Shown in pieces: positions 1 through 64,000 of a stretch of DNA of 64,000 nucleotides. The position numbers were made by a program, and so were the translations under genes. Within the stretch, counting starts at the first letter, position 1. Each line of letters starts with the position of its first letter. A model generated the notes under the pieces. That model ran no database searches, was not told the DNA's origin, and was given only the letters and a program-made list of their open reading frames with translations. The DNA is from Poritiphilus flavus (lineage in GTDB: Bacteria > Bacteroidota > Bacteroidia > Flavobacteriales > Flavobacteriaceae), in assembly GCF_009901585.1 (NCBI RefSeq), contig NZ_WXYO01000006.1:372001-436000 (forward strand), written 5' to 3'.

Positions 1-1
1 G

Positions 2-1066
2 CAGCCGATTCCTGACGAAGAACATCTCCTGGACCAGGAGATGGAAGATGAGATCATCTTTGAGATCTGTTTTATGGAAGACCTTCAGGACATTCTGGAT
101 GAGGCCGATCCCGAAAAGGAGGCGGCCAGAGAAGTCTTGCCCCTGGACTTTCTTCCTATTGTCACTGAGACTGACGAAAAAGGCTCAGCAGAACAGGAGG
201 CGGACGCGGAAGCATCTATCCTTAAAAATATGGAAGTGGTTGCAGAGATCATAGGGAGTGGGGACGTAATGGATGAGGTTTTATCGGACGAGCAACCTTT
301 TGCCGTCAGGGAGGGAGCCTCTGAAGTTGATTTTGAACTCGATTTTAACTTTTTACCCTTTGTAGTAGAAGAAGCCATGGATTTAGATAATATGTATAGC
401 GAAGAGAACGCTGCATATAAGGAAATGGAAGTGGTATTTGAGGAGATCACGGACTTAACAGAGCAGCCAGATGAATCCATTATGGATGTGGATTGGGAGT
501 TAAACCCACGGTTCGAAAAAGAGAAACTGAAGATTGGAGATATTACAGCTCCGCAACAAGAGGAAGATGAGAATGGATCTGTTATCCTGGAACACGGCAG
601 GCAGGAGCTTTCCACTTTTAGCATCTTCCAGGAATTCTTTAGGACATGCGATCTGGAGTCCAAACTGATCTTACTGGATGAAATTCCGGCTGTTGGCGAG
701 GAAAAGGAACTGCTGTTTGTCCAGATGCTGGCCGAAAATGAGCATGAAGACGCGCAGTTGCGTAAAAAAGCCAGGAAAACCGCTGAGATCCTGCAGAAGA
801 TGCTTGCCAAAAAAGAAAGTGATGCGACATTTGGAAATGCCGCTGAGGAAGAGGTTCAGGAAAAAACTTTACTAGGTGATGAGGTTCAGATCGTTTCCGA
901 GGCTGTACAATCCACCGTAGGAATCCTGGAGCCTGATTTTGAATTGGCCGAGCAGGCTGAAGTTATTGAATTGCAAGCGCATAAAGAGGAAGAAGACCAA
1001 TCGGACAACTCGAACACCAGCATTTTTGAGAGTTTCCTTAAAATCATAGACAAGTTGAATGGATAG
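2..1066 (+). CDS. acidic protein of unknown function, partial at 5' end
   Basis: The frame is already open at the first bases of the window, so the gene starts upstream; the first in-frame ATG at 41 is probably internal. The visible product is very rich in Glu and Asp, with one more basic helical stretch around residues 235-265 (counted from the ATG) that could be a HEAT-like or coiled segment. I see no catalytic motif and no membrane segment. Its stop overlaps the start of the GT2 gene by 8 bp, so the two are translationally coupled and probably serve the same polysaccharide system. Function is not recognised; a scaffold or regulatory subunit of the synthase is an inference from context only. 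Confidence 0.75.
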   Translation, partial: QPIPDEEHLLDQEMEDEIIFEICFMEDLQDILDEADPEKEAAREVLPLDFLPIVTETDEKGSAEQEADAEASILKNMEVVAEIIGSGDVMDEVLSDEQPFAVREGASEVDFELDFNFLPFVVEEAMDLDNMYSEENAAYKEMEVVFEEITDLTEQPDESIMDVDWELNPRFEKEKLKIGDITAPQQEEDENGSVILEHGRQELSTFSIFQEFFRTCDLESKLILLDEIPAVGEEKELLFVQMLAENEHEDAQLRKKARKTAEILQKMLAKKESDATFGNAAEEEVQEKTLLGDEVQIVSEAVQSTVGILEPDFELAEQAEVIELQAHKEEEDQSDNSNTSIFESFLKIIDKLNG

Positions 1067-2486
1067 TGGGGTATTCAATATTATACTGGAATACATTAAT
1101 GTAGTATTCCTCCTGTTTACATCGGCCCTGTTCACGGTATTTACGGCCATGACCTACCTGTCTACGCGTAGCTCTTTGCACTACCGTAAAAAGAACAGTT
1201 TTGTGGATCTTTCCAAGATCATGGCCTCACCTCTCGCGCCCAGTATTACCATAATCGCACCGGCCTATAACGAGGAGCTTACCATTGTGGAGAACATTCG
1301 ATCCCTCTTATCACTAAAGTACGTCAACTACGAGGTAATGGTGGTAAATGATGGCAGTAAGGACGATACCCTTAAAAAGATGATTGAGGCCTATGATCTG
1401 GTAAAGATCGAAAAGGAAATAGACCCGAATTGGCCCTGTAAACCCATTAGAGGAGTATATAAATCATCCAAAAGGGTTTTTTCCAAGCTTACGGTGATCG
1501 ACAAGGAAAATGGGGGTAAATCCGATGCCTTGAATACCGGTATGCGCTTGTCCGAAAATAAATATATCGGCTGCATTGATGTGGATTGCCTTTTGGTTCC
1601 GGATGCCTTGCTGCATGTGGTAAAATCCTTTTTTCAACGCTCAAAAAAGCGGGTAATTGCTGTTGGAGGGGTAATCCGGATAGCCAACTCCTGCAAAATA
1701 TCAGGAGGGGCTTTGGAGGAAATCAGACTTCCCAAAAACTGGCTTGCAAGATTTCAATTATTGGAATATACGAGATCCTTCCTTCTGGGAAGAATGGCCT
1801 GGGGAAGGATAGACAGCCTGCTGATCATTTCCGGAGCATTTGGCTTTTTTGATCGGGAAATTGCCCTTGAAGCCGGCGGTTACGATACCAATACGGTAGG
1901 GGAGGACATGGAGATCGTTTTTAGGATGAGACGTTATATGCACGAAAGGAGAGAGGCTTATACCGTGGAGTACATTCCGGATCCGCTTTGCTGGACGGAA
2001 GTACCGGAAAGTATCAAGATATTGGTTAACCAACGCGACCGTTGGGCCAGAGGTAACCTGGAGACCTTGTTTAAACATAAGGATATGTTTTTCAATTCCA
2101 GATTCGGCAGATTGGGGCTGATCAGCTATCCCTACTGGTTCTTTTACGAATGGCTGGCGCCAATCCTTGAATTTGTAGGTCTGATCTCGGTGTTGTTCTT
2201 CTATTACCTGGGAATTCTGAACTGGGACTTTTTCATCGCGCTTACCTTCGCGGTTTATACTTTTTCCATCATGTTTTCCTTCTACGCGATACTGTGGGAG
2301 GTCTATTCATATAATCAATACAAGAAAACAAAAGACATTCTTACGCTGATGCTCTTTGCCCTTATAGAACCCTTTGTTTTCCATCCGATCATTTCATTTT
2401 CGGCTATAAGGGGTAATTATAAAAAGCTATTCAGGATCAATTCCGGATGGGGCGCTATCGGCAGAAAAGGATTTAGTAAAGCATAA
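1059..2486 (+). CDS. processive glycosyltransferase family 2 (PgaC/BcsA-like synthase)
   Basis: A membrane glycosyltransferase of about 475 residues that should polymerise a sugar from a nucleotide donor and extrude the chain across the inner membrane. One N-terminal membrane segment (about 8-35) precedes a GT-A domain with the expected acidic motifs: VVNDGSKDD, then CIDVDCLL, then GEDMEIVFRM, and the processive-enzyme signature NQRDRWARGN (Q-x-x-R-W). Three or four hydrophobic segments follow after about residue 345. It lies in an operon with a sulfatase-like enzyme and a YaiO-like outer-membrane protein. The polymer cannot be told from sequence; poly-GlcNAc-like or another exopolysaccharide are both possible. 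Confidence 0.88.
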   Translation: MDSGVFNIILEYINVVFLLFTSALFTVFTAMTYLSTRSSLHYRKKNSFVDLSKIMASPLAPSITIIAPAYNEELTIVENIRSLLSLKYVNYEVMVVNDGSKDDTLKKMIEAYDLVKIEKEIDPNWPCKPIRGVYKSSKRVFSKLTVIDKENGGKSDALNTGMRLSENKYIGCIDVDCLLVPDALLHVVKSFFQRSKKRVIAVGGVIRIANSCKISGGALEEIRLPKNWLARFQLLEYTRSFLLGRMAWGRIDSLLIISGAFGFFDREIALEAGGYDTNTVGEDMEIVFRMRRYMHERREAYTVEYIPDPLCWTEVPESIKILVNQRDRWARGNLETLFKHKDMFFNSRFGRLGLISYPYWFFYEWLAPILEFVGLISVLFFYYLGILNWDFFIALTFAVYTFSIMFSFYAILWEVYSYNQYKKTKDILTLMLFALIEPFVFHPIISFSAIRGNYKKLFRINSGWGAIGRKGFSKA

Positions 2487-2490
2487 CAGT

Positions 2491-4875
2491 ATGAATACGA
2501 GTAAACTGGAGAGATACAGCTTAAAGGAATATACCCGCCTGATGATCGCGTTTCTGGGCTGCCTTGTGGTATTGTCCATATTCCAGTACAGCGTATTATA
2601 CGTAAAGGGAGTTGTAGACAGTATTTTCAGTAAGAGTTTTTTGATAGCGGTGATCCATCAGCTTGGCTTTACCTCTTTGGTTGGGGTCATTTTTACATTT
2701 CCTTTCAATTTCTGGGAGAATTTCAGGCCAAGATATGGGTTTAGGCTGGCATTCTTCCTGCTAACCCTTCTGTTGATCATAGAGGCCATGCTTATTGGAT
2801 ATTACTGTACTACCTTGGTACCGCTTGGTTCGGATCTACTGGGCTATAGCTATGACGACATGAAAGAGACCGTCTCAAACTCGGCCTCAGCATGGATGAT
2901 ACTCTATTTGATACTCGGACTGGCGGTGATTATCGGATCGTTTTACGGATTCTTTAAAGTTACCTCTAAGTTCTATCATCGAATTAGCAAACTCTACCCC
3001 TTTACCATCATACTATTTAGTTTGTTCGTAGCAACTTTGTTTACGGAGGGAAAACCCATCAACCAAAATAAGACCCAGTATCTGGCTATCAACCTCTATC
3101 AGAGTTCCACAGAAGATAATACCTATCAGTCAGATGAGGAATATCCGCTTATAAAACGCCCGGAAATGGAAGATGTACTGGGCCCGCATTTTGAGCTAAA
3201 AGCCGAGAAACCAAATATCGTTTTCATGATCGTGGAAGGTCTTGGGCGCGATTTTGTTGGTGAGGGAGCGGAATACGGAGGATTTACCCCATTTCTCGAT
3301 TCACTTTCCACCAAGTCCCTGTACTGGGAGAATTGTTTGAGCAACACAGGAAGAACTTTTGGTGTGCTGCCTTCCCTGATAGGGTCACTGCCTTTTGGTA
3401 AAAGTGGTTTTATGGAGCTGGAGGAATTCCCAAATAAACTTACGCTTTTCAGCATCCTGAAAAGCAACGGTTATCACACCTCATTTTATCAGGGGACGAA
3501 CAGTTCTTTCGACAACGTGGATAAATTCCTCCTAAGTGAAAAACTGGACTTTGTTCTGGATCGATCAGGTTTCGGAAATAAATACACCTTACAGGCCGAA
3601 GATGCAGCGGGCTCTTCCTGGGGTTATCCGGATATGGAACTCTTCAAAAAGAGTATGAGTTTTAAACGGGCCGAACAACAACCCAGGATGGAAGTCTATA
3701 TGACCATCAGTAATCACGAACCTTTTATTCCGCCCAACCAGGAATACTACGAGAAAGAGGTGGAACAGATATTATCCCGGGGCAGGCACAAAGGTAAGAT
3801 CCTTAAGGTCATGGAAAAGAACGACAATGTGTTCGCTACCCTTTTATATACGGACGATGCTCTAAAGTGGGCCCTAAATGCCTACAAGAAACAACCGAAT
3901 TATGAGAATACCATTTTCATTATCACGGGAGACCACAGATTGATACCTATTCCACAACGAAATAACCTGAGTCGTTTTCATGTTCCATTAATTGTTTATA
4001 GTCCACTGATAAAAAATCCGCGGAAGATCAGCGCTATTTCATCTCACTTTGATGTGACCCCCAGCATATTGGCCATGCTCAACAAATCCTATGAGCTTAA
4101 AATGCCCAAAAGGGTTGCCTGGATGGGAGGTACCCTGGCCATGCAGCAGGAATTTCAGGGAGCTAAAGATATCCCGTTGATGCGAAACAAGAACGAATTG
4201 AAGGAGTACGTCTCCGGTCCTTACTTATATTCAGATGGTGATGTCTTCGAAATCGATGAGAATATGGATATCAGCAGTGCCTTTGGAACCAGCAGTTCTA
4301 AAATCGAGGGCAAACTGAATAGTTTTAAAGCGATGAATGCCTATGTGACGCAGAACAACAAGATCATTCCGGATAGCCTCACCATTTTTGAGGTACAAAA
4401 AGAACGTTTTACAGAGAGTGAGATCGTATGGATTAACAGTGTCTATAACGGTCAGGATTCAGATAAGGCCTACCTGACGGCCCGTGACCTGGCCTTTGAC
4501 AGGGAGTACGAAAAAGCCCTGTTACTCTGTCGCTACATACTATCCGATGTCCCAAGCCATATCGATACTAAAATACTTACCGGAAGAGTAAATGCCTGGT
4601 CCGGGAATTACGACACTTCCATTGAGATACTGCAATCCTGTATCCAGATGAACCCTAATTATATAGATTCTTACGCGGCATTGTTCGATGTATACTTCTG
4701 GTCAGAACGGCATGAGGCTGCCTATGAATTGATTCCCAGGGTTAAGGAGAACAGTTCCAGTGCCGATGAGATTGCGGATAAGATAGCAAGGGCCGAAAGG
4801 GAATACAGAAAGCTTGGTAAACGCCCCAAAGCTCCTGTAAAAGCTGAAACCGCAATGATTTCAGAAAAAAATTAA
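2491..4875 (+). CDS. membrane sulfatase/LTA-synthase-like enzyme with C-terminal TPRs
   Basis: A 794-residue alkaline-phosphatase-superfamily protein. About four or five membrane helices fill residues 15-180. An extracytoplasmic sulfatase/phosphoglycerol-transferase domain follows: NIVFMIVEGLGRDF (first metal ligand region), SNTGRTFGVLPS (likely nucleophile Thr region) and FIITGDHR (metal-binding D-H pair). Residues from about 650 to 770 form TPR-like helices. LtaS/OpgB-type relatives transfer phosphoglycerol-like groups to glycans, so it may decorate the polymer made by the upstream GT2; that is inference. It begins 5 bp after the GT2 stop and ends 4 bp before the next gene. The TPR tail is not part of the usual LtaS layout. 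Confidence 0.82.
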   Translation: MNTSKLERYSLKEYTRLMIAFLGCLVVLSIFQYSVLYVKGVVDSIFSKSFLIAVIHQLGFTSLVGVIFTFPFNFWENFRPRYGFRLAFFLLTLLLIIEAMLIGYYCTTLVPLGSDLLGYSYDDMKETVSNSASAWMILYLILGLAVIIGSFYGFFKVTSKFYHRISKLYPFTIILFSLFVATLFTEGKPINQNKTQYLAINLYQSSTEDNTYQSDEEYPLIKRPEMEDVLGPHFELKAEKPNIVFMIVEGLGRDFVGEGAEYGGFTPFLDSLSTKSLYWENCLSNTGRTFGVLPSLIGSLPFGKSGFMELEEFPNKLTLFSILKSNGYHTSFYQGTNSSFDNVDKFLLSEKLDFVLDRSGFGNKYTLQAEDAAGSSWGYPDMELFKKSMSFKRAEQQPRMEVYMTISNHEPFIPPNQEYYEKEVEQILSRGRHKGKILKVMEKNDNVFATLLYTDDALKWALNAYKKQPNYENTIFIITGDHRLIPIPQRNNLSRFHVPLIVYSPLIKNPRKISAISSHFDVTPSILAMLNKSYELKMPKRVAWMGGTLAMQQEFQGAKDIPLMRNKNELKEYVSGPYLYSDGDVFEIDENMDISSAFGTSSSKIEGKLNSFKAMNAYVTQNNKIIPDSLTIFEVQKERFTESEIVWINSVYNGQDSDKAYLTARDLAFDREYEKALLLCRYILSDVPSHIDTKILTGRVNAWSGNYDTSIEILQSCIQMNPNYIDSYAALFDVYFWSERHEAAYELIPRVKENSSSADEIADKIARAEREYRKLGKRPKAPVKAETAMISEKN

Positions 4876-4878
4876 AGT

Positions 4879-6204
4879 GTGAATAGTCTTAAAAAACATA
4901 TCATCCTTTTGCTTTTGCCGTTTTTTGGAGTGATCCATGGACAAGACCTGGCCTATAATGAGACTCCGGCCCTGCCTTTTCAGAATGCACGGAAAAAGGC
5001 CCTTTTAGGGGACCACAAAGCGGCACGGACCACGCTGGAACAACTTCTGGCTGATGACCCTTCAGACCTGGATGCCAGAATCCTGTTCGCCAGGACCTTG
5101 AGTTGGGACGGCAATTATGAAGAAGCCCGAAAGGAATTCAATAAGGTAACCTCCAGAGCGCGGGGGAACAGGGGAGTGTGGGTTTCCGCGGTAAAAAATG
5201 AGTTATACCTGAAAAACGGGGCCACCGCCCTGGGACTCGCGAACAAGGCGCTGCTATATATTAAGGAAGACCCGGAATTACTAAGGCTTAAGCAAAGGGC
5301 AATGGATCTGATAGAAAACCAGGTTTATCCCCCATGGAATGAAGATCCGGGAGAAGGAATAAGCCTGAAAAAAGTGAGGAAAAATAAGAAGAGCAGCAAG
5401 AAAAACGAAGAGGCGAATAAAAAGACCGAAACTACGAAGGAAGTGGCCAAGGATGCCAAAGAGAAAAAGGGACCAAAAAACATGTTTTCGGTTAACAATG
5501 GCTTTACGGTTTTCAATGACTTCTACGATCCAATGGTCCGCGCGAGTGTAGAATACAAAAGACAAACCCTTGCCGGAAGCATTATTCCCCGGATAAATTA
5601 CAGTAATCAGTTTGAAACTAACGGCTTACAGTACGATATTGACTTTTATCCGAAGTTCTCCAAACGCTTCTATGCCTATATGAATTATGGATATTCCAAC
5701 GCGTCCATTTTCCCAAATCACAAAGTGGGCGGAGATCTTTATGTCAATCTACCCTGGGCCATGGAATTCTCCGCGGGCGGCAGGTACCTCAGTTTTGACG
5801 CCCGGGAACTTTCTATAATAACCAATTCTGTGGGCTATTACAAAGGAAACTACTACTTCTCACTACGCAGTTATATTACCCCGAGATCCAATAACCTAAC
5901 CAGGGTTTCCGGCAATCTTTTGGTTAGGAGATACCTCAAGGATGCTGAAAACTATCTAGGGATCTCCGCCGGTATGGGATATAGCCCTGAAATCAGGCAG
6001 ATTATCCTGGACAACACCGTACTTTCTGAAACCCTGTTTTACCTGGAGTCTCAGCGGGTTAATATGGAATATCAATTCACTGCAAAGGGTACTCCTAACA
6101 TATACAAAGCGCAGCTCAGCTTTGCCAGGCAGGAGCTATTCGCCGAACCCGGGAATTTCATTTGGTCTGTTGGAGCGGGCTTTATATATAAGGTTAAGTT
6201 TTAA
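4879..6204 (+). CDS. YaiO-like outer-membrane beta-barrel protein with TPRs
   Basis: The start is GTG, directly after the sulfatase stop. A signal peptide covers about residues 1-21 (cleavage near VIHGQ). TPR-like helices occupy about 35-150, with motifs such as ALLGDHKAARTTLEQLL and LSWDGNYEEARKEFNKV. A Lys/Glu-rich linker (165-200) leads to a C-terminal region of alternating aromatic beta strands ending in the outer-membrane-type sequence VGAGFIYKVKF. This layout matches the YaiO family, whose members sit in exopolysaccharide loci. A role as outer-membrane export partner of the GT2 is likely but inferred. Confidence 0.82.
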   Translation: MNSLKKHIILLLLPFFGVIHGQDLAYNETPALPFQNARKKALLGDHKAARTTLEQLLADDPSDLDARILFARTLSWDGNYEEARKEFNKVTSRARGNRGVWVSAVKNELYLKNGATALGLANKALLYIKEDPELLRLKQRAMDLIENQVYPPWNEDPGEGISLKKVRKNKKSSKKNEEANKKTETTKEVAKDAKEKKGPKNMFSVNNGFTVFNDFYDPMVRASVEYKRQTLAGSIIPRINYSNQFETNGLQYDIDFYPKFSKRFYAYMNYGYSNASIFPNHKVGGDLYVNLPWAMEFSAGGRYLSFDARELSIITNSVGYYKGNYYFSLRSYITPRSNNLTRVSGNLLVRRYLKDAENYLGISAGMGYSPEIRQIILDNTVLSETLFYLESQRVNMEYQFTAKGTPNIYKAQLSFARQELFAEPGNFIWSVGAGFIYKVKF

Positions 6205-6236
6205 TACAGGCATAACCTCTTAATTAACATGCGTTC

Positions 6237-6272
6237 ACAACAAAAAAAGAAAGCTTCACCACATTTTGTTGT
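6237..6272 (+). terminator. candidate terminator of the polysaccharide operon
   Basis: Arms ACAACAAAA (6237-6245) and TTTTGTTGT (6264-6272) are perfectly complementary with an 18-base loop, followed by TTTA. It is AT-rich and therefore a weak hairpin, placed 33 bp after the last gene of the operon. Confidence 0.45.
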
Positions 6273-6349
6273 TTTAGGCCCTCATTTTAAATAGGTTTAC
6301 TATATGATTATTGATTCCCAAATCTCAATAGTTTAAAACCAATCTTACC

Positions 6350-6448
6350 ATGCTATACGATACCTACGGGGAGGAATATCTTGCTTTCCTCCGAGATTTA
6401 AATGAAATTTTAAGTTTAAATGAGTTAGCCGAGTTGGATTATTTATAG
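6350..6448 (+). CDS. 32-residue peptide, copy 1 of a small paralogous pair
   Basis: ATG at 6350 and TAG at 6446-6448 encode 32 residues with the core EEYLAFLRDLNEIL. The next small frame has the matching core AAYLNFLEDLNEIL, so the two are paralogues, which argues for real translation. The peptide is acidic and probably amphipathic helical, with no Cys, no signal peptide and no membrane segment. No modification enzyme, transporter or toxin partner lies nearby. Function is not recognised; a peptide regulator, a small-protein subunit or a RiPP precursor are open possibilities. Confidence 0.6.
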   Translation: MLYDTYGEEYLAFLRDLNEILSLNELAELDYL

Positions 6449-6470
6449 TCCAACCGGCTAGTTCTTTTTT
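6427..6470 (+). terminator. hairpin plus T-run between the two small peptide genes
   Basis: AGCCGAGTTGGA (6427-6438) pairs with TCCAACCGGCT (6449-6459) apart from one bulged base. The run TTCTTTTTT follows at 6462-6470. The 5' arm lies inside the end of the first peptide gene and the stop codon falls in the loop, so translation of the peptide could affect hairpin formation. It has the shape of an intrinsic terminator or attenuator. Confidence 0.7.
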
Positions 6471-6483
6471 AAAACCTACAGAT

Positions 6484-6585
6484 ATGGCAAACCAAAATCA
6501 AGACAACGCGGCTTACTTAAACTTCCTGGAAGATCTTAATGAGATTTTGTCAGATTACGATATCAGCCGATTAGGCTGTTCTTAA
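6484..6585 (+). CDS. 33-residue peptide, copy 2 of a small paralogous pair
   Basis: ATG at 6484 and TAA at 6583-6585 encode 33 residues: a polar N-terminus (MANQNQDN), the shared core AAYLNFLEDLNEIL, and a tail ending in GCS that copy 1 lacks. The lone Cys near the C-terminus could be a modification or cross-linking site, but no enzyme for this is encoded nearby. The gene sits between two terminator-like hairpins and faces rpoD. Function is not recognised; conservation between the copies is the main evidence that it is real. Confidence 0.6.
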   Translation: MANQNQDNAAYLNFLEDLNEILSDYDISRLGCS

Positions 6586-6608
6586 GTGTTTTTAGTGTAT
6601 AGATTGTT

Positions 6609-6634
6609 AAAAAAGGGAGTGAAGACTCCCTTTT
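6609..6634 (+). terminator. intrinsic terminator between the small peptide genes and rpoD
   Basis: AAAGGGAGT and ACTCCCTTT form a 9-bp stem around a GAAG loop. It is flanked by an A-run on the left and a T-run on the right, so it should work in both directions for the peptide gene and convergent rpoD. Confidence 0.85.
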
Positions 6635-6661
6635 CGTATTACTTCTAATGTCTCATCTTAA

Positions 6662-7525
6662 TTAGCCCAAATAGGCCTTCAGTAGTTTACTTCTTGAATT
6701 ATGCCGCAATTTGCGGATAGCCTTTTCCCGGATCTGACGAACCCTTTCCCTTGTAAGATCAAAGGTTTGACCTATCTCTGCCAGTGTCATCGATTGTCTG
6801 TCACCAATACCGTAATATAACTTTACCACATCTGCCTCTCTTGGGGACAATGTTTCCAGCGCCCTGTTTATTTCAGTATTCAGGGATTGCTGCATAAGGC
6901 CTTTGTCCGGTTTGGGAGATTCCCCAGCCTTCATTACATCGTAAAGATTGGATTCTTCACCCTCCTTTAAGGGCGCATCCATGGAGATATGCCGCCCCGA
7001 ATTCTTTATGGATTGCTTTACTTCGCTTACGGTCATATCTAATTCCTTGGCGATCTCCTCAGCCGAAGGTGGGCGTTCGTGAGCCTGTTCCAGGTAAGAA
7101 AAGGTTTTTTTGATACGGTTGATAGAGCCTATTTTGTTCAACGGCAATCGCACTACACGCGACTGTTCCGCCAGGGCCTGCAGTATGGATTGTCTAATCC
7201 ACCAAACGGCGTATGAGATGAATTTAAAGCCCCGGGTTTCATCAAATCTTTTAGCCGCCTTAACCAGGCCCAGGTTGCCTTCGTTGATTAGATCGGGAAG
7301 TTTAAGACCCTGGTTCTGGTACTGTTTAGCAACGGATACTACAAATCTCAGATTAGCGTTGGTTAGTTTTTCAAGGGCGGCCTGGTCTCCAGCCTTTATT
7401 CTTTGTGCCAGTTCTACTTCTTCTTGAGCAGTGATTAGTTCAATTTTGCTGATATCTTGCAGGTATTTGTCTAAGGATTTGGATTCACGGTTAGTTACCT
7501 GCTTGATAATCTTTAGTTGCCTCAT
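6662..7525 (-). CDS. rpoD: primary RNA polymerase sigma factor RpoD (SigA)
   Basis: A 287-residue sigma-70 of the short Bacteroidota type without region 1.1. Region 1.2 is [16 protein letters not shown]. Region 2 contains [31 protein letters not shown] and [13 protein letters not shown]. The region 4 helix-turn-helix is [20 protein letters not shown]. It directs housekeeping transcription, and in this phylum it recognises TTTG/TAnnTTTG promoters. Length and domain order match the family. It is transcribed alone, and a 15-bp direct repeat lies in its upstream region. Confidence 0.97.
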
Positions 7526-7553
7526 ATATGCTGAAAGGATTTAGAAAGTTATA

Positions 7554-7612
7554 AGCTAATATTATACATTATTATTCCCGTTTTTCCAAAAGGAAACAGC
7601 TAATATTATACA
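7554..7612. repeat. 15-bp direct repeat upstream of rpoD
   Basis: AGCTAATATTATACA occurs exactly at 7554-7568 and again at 7598-7612, 44 bp apart, in the rpoD upstream region. On the rpoD strand it reads TGTATAATATTAGCT. This could be a duplicated promoter element or a paired regulator site. Confidence 0.6.
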
Positions 7613-7725
7613 ATACTTATGAGCGTTATATTCTGTCGGGTACCAGTTGGGATTTCCGATTTTGAGTAAGATGAAAAAGAATAGCCGACTTGCTATTTTC
7701 AGGGCGATATGCGTATCTTCGATCC

Positions 7726-8235
7726 ATGAGCAAACGGGCTTTGAAATCCTATCTGACACAGCTTAAAAAAGACGCCCTGGAAGCGCAAATAGTGGACTTG
7801 TACGAGCGCTTTCCGGTGGTGAAAGATTATTATGACTTTGTTTTCAATCCAAAGGAGGAGAAACTCATTCAGGAAGCTAAACAAAAGATCTCCAACGAGT
7901 ATTTTCCGCTGAAGCGAAGGCGTCCGAAGGCGAGGAGGTCCGTGGCTCAAAAGTACATCAAACGCTTTAGAACCCTTGGAATGGATCCTGTTATGCTTGC
8001 GGATCTGATGCTTTACAACCTGGAGATCGCACAGTCTTTTTCTGCAGAAAGAAAAGTCCCTGATGCTTTCTACAAAAGTATGCTGAATTCGTTCAAGGAG
8101 GTAGTTCAACATATCAGTTTGCATCTGCTACTACCTGATTTCAAGGAACGCGTGCTGCGCATCTACAAAGAAACATTAACCCAACGCTGGCCCCTTTCGG
8201 AAGGGTTTTCCCGGGCCTTGGACAGTATTGATTAG
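7726..8235 (+). CDS. DUF6155 family protein
   Basis: About 169 residues from the ATG at 7726. A TTG at 7690 would add 12 residues but is less likely, because the protein opens naturally with MSKRALKSYLTQLKKD. The product is soluble, mostly helical and basic, with motifs DLYERFPVVKDYYDF and YFPLKRRRPKARRS. It resembles the DUF6155 family as I recall it, whose function is unknown. It ends 6 bp before the reductase gene, so the two probably form an operon. Confidence 0.8.
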   Translation: MSKRALKSYLTQLKKDALEAQIVDLYERFPVVKDYYDFVFNPKEEKLIQEAKQKISNEYFPLKRRRPKARRSVAQKYIKRFRTLGMDPVMLADLMLYNLEIAQSFSAERKVPDAFYKSMLNSFKEVVQHISLHLLLPDFKERVLRIYKETLTQRWPLSEGFSRALDSID

Positions 8236-8241
8236 ATCTAT

Positions 8242-9168
8242 ATGGCAATAGTTATTATCAGACAGGATGGAAAAATTGATGAATGGAAACAAAAACTGCT
8301 GGAAGCGGACCCCAGTTTGGAGATCTACAGCTATTTGGAAGAGCATCCTGCGGAAAAGATCAGTATGGTCCTGGTCTGGAAGCACCCCAGAGGAATTCTT
8401 GCGAATTACCCTAATTTAAAGTGCCTCGCTTCCTTTGGAGCCGGTGTGGATTTCATTTTTGAGGACAACACTATAGATCCCTCTATTCCAATTACCAGGG
8501 TAATAGATCCTTTTCTGGCCAGTGACATGTCTGAATTCGTGATAGCCCAGATCCTGAATTACCTCAAAAACCTGCATCAGTACGATTCGGATAAATCTCA
8601 AGGAGTCTGGCAACCCCTGCCATATCGTCGTCTTAAAGATACTACTGTTGGGATACTTGGAATGGGGGAGCTGGGCCAGGCCCTGGCCAGGGATTTGGTA
8701 GCCCTTGGCACACAGGTTGTCGGATGGGCGAGCAAGGCCAGAGAATTTGAGGGACTCAAGGTCTACGGAAGTAAAGAACTCACAACTTTTCTCGGCCAGT
8801 CCGAGATCCTGGTATGCCTGCTACCGCTTACACCGTCTACGGAAGGGATACTCAGTAGGCAGCTTTTCGCTGAGCTGCCCAAAGGAGCCTACGTGATCAA
8901 TGTGGCAAGAGGAGGGCATTTGGTGGATGAGGATCTTCTGAAAATGATCGATAACGGACATCTTTCAGGGGCTTGCCTGGATGTCTATCACCGGGAACCT
9001 CTTGAAAAAGAACACCCTTTTTGGCAACACCCAAAAGTTCATATGACCCCGCATATTGCCAGTGTCTCGGACATCGCCTCTGTAGTTCCACAACTGCTGG
9101 AGAATTACAGTCGACTTCTTTCCGGAGAACCCCTAAAAAATGAAGTTTCCAGAGAAAAGGGATATTAG
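8242..9168 (+). CDS. D-2-hydroxyacid dehydrogenase, glyoxylate/hydroxypyruvate reductase A type
   Basis: A 308-residue NAD(P)-dependent 2-hydroxyacid dehydrogenase. The Rossmann motif GILGMGELGQALARDL begins near residue 137. The catalytic set is visible as INVARGGHLV (Arg), HREPLEKEHPFW (Glu) and MTPHIASVSD (His). It should reduce glyoxylate, hydroxypyruvate or a related 2-oxoacid in the cytoplasm. The short N-terminal domain and overall length fit the GhrA branch rather than SerA. Exact substrate is uncertain. Confidence 0.87.
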   Translation: MAIVIIRQDGKIDEWKQKLLEADPSLEIYSYLEEHPAEKISMVLVWKHPRGILANYPNLKCLASFGAGVDFIFEDNTIDPSIPITRVIDPFLASDMSEFVIAQILNYLKNLHQYDSDKSQGVWQPLPYRRLKDTTVGILGMGELGQALARDLVALGTQVVGWASKAREFEGLKVYGSKELTTFLGQSEILVCLLPLTPSTEGILSRQLFAELPKGAYVINVARGGHLVDEDLLKMIDNGHLSGACLDVYHREPLEKEHPFWQHPKVHMTPHIASVSDIASVVPQLLENYSRLLSGEPLKNEVSREKGY

Positions 9169-9190
9169 GGTCTAGTTTTTGGACATTAAA

Positions 9191-9222
9191 TTTCATTTAA
9201 GGATAAAAAACATCTAGTTTTG
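9191..9222 (+). promoter_or_regulatory. candidate Bacteroidota promoter upstream of the helicase gene
   Basis: TAGTTTTG at 9215-9222 matches the TAnnTTTG -7 element of this phylum, with TTTC (one mismatch to TTTG) about 20 bp upstream at 9191-9194. It lies about 70 bp before the helicase start. Confidence 0.5.
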
Positions 9223-9289
9223 CAAAATTGGAGCGGAAAAAAGACCCCCAAATTCAAAAAAAAGAACTGAAATTTAAGTTTATTCTTCA

Positions 9290-10801
9290 TTGCAATCCAA
9301 TACTGCCCACATAGAAAAGACACTTTACGACTACCAGCTACAGGACTTAAATTCCATCTTTAAGTACCTTGAGGAGGCCCCGTCTGATGTGAATCTTTTA
9401 TATCAGCTTCCGACAGGAGGGGGTAAAACAGTGGTCTTTTCTGAGATAGCAAAGAGGTACATCAGCCAGAACAAAAAAAAGGTTGTAGTACTTACGCATA
9501 GAATAGAGCTTAGCTTGCAAACTTCTAATATGCTAAGCGGTTTCGGGGTAAAGAATATGATCATTAACAGCGATGTTAAGGAGCTCAGGGACGATAATGA
9601 GCATATGTGCTATGTGGCCATGGTGGAAACCCTGAATAACCGGCTTCAGGAGAATATGGTGGAACTGAGCAATGTGGGTCTGGTAATCATAGACGAAGCG
9701 CATTACAACTCCTTCAGGAAATTGTTTAAATACTTTGAGAGTTCTATAATTCTTGGAGTGACTGCGACTCCCTTGAGTTCCAATATCAAGCTTCCGATGA
9801 AGGACAACTACAAGAAGTTGATCGTCGGAGAATCCATCGCTTCGCTCATCCAGAAGAACTTTCTGGCCAGAGCTAACGTCTATAATTACGATGTAAGCCT
9901 CAGGTCATTGAAACTGGGGATAAATGGCGATTATACCGTTAAATCCTCAGACGAGCTCTACGGCAATCAGAATATGCTTGGCAAGCTTCTTACCGCTTAC
10001 GAAGAGATTGGCAAGGGCACCAAAACACTGATCTTTAACAATGGTATCAATACCTCCCGTTATGTCTATGAGGTATTCAAAAAAGCCGGATATAACATTC
10101 GGCATCTGGACAATAAGAACAGCGCTTCAGAACGCAGGGAGATCCTCGAATGGTTCGCTTCTACGCCTGATGCCATATTGACCTCTGTTAGTATTCTGAC
10201 CACCGGTTTTGATGAACCTACCGTGGAAACTATCATCTTAAACAGGGCAACACGATCTCTTACCCTTTATTTTCAGATGATCGGCCGCGGCTCCCGGGTT
10301 CTGCCAAGTAAAAGCGAGTTCTCTGTCGTGGATTTGGGTAATAACGTTGCCAGATTCGGAATGTGGGACGCCCCTATAGACTGGCAGGAGATCTTTCATT
10401 TTCCGGATTTCTTCCTGGAAAACATTAAGAATGATGAGGATATTGAGCGCGAATTCGTTTACGAAATGCCTCCGGATCTTCGAGCTAAATTCGGCAAATC
10501 AACAAATATCGAATTCGATATTAAGGCGGAATACAAGAAGATTTTCGCCCAGGGCCTGAAGTCTAAGACCGTACTGGAACGCAGTATAGAACAACACGCG
10601 CAGATCTGCGTTGAGAACAGCGAGGATGTCTTTGAAGCCAGGATACTGGCCAAGCAGCTTAAGGAGGAAATTGCCTATCGGGTAAGACAATACTCTTATT
10701 GCATTATGAATAATACCAAGAACTATAAGGAATGGCTGGAAGAAGATTACGAGCGTAAACTTCGTTTGAACATTTCACAAAAGTTCGCTGCAAGAATGTG
10801 A
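9290..10801 (+). CDS. DEAD/DEAH-box superfamily II helicase
   Basis: The start is a TTG at 9290, giving 503 residues. Helicase motifs appear in order: motif I LPTGGGKT, motif II IDEAH, motif III VTATP, then the second RecA lobe with SILTTGFDEPT and the arginine-finger motif QMIGRGSR. It resembles the SSL2/RAD25-like helicases without an added nuclease or HNH domain. It should remodel DNA or RNA with ATP. The C-terminus runs into the next gene, and the +1-offset frame stays open across the junction, so a frameshift at the end is possible (see findings). Confidence 0.87.
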   Translation: MQSNTAHIEKTLYDYQLQDLNSIFKYLEEAPSDVNLLYQLPTGGGKTVVFSEIAKRYISQNKKKVVVLTHRIELSLQTSNMLSGFGVKNMIINSDVKELRDDNEHMCYVAMVETLNNRLQENMVELSNVGLVIIDEAHYNSFRKLFKYFESSIILGVTATPLSSNIKLPMKDNYKKLIVGESIASLIQKNFLARANVYNYDVSLRSLKLGINGDYTVKSSDELYGNQNMLGKLLTAYEEIGKGTKTLIFNNGINTSRYVYEVFKKAGYNIRHLDNKNSASERREILEWFASTPDAILTSVSILTTGFDEPTVETIILNRATRSLTLYFQMIGRGSRVLPSKSEFSVVDLGNNVARFGMWDAPIDWQEIFHFPDFFLENIKNDEDIEREFVYEMPPDLRAKFGKSTNIEFDIKAEYKKIFAQGLKSKTVLERSIEQHAQICVENSEDVFEARILAKQLKEEIAYRVRQYSYCIMNNTKNYKEWLEEDYERKLRLNISQKFAARM

Positions 10802-10925
10802 TCTCAGCGGCTACGATTTTTATCAGATCAAAAATTATACATCACTCATCAAACCCCGTCCTAAAAGTATTCTGATCCTTGGCCATACCTGGCCCGAGCC
10901 TGCCACTACGGGCGCCGGAGTCCGA

Positions 10926-12095
10926 ATGATGCAGCTTATTCGTGCTTTTTTAGGGGCCGGTTATCGACTTACCTTCGCCAGTGCCGCACAGAAAACGGCC
11001 TATTCGGCAGATCTTGAAGCTATTGGGGTTAGCGAGAAGCAAATTAGGATGAATCACTCCAGTTTTGATGAGTTTTTAGTTGCAGACAGACCAGATATAG
11101 TGGTTTTTGACAGGTTTATGGTGGAAGAGCAGTATGGTTGGCGTGTAGCTTCGCGGCTTCCGGAGGCCTTGCGTATCCTGGATACGGAAGATCTTCATTC
11201 CCTAAGACGTTCCAGGGAGGAGGCAGTAGGCAAGGGTGTAGCGTTCTCTGTGAATTCCTGGAAACAAAGTGATCTCACAAAGCGCGAAATGGCAAGCATA
11301 TGGCGGTCCGACCTGTCGCTCATTATCTCGGAATTCGAATTCAGGGTCTTAAAGTCGGAATTCCAAATAAAGGATTCGCTTTTGCATTACCTGCCATTTA
11401 TGGAAGATCCTGATCCGGACCTGGAAAAGCTGGCCGATATCCCCTTTGACCAAAGGAATAATTTTATTTGGATTGGGAATGGCAAGCACAGCCCAAATGC
11501 TGATGCACTTATTTGGCTAAAGCAAGCGATTTGGCCTGAAATACGCCACCGGCTACCTTCTGCGGAGATCCATATTTACGGGGCATACTTTTCAGATACC
11601 TTGAAAGCACTGCATGAACCGAAGGTTGGGTTTATGATCAAAGGATGGGCCGAAGACGCTGCAGAAGTCTTGTCCCGGGCCCGGGTAAGCCTTATTCCCC
11701 TTAGATTTGGTGCTGGCTTAAAAGGCAAGCTTGTTGAGGCCATAAAAACGGGAACTCCCTTTGTTACAACAACTATTGGAGCAGAAGGCCTTTCAACGGA
11801 CCAACTCCCGGGAAACTGCATTACAGATCATGTGGCTGACTTCGCGCAGAATGCGGTAAAGCTATACAATGACCAGACCGCCTGGAAAGAAGCGCAGCGA
11901 GGCGGTAAGCTAGTAATGGAATCACTTCAGGAAGAAAATCATTTTGAAAAGCTACTTCAAAGGATCGATACCTTGGGGCAGCAACTCCAGGAAGAGCGCA
12001 CATATAACTTTATTGGGGCCATGCTCTGGCATCACAGCATGAACAGTACCAGGTATTTTACAAAATGGATCGAAGCAAAGAATTCGAAGTCCTAA
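10926..12095 (+). CDS. glycosyltransferase family protein (GT-B, GT4-like), start uncertain
   Basis: 389 residues from the first ATG. The frame is open upstream to 10770, and the bases just before the ATG encode SILILGHTWPEPATTG, a typical first beta strand and loop of a GT-B fold, so the true protein begins upstream. No ATG, GTG or TTG exists there in frame. The C-terminal half carries the donor-site pattern SLIPLRFGAGLKGKLVEA and TPFVTTTIGAEGL typical of group 1 glycosyltransferases. The acceptor and sugar are unknown. Confidence 0.82.
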   Translation: MMQLIRAFLGAGYRLTFASAAQKTAYSADLEAIGVSEKQIRMNHSSFDEFLVADRPDIVVFDRFMVEEQYGWRVASRLPEALRILDTEDLHSLRRSREEAVGKGVAFSVNSWKQSDLTKREMASIWRSDLSLIISEFEFRVLKSEFQIKDSLLHYLPFMEDPDPDLEKLADIPFDQRNNFIWIGNGKHSPNADALIWLKQAIWPEIRHRLPSAEIHIYGAYFSDTLKALHEPKVGFMIKGWAEDAAEVLSRARVSLIPLRFGAGLKGKLVEAIKTGTPFVTTTIGAEGLSTDQLPGNCITDHVADFAQNAVKLYNDQTAWKEAQRGGKLVMESLQEENHFEKLLQRIDTLGQQLQEERTYNFIGAMLWHHSMNSTRYFTKWIEAKNSKS

Positions 12096-12191
12096 GTGTT
12101 ATTATTAGAGATGTTATATTAACAGTCACTACAAGAAATGTTACCTTTAGCCTTCCTGGTTTTAGGGAAGTAATATGAAGATTATTGGAAG

Positions 12192-12725
12192 ATGAATAAA
12201 ACGCTGTTTGCTTTCATTGGTGTCGTTCTGCTTGCGCTTTTGAGTTGTGAGACAAGATCCAATACCGAAGTATCTGTCAATGAATGGATCCTGGTTTACC
12301 GTAACGACCGTAATGGGAATGCGCTGTATGGTGATAAGCAAAAACTCATTGATGCAGTAAGGAACGGTCTTCCGATACGGGTAGGTTTCGGAGGGCGCGG
12401 TCGAAAGGATTCCACGCGTTCCGTTGAACACCTTACGGAGGCTAAATTCCTTACGATTACTAACAATAGGGAGGTATTTGCCCAGGTACCTCAAATATTG
12501 GGACAACTGCCTTTCCTGGCAGACGACTCCCTCAAAATTCAATTCAGGCCCGAAAACAAATGGGTCAAGATCTGCGGGACTAACGGATACTCTACCGGGC
12601 TGATGGTGGATTTCATCAACGATTCCCTGGTTAGTCCAGGCGTGGATGGCAGGGCAGGTACTTCCTGGTTCGTGCAAATTGAAAATATTGACAAAATTAC
12701 AACGGCCGACCCCCTTTGGGATTAG
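12192..12725 (+). CDS. predicted lipoprotein of unknown function
   Basis: 177 residues with a lipoprotein signal peptide: hydrophobic FAFIGVVLLALLSC, with the lipobox Cys at residue 19. The mature part is small, mixed and without a motif I recognise; CGTNGYSTGLMVDF and GRAGTSWFVQIEN suggest a beta-rich fold. It lies alone upstream of menB with a 24-bp gap and may be co-transcribed with it. No function can be assigned. Confidence 0.75.
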   Translation: MNKTLFAFIGVVLLALLSCETRSNTEVSVNEWILVYRNDRNGNALYGDKQKLIDAVRNGLPIRVGFGGRGRKDSTRSVEHLTEAKFLTITNNREVFAQVPQILGQLPFLADDSLKIQFRPENKWVKICGTNGYSTGLMVDFINDSLVSPGVDGRAGTSWFVQIENIDKITTADPLWD

Positions 12726-12749
12726 GCTTCAACTTATAGCGATATAAAA

Positions 12750-13592
12750 ATGAAAGAACCGAGCTGGAAAACTGTTAAGGAATTTGAAGATATCACTTAT
12801 AAAAAGTCGGATGGCGTAGCCCGTATTGCCTTTAACCGTCCTGATGTCCGGAACGCCTTTAGGCCAAAAACCACGAGCGAGTTGTACCAAGCCTTTTACG
12901 ATGCTATGGAAGACCGTACTATTGGTGTGGTATTACTATCGGCTGAAGGCCCGTCATCCAAAGATGGAGTATATGCATTTTGCAGCGGGGGCGACCAGAA
13001 GGCCAGGGGGCACCAGGGATATGTTGGCGAGGATGGTTATCACCGATTAAACATACTGGAAGTTCAAAGGCTGATCCGTTTTATGCCAAAGGTAGTTATA
13101 GCGGTTGTACCTGGATGGGCTGTTGGAGGAGGGCACAGTTTGCATGTGGTCTGCGACCTTACCCTGGCGAGCGAAGAGCATGCTATTTTTAAGCAAACGG
13201 ATGCTGATGTTACAAGCTTTGACGGAGGTTATGGATCTGCCTATCTGGCTAAACTGGTAGGGCAAAAAAAGGCCCGGGAGATCTTTTTTCTGGGAAGAAA
13301 TTATTCAGCCCGGGAAGCCTGGGAAATGGGAATGGTCAATGAGGTAGTGCCCCATGCGGATCTGGAGTCAACCGCATACCAATGGGCACAGGAGATCCTG
13401 GCCAAATCGCCGACGTCCATAAAAATGTTGAAGTTTGCCATGAACCTGACGGACGATGGTATGGTTGGGCAACAGGTATTTGCGGGCGAGGCTACCAGAT
13501 TGGCTTATATGACTGATGAAGCAAAAGAAGGCAGGGACGCCTTTCTGGAAAAGCGCAAACCCAACTTTGGGAAGAATAAGTGGATACCTTGA
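12750..13592 (+). CDS. menB: 1,4-dihydroxy-2-naphthoyl-CoA synthase MenB
   Basis: 280 residues of the crotonase fold. MenB closes the second ring of menaquinone by an intramolecular Claisen condensation of o-succinylbenzoyl-CoA. Diagnostic stretches are FNRPDVRNAFRPKT, AFCSGGDQKARG (oxyanion hole), PGWAVGGGHSLHVVCDL and FDGGYGSAYLAKLVG, and the C-terminus FLEKRKPNFGK is typical of MenB. Menaquinone is the usual respiratory quinone of Flavobacteriaceae. No other men gene lies in this window. Confidence 0.96.
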   Translation: MKEPSWKTVKEFEDITYKKSDGVARIAFNRPDVRNAFRPKTTSELYQAFYDAMEDRTIGVVLLSAEGPSSKDGVYAFCSGGDQKARGHQGYVGEDGYHRLNILEVQRLIRFMPKVVIAVVPGWAVGGGHSLHVVCDLTLASEEHAIFKQTDADVTSFDGGYGSAYLAKLVGQKKAREIFFLGRNYSAREAWEMGMVNEVVPHADLESTAYQWAQEILAKSPTSIKMLKFAMNLTDDGMVGQQVFAGEATRLAYMTDEAKEGRDAFLEKRKPNFGKNKWIP

Positions 13593-14340
13593 TTCAGTAG
13601 TCAGTTTGCAGTTGGCAGTAATCAGTGAATAGTTTTTGGCTAACTATCTTCTCAGCCGGTCATCTAGCAGTCTAACAATCCAGTTATCAAGCCGTCTAAC
13701 CGTCCAACAATCCATCCGTCCAACTATCTAATAGTCTAACCATCTAACCGTCCAACCGTCCAATAGTCTAGCTATCTAACAATCCATCCATCGACAATCC
13801 ATTTCCACATTTTCAAATTAAATCATAGTCTTCCCTGCTTTTAAAATACAGTGTCAACGATTAACTTAAGTTTGGGGTGGGGTTTAGAACCCCAATTTCA
13901 GTAAGCACTAAGCAGTTTGCAGTAATCAGTGAACAGCCCTCCTTCGCTAAAGCTTCGGAGGATAAAGGCTGATAGTTGATAGTTGACAGTTGATAGACCA
14001 AATATTGCAGATGTACGATATACCATATGCATCGTAGGTTATACAAAAAAGTATTCGACCAAAAATTAAGAAACCATCCAGTCGTCTTAACGTCTAATGA
14101 TCTAACCGTCTAACAATCCAATAGTCTAGCCATCTAACAATCCATCAATCCAATCATCTACTCGTCTGGCCATCTAACCATCCAACTATCCATCCGTCTG
14201 ACCATCCAACCATTCAATAGTCTAGTAATCTAACCATCCAACTATCCAACCATCCAATAGTCTAACCGTCCAACCGTCCAATAGTCTAGCCATCTAACAA
14301 TCCAACCATCTAACCGTCCAACCCTCCAACCTCTCCAAAA
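13593..14340. repeat. intergenic array of degenerate 10-bp repeats (array 1)
   Basis: A gene-free stretch filled with variants of the decamers TCTAACCGTC and TCCAACAATC (13660-13800 and about 14070-14335). Between and before them is a second short repeat of the type CAGTAATCAGTGAACAG (about 13600-13635 and 13905-13999), with a palindrome at 13938-13962. 13801-13900 is AT-rich filler. The same families recur at 19.9, 28.1 and 30.8 kb. Units are too short, and spacers absent, for CRISPR. I found no convincing gene inside. Confidence 0.9.
13938..13962. repeat. 26-bp-class palindromic element, copy 1
   Basis: CCTCCTTCGCTAAAGCTTCG, followed by GAGGA, is a hairpin with CCTCC/GGAGG ends. It matches the elements at 19998, 20047 and 31031 in the opposite orientation and is embedded in the CAGTAATCAGTGAACAG repeats. 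Confidence 0.65.
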
Positions 14341-14342
14341 CT

Positions 14343-14378
14343 AAAAAGAGCCCTGTCTAGTTGATCAGGACTCTTTTA
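14343..14378. terminator. bidirectional terminator-like hairpin
   Basis: AAAAAGAGCCCTG and CAGGACTCTTTT pair with two internal mismatches around a loop. The A-run on one side and T-run on the other allow use on either strand. It lies at the end of repeat array 1, 140 bp downstream of the serine hydrolase stop. The remaining bases to 14517 show nothing I can assign. Confidence 0.55.
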
Positions 14379-14517
14379 CGAGAACACTATATGAAAATGA
14401 AAAAATTAACTCCTTGTTTGAATTACACTGTAAACATAAGCCGGAATAGAAAGAATCTGAAATTATTGTTGTGAGCGACCGCCCTTTTGTGGTGAAAAGC
14501 CGGAATTTTGATATTTA

Positions 14518-15861
14518 CTAAGGATCCTTCGGAAATGCAGCCAGTATCCCTTTCAAAAAGGCGTTTACATCAAATTTTTCACCTCCTGCCAATCCTGTTC
14601 TGACGACAACCACTTGTCTGGAAGGAATAATAAAGACATATTGACCCTGATAACCGTTTGCCGAATAAAGATCCCTGGGAACATCTGGATATTTACCCCT
14701 CGAATTCAGCCAAAAATGTGCTCCGTATACACCATTGGAAAACGCTGTAGGTCTACTCACATAATCAACCCATTCCGGAGCAAAGATCCGTTCTCCATTC
14801 CACATGCCTCGATGCAGGTATAGCAGGCCAAACTTTGCCCAGTCCCGGGTATTTGCCCAGCCGTATGAAGAGCCTACATAGGTGCCGTTCAGGTCAGTTT
14901 CGATCAGCATGGAATACATGCCTGTTTTATCTATTAATTCTCTGTAAGGAAAATCCAGGTACTCCTGGTAGGTGTCGAATTGATCTCTAAGGATCCCGGA
15001 CAAGAGATTCGAGGTCCCTGAGGAATAATTCCAGACCTGAGTAGGGGAGGCTATGGTCTCTTTGCCTCTTTGAACCGAACTCATATCATCTTCGAAGAAG
15101 AACATTCTGGTTGCATCCGAAATGGTACTGTAATCCTCCTCCCATTCCAGTCCGCTTTGCATTCTTAGCAGGTGATCATAACTAATTTCAGCCCTGGAAT
15201 CATTTTCCCATTCGGCTACCGGGGCATTGTCCTCAAGTTCAATTTTCCCCTGATATTCCATAATCCCGTAAAGTGTGGCCAGAATACTTTTCGTCATTGA
15301 CCACCCTAAAATTGGTGTTTCCGGATCAAAGCCCCTTATATACTTCTCAGCCACTATATGGTCTTTGTAAGCCACCAGAACTGTCCTGGTCTTTTGTATT
15401 TCCGGGGAAGAAAAGGCCATATGTAGTGCCCTATCGAGCTTCTGATAATCAACTTCGGGAAAAATGCTGTCCTTAGTCCCGTTATTGCCATAAGGGAAAG
15501 GTAGGCTGTCTTTTAGAATATTCCGATTCGGACGTTTCAAATCCTTTGGTAATTCCGAATCTCCATTTAATAAAACACTCCCAAGCCCCTCGCGGTATAC
15601 CGCTCTTCTTTCCTTTAGGCCAAAAACGGTCGCAGTAGCATTTTTGGCCATAGGATCAACAACCACTTCCGCTACGCTGATAAGCGGTACATTATTGTCG
15701 TTTTGCGCAACTGAAACTGCCGTTCGCTTAGCAAGAAAAACACTGGACGACATGTTCTTCGCGGCATATCCTGAAATGATATCCAACTTGGGATATTGGA
15801 AAGCTAATAAGACAATGAGTAGTAAAAAAAAGATCAAGAGGACACGACTTGCTTTTTTCAT
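14518..15861 (-). CDS. serine hydrolase, beta-lactamase/class C-like, membrane anchored
   Basis: 447 residues. A single N-terminal hydrophobic helix (VLLIFFLLLIVLLAF) anchors or exports the enzyme. The catalytic S-x-x-K motif is SMTK in LGWSMTKSILATLYG, and WNYSSGTSNLLSG supplies the Tyr of the second motif. C-terminal stretches YGAHFWLNSRG and NGYQGQYVFIIPS are typical of EstB/AmpC-like hydrolases. Likely an esterase or D-amino-peptidase in the periplasm; true beta-lactamase activity is less likely. It is divergent from the pirin operon. Confidence 0.86.
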   Translation of the reverse strand: MKKASRVLLIFFLLLIVLLAFQYPKLDIISGYAAKNMSSSVFLAKRTAVSVAQNDNNVPLISVAEVVVDPMAKNATATVFGLKERRAVYREGLGSVLLNGDSELPKDLKRPNRNILKDSLPFPYGNNGTKDSIFPEVDYQKLDRALHMAFSSPEIQKTRTVLVAYKDHIVAEKYIRGFDPETPILGWSMTKSILATLYGIMEYQGKIELEDNAPVAEWENDSRAEISYDHLLRMQSGLEWEEDYSTISDATRMFFFEDDMSSVQRGKETIASPTQVWNYSSGTSNLLSGILRDQFDTYQEYLDFPYRELIDKTGMYSMLIETDLNGTYVGSSYGWANTRDWAKFGLLYLHRGMWNGERIFAPEWVDYVSRPTAFSNGVYGAHFWLNSRGKYPDVPRDLYSANGYQGQYVFIIPSRQVVVVRTGLAGGEKFDVNAFLKGILAAFPKDP

Positions 15862-15917
15862 ATTGATGCACCTAGAATTATTGTAACTTTCCGTAACTAA
15901 GATATAAAAAGTGTATC

Positions 15918-16790
15918 ATGTCTAACATCGGACTAATTATTCCGGAACGAAGCAGGGATATTGGGGATTTTCTGGTAGGCAGGCTCATTCCTTTCCGCAA
16001 AAAAAGGATGATCGGGCCTTTTATTTTTATAGACCATATGGGGCCGACTACCTTGGGCCCGAATAAGTATATGGATGTAGACCAACATCCTCACATAGGA
16101 CTGGCAACCCTTACCTATATGCTTGAAGGTGAGATCATGCATGAAGACAGTATGGGAACTAGTCAACGTATAAGCCCGGGTTCGGTGAATTGGATGGTAG
16201 CGGGCAAAGGTGTTTCCCATACCGAACGCACACCCCCGGATCTTAGGAATGGCAATACCTTCAGAGCCCACGGTTATCAGATCTGGGTGGCCCTGCCAAA
16301 AGATAAGGAAGATGTGGATCCTGAATTTCATCATATCCCTGGTAATCAATTACCTAGATGGAATGAAGGGGATATAAGCTTTAAGCTAATTGCCGGTAGT
16401 GGATTTGGCAAGAACTCGCCGGTCCCTGTACATTCTCCCTTGTTTATGCTGGAAATCAGGAATAAAGAGCTGCAGGATCTGGACATTTCAGGGCAACTAA
16501 AGGGCGAGGTAGGTATTTGTGTTGTGGAAGGCTCGATCACAGCCTGTGATACCTTGGTAGATAAAGGGAATATTGCGGTCTCCAAGGTAGAGGATGCCTG
16601 CAATATTACCATGAATCCGAATACCCATTTATTGCTCTTTGGCGGAATGCCTTTTGAGGAGGGACGACATATTTATTGGAATTTTGTTTCTTCTGATAAG
16701 GAAAAAATAGATCGGGCAAAGTCTGCCTGGCAGGCCAGGGAGTTTCCAATGATGACAACAGATTCGACCTATGTTAAACTTCCCGGATAG
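15918..16790 (+). CDS. pirin family protein
   Basis: 290 residues of the bicupin pirin family. The metal-site motifs are HPHIGLATLTY (two His) and GVSHTER (His and Glu), with RPFIFIDHMG-type sequence FIFIDHMGP near residue 36. Bacterial pirins are iron proteins, some with quercetinase activity and some binding other enzymes; the role here is open. The 3' end overlaps the next gene by 20 bp, so it is the first gene of a four-gene operon with cell-wall enzymes. Confidence 0.93.
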   Translation: MSNIGLIIPERSRDIGDFLVGRLIPFRKKRMIGPFIFIDHMGPTTLGPNKYMDVDQHPHIGLATLTYMLEGEIMHEDSMGTSQRISPGSVNWMVAGKGVSHTERTPPDLRNGNTFRAHGYQIWVALPKDKEDVDPEFHHIPGNQLPRWNEGDISFKLIAGSGFGKNSPVPVHSPLFMLEIRNKELQDLDISGQLKGEVGICVVEGSITACDTLVDKGNIAVSKVEDACNITMNPNTHLLLFGGMPFEEGRHIYWNFVSSDKEKIDRAKSAWQAREFPMMTTDSTYVKLPG

Positions 16791-17217
16791 CGCTAAAACG
16801 GTATTTAGGTTCCCTTTGCTAACAGGCATTGTGCTAGTCCTTATCTTTTTGATATGCTGCCGGCCCCGGCCTGCAGAAAAGGAATTCGATTGGATAGAAC
16901 TAAGCGTAACGGCCTCTGCCTATAATTCCGTTTCCTGGCAGACATCAGGGCAGCCTAATCTTGCGGCCTGGGGAGATACCCTCAAACCAGGGATGCGCTG
17001 CATAGCGGTTTCCAGAGACTTAATAAGCAAGGGTTTGAGACATAATACCATGGTTAAAATTGAAGGATTAGAAGGTGTCTACCTGGTTAAAGATAAAATG
17101 CACCGCCGATGGATTAACCGGATAGATATTTATATGGGAAAAGATGTGAAAAGAGCCAGAGAATGGGGGAAACAAAAACTTAAAATACAATATGCAGTTA
17201 AAAGAGACAGCCTGTGA
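16771..17217 (+). CDS. 3D-domain (MltA/RlpA-like) cell-envelope lipoprotein
   Basis: 148 residues. The N-terminus has a hydrophobic stretch ending LIFLICC, a probable lipobox. The rest matches a 3D or double-psi beta-barrel domain: LSVTASAYNSVSWQ, AWGDTLKPGMRCIAVS, LVKDKMHRRWINRIDIYMG, with the Asp residues expected for such domains. Relatives bind or cleave peptidoglycan glycan. Its overlaps with pirin (20 bp) and the amidase gene (26 bp) indicate coupled expression. Confidence 0.8.
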   Translation: MLNFPDSAKTVFRFPLLTGIVLVLIFLICCRPRPAEKEFDWIELSVTASAYNSVSWQTSGQPNLAAWGDTLKPGMRCIAVSRDLISKGLRHNTMVKIEGLEGVYLVKDKMHRRWINRIDIYMGKDVKRAREWGKQKLKIQYAVKRDSL

Positions 17218-17908
17218 CAAGCGCAGGATTAATATTTCTGCAACCAGCATACTTTTAGCCGTTCTTGGAATGGTTTTGATGCTATCCTGTTCCCGCACAA
17301 GAACAATAATTGACAAGCCTATCACTTTTGATGAGGAAAGGGAAAGACTTACGCTGCAATACCTCGCAGACCGCTACGGGCTGGAACAAAGTAGTCCGGA
17401 AATTGTTCCAAAGATGATCGTGCTGCATTGGACGGTCATTCCCACTTTTGAGGAGTCTTTTGAAGCTTTTGATAATGCCACTTTACCAGATTGGCGACCT
17501 GATATTCAAAACAGAAGCGGTTTAAATGTCTCTGCGCATTTTATGGTAGACCGGGATGGAACCATCTACCGTTTAATGCCCGAAACCACTATGGCTCGTC
17601 ATGTTATTGGTCTGAATCACTGTGCGATCGGTATCGAAAATATCGGAGGTACGGACGACTTACCGTTAACCAAAAAGCAGCTGAAGTCTAACATCTGGCT
17701 GGTAGATTATTTGGCAGACAAATACGATATTTCCTATCTAATAGGCCACTATGAGTACACCTTATTTGAAGGGCATGAACTCTGGTTAGAAAAAGACGAA
17801 GGCTATCGAACAGTAAAGGATGACCCGGGAATAGAATTTATGGAAAGTGTTCGGAAAGCAACCAAAAGACATAATTTTAAACCACTACCAACTAAACCTA
17901 GCTTATAA
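17192..17908 (+). CDS. N-acetylmuramoyl-L-alanine amidase (Amidase_2), lipoprotein
   Basis: 238 residues. A signal peptide ends at a lipobox (VLMLSC). The amidase_2/PGRP zinc ligands are seen as VLHWTV, SAHFMVDRDG, NHCAIGIENIG and LIGHYEYT. It should cut the bond between MurNAc and L-Ala in peptidoglycan at the outer face of the cell wall. The start chosen keeps the signal peptide intact and overlaps the 3D-domain gene. It is followed directly by the M14 peptidase, suggesting joint wall turnover. Confidence 0.88.
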   Translation: MQLKETACDKRRINISATSILLAVLGMVLMLSCSRTRTIIDKPITFDEERERLTLQYLADRYGLEQSSPEIVPKMIVLHWTVIPTFEESFEAFDNATLPDWRPDIQNRSGLNVSAHFMVDRDGTIYRLMPETTMARHVIGLNHCAIGIENIGGTDDLPLTKKQLKSNIWLVDYLADKYDISYLIGHYEYTLFEGHELWLEKDEGYRTVKDDPGIEFMESVRKATKRHNFKPLPTKPSL

Positions 17909-19395
17909 TGAAGGTAAGATACTCAATATTCTTTATGCTGCTTGCCCTGGCCCCGACCTTTGGTCAGACCAATGATATTACCGCTTCTTTATATGAAACC
18001 TACGAAAAGTATAAGGAACCCAGTCTGGACAAAAGGCGCGTCAAATACCGTCAAATCGTCCCATTGTTGACAGAGATTGGTCAAAAACCTGGTTTTACAG
18101 TAAAGCAGGTTGGCCGGTCTATAGAAGGAAGACCGCTCTTTTTGGTAAGTGTTGGGCAGGGGGAGACAGACGTTTTTCTTTGGTCTCAGATGCACGGTAA
18201 TGAACCAACAGCGACTCTGGCAATTTTTGACATACTTAACTTTCTGAATAGTGAAGATTATAAAGAAGAAAAACAGGAAATTTTAAGCAATTTGAAACTC
18301 CATTTCCTTCCTATGCTCAATCCGGATGGGGCGGAGGTCTACAAGAGGAGGAACGCTCTGGGTATCGATATCAATAGGGATGCCTTAAGGCTTCAATCCC
18401 CTGAAGGGCAAACTTTGAAAAGAGTTCGCGATAGTCTTGAAGCCGACTTTGGGTTTAATCTTCACGATCAAAGTACTTATTATAATGCGGAACGGACAGA
18501 GAAGCCGGCCACCATCTCCTACCTCGCGCCGGCATATAACTATGAGAAGGATATCAATGAGGTAAGGGCTAACGCCATGAAAGTGATTGTGTTCATGAAT
18601 AATATCATACAAAAGTATGCCCCAGGGCAAGTGGGAAGATATAATGACGATTTTGAACCCAGGGCTTTTGGGGATAACATTCAAAAATGGGGAACGAGTG
18701 CCATTCTGATTGAATCCGGTGGCTTTGCAAATGATCTCGAAAAACAGGAGATAAGAAAACTAAACTACGTTTCTATTCTCTCTGCGATCTATACGATCGC
18801 TAAAGGGAATTACAAGGATATTGCCCTGGAATCCTACGATGAGATCCCGGAAAATGATCGGAAACTGTTCGACCTTAAAATTACCGGAGTGACCTATGAA
18901 CTCCTGGGTAATGACTATATTCTTGATTTGGGCATACAAAGGCCGGAGGTAGATTACGAGAACCACCTTGATTTCTGGTATAGTAGCCGGATCATGGACC
19001 AGGGAGATCTTTCTACCTATTACGGCTACCAGAATTTTGATGGTAGCGGTTATAAAATAAAGGAAGGTGCAGTATATCCGGAAACCCTTGAAGCCGTATC
19101 CGATCTGGAGAAACTCGATTTTGTGGAGCTAATGAAATCTGGTTATTTGTTCCTGAGAATGAAAGATCTACCGGAAGGCCCTAGCATTATATTCCCTATG
19201 CACCTTGTTGCCGAGAAGTACCAAATGCACGATTTCCATATAAACGTAGGGGTCAATCCAAGCTTTTTGCTGGAGAAAGACGGTAAAAATGAGTTTGCTG
19301 TGATAAACGGTTTCCTGATAAACCTAAATGAAGACAGCAAAAGAAACTGGTCTGAATTTAGCTCGAAAAAAGGAAATGCGATGATACTGCGCTAA
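17908..19395 (+). CDS. secreted M14 zinc carboxypeptidase
   Basis: 495 residues with a signal peptide (FMLLALAPTFGQ). The M14 ligands are visible: WSQMHGNEPTAT (H-x-x-E), GIDINRDALRLQ (substrate Asn-Arg pair), FNLHDQSTYY (third His) and ILIESGGFAND (catalytic Glu). A C-terminal region of about 180 residues beyond the peptidase core is beta-rich. It starts one base before the amidase stop. It may trim peptide stems released by the amidase or act on proteins. Confidence 0.92.
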   Translation: MKVRYSIFFMLLALAPTFGQTNDITASLYETYEKYKEPSLDKRRVKYRQIVPLLTEIGQKPGFTVKQVGRSIEGRPLFLVSVGQGETDVFLWSQMHGNEPTATLAIFDILNFLNSEDYKEEKQEILSNLKLHFLPMLNPDGAEVYKRRNALGIDINRDALRLQSPEGQTLKRVRDSLEADFGFNLHDQSTYYNAERTEKPATISYLAPAYNYEKDINEVRANAMKVIVFMNNIIQKYAPGQVGRYNDDFEPRAFGDNIQKWGTSAILIESGGFANDLEKQEIRKLNYVSILSAIYTIAKGNYKDIALESYDEIPENDRKLFDLKITGVTYELLGNDYILDLGIQRPEVDYENHLDFWYSSRIMDQGDLSTYYGYQNFDGSGYKIKEGAVYPETLEAVSDLEKLDFVELMKSGYLFLRMKDLPEGPSIIFPMHLVAEKYQMHDFHINVGVNPSFLLEKDGKNEFAVINGFLINLNEDSKRNWSEFSSKKGNAMILR

Positions 19396-19417
19396 TCAGT
19401 TTTTGTCATAAAAAAAC

Positions 19418-19456
19418 AAATGCGCCAGGAGTTTGACTCCGGCGCATATTTTTTTG
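19418..19456. terminator. bidirectional intrinsic terminator
   Basis: ATGCGCC and GGCGCAT form a GC-rich stem extended by GGAG/CTCC pairing around the loop, with an A-run to the left and ATTTTTTT to the right. It separates the carboxypeptidase gene from the small convergent membrane-protein gene. Confidence 0.8.
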
Positions 19457-19474
19457 CCATTTTTGGCGGCTGTT

Positions 19475-19642
19475 CTAGTAACCAAAACTCAGAGGGGTAT
19501 CCGGACCGTACTTGATCAGAAGGATCAGCATGGTAAACAAGGTAACCACAATAGATGAGAACAAGGTTAAAACTGCGCTTTTGAACCAATTTGAGAACGG
19601 CCCTATTGCGCTCTGGCGGATAATTTCGTTAATGACATCCAT
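19475..19642 (-). CDS. 55-residue single-pass membrane protein, unknown function
   Basis: Read on the minus strand from ATG at 19642 to TAG at 19475. An amphipathic N-terminus (MDVINEIIRQSAIGPFSNWF) is followed by one membrane helix (AVLTLFSSIVVTLFTMLILL) and a short tail KYGPDTPLSFGY. It is too short to appear in long-ORF lists, but composition and the downstream terminator support it. Function is not recognised. An upstream promoter matching the phylum consensus was not found. Confidence 0.6.
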   Translation of the reverse strand: MDVINEIIRQSAIGPFSNWFKSAVLTLFSSIVVTLFTMLILLIKYGPDTPLSFGY

Positions 19643-19997
19643 AACAATTTTTTTTAATTAGACTTTTAGATAGTTTTTAGGATGTACTTAAGTTGCAATA
19701 GGTTTTTGAGGTTTGTGATAGTAAAACAGTTGCCATGACAAAAACCCTACTTTTCCGACTGCTATTTCGATGAACGGTACTTTCTATGTGAAAAGGAATG
19801 TTGCCTTAAAGTAAGATTAAATAGCTGTTAAACAGGAGGTTGGGTGGTTAGGTGGTTGGATTATTGGATCGTTAGACGGCTAGACTGTTGGACTATAAGA
19901 TGGTTAGACGCTTGGACGTTTGGCTGACTAGATGATGAACTGCTTACTGTTCACTGATTACTGATTACTGATTACTGTTCACTGTTTACTGATATCA

Positions 19998-20023
19998 TCC
20001 TCCGTAGCCTTGGCGAAGGAGGA
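19998..20023. repeat. 26-bp palindromic element, copy 2
   Basis: TCCTCCGTAGCCTTGGCGAA, followed by GGAGGA, forms a hairpin with TCCTCC/GGAGGA arms and an inner CC-TTGG-type stem. It is preceded by ACTGATATCA, as is copy 3. Confidence 0.7.
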
Positions 20024-20046
20024 CTGTTCACTGTTTACTGATATCA

Positions 20047-20072
20047 TCCTCCGAAGCTTTAGCGAAGTAGGA
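20047..20072. repeat. 26-bp palindromic element, copy 3
   Basis: TCCTCCGAAGCTTTAGCGAA, followed by GTAGGA: the same hairpin as copy 2 with changes in the loop and one arm base (GTAGGA for GGAGGA). Confidence 0.7.
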
Positions 20073-20085
20073 CTACCAACCGAAC

Positions 20086-21180
20086 CTACTCACATCCCCC
20101 AACGAATCCTTTGGCGTCGAATTTGGTTTGAACAGCACCTTGAAGATTTCCATCGGTAACCTGAATGGCGAGGTTATTCACTCCGCTACCATCTCGCTTG
20201 GGTGTGCAGTATTCAAAAAGGTAAAAACTGTTGGCCAACTGAGATACCCTAAATGAAATATCGTTAAAAGTGGACTCCAATTCTTCCTTATTACCTGCAA
20301 AAACGCTAAAAGTCTTCCCGATATCCGCCAGGACCTGAGTGTCAATTTCCGCACCTAGACCTATTGAAAAATAAGAGATATTACTATTGGCCTCATTCAC
20401 TTTTTTAAGTGCGGAGGCTTCGGTATAGCGAGACGCCTGGTCAGTTCCATCGGTAAACAGCACCACAGAAACTGCTCCGATGGTCTCATTAGCAATATTG
20501 TCCTTGAGCAGGTCGTCCGCGATATCACTTGCTTTGATCACCGCCCCGTAAAGGTCTGTTGATGGGTCATTGCTTATGTTATCGTCAATTCCCTCTATGG
20601 CCGCTATCAGTTCTGTCTTGGATGAGGTAAGCGGATTCAAGGCATGTAGCTCATCAGCACCATCAAACCAATAGATGGCCATTTGGAATGCCGCATCTTC
20701 TATTTCAGGCATGACATTATTGATAAAACTTGTTGAAGCAGACTTTAGTTCATCCAGGCTGCTGCTCAAAACGCTATTACTTAAATCCAGAACCAGCAAG
20801 GTATTGTTGTTGAAGATCTGGGAGTTGGGAGAAATACGGGCGAGGGATTCAGAAGCTGAAATGGTGTTAAAGCAGTCGTCGTTCCTTCCTTGCTCGTAGA
20901 TAGTAAACTGATTCGCGGTAAGTCCCGGAACAGGGTTACCCTGAGTGTCTGAAACCTTGAAAAATATGGAAACTTTTCCCGGAAGTTCTGTAAACTGATC
21001 CTGAATAGATAGCACCAGGTCGCTCTCACCCAGATTCAGGCAATCATCAACCGGTTGACCTTGTCCGAGGCCCCCATCGCCAAAATCAAAACTAACATCA
21101 TCATCTGCGTTACCACAGGACATTACCAAAGCGAGAAAACTAAAGGTGAAGGCAATTCTAAGAAGGGATTTCATGTTCAT
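20086..21180 (-). CDS. von Willebrand factor A domain lipoprotein
   Basis: The ATG at 21180 is preferred over one at 21240, because the extra 20 residues would precede a clean lipoprotein signal (LLRIAFTFSFLALVMSC, lipobox Cys). The mature protein carries an N-terminal beta domain and a VWA domain from about residue 110, with MIDAS motif LDLSNSVLSSS (D-x-S-x-S) and LFTDGTDQAS. It probably binds a protein or metal ligand at the cell surface. It stands alone next to repeat array 2 and is divergent from the deacetylase gene. Confidence 0.85.
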   Translation of the reverse strand: MNMKSLLRIAFTFSFLALVMSCGNADDDVSFDFGDGGLGQGQPVDDCLNLGESDLVLSIQDQFTELPGKVSIFFKVSDTQGNPVPGLTANQFTIYEQGRNDDCFNTISASESLARISPNSQIFNNNTLLVLDLSNSVLSSSLDELKSASTSFINNVMPEIEDAAFQMAIYWFDGADELHALNPLTSSKTELIAAIEGIDDNISNDPSTDLYGAVIKASDIADDLLKDNIANETIGAVSVVLFTDGTDQASRYTEASALKKVNEANSNISYFSIGLGAEIDTQVLADIGKTFSVFAGNKEELESTFNDISFRVSQLANSFYLFEYCTPKRDGSGVNNLAIQVTDGNLQGAVQTKFDAKGFVGGCE

Positions 21181-21328
21181 ATGGTTTTCGGTTCTCCCAT
21201 CAGAACGGCCAAATCCTTCATAAATTATAGGCCGCCTCAAAAAAAATGTTAAATCTTGTTAAGAAGGCTCAGGACTTATTTTGTAATTTTCTTGTACCTA
21301 TTGACATTCTTAAGAATTCGGTTGAACT

Positions 21329-22264
21329 ATGAAGAAACTCCTTATACCATTCTGTACTCTCTTGCTTTGCCAAAACTTTCTGTTCGGTCAGCAAGTTGAC
21401 ATTTACGAACGCCTTGGATATCCAAAAGATAGCAAACTACTGATCATCCATGCGGACGATCTTGGAGTGACGCATTCTGAAAACATGGCCAGTATTGAGG
21501 GGCTGGAAAAAACCCCGGTGAATTCGGCCAGTATCATGGTACCTTGTCCCTGGTTTCCGGAAATAGCGGATTATGCCAGAAAGAATAGTTCCCGGGACCT
21601 GGGTGTACACTTAACGCTTAACAGTGAGTGGAACTATTACAAATGGGGTCCTGTTAGCTCAGTAGACGCAGTTCCGAGCCTGGTTAACAAGGACGGCTAT
21701 TTTTATGCTTCTGTCGATAGCCTTTTGAGTGTTGGTAAAGCAGAAGAAGTAGAAATAGAATTGAGGAACCAGGTAAAAAAGGCCTATCAGTCAGGTATAG
21801 ACCTCACTCATCTGGATGCGCATATGGGCGCGGCCGCAAGCAGGCCAGACTATTTAGCCGCATATATGAAAATAGGCAAAGAGTTTCAGCTACCGGTGCT
21901 GCTGGATGGAAGGATATATCAAATACAGGACCAGGGGGTCAAGGATTTGCTGGATGAGCGCACTGTGGTCATGGATAATATTCTAGGAGCGGCTCCCTCA
22001 GACTTTGACCAGGGTATGGCAGCGTACTATAAATCAGTATTAAATAATCTGTCTCCGGGATTGAACTGCCTTTTAATACATCTGGCCTATGACGATGAGG
22101 AAACGAGAGCTGTAACGGTGGATCATCCTTACTGGGGTGCAGAATGGCGGCAAGCGGATGTGGACTTTTTTTCCAGTCAGGAATGCAAGGAGCTCCTGGA
22201 GGAGCAAAATATTATTTTGGTCACATGGCGGGAACTGCGTGACAAGATCACCCGGGCGCCTTAG
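21329..22264 (+). CDS. ChbG/YdjC-like carbohydrate deacetylase, secreted
   Basis: 311 residues with a signal peptide (FCTLLLCQNFLFGQ). The ChbG/HpnK fold is shown by LLIIHADDLGVTHSEN (metal Asp pair), LGVHLTLNSEW (His) and LTHLDAHMGAA (His). Family members remove N-acetyl groups from chitooligosaccharides and related amino sugars. Export distinguishes it from cytoplasmic ChbG. It sits alone upstream of the molybdo-hydroxylase operon, separated by a palindrome. Confidence 0.86.
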   Translation: MKKLLIPFCTLLLCQNFLFGQQVDIYERLGYPKDSKLLIIHADDLGVTHSENMASIEGLEKTPVNSASIMVPCPWFPEIADYARKNSSRDLGVHLTLNSEWNYYKWGPVSSVDAVPSLVNKDGYFYASVDSLLSVGKAEEVEIELRNQVKKAYQSGIDLTHLDAHMGAAASRPDYLAAYMKIGKEFQLPVLLDGRIYQIQDQGVKDLLDERTVVMDNILGAAPSDFDQGMAAYYKSVLNNLSPGLNCLLIHLAYDDEETRAVTVDHPYWGAEWRQADVDFFSSQECKELLEEQNIILVTWRELRDKITRAP

Positions 22265-22266
22265 TA

Positions 22267-22292
22267 CTTTAACATTTAACAAATTGTTAAAG
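22267..22292. promoter_or_regulatory. inverted repeat upstream of the molybdo-hydroxylase operon
   Basis: CTTTAACA (22267-22274) and TGTTAAAG (22285-22292) are perfect 8-bp arms with a 10-base spacer. An overlapping near-perfect palindrome, TTTAACAAATTGTTAAA, spans 22275-22291. It is 75 bp upstream of the 2Fe-2S subunit gene and lacks a T-run, so an operator is at least as likely as a terminator. Confidence 0.5.
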
Positions 22293-22365
22293 CCCAATGT
22301 GCTGCTCGTTTTTTTGATACCTTTAAAGAGTATCTCTCTCATTAAAACACCTAAAACAACAGAAT

Positions 22366-22827
22366 ATGCCAACGTATCAATTTAAAGTCAACAACGAAAA
22401 CCGCTCCGTTGACGTTAGTGAAGACACTCCCTTATTATGGGTTCTTAGGGATCATCTGGATCTCGTGGGTACCAAGTACGGCTGTGGAATTGCCCAATGT
22501 GGCTCTTGTACGGTTCACCTGGATGGGAATGCCGTTAGGAGCTGCTCACTGACCATGTCGCAGGTAGAAGGTAAGTCGGTTACCACTATAGAAGGATTGT
22601 CCGAAGATGGCAATCATCCTGTTCAGGAAGCCTGGAAGGAAGTGGATGTTCCACAGTGCGGGTATTGTCAGGCAGGTCAGATCATGACAGCATCGGCCTT
22701 TCTGGAAAAGAATCCTAACCCTAGCCCGGAGGATATCAAAAGTGCAATGCACGGCAACATATGCAGATGTGCCACTTACAACAGGATCTATCGCGCAGTG
22801 GAAATAGCTGCAGAAAAAATGGGCTAA
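22366..22827 (+). CDS. (2Fe-2S) small subunit of IorAB-type molybdo-hydroxylase
   Basis: 153 residues, the usual length. The plant-ferredoxin-type cluster is bound by [17 protein letters not shown] plus a later Cys (RSCSLT). The second cluster uses [12 protein letters not shown] and [11 protein letters not shown]. It passes electrons from the molybdenum centre of the large subunit encoded next (21-bp gap). There is no FAD subunit gene nearby, as expected for the isoquinoline 1-oxidoreductase/aldehyde-oxidase branch that uses a cytochrome acceptor. The substrate is unknown. Confidence 0.94.
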
Positions 22828-22848
22828 AAATCAATCAACAAAAGAAAC

Positions 22849-25080
22849 ATGTCAACTAACATAACATCCTCAAAATTTAGTAGAAGAGCTTTTATGCGAA
22901 CCAGTTCACTGGCTGGCGGGGGGCTCCTAATCGGGTTTAACCTCTTTCAGGCCTGTAAACCCAAAGCGGCTCCGCCTATCGATCTTGCCGAGCTGAACTA
23001 CAATGACTTTAACGCATTCATAAAAATTGCGGACAATGGTGCGGTGACCATTTTTTCTCCCAATCCGGAAATCGGGCAGGGGGTAAAAACATCCATGCCA
23101 ATGATCATCGCCGAAGAATTAGATGTATCCTGGGACAAAGTGAACGTTGTACAGGGTATCCTGGATAACGAAAACTACACCCGACAGGTAGCCGGGGGAA
23201 GCCAGTCCATTCGTTTTGGTTGGGAAGCCTTAAGACAAACGGGTGCTACGGCTAAGCAAATGCTTATCAACGCGGCTGCGGCCCGCTGGGGGGTAGATGC
23301 TTCCGAATGTACGGCCAGCGAAGGAGTGATCACAAATTCCAAGGGCGAAACCCTGGGTTATGGTGACGTGGTTAACGATGCTGCGGCACTGGAAGTTCCA
23401 GAGGAGGTTGCTCTGAAAGAAGTTAAGGACTTTAAGCTTATCGGTACGGATGTCGGTAATGTGGATATCGATAAGATCGTAACCGGAGAGCCATTGTTCG
23501 GGTTGGACTATAAGGCCGATGGGATGGTATATGCAGCAGTGGTCAGGCCAACTACCTTTGGTAAAAAGCTAGTGTCTTATGATGACGCCGCGGCCAAAGC
23601 GATGCCGGGAGTTATAGATGTAGTGAAAATTGGAGCCAAAGTACGAAGCCTGCTTGAAAAAGATCCAGGATTTTCCAGTAAGATATCCACTAGTGATAAG
23701 GTTGCCGTAATTGCAAAAACTACATGGCAGGCGATGAAGGCCAAAGAGGCGATTAAAGCGGAGTGGGAGGACGATGGTACTATAGATAGCACTGAAGAAA
23801 TGGATAAGGCGCTGACCGGATTACTGGATGGTAACAGGTTTGAGAACTTGCGAAAAGACGGTAATGTATCCCGCGCTTTTGCGCAGGCTGATAAGGTTCT
23901 TGAGCGTACCTATGAGTCGCCCTTTTTACCCCATAACTGTATGGAACCCATGAATTTCTATGCCAATGTTACCCCGGAAAAGGTACACCTGGTAGGACCT
24001 ATACAGACCCCTGCCTGGAAGGCCGGATTGGTAGCCGCCATGTTGGAACGGGATCCTTCGGAAATTCATTTGGAAATGACACGTCAGGGTGGAGGATTCG
24101 GAAGAAGGCTTTTCGGGGATTTCGTGATCGAAGCAGCTGAAATCGCGGATGCCATTAAGAAGCCCGTTAAGGTAGTGTATAGCAGAGAGGACGACATGAT
24201 GGACGGGATCTACAGACCAGCTATCAAGTACCGCATAAAGGCTGGTGTAAAAGATGGAAAAGTAACTGCTTACCATCTGAAAGAAGCCGCGATCAATGAC
24301 AATATGTATGATCTGATACCCAATTTCTTTCCTGCCGGAGCCATAGAGAACTATCAGGTAGACGTTGCCAAGTATCAGAGTAAGATAACTACAGGAGCCT
24401 GGAGGGCACCATATACCAATTTCCTTGCCTTTGCAGAACAGAGCTTCTTTGATGAGTTGGCCGAGATGATGGAGGTGGATCGGGTTCAATTACGCCTGGA
24501 CCTGTTGCAGAAGGTAAAAGGTACTGAAGACGAAAGAATTCAATATTCCCCTGAAAGAATGGAGGAAGTCATTAAAGTGGCGGTTGAGAAATCAGGTTGG
24601 GGAACCAAACCGGAAGGTGTTTACCAGGGATTCGTGAATTATTACTGCCATAACAGCCACGTGGCTGAAGTCGCAGATGTAGAAATTGAAGATGGATCCC
24701 CTGTAGTTAAGAAGATTACCTGCGTAGTGGATTGCGGAATCGTAGTGAATCCATTAGGGGCCAAAAATCAGGCAGAAGGTGGAGTTATTGACGGCATCGG
24801 ACATTCCATGTACGGGGATTACGCGTTTAAGGACGGGACCCCTATGGCAGCTAATTTTGACAAGTACCGATTGATTCGAATGAAAGAAGCGCCGGTAGTT
24901 GAGGTCCACTTCCTCAAGAATGAATATTCGCCTACCGGATTAGGAGAACCTACGCTTCCACCTGCAGGAGGAGCTATAGCCAATGCCTTCAAGGCAGCGA
25001 CCGGAAAGCGTTTGTACAATCAGCCATTTAGCAAATATCCAGAACTGTTAACGGTTCCGGAAAAAGAAATCATAGGATAA
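22849..25080 (+). CDS. molybdopterin-binding large subunit, xanthine dehydrogenase family (IorB-like)
   Basis: 743 residues. The N-terminus has a Tat-type signal (SRRAFMRTSSLAGGG), so the complex is exported folded with its cofactor. Moco-binding motifs include GGGFGRRLFGDF, TGAWRAPYTNF and the active-site region GLGEPTLPPAGGAI, whose Glu is the base in this family. It should hydroxylate an aldehyde or N-heterocycle with water as oxygen source. Downstream genes make, insert and sulfurate the cofactor, so the operon is largely self-contained. The substrate cannot be read from sequence. Confidence 0.94.
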   Translation: MSTNITSSKFSRRAFMRTSSLAGGGLLIGFNLFQACKPKAAPPIDLAELNYNDFNAFIKIADNGAVTIFSPNPEIGQGVKTSMPMIIAEELDVSWDKVNVVQGILDNENYTRQVAGGSQSIRFGWEALRQTGATAKQMLINAAAARWGVDASECTASEGVITNSKGETLGYGDVVNDAAALEVPEEVALKEVKDFKLIGTDVGNVDIDKIVTGEPLFGLDYKADGMVYAAVVRPTTFGKKLVSYDDAAAKAMPGVIDVVKIGAKVRSLLEKDPGFSSKISTSDKVAVIAKTTWQAMKAKEAIKAEWEDDGTIDSTEEMDKALTGLLDGNRFENLRKDGNVSRAFAQADKVLERTYESPFLPHNCMEPMNFYANVTPEKVHLVGPIQTPAWKAGLVAAMLERDPSEIHLEMTRQGGGFGRRLFGDFVIEAAEIADAIKKPVKVVYSREDDMMDGIYRPAIKYRIKAGVKDGKVTAYHLKEAAINDNMYDLIPNFFPAGAIENYQVDVAKYQSKITTGAWRAPYTNFLAFAEQSFFDELAEMMEVDRVQLRLDLLQKVKGTEDERIQYSPERMEEVIKVAVEKSGWGTKPEGVYQGFVNYYCHNSHVAEVADVEIEDGSPVVKKITCVVDCGIVVNPLGAKNQAEGGVIDGIGHSMYGDYAFKDGTPMAANFDKYRLIRMKEAPVVEVHFLKNEYSPTGLGEPTLPPAGGAIANAFKAATGKRLYNQPFSKYPELLTVPEKEIIG

Positions 25081-25082
25081 AT

Positions 25083-25328
25083 ATGACCGTATTACTTTTT
25101 GGCATTACCAAGGACATTGTGGGTAGCTCCACACTGTCCTTGCCTGTTTCCAGCACTTCTCGATTACGAACTGTAGGGGAGTTGAAGGACTATCTCAGCA
25201 GTACCTATCCAAGGCTGAGAAACCTTAGCTCCTTAGCTGTTGCAGTAAACAATTCTTATGCTGAGGATAGTGATAAAATTGATAATTTTGACGAGATTGC
25301 GCTTATTCCACCAGTAAGTGGGGGATAA
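25083..25328 (+). CDS. moaD: MoaD-like molybdopterin synthase sulfur carrier
   Basis: 81 residues of beta-grasp fold ending in the required C-terminal Gly-Gly (LIPPVSGG), which becomes a thiocarboxylate. It starts 2 bp after the large-subunit stop. MoeB encoded downstream should adenylate it. The large molybdopterin synthase subunit MoaE is not in this window. ThiS-like identity is less likely given the neighbours. Confidence 0.88.
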   Translation: MTVLLFGITKDIVGSSTLSLPVSSTSRLRTVGELKDYLSSTYPRLRNLSSLAVAVNNSYAEDSDKIDNFDEIALIPPVSGG

Positions 25329-25360
25329 TTTTATAAAGGCATAATTTACCGGGATACACT

Positions 25361-26344
25361 ATGTTGATCGACAATCACAACAGACAAATAAATTACCTCC
25401 GACTTGCGGTTACGGACCGCTGTAACCTGCGCTGTAACTACTGTATGCCTTCCGAGGGGATCAATTTTGAAAAGCGAGAAAAGTTACTGAGTATTGATGA
25501 ACTCTCCGAGCTCGCGGCCATACTGGTAGAGCAGGGTATAGATAAGATCCGTATAACCGGGGGAGAACCATTTGTGAGGAAGGACCTGATCGTGCTCCTA
25601 AGGAAACTCGCGGCACTTGAGGGTCTCAAAGATATCTCCGTTACCACCAATGCTACCCTGATAGGGCCTTATATTGATGAGCTTAAGGAGCTGGGGATCA
25701 TGAACGTGAACGTGAGTTTGGATGCTATCAATAAAGAAACCTTCAAAAGCGTAACGCGGAGGGACCTTTATGATACAGTCTACGGGAATTTAACCAGATT
25801 GATCTCCGAAGGCTTTAACGTTCGCATCAATTTTATCGCCCTGGAGAATCAGAATACCCAGGATATTATTCCCATGCTGGAACTCATGAAACACTATCCG
25901 GTTTCCGTTCGTTTTTTAGAAGAAATGCCGTTTAATGGTGGAAGTAAGAATTTTACAGCTATCACCTGGGATTACAAGCGTATACTGGAGCACATCCGTT
26001 CTGCCTATCCTGATTTCAAGAAATTAGTTTCTCCAAAGACCTCTACTTCAATAAATTATCAAATCAATGGACATAAGAGTACCTTTGGTTTAATCCCATC
26101 ATTCAGTCGAACTTTCTGCGGCAGTTGCAATCGCCTTAGGATTACGGCCACCGGCGATGTGATCACCTGTTTGTACGGCAAACCAGTGACGAATCTTAGG
26201 GATATTATGCGTTCACCGGCGTCCACTGAAAACGTAAAAGAGGCGATTTTGAAGGCAATCGGCAGTAGGGCCAGAACAGGATTTGAGGCTCAGCAAAACC
26301 ACAATGCCGTATTCGAAAATTCAATGACCTCCATAGGAGGTTAA
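25361..26344 (+). CDS. moaA: GTP 3',8-cyclase MoaA (radical SAM)
   Basis: 327 residues. The radical-SAM cluster motif is CNLRCNYC, and the second cluster is bound by FCGSCNRLRITATGDVITC. The C-terminus ends in Gly-Gly (MTSIGG), needed for activity. It converts GTP to 3',8-cyclo-dihydro-GTP, the first step of molybdenum cofactor synthesis. Its partner MoaC is not encoded in the window. It lies between moaD and mobA with short gaps, in one operon. Confidence 0.96.
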   Translation: MLIDNHNRQINYLRLAVTDRCNLRCNYCMPSEGINFEKREKLLSIDELSELAAILVEQGIDKIRITGGEPFVRKDLIVLLRKLAALEGLKDISVTTNATLIGPYIDELKELGIMNVNVSLDAINKETFKSVTRRDLYDTVYGNLTRLISEGFNVRINFIALENQNTQDIIPMLELMKHYPVSVRFLEEMPFNGGSKNFTAITWDYKRILEHIRSAYPDFKKLVSPKTSTSINYQINGHKSTFGLIPSFSRTFCGSCNRLRITATGDVITCLYGKPVTNLRDIMRSPASTENVKEAILKAIGSRARTGFEAQQNHNAVFENSMTSIGG

Positions 26345-26354
26345 TTCTGCTCAG

Positions 26355-26948
26355 ATGAATAACACTAAGCTATATGGCCTGGTACTCTGCGGAGGTAAAA
26401 GCACACGGATGGGTGAAGACAAGGGAAACCTTCGTTATCACCAACTTCCACAGCAGGAACATCTTTTCCATTTGTTGGATCAACTCTGTGATCGTACTTT
26501 CTACAGTCTCCGCGAAGAACAGCGGGCAGATTTTCCTGAAGGAGCGAACCTCATTGTAGATGCGGATAAATATCGCGGCCCATTTAATGGAATGCTAAGT
26601 GCCAGGAAACAACACCCAGAGGTGGCCTGGCTCGTTGTTGCCTGCGATATTCCGCTGATCAACAAGGAGGCACTGACACAACTGGTAGAAGCCAGGGACA
26701 GTTCAAAGTACGCTACGGCCTTTGCAACAAGACAAAGTGGCTTACCCGAACCATTGGCGGCAATTTGGGAGCCAAAGGCTTTACTGCAGTCAGAACGGTA
26801 TCTTGACAATGGTGACAGTACCTGCCCCAGGAAGTTTTTGATCAATTCGGATATCAAATTGGTCTTCCCCTTAGACGATGAAGTGCTGCTGAATGCCAAC
26901 TCTAAGGAAGACTACGAGCAGGTGCTTCTTAAATTGGGCAAAGTATGA
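26355..26948 (+). CDS. mobA: molybdenum cofactor guanylyltransferase MobA
   Basis: 197 residues with the nucleotidyltransferase P-loop-like motif LVLCGGKSTRMGEDKG and the metal-binding WLVVACDIPLIN. MobA adds GMP to molybdopterin. Members of this family in mixed operons can be hard to tell from MocA, which adds CMP; a MocA-like gene also lies at 32974. Its stop overlaps the moeB start by 4 bp. Confidence 0.86.
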   Translation: MNNTKLYGLVLCGGKSTRMGEDKGNLRYHQLPQQEHLFHLLDQLCDRTFYSLREEQRADFPEGANLIVDADKYRGPFNGMLSARKQHPEVAWLVVACDIPLINKEALTQLVEARDSSKYATAFATRQSGLPEPLAAIWEPKALLQSERYLDNGDSTCPRKFLINSDIKLVFPLDDEVLLNANSKEDYEQVLLKLGKV

Positions 26949-28015
26949 CAGAAGAACGGTACAACAGGCAGATCACCCTAAAGGATTTTGGTCCGAAAGC
27001 CCAAAAGACCCTTGGAGGATCCAGCGTCCTGGTTGTGGGGCTCGGAGGCCTTGGTGTTCCGGTATTGCAATACCTGAACGCCATGGGCGTAGGCTCCCTT
27101 GGGCTAATAGATCAGGATACCGTTGAACTGGCCAACCTGCAAAGGCAAGTGCTCTACTCCGAAGAAGATCTCGGCAGGCCAAAACTCCAGGTGGCTCTTC
27201 AAAAGCTAAAGGCTCAAAACTCCGAAACTAATTTCCATACCTACGATAGTTTTCTGGTCCGCGAAAATGCGCTGGAAATCATTGAGAATTACGATGTTGT
27301 TGTGGATGCAACGGATAATTTTGCCACACGCTACCTGATTAACGACTGCTGTGTAATGCTCAATAAACCCTTCGTTTATGGTGCACTGCACGGATTTGAA
27401 GGGCAGGTGTCCGTATTCAATTACAAGGGTGGGCCAAGCTATCGCTGCCTGTTCCCCGATCCTCCGGCAAATAATGAGATCCCAAATTGTGATGACAATG
27501 GGATTTTAGGAGTTGTCCCTGGTATTGTCGGAAACCTGCAAGCCCTGGAAACCGTCAAAGTATTGACTGGAGTAGGGGAGGTCTTATCCGGGCAGTTATT
27601 GTTGTTTAATGGCTTAAATCAATCCTTTCAGAAGATCCGATTTAAACCTAAAGAAGAAAACCTGAAGATTTCCGCCCTGGAGGAAACTTACGATATCCCG
27701 ATTTGCCATACGGTTCCGACAGTGTCCTCCGAGGAACTCAAAAAACTTCTGGATGGGTCAAAGTTCATACAGCTTATTGATGTTAGAAGCTTCATGGAGT
27801 TTGATGATTACCACCTTCAGGGATCACATAATATCCCCATCGACGAATTGGAAAACAGGTTAATGGAAATAGATTTTGATCATGAGATATATTTTCTCTG
27901 CCAATCCGGGAAGCGCAGTGAAGTAGCCGCCAGGATAGCCCTTTCCCAATATCCTTCCGCAGCTGTTTTCCATATATCAGGAGGGCTGAACAGGTATTCT
28001 GCGGTATTCTCGTAA
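26945..28015 (+). CDS. moeB: MoeB/ThiF-type adenylyltransferase with C-terminal rhodanese domain
   Basis: 356 residues. The E1-like domain shows VLVVGLGGLGVPVLQYL and GSLGLIDQDTVELANLQRQ, then DATDNFATRYLIND. A rhodanese domain follows from about residue 260, with the active-site loop FLCQSGKRSEVA. The first domain adenylates the MoaD C-terminus, and the second can deliver sulfur as persulfide, so one protein covers both steps (MoeZ/MOCS3 style). Typical ThiF zinc Cys pairs are only partly seen (YRCLFPD; ICHTVPT lacks the pair). Confidence 0.9.
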   Translation: MTEERYNRQITLKDFGPKAQKTLGGSSVLVVGLGGLGVPVLQYLNAMGVGSLGLIDQDTVELANLQRQVLYSEEDLGRPKLQVALQKLKAQNSETNFHTYDSFLVRENALEIIENYDVVVDATDNFATRYLINDCCVMLNKPFVYGALHGFEGQVSVFNYKGGPSYRCLFPDPPANNEIPNCDDNGILGVVPGIVGNLQALETVKVLTGVGEVLSGQLLLFNGLNQSFQKIRFKPKEENLKISALEETYDIPICHTVPTVSSEELKKLLDGSKFIQLIDVRSFMEFDDYHLQGSHNIPIDELENRLMEIDFDHEIYFLCQSGKRSEVAARIALSQYPSAAVFHISGGLNRYSAVFS

Positions 28016-28300
28016 TTGGGATAATCTGTTGGATAATTAGATGGTTGGATTGTTGGACGATTAGATGGCTGGACTGCTGGAGTGATAGAAGGTTGGATTA
28101 TTAGATTTTTACAATTTTACAGTTTCACAGTTTCACAGTTTCACATTTCCACATTGGTACATTGGATTGCTAGACGGTTGGATTGTTCGACTGCTGGATA
28201 ATTAGACGGCCAGATCTTTAGACTGTTGTATTTTTGGATTACCTCGTTTTCAAATCCTCAAATCCTCAAACCTTCAAATTTCCTCATTGATTCATTGATA
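28016..28300. repeat. intergenic repeat array 3
   Basis: Decamers of the GGTTGGATTG / TTAGATGGCT type, in the orientation of arrays 2 and 4, cover 28025-28100 and 28160-28230. Between them are three to four 8-bp units CACAGTTT (about 28118-28145). TCAAATCCTCAAACC-type repeats follow to 28285. No gene is visible. The array separates moeB from the convergent moeA. Confidence 0.88.
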
Positions 28301-28302
28301 CA

Positions 28303-29517
28303 TTAAAAAACTTGTCTGTAATGCAGAAAAGGGTATACTTCCCCTTTTTTGAAGAGGGTTTTGTTTTGAGGTAGGATCAAAAAGCCATCCGCATTCACCA
28401 GGTTGGCAAAATCTCCTGAACCATTACCGGGAAGGGGTAGCGCTGCCAGTGTTCCGTCTGTCTGGCTTTCCAGTTTAGCCTCTAAAAAGTAAACAAGGTC
28501 CGGTTTAAAACTGATCTCGTCAAGAAGTTTTACGTACTGAAAATTTAAATTTAAGCCCAGCGAGCTTCTTAACCAGTACTGAAAATACACGTACAGGCAT
28601 ACAAAAGAGGACACCGGGTTTCCTGGAAGCGCAAAGATCTTTGCTCCTGTAAGAGCTGTTCCAAACCAAAAGGGTTTTCCAGGGCGCTGCTGTACTTTAT
28701 GAAAGAGCCTTTTAACCTGCAGGGCCTCTAAAACCTCAGGTAAAAAGTCGTATTTCCCTTTAGAAACCCCACCGGTAAAGAACAATATCTGATGTGATTT
28801 CAAATATTTGGCGATTACTCTTTCCATCTCAGATTTCTCATCCGGCAGATGCTGCAATTCACTTTGTATCCCCCATTCTTTGAGGGTATTGCGGATGCCG
28901 TAAACGTTGGATCTTCTGATTTGGTGGATCTCTGGAGATTCGTCTACATCCACAAGTTCGTCCCCGGTCGAAAAAATAACGGCATCGGGAAGTTTTTTCA
29001 CCAATAGGGAGGGTTTACCAACAGCTGCCGCAATATTGATCTCCGCACTGCTAAGCTGCCTTCCCTTTTTTACCATCAAGGCTCCCTGAGCCCTATCAGA
29101 ACCTTTAAAATGGATGCTTTGTCTATGCGTTATCGTTTCTGACTGAAGATGTGCCACACCATTTTGGATCGACAGGTCTTCGTACCGGATTACGGTATCC
29201 GCTTTTTCCGGAACAATCGTACCGGTCATGACTTCTATACAATTATCAGGGTTTTGCAATACCAGTTGTGGACTTCCTGCGGGAGATATAGCCTCAATCT
29301 TAAATTGACGCCTTCCTGATTCAAAGGAGCTAAATGAGATGGCTATTCCATCCATGGTAACCCTGTCAAAAGGTGGGAAATCGCGATCCGCATGCAGGTC
29401 TTCCGCCAGATATGCTCCCACGCAGTCTTTTAATGCCTTGCTTTCAGTAGGGAAGTCTTCTATTTGACTTTCCAACAGCTCCAGCGCCCGTTGATATGTG
29501 ATGAAAATGTTATCCAT
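28303..29517 (-). CDS. moeA: molybdopterin molybdotransferase MoeA
   Basis: 404 residues, near the usual length. MoeA inserts molybdate into adenylylated molybdopterin. Motifs: DFPPFDRVTMDGIAI (domain with the active Asp), FSTGDELVDVDE, FFTGGVSKGKYDFLPE and FALPGNPVSSFVC. The gene is on the minus strand within an otherwise plus-strand Moco cluster and is divergent from xdhC across a 97-bp gap, with repeat array 3 at its 3' end. Confidence 0.95.
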   Translation of the reverse strand: MDNIFITYQRALELLESQIEDFPTESKALKDCVGAYLAEDLHADRDFPPFDRVTMDGIAISFSSFESGRRQFKIEAISPAGSPQLVLQNPDNCIEVMTGTIVPEKADTVIRYEDLSIQNGVAHLQSETITHRQSIHFKGSDRAQGALMVKKGRQLSSAEINIAAAVGKPSLLVKKLPDAVIFSTGDELVDVDESPEIHQIRRSNVYGIRNTLKEWGIQSELQHLPDEKSEMERVIAKYLKSHQILFFTGGVSKGKYDFLPEVLEALQVKRLFHKVQQRPGKPFWFGTALTGAKIFALPGNPVSSFVCLYVYFQYWLRSSLGLNLNFQYVKLLDEISFKPDLVYFLEAKLESQTDGTLAALPLPGNGSGDFANLVNADGFLILPQNKTLFKKGEVYPFLHYRQVF

Positions 29518-29620
29518 TTTAGAGCTGATGAATATAGCAAATTTTAGGTATCTTAGAGCATATGGCTGACAATACTATAGGTTGGTGAATCGGCAGCTAA
29601 TTAGAATTTAATATGTGCGC

Positions 29621-30727
29621 ATGAGAGAGATAAAATCCATTCTTAAACTTTTTGATTCAGGAGGCTTTAGTGGAGAAAAAGCGGCCATTGCCCAGGTGGT
29701 CCGTGTACAGGATTCTTCCTATCGCAGGGAAGGAGCAAGGATGATCGTTTTTGAATCCGGTATTTTTGAAGGAGGCATTAGTGGAGGTTGCCTGGAGGGT
29801 GACGCACTCAAGCGATCACAAATAGCCATTCTTAAAGGACAACCCTCAGTGGTTACCTATGACACTTCCAAGGAAAAGGAAATTGGGGTAGGGCTTGGAT
29901 GCAACGGGCTTATAGAAGTACTTATTACCCCTATAGATGAGAATCCTTCAGCGATAGAAATGCTTCGTAAATGTGCGGAAGATCGCAGGCATCATTGCCT
30001 TGTAACCGTAGTGGCTATATCAGAAGAACATCCTTCCCTCAACCTGGGAAACAGTTTCTACTATCAGGCAGATACCTCGGAACTCGTGGGATGCCCGGAA
30101 GCATCTTTTGCCCAATTCGCAACGGCCGAGGCCCAGGATGTTCTTAGCAAACGAAAATCACGAATAATAGATTATGAAATGGAGGGTCAGCAAGTGAGGG
30201 CCTTTGTAGAATACATACCTCCCCAATACCATCTGGCGATCTATGGTGATAACTACGATGTTTATCCTATGATAGCTCAGGCTCAGGTTATGGATTGGGA
30301 AGTGAGCCTGGTCGGCAATATTCAAAAATTGGACAGTAAAAAACTCAGGTCTGTAAAACATCTATATCCCAAAGATGCTGCTGAGCGGCCTGAAATAGAT
30401 GATCGAACAGCAATACTACTTATGGCGCACGACTTTAAGGCGGACCGCGATAACCTGGAAGAGCTGTTGAAATCCGAAGCGCCTTATATTGGTTCCTTAG
30501 GCCCCAGAAAGCGTTTTCTTAAGATTTTGGGAGAATTTGAAGATAGAGACATACACATTTCTGAGCAGGAAATGGATCGGATTTACGCGCCTTGCGGACT
30601 GGAAATCGGTGCGAATTCACCCGAAGAAATAGCTGCAAGTGTATTTGCTGAAATCCTAAGTGTATTCTCGGGGAAAGAAGGAGGGATGCTTAGAAATAAA
30701 AAGGGGCCTATTCATGCCAGGGTGTGA
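29621..30727 (+). CDS. XdhC/CoxI family Moco-insertion protein
   Basis: ATG at 29621 is preferred; a GTG two codons upstream is also possible. About 368 residues. The N-terminal XdhC_CoxI domain has VQDSSYRREGARMIVF and GGISGGCLEGDALK. The C-terminal Rossmann-like domain has GSLGPRKRFLKIL and ends near IGANSPEEIAASVFAEI. XdhC binds Moco, helps its sulfuration and hands it to xanthine-dehydrogenase-family enzymes, which fits the hydroxylase encoded at 22366-25080. Confidence 0.92.
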   Translation: MREIKSILKLFDSGGFSGEKAAIAQVVRVQDSSYRREGARMIVFESGIFEGGISGGCLEGDALKRSQIAILKGQPSVVTYDTSKEKEIGVGLGCNGLIEVLITPIDENPSAIEMLRKCAEDRRHHCLVTVVAISEEHPSLNLGNSFYYQADTSELVGCPEASFAQFATAEAQDVLSKRKSRIIDYEMEGQQVRAFVEYIPPQYHLAIYGDNYDVYPMIAQAQVMDWEVSLVGNIQKLDSKKLRSVKHLYPKDAAERPEIDDRTAILLMAHDFKADRDNLEELLKSEAPYIGSLGPRKRFLKILGEFEDRDIHISEQEMDRIYAPCGLEIGANSPEEIAASVFAEILSVFSGKEGGMLRNKKGPIHARV

Positions 30728-30754
30728 AGTTTAAGCGTAAGTTCAAGATTTAAG

Positions 30755-31092
30755 GTTTTGAATTTTGGATTGTTGGACGCTTGGAAGGATAGACGTTTAG
30801 ACTGTTGGACGGTTAGACGTTTGGATGTTTAGATGGTTGGACGGAAAGACGTTTAGACGGTTAGACTGCCAGATGGTCGGACGGTTAGATAATTGGATTG
30901 TTAGACTGCCAGATGGCTAGACGAGTAGATAGTTTGCTAAGCAACTGTTCACTGCTTACTGTTCACTGTTTACTGTTTACTGTTAACTTAGGTGTGCGCA
31001 CTGCCAACTGCTAACTGCCCACTGATCTCATCCTCCATAACCTTGGCGAAGGAGGACTGTTCACTGTTTACTGATTACTGTTCACTGATTAC
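30755..31092. repeat. intergenic repeat array 4
   Basis: About 30755-30935 is a run of GGTTAGACGT / TTGGACGGTT decamers. About 30945-31092 is a run of CTGTTCACTG / TTTACTGATT units around a palindrome at 31031. The gene-free interval between xdhC and the cysteine desulfurase is fully accounted for by this array. Confidence 0.9.
31031..31056. repeat. 26-bp palindromic element, copy 4
   Basis: TCCTCCATAACCTTGGCGAA, followed by GGAGGA: the same hairpin arms as copies 2 and 3, again inside CTGTTCACTG repeats and preceded by ACTGATCTCA. Confidence 0.7.
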
Positions 31093-31111
31093 TGTTCGCC
31101 CCCGTGAACCC

Positions 31112-32284
31112 TCACCTCCTGACCCATAGAATATTATTCTCGCGTTGTTTTGCGATCTCCCTGGAGACGATATCCACAGCCTCATCTACATGTTCTTCCG
31201 TTGTGAATCGTCCAAGGCTGAACCTAAGGGAAGCATAGGCCATATCGCGAGCTACTCCCATGGCGGTTAGCACGTGCGAAGGTTCTACCGAAGCTGAATT
31301 ACAGGCGGATCCGTTGGAAACCGCAAGGTATGGGCTAAGGGCTCGTAGCAGATTTTCTCCATCGACAAACTGAAACGAGATATTGGAAGTATTTGGCAGG
31401 CGTTCTGCCTCCTTGCCGTTCACTGTTGATAATTCGATTGAACTGATACCTTTTTCCAAACGGTCCCTTAGGCTTTTCATCCTCCCGGTATCTTGTTCAA
31501 GTAGCTGCTGAGCCAGTAATGTGGCACTTGCAAGACCAATAATTCCCGGGGTGTTCAGCGTACCACCTCTGAGACCGCCTTGCTGACCACCTCCCTGTAT
31601 AAAACTTGTAAACACCTCTTTTGTGGTAGCCTCCCTGGCATAAACCATTCCCACACCCTTGGGGCCATATAGCTTGTGGGCGGAAAAACAGGCGAAGTCT
31701 ACGGATTCAAAAACTTCTGCTAGCGGAATCTTACCCAGGGCTTGAGTGGTGTCTGAAAAAAGCAGGATTTGGTGTTTGCCACACAGCTCCCCCAACTCCC
31801 TTAGAGGTTGTATAACTCCAGTCTCATTGTTGGCATATAAGGTAGCGATCAGTATGGTCTTATCCGTTATGGCTTGTTCATAATGGTCAATGGGGATGAG
31901 TCCATTGCGGTCCACATCGAGATAGGTCACCTCGATACCGTCTTTTTCCAATTCCTTACAGGTATCCAGGACCGCCTTGTGTTCTGCTTTGGTAGTAATG
32001 ATATGGTTTCCAGACGCTTTTTTCGCCTTACAGACTCCTTTGATGACCATATTGATGCTTTCCGTAGCCCCTGAAGTATAGATCAGTTCATCCCCTGATA
32101 CCCCCAGAGAACCAGCGATACTTTCGGTGGCTTCCTCTATGGCGTTTTTGGCCAGCCATCCATAAGGATGGTGACTACTGGAAGCATTGCCAAAGTCTTC
32201 TTTAAAAAAAGGGAGCATAGCCTCAAGAACCTTTTCGTCACAGGGGGTTGTAGCATTATAATCGAAATATAACTGGCGATACAT
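31112..32284 (-). CDS. cysteine desulfurase (NifS/IscS family)
   Basis: 390 residues of class V aminotransferase fold. The PLP lysine lies in FSAHKLYGPKGVG, and the substrate-binding Cys loop is SNGSACNSASVEPSHVL. N-terminal YFDYNATTPCDEKV is typical of the NifS group. It mobilises sulfur from cysteine as persulfide. Lodged between xdhC and coxG/mocA, it is a good candidate to supply the terminal sulfur ligand of the hydroxylase Moco, or sulfur for the MoeB rhodanese domain; this role is inferred. Confidence 0.93.
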   Translation of the reverse strand: MYRQLYFDYNATTPCDEKVLEAMLPFFKEDFGNASSSHHPYGWLAKNAIEEATESIAGSLGVSGDELIYTSGATESINMVIKGVCKAKKASGNHIITTKAEHKAVLDTCKELEKDGIEVTYLDVDRNGLIPIDHYEQAITDKTILIATLYANNETGVIQPLRELGELCGKHQILLFSDTTQALGKIPLAEVFESVDFACFSAHKLYGPKGVGMVYAREATTKEVFTSFIQGGGQQGGLRGGTLNTPGIIGLASATLLAQQLLEQDTGRMKSLRDRLEKGISSIELSTVNGKEAERLPNTSNISFQFVDGENLLRALSPYLAVSNGSACNSASVEPSHVLTAMGVARDMAYASLRFSLGRFTTEEHVDEAVDIVSREIAKQRENNILWVRR

Positions 32285-32431
32285 GGGCTTGCGGATCTCT
32301 GGATTAAAGTTAAGGAAATATCTTTTGGATTTTGTGTTCCACTTCTGTTAAAGCAAACCGCTTTCCTCGTCTGCTAAACCTGAAATTGGACAGAACCTGA
32401 AAAAAGAATACCTTTAAGAAAATCGTAAATT

Positions 32432-32465
32432 AAACCGTGTAAAACGGTTTGAGCTAATTCTCAAA
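32432..32465. promoter_or_regulatory. two overlapping inverted repeats upstream of coxG-like gene
   Basis: AAACCG (32432-32437) and CGGTTT (32445-32450) are arms around a 7-base spacer. TTTGAG (32448-32453) and CTCAAA (32460-32465) are arms around a 6-base spacer and share three bases with the first repeat. They lie 25-58 bp before the start codon and may form an operator or alternative RNA hairpins. Confidence 0.4.
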
Positions 32466-32489
32466 TCTCTTAACTCATCACAAGTATTT

Positions 32490-32957
32490 ATGAAAACTTC
32501 CCTGGAAAAATCTTTTGAAGTGCCCCAGCAATTGCCCCTGGTTTGGGAACACCTGATAGACCCCGCCAAAGTCATGGAATGTGTCCCCGGAGTGCAGATT
32601 GGTGATAAAATAGAAGAAAATAAATACAATGCCACTGTTGGACTAAAACTAGGGCCAATAGGAGCCCAGTACAAAGCCAAGGTAAGTTATGAGTCCATCG
32701 ATGAGGAAAATAGAAAGATCATACTGCAGGGCAACGGGGTAGACAAAAGAGGTAATGGAAATGCTCAGATGGACATGACCATGACCGTTAGCGAAAACCC
32801 GGACGGCGGTTCTAATTTACAGGCGATTATGGAAGTAAGTATCAGTGGTAAGATAGCCCAATTCGGATCGCGTCTTGTCCAAAGCGTTTCCAACCAGCTA
32901 TACAAGCAATTCGTCAGCAATTTTAAAAAACGCCTTGAGGAAGCCGAGCAATCCTGA
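32490..32957 (+). CDS. CoxG-like SRPBCC family protein
   Basis: 155 residues of the START/SRPBCC fold, close to CoxG (carbon monoxide dehydrogenase subunit G family): FEVPQQLPLVWEHLIDPAKV, VMECVPGVQIGDKI and MEVSISGKIAQFGSRLV are characteristic. In the CO-dehydrogenase system CoxG helps anchor the molybdo-enzyme to the membrane. Here it most likely assists maturation or localisation of the IorAB-type hydroxylase. It is followed by mocA with a 16-bp gap. Confidence 0.86.
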   Translation: MKTSLEKSFEVPQQLPLVWEHLIDPAKVMECVPGVQIGDKIEENKYNATVGLKLGPIGAQYKAKVSYESIDEENRKIILQGNGVDKRGNGNAQMDMTMTVSENPDGGSNLQAIMEVSISGKIAQFGSRLVQSVSNQLYKQFVSNFKKRLEEAEQS

Positions 32958-32973
32958 TGAAAGCAGATAAGAT

Positions 32974-33561
32974 ATGAATGCTGCTATAATAATCCTCGCA
33001 GCCGGGAGTTCCAAACGAATGGGTCGTCCTAAACAATTACTTCCATGGAAGGACACCAACCTTTTAGGGCATGCTATAGACAACGCACGGAAATCGGAAG
33101 TTAAGCAAGTTTATGTGGTATTAGGAGCAAATGCGGAAACGATAAAAGGATCTGTCCGGGACGAAGAAGTACAACTGACCGTTAACCCGAATTGGGCCAA
33201 AGGTATGGGAAGTTCCATCTCCAGGGGTATGGCAAAAGCGTTGAAAAGCGAAACCAAATGGGATGCCGTATTGATCATGCTCTCAGATCAGCCCATGATA
33301 TCGGCGGATTACCTGGACAAACTAATACACACTTTTAAAGAAAAGAATTCGGGTATAATTGCGACGAAATACCCAAAAGGAATGGGTGTGCCGGCAGTTT
33401 TCAGCCAAAAATATTTTCCACATCTCCTTAAGCTGGAAGCGGATAAGGGTGCTAAATCAATTATTTTACAAAACAGCCAGGACACTTTTGCCCTGGATTC
33501 AGGAGATCTTCACCTGGATATTGATACTCCCGAGGACTACCGGAATCTTCAAAGCCTTTAA
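32974..33561 (+). CDS. mocA: MocA-like molybdenum cofactor nucleotidyltransferase
   Basis: 195 residues with IILAAGSSKRMGRPKQLLPW at the N-terminus, VLIMLSDQPMIS (metal-binding Asp) and LDIDTPEDYRNL at the C-terminus. This matches the MocA/CoxD-associated cytidylyltransferases that make molybdopterin cytosine dinucleotide, the form used by many bacterial xanthine-dehydrogenase-family enzymes. With mobA in the same cluster, both dinucleotide forms of the cofactor may be made. Confidence 0.87.
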   Translation: MNAAIIILAAGSSKRMGRPKQLLPWKDTNLLGHAIDNARKSEVKQVYVVLGANAETIKGSVRDEEVQLTVNPNWAKGMGSSISRGMAKALKSETKWDAVLIMLSDQPMISADYLDKLIHTFKEKNSGIIATKYPKGMGVPAVFSQKYFPHLLKLEADKGAKSIILQNSQDTFALDSGDLHLDIDTPEDYRNLQSL

Positions 33562-33674
33562 GTTCCGCGCTAACGAATGCATTTCATCGAAAATACGATT
33601 CATTTCAAATAATCGTTATTATTCTGGTTAAACCTTTGAACTTCAGTCAAGTCAAAGTATAAAAATTATGTCCC

Positions 33675-34871
33675 ATGAAAACGACTGGAAAGAAAAACAT
33701 TGTAATTCTGCTTAACCTACTCTTGTTTAGTGTTATAAGCGCAACGGCCCAGGATGTCACTACGGTTGACGCGGCCAGTGAAGAAATTAGTGAAAACCTC
33801 GACCTGGAGGCAGTGGCTTCCCTTTTCGGAGATGCCAAAGACCTGGAAGAGTTCGAACAGAAGTTGAACGATCCGGAGATCCAGATCTCGAATCTGGATT
33901 TGAACGAAGATGAATACGTAGACTATCTAAGGGTGGTTGAAACTGCAGAGAATGACACCCATCTGATTGCAATTCAAGCTGTTCTTGGAGATGATATTTT
34001 CCAGGATGTAGCTACCATTGAGGTGGAAAAAAACGCGGATGGTGAGGCGCAGGTTCAGGTTGTAGGAGATGTATACCTGTACGGTCCGGACTATATAGTA
34101 GAGCCTGTTTATGTTTACAGACCTGTGATCTTCTCCATATTCTGGAGGCCATTTTACAGGCCTTACCGCTCTGTTTTTTACTGGGGATACTATCCCAGGT
34201 ACTTCAGGAAATGGAGGCCGTTTCATGTTCATACGTACCGAAGAAACGTACATGTACACATCAACGTACGGCATACTTATCACAGAACCAGTTTGAGGTA
34301 TAGCAGTACCGCTGTTCGTATTCATACCAATGTAAGACGGAACGATTATGCCGTAAGATATCCCAACAGGTCTTACAATGCCAGAGTGGCTGGTGTAAAC
34401 AAAGCTAACGGTACAAAGAAAAGGGCGGTAGGTGTAAACCAGGCCGATGGGGATAAATACCGAGCGGCTGGTGTAAACAAAGCCAATGGGACAAAGAAAA
34501 GAGCAGCAGGCGTTAATAAGGCCGATGGTACCAAAAAGCGTGTCGCTGGCGTTAACCAGGCAGATGGAGATAAATACCGAGCTGCTGGTGTAAAGAAAGC
34601 GGACGGAACTACCAAAAAGGTGGCTGGGGTTAACAAGGCAAACGGAACCAAGAAACGTGTAGCTTCTGTCTCTAATCCCGACGGCAGTAAAAAGACCGTT
34701 GCAGTAAAAACAAAGGCAGATGGTTCTAAAAGAGCAGTTGCTGTTAACAAGAATGCGGACGGTTCCAGAACGGTAAAGACAGCGGGTAAGAAAAGTACGA
34801 GGGGGAAAAACAATGCGAGGTCCAAAACCAAGAAAAAAAGTAGATCCGCCAATAAGAAAAAGAAAAGCTAA
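33675..34871 (+). CDS. secreted protein with 13-residue tandem repeats and Lys-rich tail
   Basis: 398 residues. A signal peptide (LLLFSVISATAQ) leads to an acidic N-terminal domain (to about residue 135). A Tyr/Arg/His-rich segment (about 140-235; YRPVIFSIFWRPFYRPY, HVHINVRHTYH) follows. About ten copies of a 13-residue repeat with consensus GVNKADGTKKRAA span about 240-370, and the last 30 residues are Lys/Arg/Ser-rich. Charge is strongly split between ends. No known family was recognised. The repeats and basic tail suggest binding to acidic polymers, cell wall or DNA; that is inference. It is followed by a terminator. Confidence 0.85.
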   Translation: MKTTGKKNIVILLNLLLFSVISATAQDVTTVDAASEEISENLDLEAVASLFGDAKDLEEFEQKLNDPEIQISNLDLNEDEYVDYLRVVETAENDTHLIAIQAVLGDDIFQDVATIEVEKNADGEAQVQVVGDVYLYGPDYIVEPVYVYRPVIFSIFWRPFYRPYRSVFYWGYYPRYFRKWRPFHVHTYRRNVHVHINVRHTYHRTSLRYSSTAVRIHTNVRRNDYAVRYPNRSYNARVAGVNKANGTKKRAVGVNQADGDKYRAAGVNKANGTKKRAAGVNKADGTKKRVAGVNQADGDKYRAAGVKKADGTTKKVAGVNKANGTKKRVASVSNPDGSKKTVAVKTKADGSKRAVAVNKNADGSRTVKTAGKKSTRGKNNARSKTKKKSRSANKKKKS

Positions 34872-34893
34872 TAGGTATTATAACCATTAATTC

Positions 34894-34925
34894 ACCCCGA
34901 TCCCTGGCAGGTTCGGGGTTTTTTA
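34894..34925 (+). terminator. intrinsic terminator
   Basis: CCCCGA and TCGGGG stem with a 12-base loop followed by TTTTTT, 23 bp after the repeat-protein gene. Confidence 0.85.
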
Positions 34926-35008
34926 TTTTATGCCTTGAATTTTACGAAACATTTGCGATTCCATAGCCGAAATAGTAGTACATTCAGGTTTTAAAACCGC
35001 AAGATCCC

Positions 35009-36103
35009 ATGTCCCTTAAACAAAGTATAACAATCCTAGGCCTGTCTGTTCTTTCCTTAGTTCAAACTGCAGCCCAGGAAATGAGTTTTGAAGAATACAA
35101 TCCCGTATCCACCTTGGTTGTGCCATCTCACGAAGTACCCAGGGCAAAATTCCCCTTTATAGATATTCACAGCCATCAGTTTAGGATGGCCTCTCAGGAT
35201 CTATCCAGGCTGGTCGCGGATATGGATAAGCTAAATATGGCCGTTATGGTAAATCTAAGCGGTGGTTCGGGGGAAGGGCTTAAAGCAGCTCTGACAAACG
35301 TAAAAGAGCATTATCCCAACCGCTTTGTGGTTTTTGCCAACGTCAATTTTGATGGCGCCGGAGGAGCTGATTGGGCGAAAAATGCGGTAAGTCAACTAGA
35401 GCAGGACGTCAGGAACGGAGCAAAGGGACTTAAGGTCTACAAAAGCCTGGGATTGCGAAACAAAGATGTTGATGGTAAAAGACTGGCGGTGGATGATCCA
35501 AGGTTAGATCCAATATGGGCCAAATGTGGTGAATTAGGCATTCCGGTGTTGATCCATTCTGCCGATCCAAAATCGTTTTGGGACCCTATGGACAGTGAAA
35601 ATGAGCGATGGCTCGAGCTTAAGACCAGGCCAAGGCGTAAGCGTTCTGACACGGATCCGGCTCCCTGGCAGCAGATCATAGATGAACAACACCGCATGTT
35701 CAAAAAGCATCCCAATACCAACTTCATCAATGCACATATGGGCTGGTATGCCAACGATCTTGGAAAACTGAGCGAACTTATGGATCAAATACCCAATATG
35801 TATGTGGGTATAGCCGCAGTCATTGCAGAACTTGGAAGGCAACCCAGGAATGCCCGGGAGTTCTTTCTAAAGTATCAGGACAGGATACTATTCGGTAAAG
35901 ACAGCTGGAAGCCCGAAGAATTCCCTACTTACTTCAGGGTATTGGAGACGGATGACGAATACTTTCCATATCACAAGAAGTACCACGCCTTTTGGTCTAT
36001 GTACGGCATGAATCTTCCCGATGAAGTACTCAAAAAGGTTTATTACCAAAATGCCGGCAAACTGTTACCCGGACTGGACCTTTCCCTTTTTAGCACCAGG
36101 TAA
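35009..36103 (+). CDS. secreted amidohydrolase family protein (TIM barrel)
   Basis: 364 residues with a signal peptide (LGLSVLSLVQTAAQ). Amidohydrolase_2 motifs: FIDIHSHQFR (H-x-H metal pair), VLIHSADPKSFW, FINAHMGWYAND and ILFGKDSW (final Asp). It is probably a metal-dependent hydrolase or decarboxylase acting in the periplasm on a small cyclic or carboxylated substrate. Substrate unknown. The gene stands alone between a terminator and the sigma-factor operon. Confidence 0.86.
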   Translation: MSLKQSITILGLSVLSLVQTAAQEMSFEEYNPVSTLVVPSHEVPRAKFPFIDIHSHQFRMASQDLSRLVADMDKLNMAVMVNLSGGSGEGLKAALTNVKEHYPNRFVVFANVNFDGAGGADWAKNAVSQLEQDVRNGAKGLKVYKSLGLRNKDVDGKRLAVDDPRLDPIWAKCGELGIPVLIHSADPKSFWDPMDSENERWLELKTRPRRKRSDTDPAPWQQIIDEQHRMFKKHPNTNFINAHMGWYANDLGKLSELMDQIPNMYVGIAAVIAELGRQPRNAREFFLKYQDRILFGKDSWKPEEFPTYFRVLETDDEYFPYHKKYHAFWSMYGMNLPDEVLKKVYYQNAGKLLPGLDLSLFSTR

Positions 36104-36190
36104 TTTCCGGATGGAATACATAAAATAATTTAGCTGGTTGTGATTTTTTCCTCAATTTGAACACTAATAGGGAAAAGGCGGCCTGCATAA

Positions 36191-36679
36191 ATGACCAAAG
36201 AGCAGAAATTCACCGAGCTGATAAAGGACAATGAGGGTGTAATCTTTAAGATCACCACGGTATATACCAACAACGAGAGTGATCAGAAAGATCTGTATCA
36301 GGATATTGTGTACCAGTTGTGGAAATCCTTTGACAGCTTCAGGAACGAGTCCAAGATCAGTACGTGGATGTACAGGGTAGCTCTAAATACCGCTATTTCT
36401 CACCTCAGAAGCCGTAAGAAACAGCCTGGTGGTTCAGGAATTGATAAGATAGTGCAGCGCGCTACCGAAAATGAGGATCAGGAATTTGAAGATCGCCTTA
36501 AGATCCTATACGCCCAAATTCAAAAACTGAACGTACTGGAAAAAGGTTTAATGTTACTGCTGTTGGAGGGTAAGAAGTATCAGGAGATAGCCGAAATTAC
36601 CGGACTTACCGAATCTAATGTCGGTACCAGGATTTCCCGGATCAAACAAAAACTAAAGTCCCGCATACTTAAAAGTTAA
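36191..36679 (+). CDS. ECF-type RNA polymerase sigma factor
   Basis: 162 residues with sigma regions 2 and 4 only. Region 2 reads DQKDLYQDIVYQLWKSFDSF with KISTWMYRVALNTAI. Region 4 is LLLEGKKYQEIAEITGL, then ESNVGTRISRIKQKLK. It is followed after 4 bp by a small membrane-protein gene, a pairing often seen in Flavobacteriaceae. Its regulon is unknown. Confidence 0.93.
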   Translation: MTKEQKFTELIKDNEGVIFKITTVYTNNESDQKDLYQDIVYQLWKSFDSFRNESKISTWMYRVALNTAISHLRSRKKQPGGSGIDKIVQRATENEDQEFEDRLKILYAQIQKLNVLEKGLMLLLLEGKKYQEIAEITGLTESNVGTRISRIKQKLKSRILKS

Positions 36680-36683
36680 ATCG

Positions 36684-37292
36684 ATGGAACTGGAAGAACT
36701 AAAGAACTTGTGGACAGAACTGAGCGATGAGTTGGAGAAACAAAAAAACCTAACCGATAAAATCATTATGAATATGACACAACAACGTTATACCAATAAA
36801 TTTGAAAAGATCACCCGATATGAATCCGTCGGAGCTGTAATTTGCTTTTTAGTAGCTATAGGTATTCTGTGGAAATTTGAAGAACTGGACACCTGGTATC
36901 TAAAATTGTGCGGTGGTATAACTCTGGCATTCCTTCTAATCATGCCGGTTTTGGTACTAAGGGCGATCCATCAGATCAAAAAGCTCAATATATTGGAGCT
37001 AAACTACAGGGACACCATTGTGGCATTTGAAAAAGCGAGGAATCACCTTTTAATGATCCAACAATTTGGAATTTATCTGAGTTTTGTCTTATTTTTTACC
37101 ACCATACCGGTAGCTTCAAAGTTGTTATCGAACAAGGACTTTTTCATTATGGAAAAAGAATTCTCACTTTATGTCCTTATTGGGGTAGTAATGGTTTTCC
37201 TGTACTTCTTTGCACGATGGGGCTATCGGAGTTATAAAAAAATTACAAATTCTGCCGAAAATATCCTGAATGAACTTGATAACGGGGTTTGA
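36684..37292 (+). CDS. membrane protein paired with the ECF sigma factor (possible anti-sigma)
   Basis: 202 residues: a helical cytoplasmic N-terminus (MELEELKNLWTELSDELEKQ) and four predicted membrane helices (about 52-70, 80-100, 130-150, 165-185). The gene lies 4 bp after the sigma gene. Position and topology suggest an anti-sigma or sensor role, but there is no recognised zinc-binding anti-sigma motif. Function is otherwise unknown. Confidence 0.72.
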   Translation: MELEELKNLWTELSDELEKQKNLTDKIIMNMTQQRYTNKFEKITRYESVGAVICFLVAIGILWKFEELDTWYLKLCGGITLAFLLIMPVLVLRAIHQIKKLNILELNYRDTIVAFEKARNHLLMIQQFGIYLSFVLFFTTIPVASKLLSNKDFFIMEKEFSLYVLIGVVMVFLYFFARWGYRSYKKITNSAENILNELDNGV

Positions 37293-37339
37293 ACCGTTAG
37301 ATAGCCTTAGGCTGGATCCGGTGGCCACATTTAGATTGC

Positions 37340-37753
37340 ATGAGTACAAGCGGTTATTCCGGGACACCCCTGGCCCGTAAATTAGGTATTAAAGAAGGCT
37401 ACGATGTTTACTTCATCAACCTCCCGGAACATTATTTCATGCTTTTTGATATACTGCCCGAGGTGAATGTCATAGAAGATCCTTCTGTAGAAAGCCTGGA
37501 TTTTATTCACCTTTTCTGCACAGAAAGGGCCGCATTTGAAAAGCATGCTTTAAGAGTAAAGCCATTTCTGAAGAAAAATGGGATGTTATGGGTCAGTTGG
37601 CCCAAGGGTAGTTCAAGTATTCCTACGGATCTGGCGCGCGATCCTATCCGCAATTACCTGCTCGAGAACGGATTGGTTGATGTAAAGGTATGCTCGGTAG
37701 ATGAAGATTGGAGTGGACTCAAATTCATGTATCGAATAAAAGACAGGAAATAA
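37340..37753 (+). CDS. DUF3052 family protein
   Basis: 137 residues opening with GYSGTPLARKLGIKEGYDVYF-type sequence and containing FLKKNGMLWVSWPKGSSS and VKVCSVDEDWSGLKF, the hallmarks of DUF3052. The fold is a small Rossmann-like domain that lacks a clear SAM motif. Function unknown. A 16-codon frame begins inside its stop codon but is probably not a gene. Confidence 0.85.
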   Translation: MSTSGYSGTPLARKLGIKEGYDVYFINLPEHYFMLFDILPEVNVIEDPSVESLDFIHLFCTERAAFEKHALRVKPFLKKNGMLWVSWPKGSSSIPTDLARDPIRNYLLENGLVDVKVCSVDEDWSGLKFMYRIKDRK

Positions 37754-37808
37754 TGATAAATTACCTTAATGCCCTCTCCATCCTGCTGTTGGGATTTAAA
37801 TAATCAGA

Positions 37809-39149
37809 ATGGCTCATATCGCGATAATCACTTCAGGTTCCATAGGTTTTCTCAATGCGAGTTTCGAGCTAATGTCCCGTTTACAAGAAGAAGGTCATCA
37901 GCTAACCTGCCTCAGTTGCCTGGATGTGAGGTCCAGGGTGGAAGAGCAGGGTTTTCCTTATATGCAGCTCCCCGAGATCAACTTTTATCCTGTTCTTAAA
38001 GGCCCGGACGGAAAAGAGGCCAAAGGCTGGAAAGCCAGGTTCAGGCTCCATCTGAAGCGTTCAAAATACCTGAGTGAGCAGGGGAGGGAGCTACTGGGGC
38101 TGGACGAGTTTAAATCGAAACTACAGCAACTACATCCTGATTTTGCCCTGGTGAATATGGAGCTGCATGAGGCCATCTTTACACTGATGGATTTAAAGAT
38201 CCCGTTCAAACTTCTGAGTTCCTGGTATAATTTCTACAGAATAAAAGGCCTGCCTCCTATAAGACGTTTGATCATTCCCGGCCAGGGGTTCCAGGGAAGC
38301 GCCCCGGGTATAGCTCACGGTTGGGCCTTCGTCAAGGCCAAGATCTACGGTAGATACCTCTTTGACATGCTGCAATTCCGAAATTACAGAAGAGTTCTCT
38401 TAAAAAAATATGCCAGGCAACTAGGTTATCCGACAGCAAACCTGATCCACCGGAATTTCCCTTCGATTTACATCCATAAAAGGCTTCCAATACTGACAAT
38501 GACCTTAAAGGAATTGGAATTTCCACACGACTCTCCGGATCGCTTTAGCTATTTGGGACCGATGGTATTTGAAAAGCGGCAGGACAAAGTCTCTCCGGAG
38601 ACCCAGGAAAAATTACGGCACATCTTCGAGCGTAAAAAAGCTTCGGGTTCCCGGCTCATTTATTGTTCTGTTAGCTCAAACAAACGGGCAGACGCTGACT
38701 TTTTGAAAAATGTTATAGAAGCTGTGAGAGGCGTGAAAAGTTGGCTCTTGGTGATGACAACAGGAGGAAAGATCCCGGAATCCTTTTCTAAAGACCTTCC
38801 GGATAACGTCTATGTGTTTAACTGGCTGCCCCAATTGCAGGTGCTGAAGGAAGCTGATTGCAGTATTAACCACGGCGGTGGACATGCCATCAGTGAGTGT
38901 ATCCATTTTTCTGTACCCATGTTGATCTTTTCCGGCGGGGAATACGATCAGAATGGTTGCGCTGCGCGAATTAGCTATCACGGCTTAGGGATTCTCGGGG
39001 ATACGAAGCAGGACGATGCTAACGCCATCCAACAAAAAATCGAAGAAATACTTCAGAATAAAAAATATCAGGAGAAGATGGAGCAGATGAACCTGCTTTA
39101 TAAGCAGTATAGATCCAGGACATTGAGCCCACTGATCTTGTCCGAATGA
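37809..39149 (+). CDS. GT1-family glycosyltransferase (UDP-glycosyltransferase-like)
   Basis: 446 residues of GT-B fold. N-terminal IAIITSGSIGFLNASFELM resembles macrolide-type and UGT proteins. The C-terminal donor motif is INHGGGHAISECIHFSVPML with GGEYDQNGCAAR. Such enzymes glycosylate small molecules such as lipids, carotenoids and natural products. It is convergent with the PPTase gene of the NRPS locus, so tailoring of that product is possible, but zeaxanthin-type or lipid glycosylation is equally possible. Confidence 0.84.
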   Translation: MAHIAIITSGSIGFLNASFELMSRLQEEGHQLTCLSCLDVRSRVEEQGFPYMQLPEINFYPVLKGPDGKEAKGWKARFRLHLKRSKYLSEQGRELLGLDEFKSKLQQLHPDFALVNMELHEAIFTLMDLKIPFKLLSSWYNFYRIKGLPPIRRLIIPGQGFQGSAPGIAHGWAFVKAKIYGRYLFDMLQFRNYRRVLLKKYARQLGYPTANLIHRNFPSIYIHKRLPILTMTLKELEFPHDSPDRFSYLGPMVFEKRQDKVSPETQEKLRHIFERKKASGSRLIYCSVSSNKRADADFLKNVIEAVRGVKSWLLVMTTGGKIPESFSKDLPDNVYVFNWLPQLQVLKEADCSINHGGGHAISECIHFSVPMLIFSGGEYDQNGCAARISYHGLGILGDTKQDDANAIQQKIEEILQNKKYQEKMEQMNLLYKQYRSRTLSPLILSE

Positions 39150-39167
39150 TGTTTGAGGATTCAGAAT

Positions 39168-39884
39168 TTATAAGAAAGTGGACTCCCACGGCTTAAAGCG
39201 GATCTCAGTTTCCCTGTCCCTGATGGCCACTGCGGCCAGGTGTTCCTCATCCAGCCTGTGTGAACGCATTTGCCAGTGAACTCTTTCGTCAGCCTCCCAC
39301 AAGGTTTCCAATAGTTCGGCTTCCTGATCATCTTCCATTGAGACTGCAAAAGCGTCCAGAGGAAAACTCAAACCCGTTCCCAGGGCTTTTATGATGGCTT
39401 CTTTGCGCGTCCAACATCTGTAAAAAGCCGGGATCTGTTCATTTTTTGGGAATTTACCCAATCTTTCTACCTCTTTGGACGAGAAGAAATTCTGAGCAAT
39501 GGAAAGCGGTTGCAGTTCCGGATTGAGAAATTCAACATCCACCCCAATTTCGGTATCCCGATGAAAGCCCAGTACCGCATAGGATCCGGAATGCCCCACA
39601 TTGAATTGGATGGAGTGATTTCCGTGAAGTGAGGGTTTCTGATAGGCGCTGTATTCAAATTCAACAGCCTCGGGATCTGTGTTTAAATATTTACCCAACA
39701 ATGTGCGTAGTACTCCTCGGGTAAGTATAAAGCGATGTTGGTCTTTGGTAAATTTAAATTTTTCTGATCGTTCTACTTCTGCTTGGGATAGTGTGCTCTT
39801 GAGTAAATCTAAATGAGGCAGGGCATCATTAAAGGGCAGTATCCAGATGATTGCTATGTTTCGTTCTAGATCACTAAGCACCAC
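39168..39884 (-). CDS. Sfp-type 4'-phosphopantetheinyl transferase
   Basis: 238 residues. The PPTase motifs are IGVDVEFLNPE (metal-binding Asp) and CWTRKEAIIKALGTG (W-x-x-K-E-A), with IQFNVGHSGSYAVLGF before them. It loads phosphopantetheine onto carrier domains. It is the last gene of the minus-strand NRPS operon, 10 bp after the T-TE gene, so its targets are most likely the carrier domains at 40.8 kb, 47.4 kb and 51.6 kb. Confidence 0.93.
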   Translation of the reverse strand: MVLSDLERNIAIIWILPFNDALPHLDLLKSTLSQAEVERSEKFKFTKDQHRFILTRGVLRTLLGKYLNTDPEAVEFEYSAYQKPSLHGNHSIQFNVGHSGSYAVLGFHRDTEIGVDVEFLNPELQPLSIAQNFFSSKEVERLGKFPKNEQIPAFYRCWTRKEAIIKALGTGLSFPLDAFAVSMEDDQEAELLETLWEADERVHWQMRSHRLDEEHLAAVAIRDRETEIRFKPWESTFL

Positions 39885-39894
39885 GAAAACAGTT

Positions 39895-41235
39895 TTAGGA
39901 ATTCCTTTCCAGAATACACTCTTCTATCTTTTTGGCAACGTATGGAACGTCGGATTTTTCAAATAGGGTCCTGTGATTGCCCTTAGTATGCAATACTTTA
40001 ATATCCGCGTCGATCTCCTCTTTCCAGGAATTCAGGATCATGGTATTTATCCTTTCGTCCGGTTTGTTGGTAAGTATCAATGAAATTCCTGTATTGTGAG
40101 GCTTCCAATCGTAAGCTAAACAAACTTTAACGAGATTGGTTCTGAGCTTTTCCAGGGCCTTTTGATCATCGTTGCCAAACCATTTGATAAGTGTTGGACG
40201 GATCATCCAGATCCGGTCTTCTATCATAAATCGAATGGTTTTAAACGGATTCCTGAAGAAGCGCTTTATAAAGCCTGACACCCTTAGCTTAAGCCGGTCC
40301 GGCGAATTCAGGCTCCAGGGCCGTACCATGGTATCCACAACGATCAGATTGTAATCCAGGCCTTGCCGCTTCATTTGTATGGCCATTTCATGACCCACTG
40401 CGGCACTGAAACAATATACCATCACATTATAGGGGCCAACAGGCTGTACGGATCGCATGGCACGGATGTAATCCGAAGTCATTTCTTCAATACTTCCATG
40501 CAACTGTTTTTCCCCGTAAAGCCCGGAAGGCTGTATAGCGTAAAGCGGTCTTTCCGGATCAATATGCTCAGTTAGTTTGTTGTAGAAGAAGACATGGCCT
40601 CCTCCTGCATGAATACAGAACAGAGGTGCTTTGCTGCCTTCCTTGCGAAGGGCGACAAGATAATCCCATTGTTCCTTTTCTCCTTTATGGTCCGAAATGA
40701 AAGCCGCCAGCGATTCAATGGTCTGATGATCAAACAACTGATTTGGTGATAACATGATCCCTATATCCCTTGCTTTTGCAATAAGCTGGATGCTCATCAG
40801 TGAATCTCCCCCAATATCAAAGAAGTTTTCTCTGATTCCCACGGCCTCAAGGTTGAGAACCTCTTTCCAAAGATCCGAAAGCTTTTCTTCTACCTCAGTC
40901 AATGGTCGGGACAGTTCTTCCTCCGGCCTGGTCAGCTTTTCGGATCGGATTTTTTTAAGAGCCCTTTTGTCTACCTTCCCGTTTGGTAGTAATGGGAATT
41001 CAGGGATCTCCACGATTGCCGATGGAAGCATATAATCAGGTAGACGATCTTGAATATCAGATCTTAACTCGTTAATATCCAAACCCTTATCTGCGGTAAT
41101 ATAAGCGCGAAGTCTTTTCTTATTTCCTGTTGAGGATGCCCCGTTCTCGCCGTTCTGCCACTCTTTTATGCGATAGAACAGTAATTCGCGGTCCTTGTCC
41201 GTTAAAGCTTTTAGATCTTCCAGAAATGCCCCCAC
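39895..41235 (-). CDS. NRPS fragment: end of A domain, carrier domain and thioesterase
   Basis: 446 residues from a GTG at 41235. Residues 1-40 are helical and not part of a normal A domain. Residues 41-95 are the C-terminal subdomain of an adenylation domain with the A10 motif LPNGKVDKRAL. A carrier domain follows (FFDIGGDSLMSIQ, Ser145). A type I thioesterase is at 200-446 (nucleophile Ser277 in VYCFSAAVG, Asp301, His near 425 in GNHRTLF). The A domain core lies in the upstream ORF, in another frame. The thioesterase releases the finished peptide. The nucleophile elbow lacks the first Gly of G-x-S-x-G. Confidence 0.88.
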   Translation of the reverse strand: MGAFLEDLKALTDKDRELLFYRIKEWQNGENGASSTGNKKRLRAYITADKGLDINELRSDIQDRLPDYMLPSAIVEIPEFPLLPNGKVDKRALKKIRSEKLTRPEEELSRPLTEVEEKLSDLWKEVLNLEAVGIRENFFDIGGDSLMSIQLIAKARDIGIMLSPNQLFDHQTIESLAAFISDHKGEKEQWDYLVALRKEGSKAPLFCIHAGGGHVFFYNKLTEHIDPERPLYAIQPSGLYGEKQLHGSIEEMTSDYIRAMRSVQPVGPYNVMVYCFSAAVGHEMAIQMKRQGLDYNLIVVDTMVRPWSLNSPDRLKLRVSGFIKRFFRNPFKTIRFMIEDRIWMIRPTLIKWFGNDDQKALEKLRTNLVKVCLAYDWKPHNTGISLILTNKPDERINTMILNSWKEEIDADIKVLHTKGNHRTLFEKSDVPYVAKKIEECILERNS

Positions 41236-41239
41236 AACC

Positions 41240-44179
41240 TTAGTTTTGTTTTGTTTCCGCCAGTTTTTGTAATACGAATTCCTTTTCCGCTTCGCTAAGT
41301 GAAGTTACCGATTTTAAAAGTATCAGGCGTGTTTTTTCATCCATAGACTTCATAAATTCCTCCAGGTCTTCGGCCGAAGGCACTGCCTGAACAGTACTTT
41401 CCGTATTGGGGACGTCCTCGGCCAGCACCACCGCTCCGGTAACCAACTTGTTGTTCATCAAGGCATTTTCAATCTCATCCAACTCTACTCGATATCCCCT
41501 TATTTTAACCTGCTGGTCCTTTCTGCCGATGAATTCTATTAGCCCGTCCTTTCTATATTTCCCCAGGTCACCCGTTCGGTACAGACGTTCCCCGGCAACA
41601 CCTTTGAAAGGATTCTCGACAAAAAAGTCGCTATTGAGATCATCCCTTTTCAGGTAGCCGGAGGTGAGACCGGGCCCACCTACAAAGATCTCGCCAATTC
41701 CGCCGGGAGGGACAAGGTTTAGATTTTCGTCTAATAAAACAACCTGGGCAGACGCTACCGGACGCCCAATTGGAATTTCGTTAACGGTATCTTCTTTTTT
41801 TATTTGATGAGCGATACACCATACGGTTGCCTCGGTAGGCCCGTACTCATTGTAAAGCTTAATTCCTGAGGTTTTCTCAAAATGTCGCTCAACCAGAGCT
41901 GTAGGGCAGGATTCTCCGGCCACAATGACGGACCTTAAGACAGCCAAATCCTCTGCTTTCCCGAATTCCAGCAATAATCCATATAGGGATGGCAACATAA
42001 GCGTGTGGCTTACGTCATTTTTGCGGATCAGCTCGGAAAGCCGATCAATATCCTGTTCTATTCTCTTTTCGGATACTACCAAAGTTCCACCTGTACATAA
42101 GGTCCAGAAAATACCGGCTTTGGAGCTGTCAAAGGAAACCGAAGACATCAGCAGGAATACTTCCGGGCGCTCAGGATAAAAGGTAAGTCGGCCTTCCGTA
42201 GACCGGATTATGTTCCCATGTGTTATGGGCACCCCCTTGGGTCGACCTGTGCTGCCCGAAGTAAAGATCACATAGGCAAGATCAGATGGCTTAACCTGAG
42301 GCAGATCTTGTTTTTCAAAGGAATGCTCAGCTTCGGATTGATCAGCTACAAACAACCTAACTCCGGAATTTGCAAAGCGTTCTTTAAGATCTCCTTCTAC
42401 AAGAACGTACTCACAATCCGAATCTTCCAGCATAAAACTTATTCGCTGCTCCGGATACTCAGGATCAATTGGCATATAGGCGCATCCGGCCTTTAAAATT
42501 GCCAGCAAGCCTATAACCATCTCCAGGGATCGGTCTATACACAATCCAACAATCTTGTTTTCACCCCGGGTATGTTCAAAGATGGTCAGGGCGAGTTCTG
42601 TTGCCCTTTGCTCCATTTCAGAGTAGCTGATACCGTGATCTCCGAAAACCAGAGCTTGCGCATCCGGCCTTTTACTCGCTTGTTCTTCTATGATGTCGTG
42701 TATGGCCGCGTAACTGTTGTAAGGTCCTTTTTCTTCTTTTGAGGTACTTAGAAAACTTTGCCGCTCTTTGTCGGTGAGCATGGGTATTTCGGTAAGGGAC
42801 CTTTGTGGCTTGTCAGCGATACCCTCCAGAAGCAAAGTGTAGTGATCTAAAAACTGCTCAATGGTGCTCTGTTCAAAAATGTCCGTGCTGTATTCAAAAT
42901 AGGGGGATAGTATCCCATTTTCGTTAGACATATACAGCGTAAGATCGAACTTGGACACTCCGGCGCCATAGAAAGCATGGTCTGCACTGAGACCTGCGGT
43001 AGTAAAGGGACTGTCCGGTACCGCGTGATAAATGAACATGGCCCGGAAAAATGGATTCTCGTTGAGAGAACGCTCCGGCTTCAGTTCGCGCACCAGTACC
43101 TCAAAAGGGACTTCCGCATTTGCGAAGGCCTCCAGGGTTGCTACCTTTACTTGCTGAACGAGTTCCCTAAAAGATGCGGAGGGATCAATCTTTTGACGTA
43201 TCACCACGGTCTCATCAAAAAATCCCATGACATCTTCCAATGATTTTTGATTCCTGATAGAAACCGGGGATCCCACCAAAATATCTTTTTCCGAGCTATA
43301 ACGCCAAAGCATCAGATAGAATGCGGATAACAGCAGTACATAAGGGGTCGTTCCCAGGCTTGTTGCCAGATCAAGTATTTCCTTAGACAGTTCTCTGCTC
43401 AGATCCCTGCGAATTGTATTACCTCTAAAGGTATACTGAGGTGGAGGAAGATGATCTGTGGGAAGATAAAGTTTTGGGATCTCTCCAGACAGTTTGTTTT
43501 TCCAATATGCCAGTTGGTTGGGATCAATACCCTTTTTTTGTTGCCAATAAGCGTAGTCCGTAAACTGAAGTTGGTCCTCCGGGACTACGGACTGTATTGG
43601 CAATGTTTCATCGGCGTAGAAAGCCGCGATCTGATCAGCCAAAAGGGACATAGACCATTTGTCCACGATGATGTGATGCATGGTGATGAGCAATTCGTGC
43701 TCCTCTGCACCTAATACAATCAAAGTGGCTCTTATGAGCGGGGGCTTGTCGAGATAGAAATCCGTGGCGGCTTCCTTATCCAGTATCGCTTTTCTCTCCG
43801 CTGCCTTATCGGCCTCAGCAAGTCCGGACAAATCGTGTTGAGTGACAGGAAGCGTTGTGGCATCCTGGACCTTCTGATATACGGTATTCTCCTCAAGGAA
43901 ATAGGAGGTTCTGAGCACATCATTTGCCTCATAAACCTTTTGAAGGCTTTTGAGCAATGTGGCAACCGATAGGGGCCCCTTAAAAGTAAATAGTTCCGAA
44001 AAATTATAAACCGGATTTTCAGGATATAACTGTTGCAGGAACCACAGCCTTTGCTGCCCGTAGGACGCCGGGATCCTGACGTTCTCCGGTGCCCTGGTTA
44101 TGCCAGGGGTAACGGCCGTTTCCTTTTGCCGCTCCTTCCATCGTTTTAGAATAGAACTTTCTTCCTGATGGTCTTTCAT
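41240..44179 (-). CDS. NRPS: condensation and adenylation domains (A domain incomplete)
   Basis: 979 residues. The C domain covers about 35-470 with LITMHHIIVDKWS (catalytic His169, Asp173; Lys replaces the usual Gly after Asp). The A domain runs from about 490 with AYVIFTSGSTGRPKG (636-650), YNEYGPTEATVWC and IRGYRVELDEIENAL. After the A8 region it changes into about 50 helical residues ending LSEAEKEFVLQKLAETKQN and stops, without A10 or a carrier. Both are in the next ORF 4 bp away. A pentamer repeat at the junction suggests a frameshift or slippage site. Substrate code not derived. Confidence 0.9.
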   Translation of the reverse strand: MKDHQEESSILKRWKERQKETAVTPGITRAPENVRIPASYGQQRLWFLQQLYPENPVYNFSELFTFKGPLSVATLLKSLQKVYEANDVLRTSYFLEENTVYQKVQDATTLPVTQHDLSGLAEADKAAERKAILDKEAATDFYLDKPPLIRATLIVLGAEEHELLITMHHIIVDKWSMSLLADQIAAFYADETLPIQSVVPEDQLQFTDYAYWQQKKGIDPNQLAYWKNKLSGEIPKLYLPTDHLPPPQYTFRGNTIRRDLSRELSKEILDLATSLGTTPYVLLLSAFYLMLWRYSSEKDILVGSPVSIRNQKSLEDVMGFFDETVVIRQKIDPSASFRELVQQVKVATLEAFANAEVPFEVLVRELKPERSLNENPFFRAMFIYHAVPDSPFTTAGLSADHAFYGAGVSKFDLTLYMSNENGILSPYFEYSTDIFEQSTIEQFLDHYTLLLEGIADKPQRSLTEIPMLTDKERQSFLSTSKEEKGPYNSYAAIHDIIEEQASKRPDAQALVFGDHGISYSEMEQRATELALTIFEHTRGENKIVGLCIDRSLEMVIGLLAILKAGCAYMPIDPEYPEQRISFMLEDSDCEYVLVEGDLKERFANSGVRLFVADQSEAEHSFEKQDLPQVKPSDLAYVIFTSGSTGRPKGVPITHGNIIRSTEGRLTFYPERPEVFLLMSSVSFDSSKAGIFWTLCTGGTLVVSEKRIEQDIDRLSELIRKNDVSHTLMLPSLYGLLLEFGKAEDLAVLRSVIVAGESCPTALVERHFEKTSGIKLYNEYGPTEATVWCIAHQIKKEDTVNEIPIGRPVASAQVVLLDENLNLVPPGGIGEIFVGGPGLTSGYLKRDDLNSDFFVENPFKGVAGERLYRTGDLGKYRKDGLIEFIGRKDQQVKIRGYRVELDEIENALMNNKLVTGAVVLAEDVPNTESTVQAVPSAEDLEEFMKSMDEKTRLILLKSVTSLSEAEKEFVLQKLAETKQN
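41241..41256 (-). repeat. AAAAC pentamer repeat at the NRPS frame break
   Basis: On the coding strand the stop of the C-A gene lies in GAAACAAAACAAAACTAAGG, nearly three AAAAC units. Adding one 5-bp unit shifts the frame by +2 and joins the C-A frame to the A10-T-TE frame without any stop. Confidence 0.7.
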
Positions 44180-44192
44180 TGGGGTGCAATCA

Positions 44193-45449
44193 CTATCTAA
44201 GTCCTAGCTTAACTGCAATCTTATATCCTTCACGCCTTAAGTAATCGTCTAGTGGCAGATCAATATCAAATGCCCGTTCAACAAACCAGTAGAGCGAAAT
44301 AATTATAAGCATTATTGAGATGAACACCAAAAGTTTGGGATACAGTTTCAGTTTCCGAATAAGGTAAAGCACTGGGAAGATCATGGCAATAATAGCCACC
44401 TGACCCAATTCAACACCAATATTAAAGCCGAGTAATGAGAGTGTCAGATTTTCTCCTTTAAACCCGAGATCAGCCAAAACGCTGGCAAAGCCAAAACCGT
44501 GGAATAATCCAAAAACAAAGGCAATTACCCAATCCCTACCCTTAAAAATAGGCTTGATATTGTGATAAGCCGCCAGGCCGATGGAGAAAGCGATAATAGT
44601 TTCCACCAGGCGAGAGGGTAAATTGATGATGTTCAGAGAGGCCAGGCTCAAAGTGATGGTATGGGCGATAGTAAAAAAGGTGATCACCTTAATGATATAT
44701 ATGAAAGCAGGCCGAAACTTAGGTACCGGATCCCATCCCCAAATATCAAATTTAGGTTTGCTCGTTTCTGATTCAACCGCCAGTTTTGGTTCCCGTCTTC
44801 GTACAACTGAGGGAAGGATAAGGGCGACCAGGAAAAGAATGTGATCCAACCCGATCCAAATATGCCAGACACCTTGTCTCACCATGGCTTCAAAGCCTTT
44901 CCAAAGGGATGTGTCCGTCAGAGACATGGTTTTCGTACTGTTACCCTCGGTAAAGTCCAGGGCAAATATGGTTTCATTGTTGATAAGACCGGCTTTCCAG
45001 TTGTATTCCATGCCCAAAAGGTTCATTTGCTTGGGATCGTTCTCTAAGAAAGCCGAATAGGTCACTGTCAGTTCATCCGGAAGTTTTTCTACATTTTCCA
45101 GTTTGAAATGAAAAAGCAGGAAATCCCCGTCCTTGACAAAGATCTCTCCACGTTCTCCGGTAAAAACGATCTTATGCTCCCCATAAACTGAAGAAAAGGC
45201 GGTGTTTGCCAGGAAATAGGCTTCGATCTGAGCTAAATAGGGCGCCAGTTCCTCTGGTGTAGGGTGTAAGGGTAAGGAGAGGCCCAGGGTTTCGTTCAGG
45301 TCCGTTATCTTGACATCAAACCTGCCTTCTATACCCGCGGTTTCATAAACCCTTAAATAAATATAGCTCTGATCAATACTGTGGCTATAAGCTGCATGAG
45401 CAGACAATAAGAAAAAAATACAAAGGAATAATCGTGAGATATGCTTCAT
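44193..45449 (-). CDS. HupE/UreJ-like membrane protein with extracytoplasmic domain
   Basis: ATG at 45449 is preferred to one 24 bp upstream, because it directly precedes a signal peptide (LFLCIFFLLSAHAAYSHS). About 418 residues. An N-terminal beta-rich domain of about 170 residues is followed by six or seven membrane helices with the HupE/UreJ motifs WIGLDHILFLVALILP, FTIAHTITLSLA, FGLFHGFGFASVLADLG and GFNIGVELGQ. Family members are associated with nickel, cobalt or other metal uptake. It is the promoter-proximal gene of the minus-strand NRPS operon, linking the locus to metals. Confidence 0.85.
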   Translation of the reverse strand: MKHISRLFLCIFFLLSAHAAYSHSIDQSYIYLRVYETAGIEGRFDVKITDLNETLGLSLPLHPTPEELAPYLAQIEAYFLANTAFSSVYGEHKIVFTGERGEIFVKDGDFLLFHFKLENVEKLPDELTVTYSAFLENDPKQMNLLGMEYNWKAGLINNETIFALDFTEGNSTKTMSLTDTSLWKGFEAMVRQGVWHIWIGLDHILFLVALILPSVVRRREPKLAVESETSKPKFDIWGWDPVPKFRPAFIYIIKVITFFTIAHTITLSLASLNIINLPSRLVETIIAFSIGLAAYHNIKPIFKGRDWVIAFVFGLFHGFGFASVLADLGFKGENLTLSLLGFNIGVELGQVAIIAMIFPVLYLIRKLKLYPKLLVFISIMLIIISLYWFVERAFDIDLPLDDYLRREGYKIAVKLGLR

Positions 45450-45645
45450 AGAATTTTTGTTAAAAGTAAGCAAAACTTTTGCTGATCCGCGATTGTCGAA
45501 TGAAGGTTAGGTGGTTTAAAATATTATCAGGAAATTGACGCAACTCTTTGCAAGATTACGAATCTTTAAAAATATACCTGGCGAATCCGCATATTTTCTC
45601 GAAATTTTCGTTAAATATGCTACAATTTTTGAAAAAACCTCATTT

Positions 45646-45655
45646 AAACCGGTTT
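45646..45655. promoter_or_regulatory. AAACCGGTTT palindrome in the divergent NRPS promoter region
   Basis: A perfect 10-bp palindrome between the divergent operons. Its half-site AAACCG/CGGTTT also occurs as an inverted repeat at 32432-32450. The rest of 45450-45645 is AT-rich and holds no gene. Confidence 0.35.
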
Positions 45656-45678
45656 TTTTCGACGATTGTACCGAAAGT

Positions 45679-45693
45679 CAGGTTCACAACCTG
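45679..45693. promoter_or_regulatory. CAGGTT-CAC-AACCTG inverted repeat (candidate operator)
   Basis: Perfect 6-bp arms with a 3-bp spacer. It lies 9 bp upstream of the TTTG element of the candidate plus-strand NRPS promoter, a normal position for a regulator of metal or peptide biosynthesis genes. The regulator is not identified. Confidence 0.5.
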
Positions 45694-45701
45694 CCCGATT
45701 A

Positions 45702-45733
45702 TTTGACATCTTAGAAATCTTAAGCTAATTTTA
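45702..45733 (+). promoter_or_regulatory. candidate promoter of the plus-strand NRPS operon
   Basis: TTTG at 45702-45705 and TAATTTTA at 45726-45733, 20 bp apart, match the Bacteroidota TTTG-N19-21-TAnnTTTG consensus except for the last base. The transcript would start about 45740, 50 bp before the A-protein start. Confidence 0.55.
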
Positions 45734-45790
45734 CGGCGCACGTTTTTCATGTTACTGCCCCTTGAAGAATGGCTGTGAACGAAGCCTATT

Positions 45791-47380
45791 GTGGACATGA
45801 TATATAATTTGGCACAAATCATTGAGCGGTCTGCTGCTCAATTCCCTAATAAAGAAGCATTTCGATGCCTCGATAATGCTATCACCTATTCAAAACTTGA
45901 GGAGCAATCCAATCAGTTGGCTTCCTACCTGATAGATGCCGGATTGCAAAAAGGGGACAGGGTCGGGATCTTTATGAACCGATGCCTGGAAACCGCTACA
46001 GCCGTACACGGCGTCTTTAAGGCCGGTGGGGCTTTTGTCCCTATTAATCCGTTTATGCCGGTTGCCAGGGTCGTTACTATTATGGCTGATTGTAACATAC
46101 AACATCTGCTGACAACCCCTGCCCAAAAACCAAAGATTGACAAAATTGCCGCCGAAGCGCCCTTTTTGACTTCGGTTGTAGGCCTGGCGGAGGTAGAAAG
46201 CCCCGATGTAAAGGCCTATACCTGGGAAACGGTATTTTCAAGGTCCCTGGAAGCTTTCACACCTCCTAATATCCTGGAGCAGGATCTCGCGTTTATTTTA
46301 TATACCTCGGGTTCTACGGGAACTCCAAAAGGTATTATGCATACGCATTACAGTGGTTTAAGCCTTGCCAGACTGGCGGCGGATCTCCATGATTTTAGTA
46401 GCGATGACCGGGTGGGTAATTTTGCGCCCCTGCATTTTGATCCCTCTACCTTCGGCTATTTTGCGGCTCCTATGGTCGGGGCTACTACTGTTATTATTCC
46501 GGATGCTCATTTAAGACTACCGGTAAGCCTTGCGGCACTGGTAGCAAAAGAAAAAATTACCGTATGGTATTCTGTACCGCTTACCCTGGTACAGGTTCTG
46601 TTACATGGAGAGATAGACGAGCACGACTTTAGCAGCCTGCGCTGGGTGCTATTCATAGGGGAGGTATTCCCGGTAAAACACCTCAGGGAATTGATGATCA
46701 AATGGCCGCACGCGAAGTTTAATAATCTTTACGGGCCGGCAGAAACCGTCGCCTGTACCTATTATATTATTCCTGAACCACCCGAAGTGGATGAAATGGT
46801 CCCTATTGGAACGGTTTGGGGAAATACGGACTATATGATTATAGACTCCGCTGACCAGGAAGTGACAAAGGGTGAGGTAGGGGAACTCGTAGTAAGAACT
46901 GCCACACTTATGGCGGGATACTGGAACAATAAGGAACTTACGGAAAGGTCCTTTTTGAGGCTTCCTCAAGCTGCCGGTTACGATCATATCTTCTACCGCA
47001 CAGGAGACCAGGTAAAGGAGAACGAAAAGGGAGAATTGCTCTTCCTGGGTAGGAATGACCGTCAGATAAAACTACGGGGATATCGTATTGAACTGGACGA
47101 GATAGAAGTGACCCTTCTTAAAAATGACCAGGTTGAAGAGGCCGCGGTTGTCGTTGTGGAAACTGCTGAGGACGAAAGGGAACTGGAAGCTGTGGTCCGT
47201 TTGGTGGCCGGTTCAGGTATGCATGCGGATGAGATCCTGAACTTCAGCAAAACCTTCCTGCCTTCTTATGCTGTACCCAGTTCGCTTAGGATTATGGAGG
47301 ACTTCCCGAGAACAGGCTCAGGAAAAATTGACAGGAACGAAATAATAAAAATATTGGAGGCCCAGGTCTATGACGGATAA
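45791..47380 (+). CDS. free-standing NRPS adenylation protein
   Basis: 529 residues from GTG (an ATG two codons later is also possible). A complete A domain: LAFILYTSGSTGTPKG (A3), NLYGPAETVACTYY (A5), FYRTGDQVKENEKGELLFLG (A7), LRGYRIELDEIE (A8) and GSGKIDRNEIIK (A10). It activates an amino or aryl acid as adenylate and should load the free carrier protein, whose gene overlaps its end by 11 bp. It is likely the loading module of the assembly line. Substrate is not deduced. Confidence 0.92.
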   Translation: MDMIYNLAQIIERSAAQFPNKEAFRCLDNAITYSKLEEQSNQLASYLIDAGLQKGDRVGIFMNRCLETATAVHGVFKAGGAFVPINPFMPVARVVTIMADCNIQHLLTTPAQKPKIDKIAAEAPFLTSVVGLAEVESPDVKAYTWETVFSRSLEAFTPPNILEQDLAFILYTSGSTGTPKGIMHTHYSGLSLARLAADLHDFSSDDRVGNFAPLHFDPSTFGYFAAPMVGATTVIIPDAHLRLPVSLAALVAKEKITVWYSVPLTLVQVLLHGEIDEHDFSSLRWVLFIGEVFPVKHLRELMIKWPHAKFNNLYGPAETVACTYYIIPEPPEVDEMVPIGTVWGNTDYMIIDSADQEVTKGEVGELVVRTATLMAGYWNNKELTERSFLRLPQAAGYDHIFYRTGDQVKENEKGELLFLGRNDRQIKLRGYRIELDEIEVTLLKNDQVEEAAVVVVETAEDERELEAVVRLVAGSGMHADEILNFSKTFLPSYAVPSSLRIMEDFPRTGSGKIDRNEIIKILEAQVYDG

Positions 47381-47615
47381 AATAGCCAAATATATTAAGG
47401 AGGAGGTGGCCAATGAACCCCTTACAGAGCTTGATATGCAAGAGGATCTCCTGGGAAGCGGTATCATAGATTCTGTTGGAATGATGAAATTGGTACTATT
47501 CCTGGAAAACGAATTTGACGTTAAAATTGGACCTTCAGATATGACAGTTGAAAATTTTCTTAACTTAAATAGTATAGAAAGTTTTCTTTTGAAACGAAAA
47601 CAAGAGACTGGTTGA
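47370..47615 (+). CDS. free-standing acyl/peptidyl carrier protein
   Basis: 81 residues with the phosphopantetheine site GSGIIDSVGMMKLV (Ser35) and LFLENEFDVKIGPSDM, the usual four-helix carrier pattern. Translationally coupled to the adenylation gene. It should carry the starter unit to the condensation domain of the next protein. Confidence 0.92.
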   Translation: MTDKIAKYIKEEVANEPLTELDMQEDLLGSGIIDSVGMMKLVLFLENEFDVKIGPSDMTVENFLNLNSIESFLLKRKQETG

Positions 47616-47640
47616 ACCACTTGGTTTCCCAGCTACAGTT

Positions 47641-50600
47641 ATGAAAAGAGCCCTAACAAGTAACCAACAAACCCTCTGGATCGGACAAAAGATGCACCCT
47701 GATGTTCCGATTCACAATACCGCATATGCTTTTACCATAGCAGCTGAATTAGACCTAAAGGCATTTAGAAAGGCCTTCCAAAAGCTGGTATACGAGGTAG
47801 AGGCTTTCCGCACGGTTTTCAAGGAAGAAGATGGCGTACCGATGCAATCGGTTAAAAGTGATATGTCCTACGAAATGGAGTGCATTGACCTCTCGTTGGA
47901 AACAGACCAAGCGGTTCAATTATGGCTGGAAAAACGCAGTCAACGGCTGCTTGAACTGGATAACAGCGCTTTTGATTCGGCCCTGATCCGAAGGGGTGAA
48001 CGTAAGTTTATCTGGTTCCTTAATATGCATCACCTTATTACGGACGCGGTTTCACTAGCCACCATCTTTCAGAATACAGCGGATTATTACAAAGCGTATC
48101 TAAACCGTACCGAATTACCTAAAGACATTAATCCAGCCCCTTATTCTGAATATATTGATGATCTAGTTTCCCAAAAAAACGGAAAGAGAGAGAACAACAA
48201 TACCGGGCTTTTGTCGGAAAAGCTTGAAGGCTTAGGTCAGTTGCCCAGGTACTACGGGGTGAAAAAAGAAGGTAGCGCTACCCGGGCCTCACGGATCTCT
48301 ATTCCGCTTAGCAAAGAAAAGTCAGATAAGATCAGAGCGCTTATTACTGATCCTGATCTCAGAAGCTGGTCGGAGCATTTATCGCTCTTCAACTTCTTTA
48401 CCAGCCTCTTCTTTGTATTCCTTTACAGGACAAGTGGCAAGCAGCAGATCGCCATAGGTGCTCCTTCGCACAATAGGGGTACAAGAAAGTTCGCCAGAAC
48501 GGTCGGCTACTTTGTTCAGGTATTCCCTTTGATAAATGAACTTCAGGCATCTGATACCTTCAGGACGCTGATAAAGCGGAATGCACTGGAAATAAACGAC
48601 TATTTGCGATATAGCACTCAGGGAGAATCGAATTACAAACTGAATCAGAGTTTCAATGCGGTGCTAAACTATATCAATACCGAATTCGGCGACTTTTGCG
48701 ATTTTGAAACCAAAACAAGCTGGATACACCCGGGTCATATGGATGAGCAGCATCAGATCCGCTGCCATGTGATGGATTTTCAGTCCAGCGGAGCTTTTGA
48801 GATCGCGATAGACCTGAATGACGAGGTGTTTAGCAAAGACTTACGTGAAAAGGTTTCGGTCCATTTCACCAAATTACTCGATGCCTTCATTACAGACCTG
48901 GATACCCCCATATTAAAACCGGAATTGATCACCGCGGACGAAAAAAGTGTACTGATCCCAAAGCCTGAAAAGGGCTGGAAGTTCGTTCCAACGATAGAAA
49001 GATTTCATCAAACCGCAAGGAAATTCCCGGAATCCACCGCCTTGCGATTAGGCTCGGAGACCATAGATTACAGGGATCTGGAAAGGAAAGTAGGAGCCCT
49101 GGCCTTAAAGTTAAAGGAACAAGGGGTTAAACCCGGGGATGCCATTGGGGTCTGCTTTTTCCGAAGCCCTGAATACATTATAAGTATTCTGGCCGTGATG
49201 AAATTGGGAGCTGTTTTTGTTCCCATTGCTTCGGACCTGCCGGAACATCGGGTCAAATATATGGTAGAGACAGCCGATTGCGTTCTTTTGCTGACAAATG
49301 AATTACTGGCCAGGAAGCTATCCATCATATCCAAACCAACCATAGAAATTGATCACGGATCCTTAGAGATTTCTGAGGAAGATCTGGCTGCGGAAACCTA
49401 TTTCTCGCCTAAGGAAGAAGATCCGGCCTATATCATATTTACCTCCGGATCTACCGGAGATCCAAAGGGAACGGTTATCCCTAACCTGGCGCTTAGCAAC
49501 TATAGTGGTTGGGCTGCTTCCTATTATCTGGAAGATCGGCCTTCGAGTTTTCCGCTCTTTACATCAGTTGGGTTCGATCTGACGATTACATCTACTTTTT
49601 TGCCGCTTCTGACGGGTGGGGAGATTGTGATCTATAAGGAGAATGAAAGGGGTCCGGATATGTCTATTCTTCAGGTAATTGAGGACAATATCGTTGAAGC
49701 CATTAAGCTAACCCCCTCTCACCTTAACCTGATCTCGGGAATAGAACTTGTTGAATCCAAGATCCGCACTGTGATAATTGGAGGTGAAGACCTGAGGACA
49801 GACGTGGCACTTAAGATACATGAGGAACTCGATGGAAAAGCTACGGTTTATAATGAATATGGCCCCACGGAGGCTACTGTGGGCTGTGTGGTTTCCAGAT
49901 TCGACCCTAAAAAGCACAACAGAACGTCTGTTCCCATAGGCCAACCTATTCGAAATATGCAGGTATTCATACTCGATCCTTATGGCAACCTGAACCCGGC
50001 AGGAGTAGCCGGGGAACTGTTCCTGGGAGGTCATGGTATAGCGAAGGGATATCTGAACAATTCAAAATTAAACCAGGAAAAATTCGCCGTCCGAGAGGGT
50101 ATATCTGAGAACCGGCTTTATCAAACCGGTGATCTGGCGCGATGGAATAGCGATGGGGAATTGGAATTCCTGGGTCGGATAGACGAACAGGTTAAGCTTA
50201 AAGGTTATAGAATTGAATTGACGGATATTGAGGCCAATCTCAATGAACACGAGGCGGTAAACAGCGCCGCGGTGGTTCTTTTGGATCCTTCGTCTCGCAA
50301 TACCGAGGATAAGGTGTTAAACTGTGCGGAATGTGGTTTGCCATCTAACTATCCGAATGCGGATTTTGACGATGAAGGAGTATGCCACCTTTGTAACTCC
50401 TTTAAAGGATACCGTCATGAGGCGGCGAAGTATTTTAAGACCGAGGAGGATCTTAAGCAGTTACTCTCGGCACCCAAAGCCAAAGGGGTAGACTACGATT
50501 GCCTGACCTTGCTCAGCGGAGGAAAAGACAGTACCTATATATTGGCCCGATTGGTAAATATGGGCCTTAAAGTATTGGCTTTCACCCTGGACAACGGCTA

Positions 50601-51768
50601 CATTTCAGATCAGGCGAAGAACAACATAAACAAGATCGTAAAGAAACTGGGGGTTGACCATATTTACGGGGAAACACCGCATATGAATAAGGTATTTGTG
50701 GACAGTCTGCACCGGCATGCCAACGTTTGTAACGGCTGCTTTAAGGTGATCTATACCCTTAGCACACAGATCGCCCTGGAGCGCAATATTCCATTCGTGG
50801 TTACAGGCCTGTCTCGTGGTCAGTTTTTTGAAACCCGACTTACGGAGGAGCTCTTTTGGGAAAGCTCACGGGATACTGCTACAATTGACGAAACCATACT
50901 GGAGGCCCGTAAACTCTACCATCAGGAAGAGGACGCGGTTAAAAACCTTATGGATGTTTCCATGTTCCAGGACCCGGCTACTTTTGAGAAAGTGCAGTTT
51001 GTTGATTTTTATCGCTATAGCGATGTCAGCCTGACGGAGATGCTGCATTTTCTAAAAGAAAAAGTGGGTTGGGAAAGACCTACGGATACCGGAAGGTCTA
51101 CGAACTGCCTGATCAACCAGGTGGGGATCTACGTGCATAAGAAAGAAAAAGGATACAGCAATTACTCTTTCCCATATAGTTGGGATGTCCGACTTGGGCA
51201 CAAGACCCGGGCGGAGACCCTGGAAGAGATCAATGAATACATTGATGAGAAAGAAGTAAAGCGTATTATGAAGGAGATCGGCTATCTGGATAGTCCTTAT
51301 GCAGCTGAAGAAAGAAGAAAGTTAGTAGGATATTATACCTCGGACGATAAAGTTACGGACAGGGAGCTTTATACCTTCCTAAGGGGCCGGCTGCCATCTT
51401 ATATGGTCCCTTCGGTATATAAACGACTGGAGAGTCTGCCACTTACTTCTAATGGAAAGGTAGACCGTTTGGCCTTACAGAGTTTCAACGAGGCACAATT
51501 GGAAATGGAAACGGCCTACGTGGCTCCCCGAAATGAGATTGAAGAACTCCTGGAAGGCATATGGAAGGAGGTATTGCAACTAAAGAAGATCGGAGTACAC
51601 GATAACTTCATCACCCTTGGCGGGCACTCCCTGGCGGCGATCAGGGTGACTACCAGGATAAACGAAGAACTCGGGATGGGTCTGGGTCTGAATAAGATCT
51701 TTGAACTTCCCACAATTGCCGAATATGCGGCATTTATAGAAGCCACGATAGTTGAGCTTCTGGAATAA
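47641..51768 (+). CDS. NRPS C-A-T protein with a PP-loop ATPase (amidotransferase-like) inserted in the A domain
   Basis: 1375 residues. The C domain is about 1-430 (NMHHLITDAVS, His131 and Asp135). The A domain starts about 460 with AYIIFTSGSTGDPKG (from 596), YNEYGPTEATVGC (737) and LKGYRIELTDIEANL (855). At about 885-1225 lies an insert of about 340 residues: Cys pairs CAEC (895-898) and VCHLC, PP-loop LSGGKDSTYIL (958-968), TLDNGYISDQAKNN, and NVCNGCFKVIYTLS. This matches N-acetyl sugar amidotransferases (WbpG/PseA) and the AANH superfamily. A10 (SNGKVDRLAL, about 1270) and the carrier Ser1330 (LGGHSLAAIR) follow. The insert may thiolate or amidinate the bound substrate; inferred. Confidence 0.92.
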   Translation: MKRALTSNQQTLWIGQKMHPDVPIHNTAYAFTIAAELDLKAFRKAFQKLVYEVEAFRTVFKEEDGVPMQSVKSDMSYEMECIDLSLETDQAVQLWLEKRSQRLLELDNSAFDSALIRRGERKFIWFLNMHHLITDAVSLATIFQNTADYYKAYLNRTELPKDINPAPYSEYIDDLVSQKNGKRENNNTGLLSEKLEGLGQLPRYYGVKKEGSATRASRISIPLSKEKSDKIRALITDPDLRSWSEHLSLFNFFTSLFFVFLYRTSGKQQIAIGAPSHNRGTRKFARTVGYFVQVFPLINELQASDTFRTLIKRNALEINDYLRYSTQGESNYKLNQSFNAVLNYINTEFGDFCDFETKTSWIHPGHMDEQHQIRCHVMDFQSSGAFEIAIDLNDEVFSKDLREKVSVHFTKLLDAFITDLDTPILKPELITADEKSVLIPKPEKGWKFVPTIERFHQTARKFPESTALRLGSETIDYRDLERKVGALALKLKEQGVKPGDAIGVCFFRSPEYIISILAVMKLGAVFVPIASDLPEHRVKYMVETADCVLLLTNELLARKLSIISKPTIEIDHGSLEISEEDLAAETYFSPKEEDPAYIIFTSGSTGDPKGTVIPNLALSNYSGWAASYYLEDRPSSFPLFTSVGFDLTITSTFLPLLTGGEIVIYKENERGPDMSILQVIEDNIVEAIKLTPSHLNLISGIELVESKIRTVIIGGEDLRTDVALKIHEELDGKATVYNEYGPTEATVGCVVSRFDPKKHNRTSVPIGQPIRNMQVFILDPYGNLNPAGVAGELFLGGHGIAKGYLNNSKLNQEKFAVREGISENRLYQTGDLARWNSDGELEFLGRIDEQVKLKGYRIELTDIEANLNEHEAVNSAAVVLLDPSSRNTEDKVLNCAECGLPSNYPNADFDDEGVCHLCNSFKGYRHEAAKYFKTEEDLKQLLSAPKAKGVDYDCLTLLSGGKDSTYILARLVNMGLKVLAFTLDNGYISDQAKNNINKIVKKLGVDHIYGETPHMNKVFVDSLHRHANVCNGCFKVIYTLSTQIALERNIPFVVTGLSRGQFFETRLTEELFWESSRDTATIDETILEARKLYHQEEDAVKNLMDVSMFQDPATFEKVQFVDFYRYSDVSLTEMLHFLKEKVGWERPTDTGRSTNCLINQVGIYVHKKEKGYSNYSFPYSWDVRLGHKTRAETLEEINEYIDEKEVKRIMKEIGYLDSPYAAEERRKLVGYYTSDDKVTDRELYTFLRGRLPSYMVPSVYKRLESLPLTSNGKVDRLALQSFNEAQLEMETAYVAPRNEIEELLEGIWKEVLQLKKIGVHDNFITLGGHSLAAIRVTTRINEELGMGLGLNKIFELPTIAEYAAFIEATIVELLE

Positions 51769-51806
51769 CCAATAAGCGGTAGTGAAAAAATGACTACCTC
51801 GAACAA

Positions 51807-52244
51807 ATGAAAATGAAACCGCGATTTGCTGGAATTTTGGCGCTCTGCATGGCTTTCTATTATTTGATAAGCCCATTGCATCAGCAGATCGGAGGTATAG
51901 TTCATCAGATCTCCCATGGACTTGAAGCCCCTCATACCGTTATTGTCCATGATATGGACCAAAAAGAACATGCCTATCAAATGCATCGGGTAGGGCAAGC
52001 TGCGGATCATGAGCATGCCTTTATCGATTTCTTCCAGACCCTTTTGGAGGGCTCAGATTGGAATGACTTTCCTCCCTCCGAATCCCTGGAGTTCACCCTG
52101 AAACTGGACAAGCACTTTACCAAACAGGCATTTTACTTTGCTTCAAGCAATTTAATACAGCCTGACTCTGTTAATTCTTACCTGAGTTCGGAACTTTTAT
52201 CCGGATTTCCATTTTCCATTTTCTATCCCCCGCAAAACTCATAA
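51807..52244 (+). CDS. His-rich exported protein of unknown function
   Basis: 145 residues. A hydrophobic N-terminal stretch (FAGILALCMAFYYLISPL) acts as signal or anchor. Residues about 25-75 hold many His: LHQQIGGIVHQISH, HTVIVHDMDQKEH, MHRVG and ADHEHAF. This is a likely metal-binding region. The gene lies between the C-A-T NRPS gene (39-bp gap) and the TonB receptor, so a periplasmic metal-handling role beside the receptor is reasonable. No family name recognised. Confidence 0.78.
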   Translation: MKMKPRFAGILALCMAFYYLISPLHQQIGGIVHQISHGLEAPHTVIVHDMDQKEHAYQMHRVGQAADHEHAFIDFFQTLLEGSDWNDFPPSESLEFTLKLDKHFTKQAFYFASSNLIQPDSVNSYLSSELLSGFPFSIFYPPQNS

Positions 52245-52263
52245 CACCTTTATGGAACCAACT

Positions 52264-52347
52264 GCCTTGAAAAGGCGGTAACATATCGTTAGCTCTCGTT
52301 AATGAGATAAACCCTCATGACGAGTTGACTTTCATAGGGTTTCTTCC
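52264..52347 (+). ncRNA. structured leader upstream of the TonB receptor gene
   Basis: Three successive hairpins can be drawn: GCCTT-GAA-AAGGC (52264-52276), TCTC-GTTAAT-GAGA (52294-52307), and AAACCCT(C)ATGA pairing with TCATAGGGTTT (about 52310-52342, one bulge). The CTCGT and ACGAG segments at 52295 and 52320 offer an alternative pairing. It may be an attenuator or a cis-regulatory RNA; it does not match a riboswitch class I can identify. Confidence 0.4.
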
Positions 52348-52405
52348 CCCTACATTAACCTGCTTTTGAATTAAGTGTTAAATGTTTATTGCATAAAAAT
52401 AGATT

Positions 52406-54652
52406 ATGATACGAGTTATACTGAATAAAATAGGGCTAAGCATCATAGCCATACTGGTATTTGGAACTGCATATGGTCACGAACTGAACGGAACCATAGT
52501 ATCAGAAGACAATGTTCCTCTTGAAGGAGTAGGAGTGTTCAACCGGACTACCGGCGGATATACCTATTCAAATATTTCAGGATATTTTGAACTGGACGAT
52601 ATATCAGTTGGAGATGTCATCTTCTTTTCAAGTCTGGGTTATGAGAACCAGGAAATTACGATCACAGAGGGCCAGCTAGATGCTACCATCACCATTGTAC
52701 TTAAAGAATCTGCGGTATCCCTGGATCAGGTGGTGCTGGTCTCCAAAGTGAACGCCTTGAGCCAGTTTGTAGATGTGGATGTAAAGGCCAATCCTGTAAA
52801 ATCTTCTCAGGAGGTCCTGCGAAGAGTACCGGGGCTGATCATCGGCCAGCATGCCGGTGGAGGTAAGGCAGAACAGATCTTCCTCAGGGGTTTTGATATC
52901 GATCACGGAACAGACATTGCCATCAATGTAGACGGTATGCCTGTAAACATGGTATCTCACGCCCACGGACAGGGATATGCGGATATGCACTTCATCATCC
53001 CTGAGACCATAGACAATATCGACTTTGGAAAAGGGCCTTATTACGCCAATCAGGGTAATTTCAATACGGCTGGCTATGTGAACCTGAAAACCAGGGAGAC
53101 CATTGATCAGAATCTGGTTTCCATTGAAGCCGGTCAGTTTAACACCTTGCGAGCCCTGAGTATGCTAAAAATTACAGAAGGTGATAAGAGCAATGCCTAT
53201 CTGGCTTCCGAAATGGTACTCACAGATGGGGTTTTTGAATCTCCTCAGAATTTTAACCGGTTAAACATCATGGGGCGTTACAACTTCAATAACCGGGAGG
53301 ATGAGAAGCTGACCATTTCACTTTCGCATTTTCAAAGCAAATGGGACGCTTCAGGGCAGATCCCGCAGAGAGCGGTAGACCAGGGTTTGATCAGCCGTTT
53401 TGGTGCTATTGACGATACGGAAGGTGGAAGTACAAGTCGTTCCAACATCTGGGTCAATCACACCAAACAGCTGGACGAGCATAGAACCATCAAGTCTCAT
53501 GCCTATGTTTCGGCATATGATTTTGAGCTGTTCTCGAATTTTACGTTTTTCCTTGAAGATCCGGTCAACGCGGATCAGATACAGCAGTTTGAGGACAGGG
53601 TCATTATCGGGGCGGAAACGGCTTACAACCGCTCATTTCATCTGGAAGACCACTCTTCCCAGCTGAATTATACTGCCGGTGTAGGTTTCAGGTATGACGA
53701 TGTAAACAATAACCAGCTTTCAAGAACACAAAACCGCTCAACCTTGTTAGAACGTCTTGCTTTTGGTAATGTGGATGAAGTAAATGCCTATGCCTTCGCT
53801 GAGGCCACCTATAAGAAGGGTAAGTGGACGTTTAACCCAGGGCTCCGGATGGACTATTTCAGGTTTGATTATCAGGACCAGATCCCGGAACTGTATACCA
53901 GCCTGAGTGAAACCAAAGTTTTCTTTGGACCTAAATTCAACACCATTTTCGCAGCTTCGGATAACCTTCAGTTATTCGCTAAAACAGGAATTGGTTTTCA
54001 TTCCAATGACACTCGTGTTGTAGTGGCAAACAGCGGTGAGGATATCCTTCCAGGGGCTTTTGGAGCGGACCTTGGCGCTATCGTAAAACCCACGGACAGG
54101 TTGGTGATAAACGCGGCGCTGTGGGCTTTGTACTTACAACAGGAATTTGTGTATGTCGGAGATGCCGGCATCGTGGAACCCAGTGGTAAAACCCGTCGGG
54201 TAGGGGCAGACTTTGGCCTCCGCTATCAACTGACGGATTGGTTGTATTTCAACGGAGACATCAACTATACCTATGCCCGTAGTACTGAAGAAGCAGATGG
54301 AGAGGATTTCATTCCCCTGGCCCCGGACCTGACGTCTGCAGGAGGATTCGCAGTAAGAGATCTTGGGAATTTTTCAGGTGGGATCAACTACAGATATATC
54401 AAGGACAGACCGGCCAATGAAGACAATTCCATTGTAGCGGAAGGCTATTTTGTCACCGATCTAAACCTGAATTACAGCGTAAACAACTGGACTTTCGGTG
54501 TGATCGTAGAAAATCTCTTTGATATAGACTGGAATGAGACCCAATTTGCTACGGAAAGTCGTCTTTTTAATGAACCTACTTCCTTCGAAGAGATTCATTT
54601 TACACCTGGAGTACCATTTTTTGTGAGAGGAAAATTATCTGTAAACTTTTAG
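52406..54652 (+). CDS. TonB-dependent outer-membrane receptor
   Basis: 748 residues. A signal peptide (LSIIAILVFGTAYG) is followed by a carboxypeptidase-regulatory-like domain (about 24-105), then a plug with EVLRRVPGLIIGQHAGGGK and VDGMPVNMVSHAHGQGYADM. A 22-strand-type barrel ends in a terminal Phe (FFVRGKLSVNF). The His cluster in the plug (HAHGQGYADMHF) suggests a metal or metal complex as substrate. Lying at the end of the NRPS operon, it may import the metal-loaded peptide product; this is inferred. Confidence 0.92.
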   Translation: MIRVILNKIGLSIIAILVFGTAYGHELNGTIVSEDNVPLEGVGVFNRTTGGYTYSNISGYFELDDISVGDVIFFSSLGYENQEITITEGQLDATITIVLKESAVSLDQVVLVSKVNALSQFVDVDVKANPVKSSQEVLRRVPGLIIGQHAGGGKAEQIFLRGFDIDHGTDIAINVDGMPVNMVSHAHGQGYADMHFIIPETIDNIDFGKGPYYANQGNFNTAGYVNLKTRETIDQNLVSIEAGQFNTLRALSMLKITEGDKSNAYLASEMVLTDGVFESPQNFNRLNIMGRYNFNNREDEKLTISLSHFQSKWDASGQIPQRAVDQGLISRFGAIDDTEGGSTSRSNIWVNHTKQLDEHRTIKSHAYVSAYDFELFSNFTFFLEDPVNADQIQQFEDRVIIGAETAYNRSFHLEDHSSQLNYTAGVGFRYDDVNNNQLSRTQNRSTLLERLAFGNVDEVNAYAFAEATYKKGKWTFNPGLRMDYFRFDYQDQIPELYTSLSETKVFFGPKFNTIFAASDNLQLFAKTGIGFHSNDTRVVVANSGEDILPGAFGADLGAIVKPTDRLVINAALWALYLQQEFVYVGDAGIVEPSGKTRRVGADFGLRYQLTDWLYFNGDINYTYARSTEEADGEDFIPLAPDLTSAGGFAVRDLGNFSGGINYRYIKDRPANEDNSIVAEGYFVTDLNLNYSVNNWTFGVIVENLFDIDWNETQFATESRLFNEPTSFEEIHFTPGVPFFVRGKLSVNF

Positions 54653-54702
54653 GTCGAGGGTACTTTTACGACCAATAGGATAATATTTCTTTATATTTAA
54701 AG

Positions 54703-56262
54703 GTGGATCGTGCGGCAACCATAGATCGGAATACCCCTAATACAGGGCGGTACAGCGTACTTGTATGGGTAATTCTGTTGTTCTTTGCCAAGCTTGCCTG
54801 GGGTCAGCCAGAGTGTACAGCACTAACCAAACCCCTTAACGGTGCGGTAGATGTGGCGCTAAATTCAGATATTCAGTGGAGTCCGGTATCCAACGCCACT
54901 GAATATTTCCTGAATATTGGGACAACTCCCGGAGGAACAGATATACTGAATAACCAAAGCAACGGAAACGCATTCAGCTATATTCCTCCGTCTGGCTTGC
55001 TGCCGGAAACCACCTATTATATCACTATTGTCCCGACAAACAATACAGGCCCGGCCTTTAATTGCATGGAAGAGAGTTTTACCACAGGCGCTTCCACGGG
55101 AATACCTACTTGCGTCTTGCTTTCAGAACCGGTAGACAGGGCTTCCGGAGTAGCCCCGGACACAGACATCAGCTGGGCGGCTTCAGCGGAGGCGACCGGG
55201 TACAGACTGACCGTGGGAACCAGTTCCGGGGCCTCAGATATTGTTAACGACCTGGATGTGGGTAATGTTACCACTTATGACCTGCCTGCCGACCTACCCT
55301 TATTCCAAAGGATTTACGTGACCGTCATACCTTACAACAGCTCGGGAGAGAGCCCTCCGGGTTGCTCCGAATCCGAGTTTCGAACCAGGGGTGATAGTCC
55401 ACCCAGTTGTACGGAGATTATAGACCCCATAAACGGAGGGGAATTTGTATCCGTTACCACCAATATTACCTGGATCCGGGATTTTGGTGCTTCCGGATAT
55501 TTGATAACCGTTATCGAAAAGTCCCTGGGTGGAATCAAGATTTTGGATAATTTTGATGTAGGGAACAGGACGAATTTCAAACCACCGGATTTTCTGGGCA
55601 ATACACTGTATTTCGTTATAATTACTCCGTATAATGACCTGGGAACGGCTACTGACTGTGAACCCATTTCTTTTACTACCGGGGAGGCACCCGCTCTCCC
55701 GGATTGTGCGAATCTGCTGAGTCCGTCCAATGGTGCTAATAATGTTTCTGTTAGTACCACTTTAGAATGGAGTGCGGTAAGTGACGTACAGGGCTATCGG
55801 CTGTCCGTCGGGACCAGCCCCCAGGGCTCTGACCTGGTAGACAACCTGATCATTGTAGCGCCGGAAACCAGCTATGCGTTTAGTGAAAACCTTCCGAGAG
55901 ATACCAGGATCTACGTACGGATCATTCCTTTTAAAGTTAATGGAGAAGCCGAAGAATGCCCCGAACAGTCTTTTCAAACAGAAAAAGAAGTGTTTTCCGC
56001 AGATACCTTTCCTGTACCCAGATTCTTTACCCCGAATAACGACGGATTTAATGATGAATGGATCGTGAACTCCACTTCGGACGTGGAAATACGATCCGTT
56101 GACATTTTTAACCGCTTTGGGCAGTTGTTGAAACAAATGAATGCCGATCAGGGCTGGGATGGCAATTTTAACGGCAGGCCATTGGCTTCGGATTCCTATT
56201 GGTACAAGATCACCACAGTCAACGGCAATTCCCTGGTTGGTTTCTTCGTATTAAAAAGGTAA
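54703..56262 (+). CDS. secreted FnIII-like repeat protein with T9SS type B sorting domain
   Basis: 519 residues from a GTG start, 50 bp after the receptor gene. A signal peptide (WVILLFFAKLAWG) leads to four FnIII-like repeats of about 95 residues, each with a pattern such as DISWAASAEATGYRLTVG and ITWIRDFGASGYLITV. The last about 85 residues form the gliding-motility-type C-terminal domain (PRFFTPNNDGFNDEW, VDIFNRFGQLLKQM, WDGNFNGRPLASDSYWY). It is cargo for type IX secretion to the cell surface. Binding partner unknown. Confidence 0.88.
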   Translation: MDRAATIDRNTPNTGRYSVLVWVILLFFAKLAWGQPECTALTKPLNGAVDVALNSDIQWSPVSNATEYFLNIGTTPGGTDILNNQSNGNAFSYIPPSGLLPETTYYITIVPTNNTGPAFNCMEESFTTGASTGIPTCVLLSEPVDRASGVAPDTDISWAASAEATGYRLTVGTSSGASDIVNDLDVGNVTTYDLPADLPLFQRIYVTVIPYNSSGESPPGCSESEFRTRGDSPPSCTEIIDPINGGEFVSVTTNITWIRDFGASGYLITVIEKSLGGIKILDNFDVGNRTNFKPPDFLGNTLYFVIITPYNDLGTATDCEPISFTTGEAPALPDCANLLSPSNGANNVSVSTTLEWSAVSDVQGYRLSVGTSPQGSDLVDNLIIVAPETSYAFSENLPRDTRIYVRIIPFKVNGEAEECPEQSFQTEKEVFSADTFPVPRFFTPNNDGFNDEWIVNSTSDVEIRSVDIFNRFGQLLKQMNADQGWDGNFNGRPLASDSYWYKITTVNGNSLVGFFVLKR

Positions 56263-56280
56263 TAAGGCGTTACCCTCTAC

Positions 56281-56745
56281 TTATTTGCTTTCGGTAACGG
56301 AGAATTTTGGAGGCGATTGCCACAATACGTTTACGATCAGCCATTTCCCATCTATTTTCATCAGGCTTATATAGTCAATGCCCCATACGGCGCTCACTTT
56401 AGCTACCGCGGTCTTATCCGATACCTCAAATACGGAAACCTCTTTCGGACTACTGTCATTGGCACGGCTTCCATCGGCATTCCAGCGTTTTGCCAAAGCA
56501 ATGAGTTTGTCAAAAGGCATTTCCAGTTGCTTGGAATACTTATTTTCTTCCTCTGCGAAATAGAAACCTGTTTTTCGTAAACTCTTGTGAATGCTTTTAT
56601 AAGCCAAAGTGGTGTCTGCATTGTAAAAGGTGTTGATGTAGTCCATACAAGCCGCTTTTACAGCATCCAGGTCCTTAGACGTGTTCTGGCCTGTCGCCGA
56701 AATGAAAATGAAACAAAGCGCGAAGGATAGTAAATAAGTTCTCAT
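56281..56745 (-). CDS. secreted NTF2/SnoaL-like protein
   Basis: 154 residues. A signal peptide (SFALCFIFISATGQ) precedes a small alpha+beta domain: DAVKAACMDYINTFYNAD, SVFEVSDKTAVAKVSAVW and ISLMKIDGKWLIVNVLWQ, the last being typical of NTF2-like folds. No catalytic residues can be named. It is convergent with the T9SS cargo gene and 135 bp from the divergent hydrolase gene. Confidence 0.75.
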   Translation of the reverse strand: MRTYLLSFALCFIFISATGQNTSKDLDAVKAACMDYINTFYNADTTLAYKSIHKSLRKTGFYFAEEENKYSKQLEMPFDKLIALAKRWNADGSRANDSSPKEVSVFEVSDKTAVAKVSAVWGIDYISLMKIDGKWLIVNVLWQSPPKFSVTESK

Positions 56746-56879
56746 GATGGTTGTTTTTTTAGATCGTTTGTCCTAAAGTAATCAATACCAATGGTTTCTG
56801 AAACCATTTTATGATCCTCTTAGCAGTTTTCCACCCTTAAATATTTTGCATAATTTTAAAAGGCTAATTCAAGGACACT

Positions 56880-58769
56880 ATGAAAGATCTCAGATATTGG
56901 ACAGCAGTATGGCTTTGTATACTGTCATGCTCTGTCTGTTCCCTTTACGGACAGAAGGACATTTTTGAAAAACTGGAAGAAATCGCGGTGATTGACCAAA
57001 AAGTCATGGTACCGATGCGTGACGGTATCCGATTGGCTACGGATATCTATCGTCCTAAGACTGAAGAAAAAGTTCCCATTATATTTTCCCGAACGCCGTA
57101 TAACTTCAATTCCTGGGGGGATGGGGAAAGGCAAACCCGGACCGCCCAACGGGCCTATGAAGCGGTAAAACGCGGTTATGCCTATGTGGTTCAGAATGAA
57201 CGCGGACGTTATTTTTCAGAGGGAGAATGGGATATCCTTGGGGTTCCGCTTACAGACGGTTATGACGCTTTTAGCTGGATGAAGGACCAGAACTGGTCCA
57301 ACGGAAAGGTCGGTACGCTTGGATGCTCTTCCACAGCCGAATGGCAGATGGCTGTTGCTGCCCTGGATCATCCTTCTCATGCAGCCATGGTAGCCCAGGG
57401 TTATGGTGCAGGCGTAGGAAAGGTCGGGGATTATTTTGAACAGGGAAACTGGTATAGAGGAGGCGCTGAACAAATGCTCTTCTTTTCCTGGTTATACGGT
57501 GTGGAGCACGATAAATTCAAGCCCAGGATACCTGAGGGGGCCAGCCAGGACGATCTGATACGCATATCCCGGTTTTACGACCTGGCACCGGAAAACCCGC
57601 CAGTGGATATGGCCAAGGCATTGGCGCATCTTCCGATCCAGGACATTCTTCAGAACATTCACGGGAAAAGAGAGATCTTTGACAAGATGGTAAGGCGTAC
57701 CCCGAATCACGAAGATTGGTACAAGGGAGGTTTGTATCACGATAATATGGAAATAGGCACTCCTGGCTTCTGGTTCGCCTCCTGGTACGATGTGTCCATA
57801 AGCCCTAATATCGCGCTTTTCAATCACCTGCGTGCAAACGCTAAAGATCCGGAGATCCGCGAGAACCAATACCTGGTTATCGCACCAACACTCCATTGCG
57901 GCTACAAAAGGGCCACGGCGAACACTGTAGTAGGGGAGCGAAGTGTTGGGGATGCAAGGCTGAACTACGATGAGCAGATCTATGCCTGGTTTGATCTCTG
58001 GTTGAAAGGGCTCGATAACGATTTTAAGGAAAAGACTCCCCGCGTACAATACTACACTATGGGTAGCAATACCTGGCAATCCGCTGATACCTGGCCTCCT
58101 CAGGAGGCGGAAATGACCACATTCTATCTAAACAGCTCTGGGAAAGCCAACAGTTTATATGGAGATGGCAGCCTGGATACAAGGAAACCTAAGGGCGATT
58201 CCAAGCCGGATACTTATACCTATGATCCTATGAATCCGGTACCATCCTATGGCGGCAATGTTTGCTGCACAGGGAACGCGATAAAGGGTGGAGCCTGGGA
58301 TCAGCAGGTCATGGAAACCCGTCAGGATATTTTGGTCTATACTTCGGAACCCCTGAAAGAAGGGGTGGAAATTTCCGGATTTATTGAAACCACCCTCTAT
58401 GTATCCTCAGATGCTCCGGATACGGATTTCACGGTAAAACTCATAGATGTATATCCGGATGGACGGGCCTATAACCTGGACGAGACCATCCAAAGGGCGA
58501 GGTACCGTGAAGGGTATGAAAAAGAGGTCTTTATGAAAGAAGGGGAGGTCTATCAGCTGAAGCTTACACCCATGGCCACCAGCAATTATTTTGAGAAAGG
58601 GCATCGGATCCGGATAGAAGTGTCTAGCAGCAATTTCCCCCGTTTTGCAAGGAACCTCAATACCGGCGGTCGGAATTATGATGAGAAAGAGGGCCGAATC
58701 GCAAAAAACACAATCCATCATTCGGCAAAATACCCATCACTTATCCGTTTACCCATGGTTTCCAGATAG
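56880..58769 (+). CDS. secreted CocE/NonD family hydrolase
   Basis: 629 residues with a signal peptide ([13 protein letters not shown]). The alpha/beta-hydrolase core has [18 protein letters not shown] and [20 protein letters not shown] (nucleophile Ser), then a cap, and the C-terminal jelly-roll domain typical of X-Pro dipeptidyl-peptidase/CocE proteins ([33 protein letters not shown]). It probably cleaves an ester or amide in the periplasm. The GCSST elbow differs from the usual G-x-S-Y-G but is a known variant in this family group. Confidence 0.88.
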
Positions 58770-58820
58770 TTTAAGAGAATTTTAAGGCTGTCGCATTCTG
58801 GTTTTCACTAACTTTTAGGA

Positions 58821-59480
58821 ATGCAATCAAAAAACATCAAACTAATCGTTTTGGCCCTGCTGTTGGGGAGTTTCAACGCCTGGGCCCAGTACACAGAAGA
58901 CGAATGGAAGGAGCGGGATGAATGGATGGACGTTTCCCGGATTTTTAATGCCGCCGGACTGGATAGCGGGAATAATGTCGCTGATGTAGGCTGTCACGAG
59001 GGTTACCTCAGCATGCATCTGGCCAAAGAAGTGGGAGAAAAAGGCAAGGTTTATTCGGTTGATATCAAGGAATATCGCCTGGAAGCGCTCCAAAGGAACG
59101 CGAAAAAGCGAGGTCTTAAGAATATTACAACGGTTCTCGGAGATTACGATGATCCCAAGTTACCGGAGAAGGCACTTGATGTGGTATTCGTAGTGGATAC
59201 CTATCACGAAATGGAAGATTATATGGCGATCCTCGGTCATATTAAAAAATCATTAAAGCCGGGCGGACGAATCGTGCTTATTGAAAAGCTTAAGGACCAT
59301 GCAAGAAATAAATCGCGCAAAGATCAGACCCGGGCGCATACTCTTTCACCCAAATATGTTAGAAAAGAGCTCAAGGAGGCCGGATTCAGCATAAGTACTG
59401 AAATAAAGGATATGGGTGATTGGGAAAACGAAAAGAGCAAAACAATATGGATGCTTGTCGGTGTGGTACCATCGGCCTGA
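58821..59480 (+). CDS. SAM-dependent methyltransferase with a signal peptide
   Basis: 219 residues. A signal peptide (LIVLALLLGSFNAWAQ) precedes a class I methyltransferase fold: NVADVGCHEGYLSMHLA (motif I), KVYSVDIKEYRLEAL, LDVVFVVDTYHEME and LKPGGRIVLIEKLKDH. The SAM-binding Gly-rich loop is D-V-G-C-H-E-G. Export of a SAM enzyme is unusual, since SAM is not known to be supplied to the periplasm. Either the signal is a membrane anchor facing in, or the protein uses another ligand. Confidence 0.82.
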   Translation: MQSKNIKLIVLALLLGSFNAWAQYTEDEWKERDEWMDVSRIFNAAGLDSGNNVADVGCHEGYLSMHLAKEVGEKGKVYSVDIKEYRLEALQRNAKKRGLKNITTVLGDYDDPKLPEKALDVVFVVDTYHEMEDYMAILGHIKKSLKPGGRIVLIEKLKDHARNKSRKDQTRAHTLSPKYVRKELKEAGFSISTEIKDMGDWENEKSKTIWMLVGVVPSA

Positions 59481-59486
59481 ATCCCT

Positions 59487-59494
59487 TAAATTTG
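59487..59494 (+). promoter_or_regulatory. TAnnTTTG -7 element candidate upstream of the DUF4251 gene
   Basis: TAAATTTG is an exact match to the phylum -7 consensus, 106 bp before the next start codon. No TTTG is seen at the ideal distance upstream, so support is partial. Confidence 0.35.
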
Positions 59495-59599
59495 TAGAAA
59501 AAGAACGGGGTTCCACAATCGGGATCCGGACAGCAGTTAAAAGAAAGAAGCACGAGGACATCTTTAAAGCAATGCTGTATTAACTTAAAGCTATTTACT

Positions 59600-60124
59600 A
59601 TGAAAAAATTTCTCTTAATTGCATTTACTATGGTCTTTCTGACCTCGATGTCCTATGCACAGGACAATTCAGTCAAGAAGGAACTCAGAAAAGAAAAGGC
59701 GGACGCCGCCTATAATTATACCAAAGACCTGATCATTTCCGGGGACTATGTATTTGAGGCGAACAGGGCTTATCCACTCGGAACCCAAAGCGTTACCCTT
59801 ACCACAAGACCCAATCAAATAAGGATCAATGGAAAGGAAGCAGACATTTCCCTGCCTTATTTTGGGGCAGTACGGAGTGGCGGTGGATTCAACCACACAA
59901 ACGGCATTCAGTTTAAAGGGGAAGTACGGAATTATGAGGTAGAATACCGGGATGATAAAAGGAAGGCGATTATTCGTTTCGATGTGGCCAACGATACGGA
60001 AACGCACCGTTTTTTCATCACTGCCGGGAAAGCCGGAGATACCCGGGTAATAGTTTCCAGCAGCGCCAGGAACAGCATATCTTACTACGGTATACTTGGC
60101 GCACCGGATAAGGCTTCCAGGTAA
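59600..60124 (+). CDS. DUF4251 family secreted protein
   Basis: 174 residues with a signal peptide (LIAFTMVFLTSMSYAQ). The mature part has the DUF4251 pattern: ISGDYVFEANRAYPLG, SVTLTTRPNQIRINGKEADI, LPYFGAVRSGG and IQFKGEVRNYEVEY. These are beta-rich envelope proteins of Bacteroidota with unknown function. Single gene; 57 bp precede the next start. Confidence 0.88.
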   Translation: MKKFLLIAFTMVFLTSMSYAQDNSVKKELRKEKADAAYNYTKDLIISGDYVFEANRAYPLGTQSVTLTTRPNQIRINGKEADISLPYFGAVRSGGGFNHTNGIQFKGEVRNYEVEYRDDKRKAIIRFDVANDTETHRFFITAGKAGDTRVIVSSSARNSISYYGILGAPDKASR

Positions 60125-60181
60125 AGTTTCGGCTCAGAGTACTATTCTAATATTCTTCCCTTGAGGCTTTTAAGAGGTATA

Positions 60182-60862
60182 ATGGGAATTTGGCTGGGGC
60201 TGGTGGCATTATCAGTCTTTGGTCAGGCAGACTATCAGGCGCTAAGGAAGAATATGGTTGATACCCAGTTAAAAGCGAGGGACATTTCCAATTTGGCCAC
60301 ACTCAAGGCCATGGGCAAGGTACCCAGGCACCTCTTTGTGCCAGAGAAAATGCGGATTTACGCCTATTCAGACGGACCTTTGTCTATTGGAGAAGGGCAG
60401 ACCATCTCCCAACCTTATATTGTAGCCTATATGACCCAGGCCCTGAAACTTAGGCCCGGATCCCGCGTTTTGGAGATCGGTACAGGATCGGGATATCAGG
60501 CAGCCGTACTCGCGGAGATTGTGGACAGTGTCTACACCATCGAAATTGTAGAGAAATTAGGATTAAAGGCCAAAAAGCTGCTAAAATCCCTGGACTACGA
60601 TAATATAACCGTGCGTATAGGGGATGGCTATCACGGATGGAAGGAGAAAGCCCCATTTGACGCCATAATTGTTACAGCGGGAGCAGAGCAAATCCCAGAA
60701 CCCTTAATAGATCAATTGAAGGATGGCGGTCGTATGATTATTCCAGTTGGACCGCACAGGGGGGTAAGACAGCTTGTACTTGTGCAGAAAAAAGGAGAGA
60801 AGGTCAAAAAGAAAAACCTCATGGCAGTCCGTTTCGTCCCTTTTACGCGTAAAAAGGAGTAG
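60182..60862 (+). CDS. protein-L-isoaspartate O-methyltransferase with N-terminal signal
   Basis: ATG at 60182 is preferred over a TTG 21 bp upstream. 226 residues. A hydrophobic N-terminus (GIWLGLVALSVFGQ) reads as a signal peptide. Pcm motifs follow: VPRHLFVPEKMRIYAYSDG, SIGEGQTISQPYIVAYM, VLEIGTGSGYQAAVLAE (SAM site) and FDAIIVTAGAEQIPEPL. It repairs isoaspartyl residues in damaged proteins. It is the second of two apparently exported methyltransferases within 2 kb, which makes an envelope role worth testing. Confidence 0.9.
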   Translation: MGIWLGLVALSVFGQADYQALRKNMVDTQLKARDISNLATLKAMGKVPRHLFVPEKMRIYAYSDGPLSIGEGQTISQPYIVAYMTQALKLRPGSRVLEIGTGSGYQAAVLAEIVDSVYTIEIVEKLGLKAKKLLKSLDYDNITVRIGDGYHGWKEKAPFDAIIVTAGAEQIPEPLIDQLKDGGRMIIPVGPHRGVRQLVLVQKKGEKVKKKNLMAVRFVPFTRKKE

Positions 60863-60978
60863 ATTTCCTCGTTTTGATAAGAAAAGGCGAATTGTGCATT
60901 TGCTCGATAATTTGGATTCCGGTGCACTAAAGCCGGTCGTTCTCCGTTCATACATCGTAAACCCCATAAACGATTGTA

Positions 60979-61773
60979 ATGAAAAACGCATTTTATACCC
61001 TTAAAAACTCTGTTTTACTGGTAGTTATGGCTGTGATTGCCTTTAGTTGTAGCAATGATAGCGATAGCGATGCCACCCCTTCGGATTTTCAGCTTTCTGA
61101 AACAGAATTACAGACCATTTTAGAAACTGACGATATATCAGGTGTTGCTGATACCGTCCTGGCTGAGGTGTTTGTCGGAAATAATACTACTAGCAAAGGC
61201 AATGACTGCTATGAGGCCGCCTATTCAGACACCGGATTCACAGTAGTGTTCAACAACTGTGTCTTAAATGGTACGGATAATGTTAATGGTACCCTTACCG
61301 TAGTTTATGAAGTAGATAACGAATCTGCTGCTTTTACAGCAACTTACAGCGGTTTCTTTGTAGGAGATATAGAGATTAACGGAACCAGAAGTTTTGGTTT
61401 TGACGCGAATATGGATCAAAGCTCTTACTCGTTTGTCGTTAACAGCAATATGGAAATAACCCTTGCGGATGAGTCCAAGATCACAGAGAACGGAACGAAA
61501 GTATTCGGCTTTAGTTTTGGACAAAGCCTTGAAGATACCAGCTTCACTTTATCAGGAAACTGGAGTATCACAGTAGGAGACAACTCCTATTCCGTTGAAG
61601 TAAACGAGACCCTGGAAGGAAACCTAAGCTGTGAATACCTTACCAGCGGGTCTATGGATATAAACAAGAATGGTTTGGAAGTTACAGTTGATTTTGGCGA
61701 CGGTACCTGTGACGATATTGCCACCATTATTTATCCTAACGGTGCAACTGAGGACGTATCCATTAAAGACTAA
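60979..61773 (+). CDS. predicted lipoprotein of unknown function
   Basis: 264 residues. The signal peptide ends at a lipobox (VMAVIAFSC), followed by an acidic linker SNDSDSDATPSD. The mature part is beta-rich, rich in Thr, Asn and Ser, with repeated strands (FTVVFNNCVLNGTDNVNG, FSFGQSLEDTSFTLSG). Four Cys are spread through the mature part. No family recognised. A strong terminator follows. Confidence 0.78.
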   Translation: MKNAFYTLKNSVLLVVMAVIAFSCSNDSDSDATPSDFQLSETELQTILETDDISGVADTVLAEVFVGNNTTSKGNDCYEAAYSDTGFTVVFNNCVLNGTDNVNGTLTVVYEVDNESAAFTATYSGFFVGDIEINGTRSFGFDANMDQSSYSFVVNSNMEITLADESKITENGTKVFGFSFGQSLEDTSFTLSGNWSITVGDNSYSVEVNETLEGNLSCEYLTSGSMDINKNGLEVTVDFGDGTCDDIATIIYPNGATEDVSIKD

Positions 61774-61798
61774 TTTGTAAAACAATATAGTATGAGAG

Positions 61799-61828
61799 AA
61801 CCCCTGCCAACGCGCAGGGGTTTTTTTG
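61799..61828 (+). terminator. intrinsic terminator
   Basis: ACCCCTGC and GCAGGGGT form a GC-rich stem (61800-61822) followed by TTTTTTT. It ends the lipoprotein transcript. An A-run and AGAGGCAAC...GTTACCTCCTCTTT hairpin (61855-61883) next to it may terminate the minus-strand peptide genes. Confidence 0.85.
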
Positions 61829-61919
61829 TGTCCATAGGGGAGGGGGCAAAAAAAAAAGAGGCAACTTAATGTTACCTCCTCTTTAACCACTAACTAATCC
61901 TGGTCCTACGGTTGGCTAT

Positions 61920-62033
61920 CTAGTAGACGAATTGCCTGCTCTCTGTCCAGCGAACTCTCTTGCTATTCTTAAAATTAGAAAAGAAGGAAAAACGTCTTGA
62001 TTCTGTGGGTGATTGTCTCTTAGGTAATTTCAT
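61920..62033 (-). CDS. 37-residue basic peptide, tandem copy 1
   Basis: ATG at 62033 and TAG at 61920-61922. Sequence pattern: MKLPKRQSPTESRRFS, then FFSNFKNSKRVRWTESRQ, ending FVY. It shares SPTESRRFS/TPTESRRFS, FSNFK-SKRVRW and E-[ST]-R with two neighbours while differing at many codons. The peptide is strongly basic with several aromatic residues and has no signal or membrane segment. This is the most diverged copy. Function unknown. Confidence 0.65.
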   Translation of the reverse strand: MKLPKRQSPTESRRFSFFSNFKNSKRVRWTESRQFVY

Positions 62034-62076
62034 GATTTCTAGGTGTTGTGTTGTTGATGTTTTGATTGATGCGTGA

Positions 62077-62190
62077 TTAGATCACGTAATTTCTTGTTTC
62101 TGCCCAACGGACTCTTTTGCTGTCCTTAAAATTGGAGAAGTATGAAAATCTTCTTGATTCTGTTGGTGTGTGCTTGCTACTTAATGTCAT
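62077..62190 (-). CDS. 37-residue basic peptide, tandem copy 2
   Basis: ATG at 62190 and TAA at 62077-62079; 37 residues, starting MTLSSKHTPTESRRFSYF and ending RVRWAETRNYVI. It differs from copy 3 at only two residues. The same conserved leader (ACAACACAACACCTAGAAATC) precedes the ATG as in copy 1. A longer in-frame start at 62265 exists but overlaps copy 3 and breaks the repeat register, so it was rejected. Confidence 0.68.
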   Translation of the reverse strand: MTLSSKHTPTESRRFSYFSNFKDSKRVRWAETRNYVI

Positions 62191-62234
62191 GATTTCTAGG
62201 TGTTGTGTTGTTAAATGTTTTTGTTGATGTGTGA

Positions 62235-62348
62235 TTAGATCACGTAATTTCTTGTTTCTGACCATCGGACTCTTTTGCTGTCCTTGAAATTGGAGAAGTA
62301 TGAAAATCTTCTTGATTCTGTTGGTGTGTGCTTGCTACTTAATCTCAT
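62235..62348 (-). CDS. 37-residue basic peptide, tandem copy 3
   Basis: ATG at 62348 and TAA at 62235-62237; 37 residues, starting MRLSSKHTPTESRRFSYF and ending RVRWSETRNYVI. It would be the promoter-proximal copy, preceded by CTAGAAATC and an AT-rich 520-bp region that must hold the promoter. Copies are spaced 157-158 bp apart start to start, so this is a clean tandem duplication. Function unknown. Confidence 0.68.
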   Translation of the reverse strand: MRLSSKHTPTESRRFSYFSNFKDSKRVRWSETRNYVI

Positions 62349-62397
62349 GATTTCTAGTTTTTATGTTGTTAATAAATAAATGTTGTTGTTTTGTTGT

Positions 62398-62868
62398 GTT
62401 GTTGCCTTCTGGTTTCCGTCGTTTTTTTACTCCATCCGAAACCCATTATCAGGTGTTTGCTTTTAGTTTGACTTTTCTGTTTTAAGGTTTTCATTTCAGT
62501 AAATTTGAACGACTTACATCTAATAGACGTCCCATTAATATTTTTGTTACAGTACTATGTTATAAATAGTACCGTTTTAAGCAATATTTAACAGATTTTT
62601 GGAATAGAAAAACTACTTAAAATACTGTAAATCAATGAAATAAAAGAAAAATAAAAAAATTGAATTATTTTTGATTTTTTTTCGAAAAGGCTCAAATCAC
62701 CGAAAAACGACCATATTTGGAGCCTGAATTCTGAAGTATTTAGGCTAACGAAGTCTAAAAAGCGACAATTGTTACCCGCTAAGCGGACGACTCATTTAAT
62801 AAGAATTGGGCAACAAAATTCATCACCTATTATTATAAGGTTAGGGGGGAAGCGGAGTGTTTGCCAAA
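62398..62868. other. AT-rich gene-free region
   Basis: About 470 bp with no supported gene. It probably holds the promoter of the minus-strand peptide array, since it lies directly upstream of copy 3. I found no clear TTTG/TAnnTTTG pair on that strand. A 25-codon minus-strand frame near 62370-62450 is low in complexity and not supported. Confidence 0.6.
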
Positions 62869-63474
62869 CTAGTCCTTTTGTAACTCGGCCAGTAATTCCT
62901 CGTAGTTGGTAATTTTCGTAAAGAGCCTGCCTCCTAAATTTACTATAGGCGTTTGCAGGGAGTCTAGGTTGACTCTGTTAGCAAAGGACCTTCCCAGTTG
63001 TTCTTTGATCTCCGGACGTTCAATTAAATTGTGCTCTGTAAACAGATAACGGCCATTTGCCAATTCTACGGAAAGGCTGTCGCAGCCTGAACAGTTTTCA
63101 GGTATATAGACAATAATATTTTTTTTGGGTTTTATTTTGATCGGTGTGGATTCCTTACGCAGCGCCCGATTGGACAGGCTGTCATTTACTACCAGATCAT
63201 AAGTATACACAGGTTTCTTGCCTCTGAGAACCACCACGGTCTTCATATGTACTTTAGAACTGGCCGGAACACGCACAAATCTGGGCTTTGCCCGGCTCTG
63301 CCTGAAATTACTTCCTTTGATGGTTAGCTTTACATCAAGGTCTTTTTCACTTTCGTTCAAGGCATAGAAAGCCAAACGGTTTGGAATTTCCTTTGCTTCT
63401 ATGCGTACAATATTTGTTTGTGCGCCTGCGCCACAAGTTATTAGCATTACAATGCCGAGTAGAAGTGTTCTCAT
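62869..63474 (-). CDS. secreted protein with CxxC thioredoxin/glutaredoxin-like domain
   Basis: 201 residues. A signal peptide (LLGIVMLITCGAGAQ) is followed by an Ig-like beta domain (about 20-110; LAFYALNESEKDLDVKLTI). A C-terminal redox-like domain starts with IIVYIPENCSGCDSL (C-x-x-C) and has a cis-Pro-like LQTPIVNLGGRLF with ITNYEELLAEL at the end, as in glutaredoxins. It may pass electrons to or from cytochrome-linked or disulfide systems in the periplasm. The neighbour is a c-type cytochrome. Confidence 0.8.
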   Translation of the reverse strand: MRTLLLGIVMLITCGAGAQTNIVRIEAKEIPNRLAFYALNESEKDLDVKLTIKGSNFRQSRAKPRFVRVPASSKVHMKTVVVLRGKKPVYTYDLVVNDSLSNRALRKESTPIKIKPKKNIIVYIPENCSGCDSLSVELANGRYLFTEHNLIERPEIKEQLGRSFANRVNLDSLQTPIVNLGGRLFTKITNYEELLAELQKD

Positions 63475-63533
63475 AGGATTTTTTTTAAGTGAAGGAGGGT
63501 TCTCATAGCTCTAAACCCTTCTTTCGGTTACCG

Positions 63534-64000
63534 CTACAGGGTTTTTAGATATTCCAGCAATGCCTGCCGTTCGGATTCGCTAAGGCTGTCTCCGAAGGTA
63601 TGCCCCTGGTTTCCATATCCCTTAAGGGTAGTGTCGTACGTATTTCTGTTGACTTTTGAAGTTTCTTCCGTTACGGACCAGCCCACTTTAAGCTGGTCGT
63701 ATTCGGTACTGCTAAAATTCCTGCTCCAGTATCGCGGTCTGGAAGAACTGTTTAAGACATCTTCCAGGGTAGGAACAGATCCGTTGTGAAAATAAGGAGC
63801 TGTGGCCCAAATTCCATCAAGTGGCTGAGCGACATAGCCGCCTTCGGCCAGTACCAACAGCGGGTTATCATCCGTTCCAAACCATCCGTTATTGAAGAAA
63901 TCCATAAAATAATCGTTTATTTCAGATGACGTGCTATAGTGATCCGAAAGTGCACGATCCGTTCCAACAGTGCTCAAAGAGACCAGGAGGTTAGGGTAGG
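63534..64000 (-). CDS. C-terminal part of a c-type (di-haem peroxidase-like) cytochrome, partial
   Basis: The frame is open to the window edge, so the N-terminus is missing. The visible 155 residues contain TVGTDRALSDHY, LDGIWATAPYFHNGSVPTLEDVL (split here as IWATAPYFHNGS and VPTLEDVL) and the C-terminal LSESERQALLEYLKTL, which are typical of the last domain of MauG/CcpA-like or related multi-haem cytochromes. No C-x-x-C-H motif lies in the part seen; it should be upstream. Sixty bases separate it from the CxxC protein, on the same strand. Confidence 0.82.
   Translation of the reverse strand, partial: YPNLLVSLSTVGTDRALSDHYSTSSEINDYFMDFFNNGWFGTDDNPLLVLAEGGYVAQPLDGIWATAPYFHNGSVPTLEDVLNSSSRPRYWSRNFSSTEYDQLKVGWSVTEETSKVNRNTYDTTLKGYGNQGHTFGDSLSESERQALLEYLKTL

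What the first reader, a model, noticed from the sequence alone, without database searches (positions are those of the whole stretch)
50290..51330. NRPS adenylation domain interrupted by a PP-loop ATPase/amidotransferase-like module
Seen: between the A8 region (LKGYRIELTDIEANL) and A10 (SNGKVDRLAL) of the C-A-T protein lie about 340 residues with CAEC/VCHLC pairs, a PP-loop (LSGGKDSTYIL) and a second NVCNGC pair. Known: interrupted A domains usually carry methyltransferase, ketoreductase or oxidase inserts at this hinge; WbpG/PseA enzymes form amidines on sugars, and AANH-superfamily enzymes are implicated in thioamide formation in other pathways. Inference: this is an on-line amidine- or thioamide-forming A domain, a kind of interrupted domain I do not recall being described.
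Basis: partly seen in the sequence, partly recalled or inferred. Interest (0 to 1): 0.92.

Follow-up and report, generated by a model that had tools for sequence, protein, structure and literature searches.

The report
Asparagine-modifying domain inside a peptide synthetase
A peptide-making enzyme of a flavobacterium-like bacterium carries an extra ATP-using domain inside its asparagine-loading domain; domains of this rare but already described kind turn asparagine into a nitrile or an isomer in antibiotic pathways, and here it sits in a gene cluster of unknown product that also encodes an uptake receptor.

Summary
Residues 891-1225 of the 1375-aa C-A-T protein (50311-51315, +) are a PP-loop/AANH domain between A8 and A9 of an otherwise complete adenylation domain. 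It is no assembly error: 23 of 299 sampled genomes of the family carry it in single frames, and relatives occur in Saprospiraceae, Acidimicrobiia and Rhodobacterales. It is the most conserved part of the A-T region.

The kind is not new. Gross et al. 2021 (PMC7966384) describe the 'AMDH' domain of CysH (cystobactamid) and its AlbIV (albicidin) homologue: 38 kDa, SGGKD, inserted in L-Asn A domains. It dehydrates carrier-bound Asn to beta-cyanoalanine or isomerises it to isoasparagine. The code here, DLTKIGEVGK, is one reported as compatible with beta-cyanoalanine. The genome has no PF02668 (CysJ-type) hydroxylase, so nitrile formation is my first choice; amidine or thioamide is less likely.

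Possibly new: the cluster (predicted Pro/pyrrole-Asn*-His, with TonB receptor and HupE), and an invariant CxxC...C triad (45 of 45 inserts) laid out like the [4Fe-4S] site of CtaC/LarE, which might explain why CysH is brown. Against a sulfur reading, several standalone relatives also carry the triad, two of them beside HisH/HisF. Direct comparison with CysH was not possible.

The parts
47641..51768 (+). C-A(insert)-T NRPS module; A-domain code DLTKIGEVGK (Asn / beta-cyanoalanine type)
50311..51315 (+). inserted PP-loop/AANH domain (AMDH type), aa 891-1225
   Evidence: TIGR03573 E 3.3e-41; model of the domain pLDDT 85.6, pTM 0.85; VIA Z 19.8 to 8wex; limits
50323..50394 (+). four-Cys zinc-like motif C895/C898/C915/C918
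   Evidence: invariant in 34 of 34 and 45 of 45
50509..50535 (+). PP-loop LLSGGKDST (SGGKDS)
   Evidence: SGGKDS in 45 of 45 inserts
50722..50739 (+). NVCNGC, first two Cys of the CxxC...C triad (C1030, C1033)
   Evidence: 45 of 45; aligned to a CxxC of the LarE chain 8cnz
51097..51108 (+). STNC, third Cys of the triad (C1156)
   Evidence: 45 of 45
47370..47615 (+). free-standing carrier protein (PCP), 81 aa
   Evidence: PF00550 E 2.3e-5, 25.0 bits, cut-off 20.8; a carrier-like ORF, judged by eye, directly upstream of the module in 7 of 8 checked relatives that lack a standalone A there
45791..47380 (+). free-standing adenylation enzyme, presumed starter loader (Pro-like code DPFYLILAC)
41240..44179 (-). 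third module, C and A core; code DSAMIAEVW (His-like)
39895..41235 (-). third module continued: A C-terminal part (by eye), T, TE
39168..39884 (-). 4'-phosphopantetheinyl transferase
44193..45473 (-). HupE/UreJ_2 membrane protein
   Evidence: PF13795 E 4.5e-47; relative in 28 of 35 loci
51807..52244 (+). small His-containing protein, no family found
   Evidence: relative in 24 of 35 loci
52406..54652 (+). TonB-dependent receptor
   Evidence: PF07715, PF13715; relative in 29 of 35 loci
37809..39149 (+). glycosyltransferase (EryCIII-like C-terminal domain), possibly part of the cluster
   Evidence: relative in 8 of 35 loci, many of which end before it

Best explanation
The insert is an AMDH-type (aminomutase / amide dehydratase) PP-loop domain inside an L-asparagine adenylation domain. 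Likely order of events: a free-standing adenylation enzyme loads a proline-like starter on a free-standing carrier; the A domain of this module loads Asn on its own T domain; the insert binds ATP, activates the side-chain amide oxygen of T-bound Asn (or starter-Asn) and expels it, giving beta-cyanoalanine, with isoasparagine as the alternative; the C domain joins starter and Asn*; a third, His-type module with TE finishes a tripeptide that may be glycosylated and taken up through the TonB receptor. Shown here: domain order, intact motifs, Asn-type code, conservation, cluster. Taken from the literature: the chemistry of AMDH domains. Inferred: that this one does the same, the activation step, and the product.
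For: PMC7966384 (abstract, parts 1-3 of 8 of section 3, passages): CysH's inserted 38-kDa domain with SGGKD turns T-bound Asn into beta-cyanoalanine in vitro; deleting it abolishes isoasparagine and cyanoalanine products; [quoted passage not shown] PMC12283262 (passages, section 12): DLTKIGEVGK is 'also compatible with' beta-cyanoalanine, which was found only in albicidin, whose module holds a 342-aa AANH-like insertion. Here the code is DLTKIGEVGK in 30 of 34 proteins, DLS... in 3, one V>I, and DLTK[IVM]GEV[GA] in 10 of 10 from further loci (nine positions). Insert of 335 aa, SGGKDS in 45 of 45. No PF02668 hit in the own genome, 0 of 1, E. coli control positive; [quoted passage not shown] A core and A C-terminal part match thiolation-state A domains around the insert (5es8 Z 49.8, 479 aligned; 5t3d Z 49.1, 495 aligned).
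Against: No sequence of CysH or AlbIV was reachable, so direct homology to AMDH was not measured. The closest named family by sequence and the best fold match are sugar amidotransferases, and the triad layout matches sulfur transferases. Without CysJ, the cystobactamid pathway in vivo gave unmodified Asn and isoasparagine products as well as the nitrile, so the nitrile is not assured. One relative with the same triad is not in an Asn A domain: L134 is fused before a C domain, and the A-T beside it has code DARHASLMT. Here the module is an elongation C-A-T, while CysH is a stand-alone module, so the amide acted on could differ. That CysJ belongs to PF02668 is inferred from its likeness to SyrP and recall.
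Confidence: 0.68

Rival explanations
1. Thioamide synthetase in cis: the insert activates an amide (backbone amide of starter-Asn, or the Asn side chain) and a [4Fe-4S]-bound sulfide replaces oxygen, as CtaC does on carrier-bound peptides; the N,S-chelating product would be a metallophore.
For: CxxC...C triad plus PP-loop in 45 of 45 inserts, the layout of CtaC D77/S78, C154/C157, C284 (PMC6772006, parts 1-2 of 3) and of the CXXC-C motif of [4Fe-4S] LarE (PMC9283937, passages); LarE CxxC aligns; fold matches to TtuA, NcsA and LarE at Z about 11; TonB receptor in 29 of 35 loci.
Against: Asn A domains with this kind of insert have a published nitrile/isoasparagine outcome. The triad occurs in standalone relatives too (L062, L080, L081, L083, L084, L093, perhaps L094), and L062 and L080 sit beside HisH/HisF-type genes, so it does not mark sulfur transfer. 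The fold is nearer to 8wex than to any listed sulfur transferase (Z 19.8 against about 11).
Confidence: 0.15
2. Isoasparagine is the main product (aminomutase mode) rather than the nitrile.
For: The same domain does both in CysH, and isoasparagine products still formed without CysJ.
Against: In CysH isomerisation was much less efficient without hydroxylation by CysJ; no PF02668 hit in this genome.
Confidence: 0.1
3. Amidine-forming domain (NH for O) as in sugar amidotransferases WbpG/PseA, using ammonia.
For: Closest named family TIGR03573 and best fold match 8wex, N-acetyl sugar amidotransferase (Z 19.8, 301 aligned).
Against: Score below the curated cut-off (141.9 against 203.2); no glutaminase/HisF-type partner among 20 window proteins scanned; clade separate from the standalone WbuX-like proteins (100/100).
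Confidence: 0.04

Closest known systems
AMDH domain of CysH (cystobactamid) and the homologous domain of AlbIV (albicidin)
   Same: AANH/PP-loop insert of about 340 aa with SGGKD inside an L-Asn A domain; code DLTKIGEVGK reported as compatible with beta-cyanoalanine
   Different: CysH and AlbIV are stand-alone modules; here the domain sits in a C-A-T elongation module after a starter carrier, in a Pro/pyrrole-Asn-His type cluster with TonB receptor and HupE; no PF02668 hydroxylase. Sequences not compared
CtaC, thioamide synthetase of closthioamide
   Same: PP-loop plus CxxC...C triad by published positions; acts on carrier-bound amides
   Different: free-standing protein, not inserted in an A domain; sequence not compared here
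N-acetyl sugar amidotransferase (WbuX/TIGR03573; PDB 8wex)
   Same: fold, N-terminal four-Cys motif, PP-loop; some members also carry the triad
   Different: insert scores below the family cut-off; 30 of 38 distinct standalone relatives examined (under 450 aa) lack the triad; no HisH/HisF found here
[4Fe-4S] LarE / TtuA / NcsA sulfur transferases
   Same: PP-loop core and CxxC...C motif
   Different: fold match weaker (Z about 11 against 19.8); other substrates
A8-A9 interrupted A domains with methyltransferase, oxidase, monooxygenase or ketoreductase inserts
   Same: insertion site
   Different: insert type

Membership tests
AMDH-interrupted Asn A domain (CysH/AlbIV kind) | domain inserted within an A domain | tested here: met
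AMDH-interrupted Asn A domain (CysH/AlbIV kind) | A domain of L-Asn specificity | tested here: met
   predicted from code only: DLTKIGEVGK in 30 of 34, near variants in 4; 10 of 10 further loci near-identical; code from PMC12283262 passages
AMDH-interrupted Asn A domain (CysH/AlbIV kind) | size about 38 kDa / 342 aa and SGGKD motif | tested here: met
   335 aa, SGGKDS 45 of 45
AMDH-interrupted Asn A domain (CysH/AlbIV kind) | sequence homology to CysH/AlbIV and the seven core motifs | not tested
AMDH-interrupted Asn A domain (CysH/AlbIV kind) | amide dehydratase / aminomutase activity | not testable with these tools
   needs protein and MS
A8-A9 interrupted A domain | insert between motifs A8 and A9, other core motifs intact | tested here: met
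   A3 at 599, NEYGPTE 738, A7 827, A8 845, A10 1271
N-acetyl sugar amidotransferase TIGR03573 | score over the curated cut-off of 203.2 bits | tested here: not met
   141.9 bits
N-acetyl sugar amidotransferase TIGR03573 | HisH/HisF-type partner genes nearby | tested here: not met
   none among 20 window proteins scanned; the rest of the window and genome was not scanned for them
CtaC-type thioamide synthetase | PP-loop and CxxC...C cluster motif | tested here: met
   positions from PMC6772006; motif not exclusive to sulfur transferases
CtaC-type thioamide synthetase | sequence homology to CtaC | not tested
CtaC-type thioamide synthetase | sulfur insertion into carrier-bound amide | not testable with these tools
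   needs anaerobic assay

The most novel reading that the evidence does not exclude
Inserts of this AMDH kind are three-Cys [4Fe-4S] PP-loop enzymes. The invariant CxxC...C triad would hold a cluster with one open iron, which would account for the brown colour of CysH left unexplained in 2021. The domain would then dehydrate or isomerise Asn either by Lewis-acid chemistry at the open iron or through a transient thioamide that loses sulfide to give the nitrile; in this cluster it might even stop at the thioamide and make an N,S-chelating metallophore.
Probability: 0.4. Interest if true: 0.68.

Novelty: new member of a known kind. Interest (0 to 1): 0.45.

Why it matters
It extends a rare type of in-line amide chemistry to a conserved cluster family, of no product known to me, found in three phyla and in several cultured flavobacteria. 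If the Cys triad binds a cluster, it gives a testable answer to how AMDH domains turn an amide into a nitrile or an isomer. The TonB receptor and His-type third module suggest a product that is taken back up, perhaps with metal.

Tried and rejected
Assembly or gene-fusion error: rejected, the insert lies in single open frames in all 23 positive genomes of the family sample and in other phyla. Degenerate insert: rejected, it is the most conserved part of the A-T region and the PP-loop is invariant.

Triad as proof of sulfur transfer: tried and given up. L062 (345 bits, over the TIGR03573 cut-off) and L080 carry it, and the ORFs beside them are GATase and His_biosynth proteins. L081 carries it beside an amidase, with no GATase among the 4 of its 6 neighbouring ORFs scanned. 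L094's motif depends on the alignment (TA, CC). So of 38 distinct standalone relatives under 450 aa, 30 lack the triad and 8 (with L135) carry or may carry it. After this check I lowered the thioamide odds from 0.18 to 0.15 and the novel case from 0.42 to 0.40, and raised isoasparagine from 0.08 to 0.10 because the paper reports isoasparagine and unmodified products without CysJ.

In the tree, L134 and L135 lie inside the insert clade, but on long branches that may attract each other.

Metal-responsive operator upstream of HupE: no clear shared palindrome in 29 regions; shared words were mostly A-rich and in at most 13 of 29; one mixed word (CATCGAAA-like, 7-10 of 29) was not followed. HupE in PMC12914433, PMC10957091, PMC4176598 (term searches): no occurrence; the metal is unassigned.

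Literature. Passages of PMC11355689 and PMC8097286 name methyltransferase, oxidase, ketoreductase and, in the second, monooxygenase inserts; PMC8949500 names methyltransferases. 'Amidotransferase' does not occur in PMC8097286, PMC8949500 or PMC11253843 and was not looked for in PMC11355689. Searches for 'N-acetyl sugar amidotransferase' with NRPS (0 papers) and for 'interrupted adenylation domain' with amidotransferase and nonribosomal peptide synthetase (0) missed the AMDH paper; the precedent was found through the code.

Rows dropped: L056 and L058 (contig ends) from the 36 proteins, leaving 34; L038 and L048 further left out of the A-T alignment (32 rows), on which the percentages rest; standalone proteins over 450 aa (L073, L074, L085-L087, L099), all without the triad; L048 and L079 (same protein as L062) from the tree. 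The first comparison with standalone relatives is void for loci read on the wrong strand and was redone.
Full report
What is there. The ORF at 47641-51768 (+) encodes a 1375-residue C-A-T NRPS module. Between A8 (aa 845-860) and the A C-terminal part (from aa 1226) lie 335 residues, aa 891-1225, nt 50311-51315. They carry a four-Cys motif, the PP-loop SGGKDS, NVCNGC and STNC. The A3, A5-region, A7, A8 and A10 motifs are present. The insert hits WbuX TIGR03573 at E 3.3e-41 but stays under that family's cut-off. Modelled alone from 34 sequences it gives pLDDT 85.6 and pTM 0.85. Its best solved match is 8wex, an N-acetyl sugar amidotransferase (Z 19.8, 301 aligned, 4.4 A), followed by NAD synthetase, TtuA, NcsA, LarE and the nitrile synthetase ArtA at Z 11-12. 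In the A-T model (pLDDT 81.8, pTM 0.52) the A core and C-terminal part align with complete A domains around the insert.

It is real and widespread. 23 of 299 sampled genomes of the family, own genome included, have it in single frames. At E under 1e-100 it is in 2 of 395 genomes of the phylum sample, own genome included (37 of 395 have some match at 1e-15, the rest weak), and in 8 of 296 of a class sample around an Acidimicrobiia genome (21 of 296 with some match). A genome-contig scan gave 35 loci, titled Flavobacteriaceae and relatives, Saprospiraceae and Acidimicrobiia. Two Rhodobacterales plasmids have it; in one, no gene is listed under the match, probably because the gene runs across the start of the circular record. 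Identity to the window over 31 relatives averages 73% in the insert, 45% in the A core, 48% in the A C-terminal part and 66% in T. 45 of 45 inserts keep the four-Cys motif, SGGKDS and the CxxC...C triad. The inserts form a clade apart from the standalone WbuX-like proteins (100/100), with the two Streptomyces relatives L134 and L135 nested inside on long branches.

What it acts on. The specificity code of the interrupted A domain is DLTKIGEVGK in 30 of 34 proteins, with a T-to-S change in 3 and a V-to-I change in 1; 10 of 10 further loci read DLTK[IVM]GEV[GA] (nine positions). PMC12283262 (passages and section 12) says, under Asp/Asn domains, that DLTKIGEVGK is also compatible with beta-cyanoalanine, and that this residue was found only in albicidin, whose module has an AANH-like insertion of 342 residues. 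The substrate is therefore Asn by prediction, not by assay.

What is known. Gross et al. 2021 (PMC7966384; abstract, parts 1-3 of 8 of section 3, and passages) named the domain AMDH. In CysH it is a 38-kDa insert, 69% identical to the domain of AlbIV. It turns carrier-bound Asn into beta-cyanoalanine in vitro. Its deletion abolishes isoasparagine and nitrile products. With the hydroxylase gene cysJ deleted, Asn, isoasparagine and nitrile products all appear, the nitrile in substantial amounts. Homologues were all found inside Asn A domains, none linked to a known metabolite. The mechanism was left open and CysH was dark brown; the authors found no CxxCxxxC motif. The present insert meets every feature of that description that could be tested; the sequences themselves could not be compared.

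Which reaction here. The own genome (completeness 100) has no PF02668 hit, so no CysJ-type hydroxylase if CysJ is of that family (inferred from its likeness to SyrP, and recall). The paper says that dehydration mainly occurs in the absence of CysJ, so the nitrile is my first choice, with isoasparagine possible. Amidine formation lacks a partner: no glutaminase or HisF-type domain among 20 window proteins scanned. Thioamide formation cannot be excluded. The triad and PP-loop have the layout of CtaC (D77/S78, C154/C157, C284; PMC6772006, parts 1-2 of 3; here D963/S964, C1030/C1033, C1156) and of the CXXC-C motif of [4Fe-4S] LarE (PMC9283937, passages). Against using the triad as a marker of sulfur chemistry: of 38 distinct standalone relatives under 450 aa, 8 carry or may carry it, and L062 and L080 have GATase and His_biosynth genes directly beside them, the layout of sugar amidotransferases.

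The cluster. Neighbouring genes recur. Of 35 loci, 29 show a relative of the third NRPS, 28 HupE, 29 the TonB receptor, 24 the small protein, 19 the free-standing A enzyme, 10 an acyl-CoA dehydrogenase, 9 an ornithine cyclodeaminase-like gene and 8 the glycosyltransferase; many loci end before one or more of these. The dehydrogenase of L039 has PigA and RedW, prolyl-carrier dehydrogenases, as its best NCBIfam models, below their cut-offs. One free-standing A enzyme (L138) has code DLLYLALVC, which I recall as that of the proline ligases of pyrrole pathways; the window's own is DPFYLILAC and no dehydrogenase lies beside it. The third module has code DSAMIAEVW, close to DSALIAEVWK, given for His in PMC12283262. 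A product of the type Pro or pyrrole - modified Asn - His is inferred. HupE, free-standing A, carrier and dehydrogenase genes also accompany the module in Rhodobacterales, and HupE-like ORFs do so in 4 loci of the class sample (L137, L138, L141, L143). Uptake of the product, perhaps as a metal complex, is a guess from the receptor; no regulator site was found. I found no paper on this cluster in the searches made, which cover only the held open-access library.

Verdict. A well-preserved new member of a known, rare kind of interrupted A domain, in a cluster family of unknown product. The open and testable point is the Cys triad and what it does.

Noticed in passing
39895-44179 (-): The A domain of the third module is split over two ORFs at the same A8-A9 loop; both halves end or begin with an LSxxEKxxLLxxL-like stretch. 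In L042-L044 a 262-263 aa ORF, methyltransferase-like by weak Pfam hits (L042 only was scanned), lies between the halves; in L029 the domain is fused. It looks like an A domain assembled in trans.
   Followed up: partly
L134:16062-20112 (Streptomyces plasmid): A relative of the insert (40% identical, triad kept) is fused in front of a C domain, behind an uninterrupted A-T protein with a non-Asn code and an asnB gene.
   Followed up: partly
L135:11824-12972 (Streptomyces plasmid): A free-standing relative with the CxxC...C triad, near an acyl carrier protein and a beta-ketoacyl synthase gene; candidate carrier-dependent amide modifier.
   Followed up: no
L144, L145 (around L062 and L080): WbuX-like proteins beside HisH/HisF-type genes that carry the CxxC...C triad, which most standalone relatives examined lack.
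   Followed up: partly
L083, L084, L093: WbuX-like frames of 412-427 aa with the four-Cys, CxxC and IEC motifs but no SGGxDS loop.
   Followed up: no
29615-33561: XdhC, aminotransferase class V, CoxG and MobA-like NTP transferase genes, suggesting a molybdenum hydroxylase accessory set.
   Followed up: no
51807-52244 (+): Small protein rich in His with no family found, next to the TonB receptor; relatives in 24 of 35 loci.
   Followed up: no
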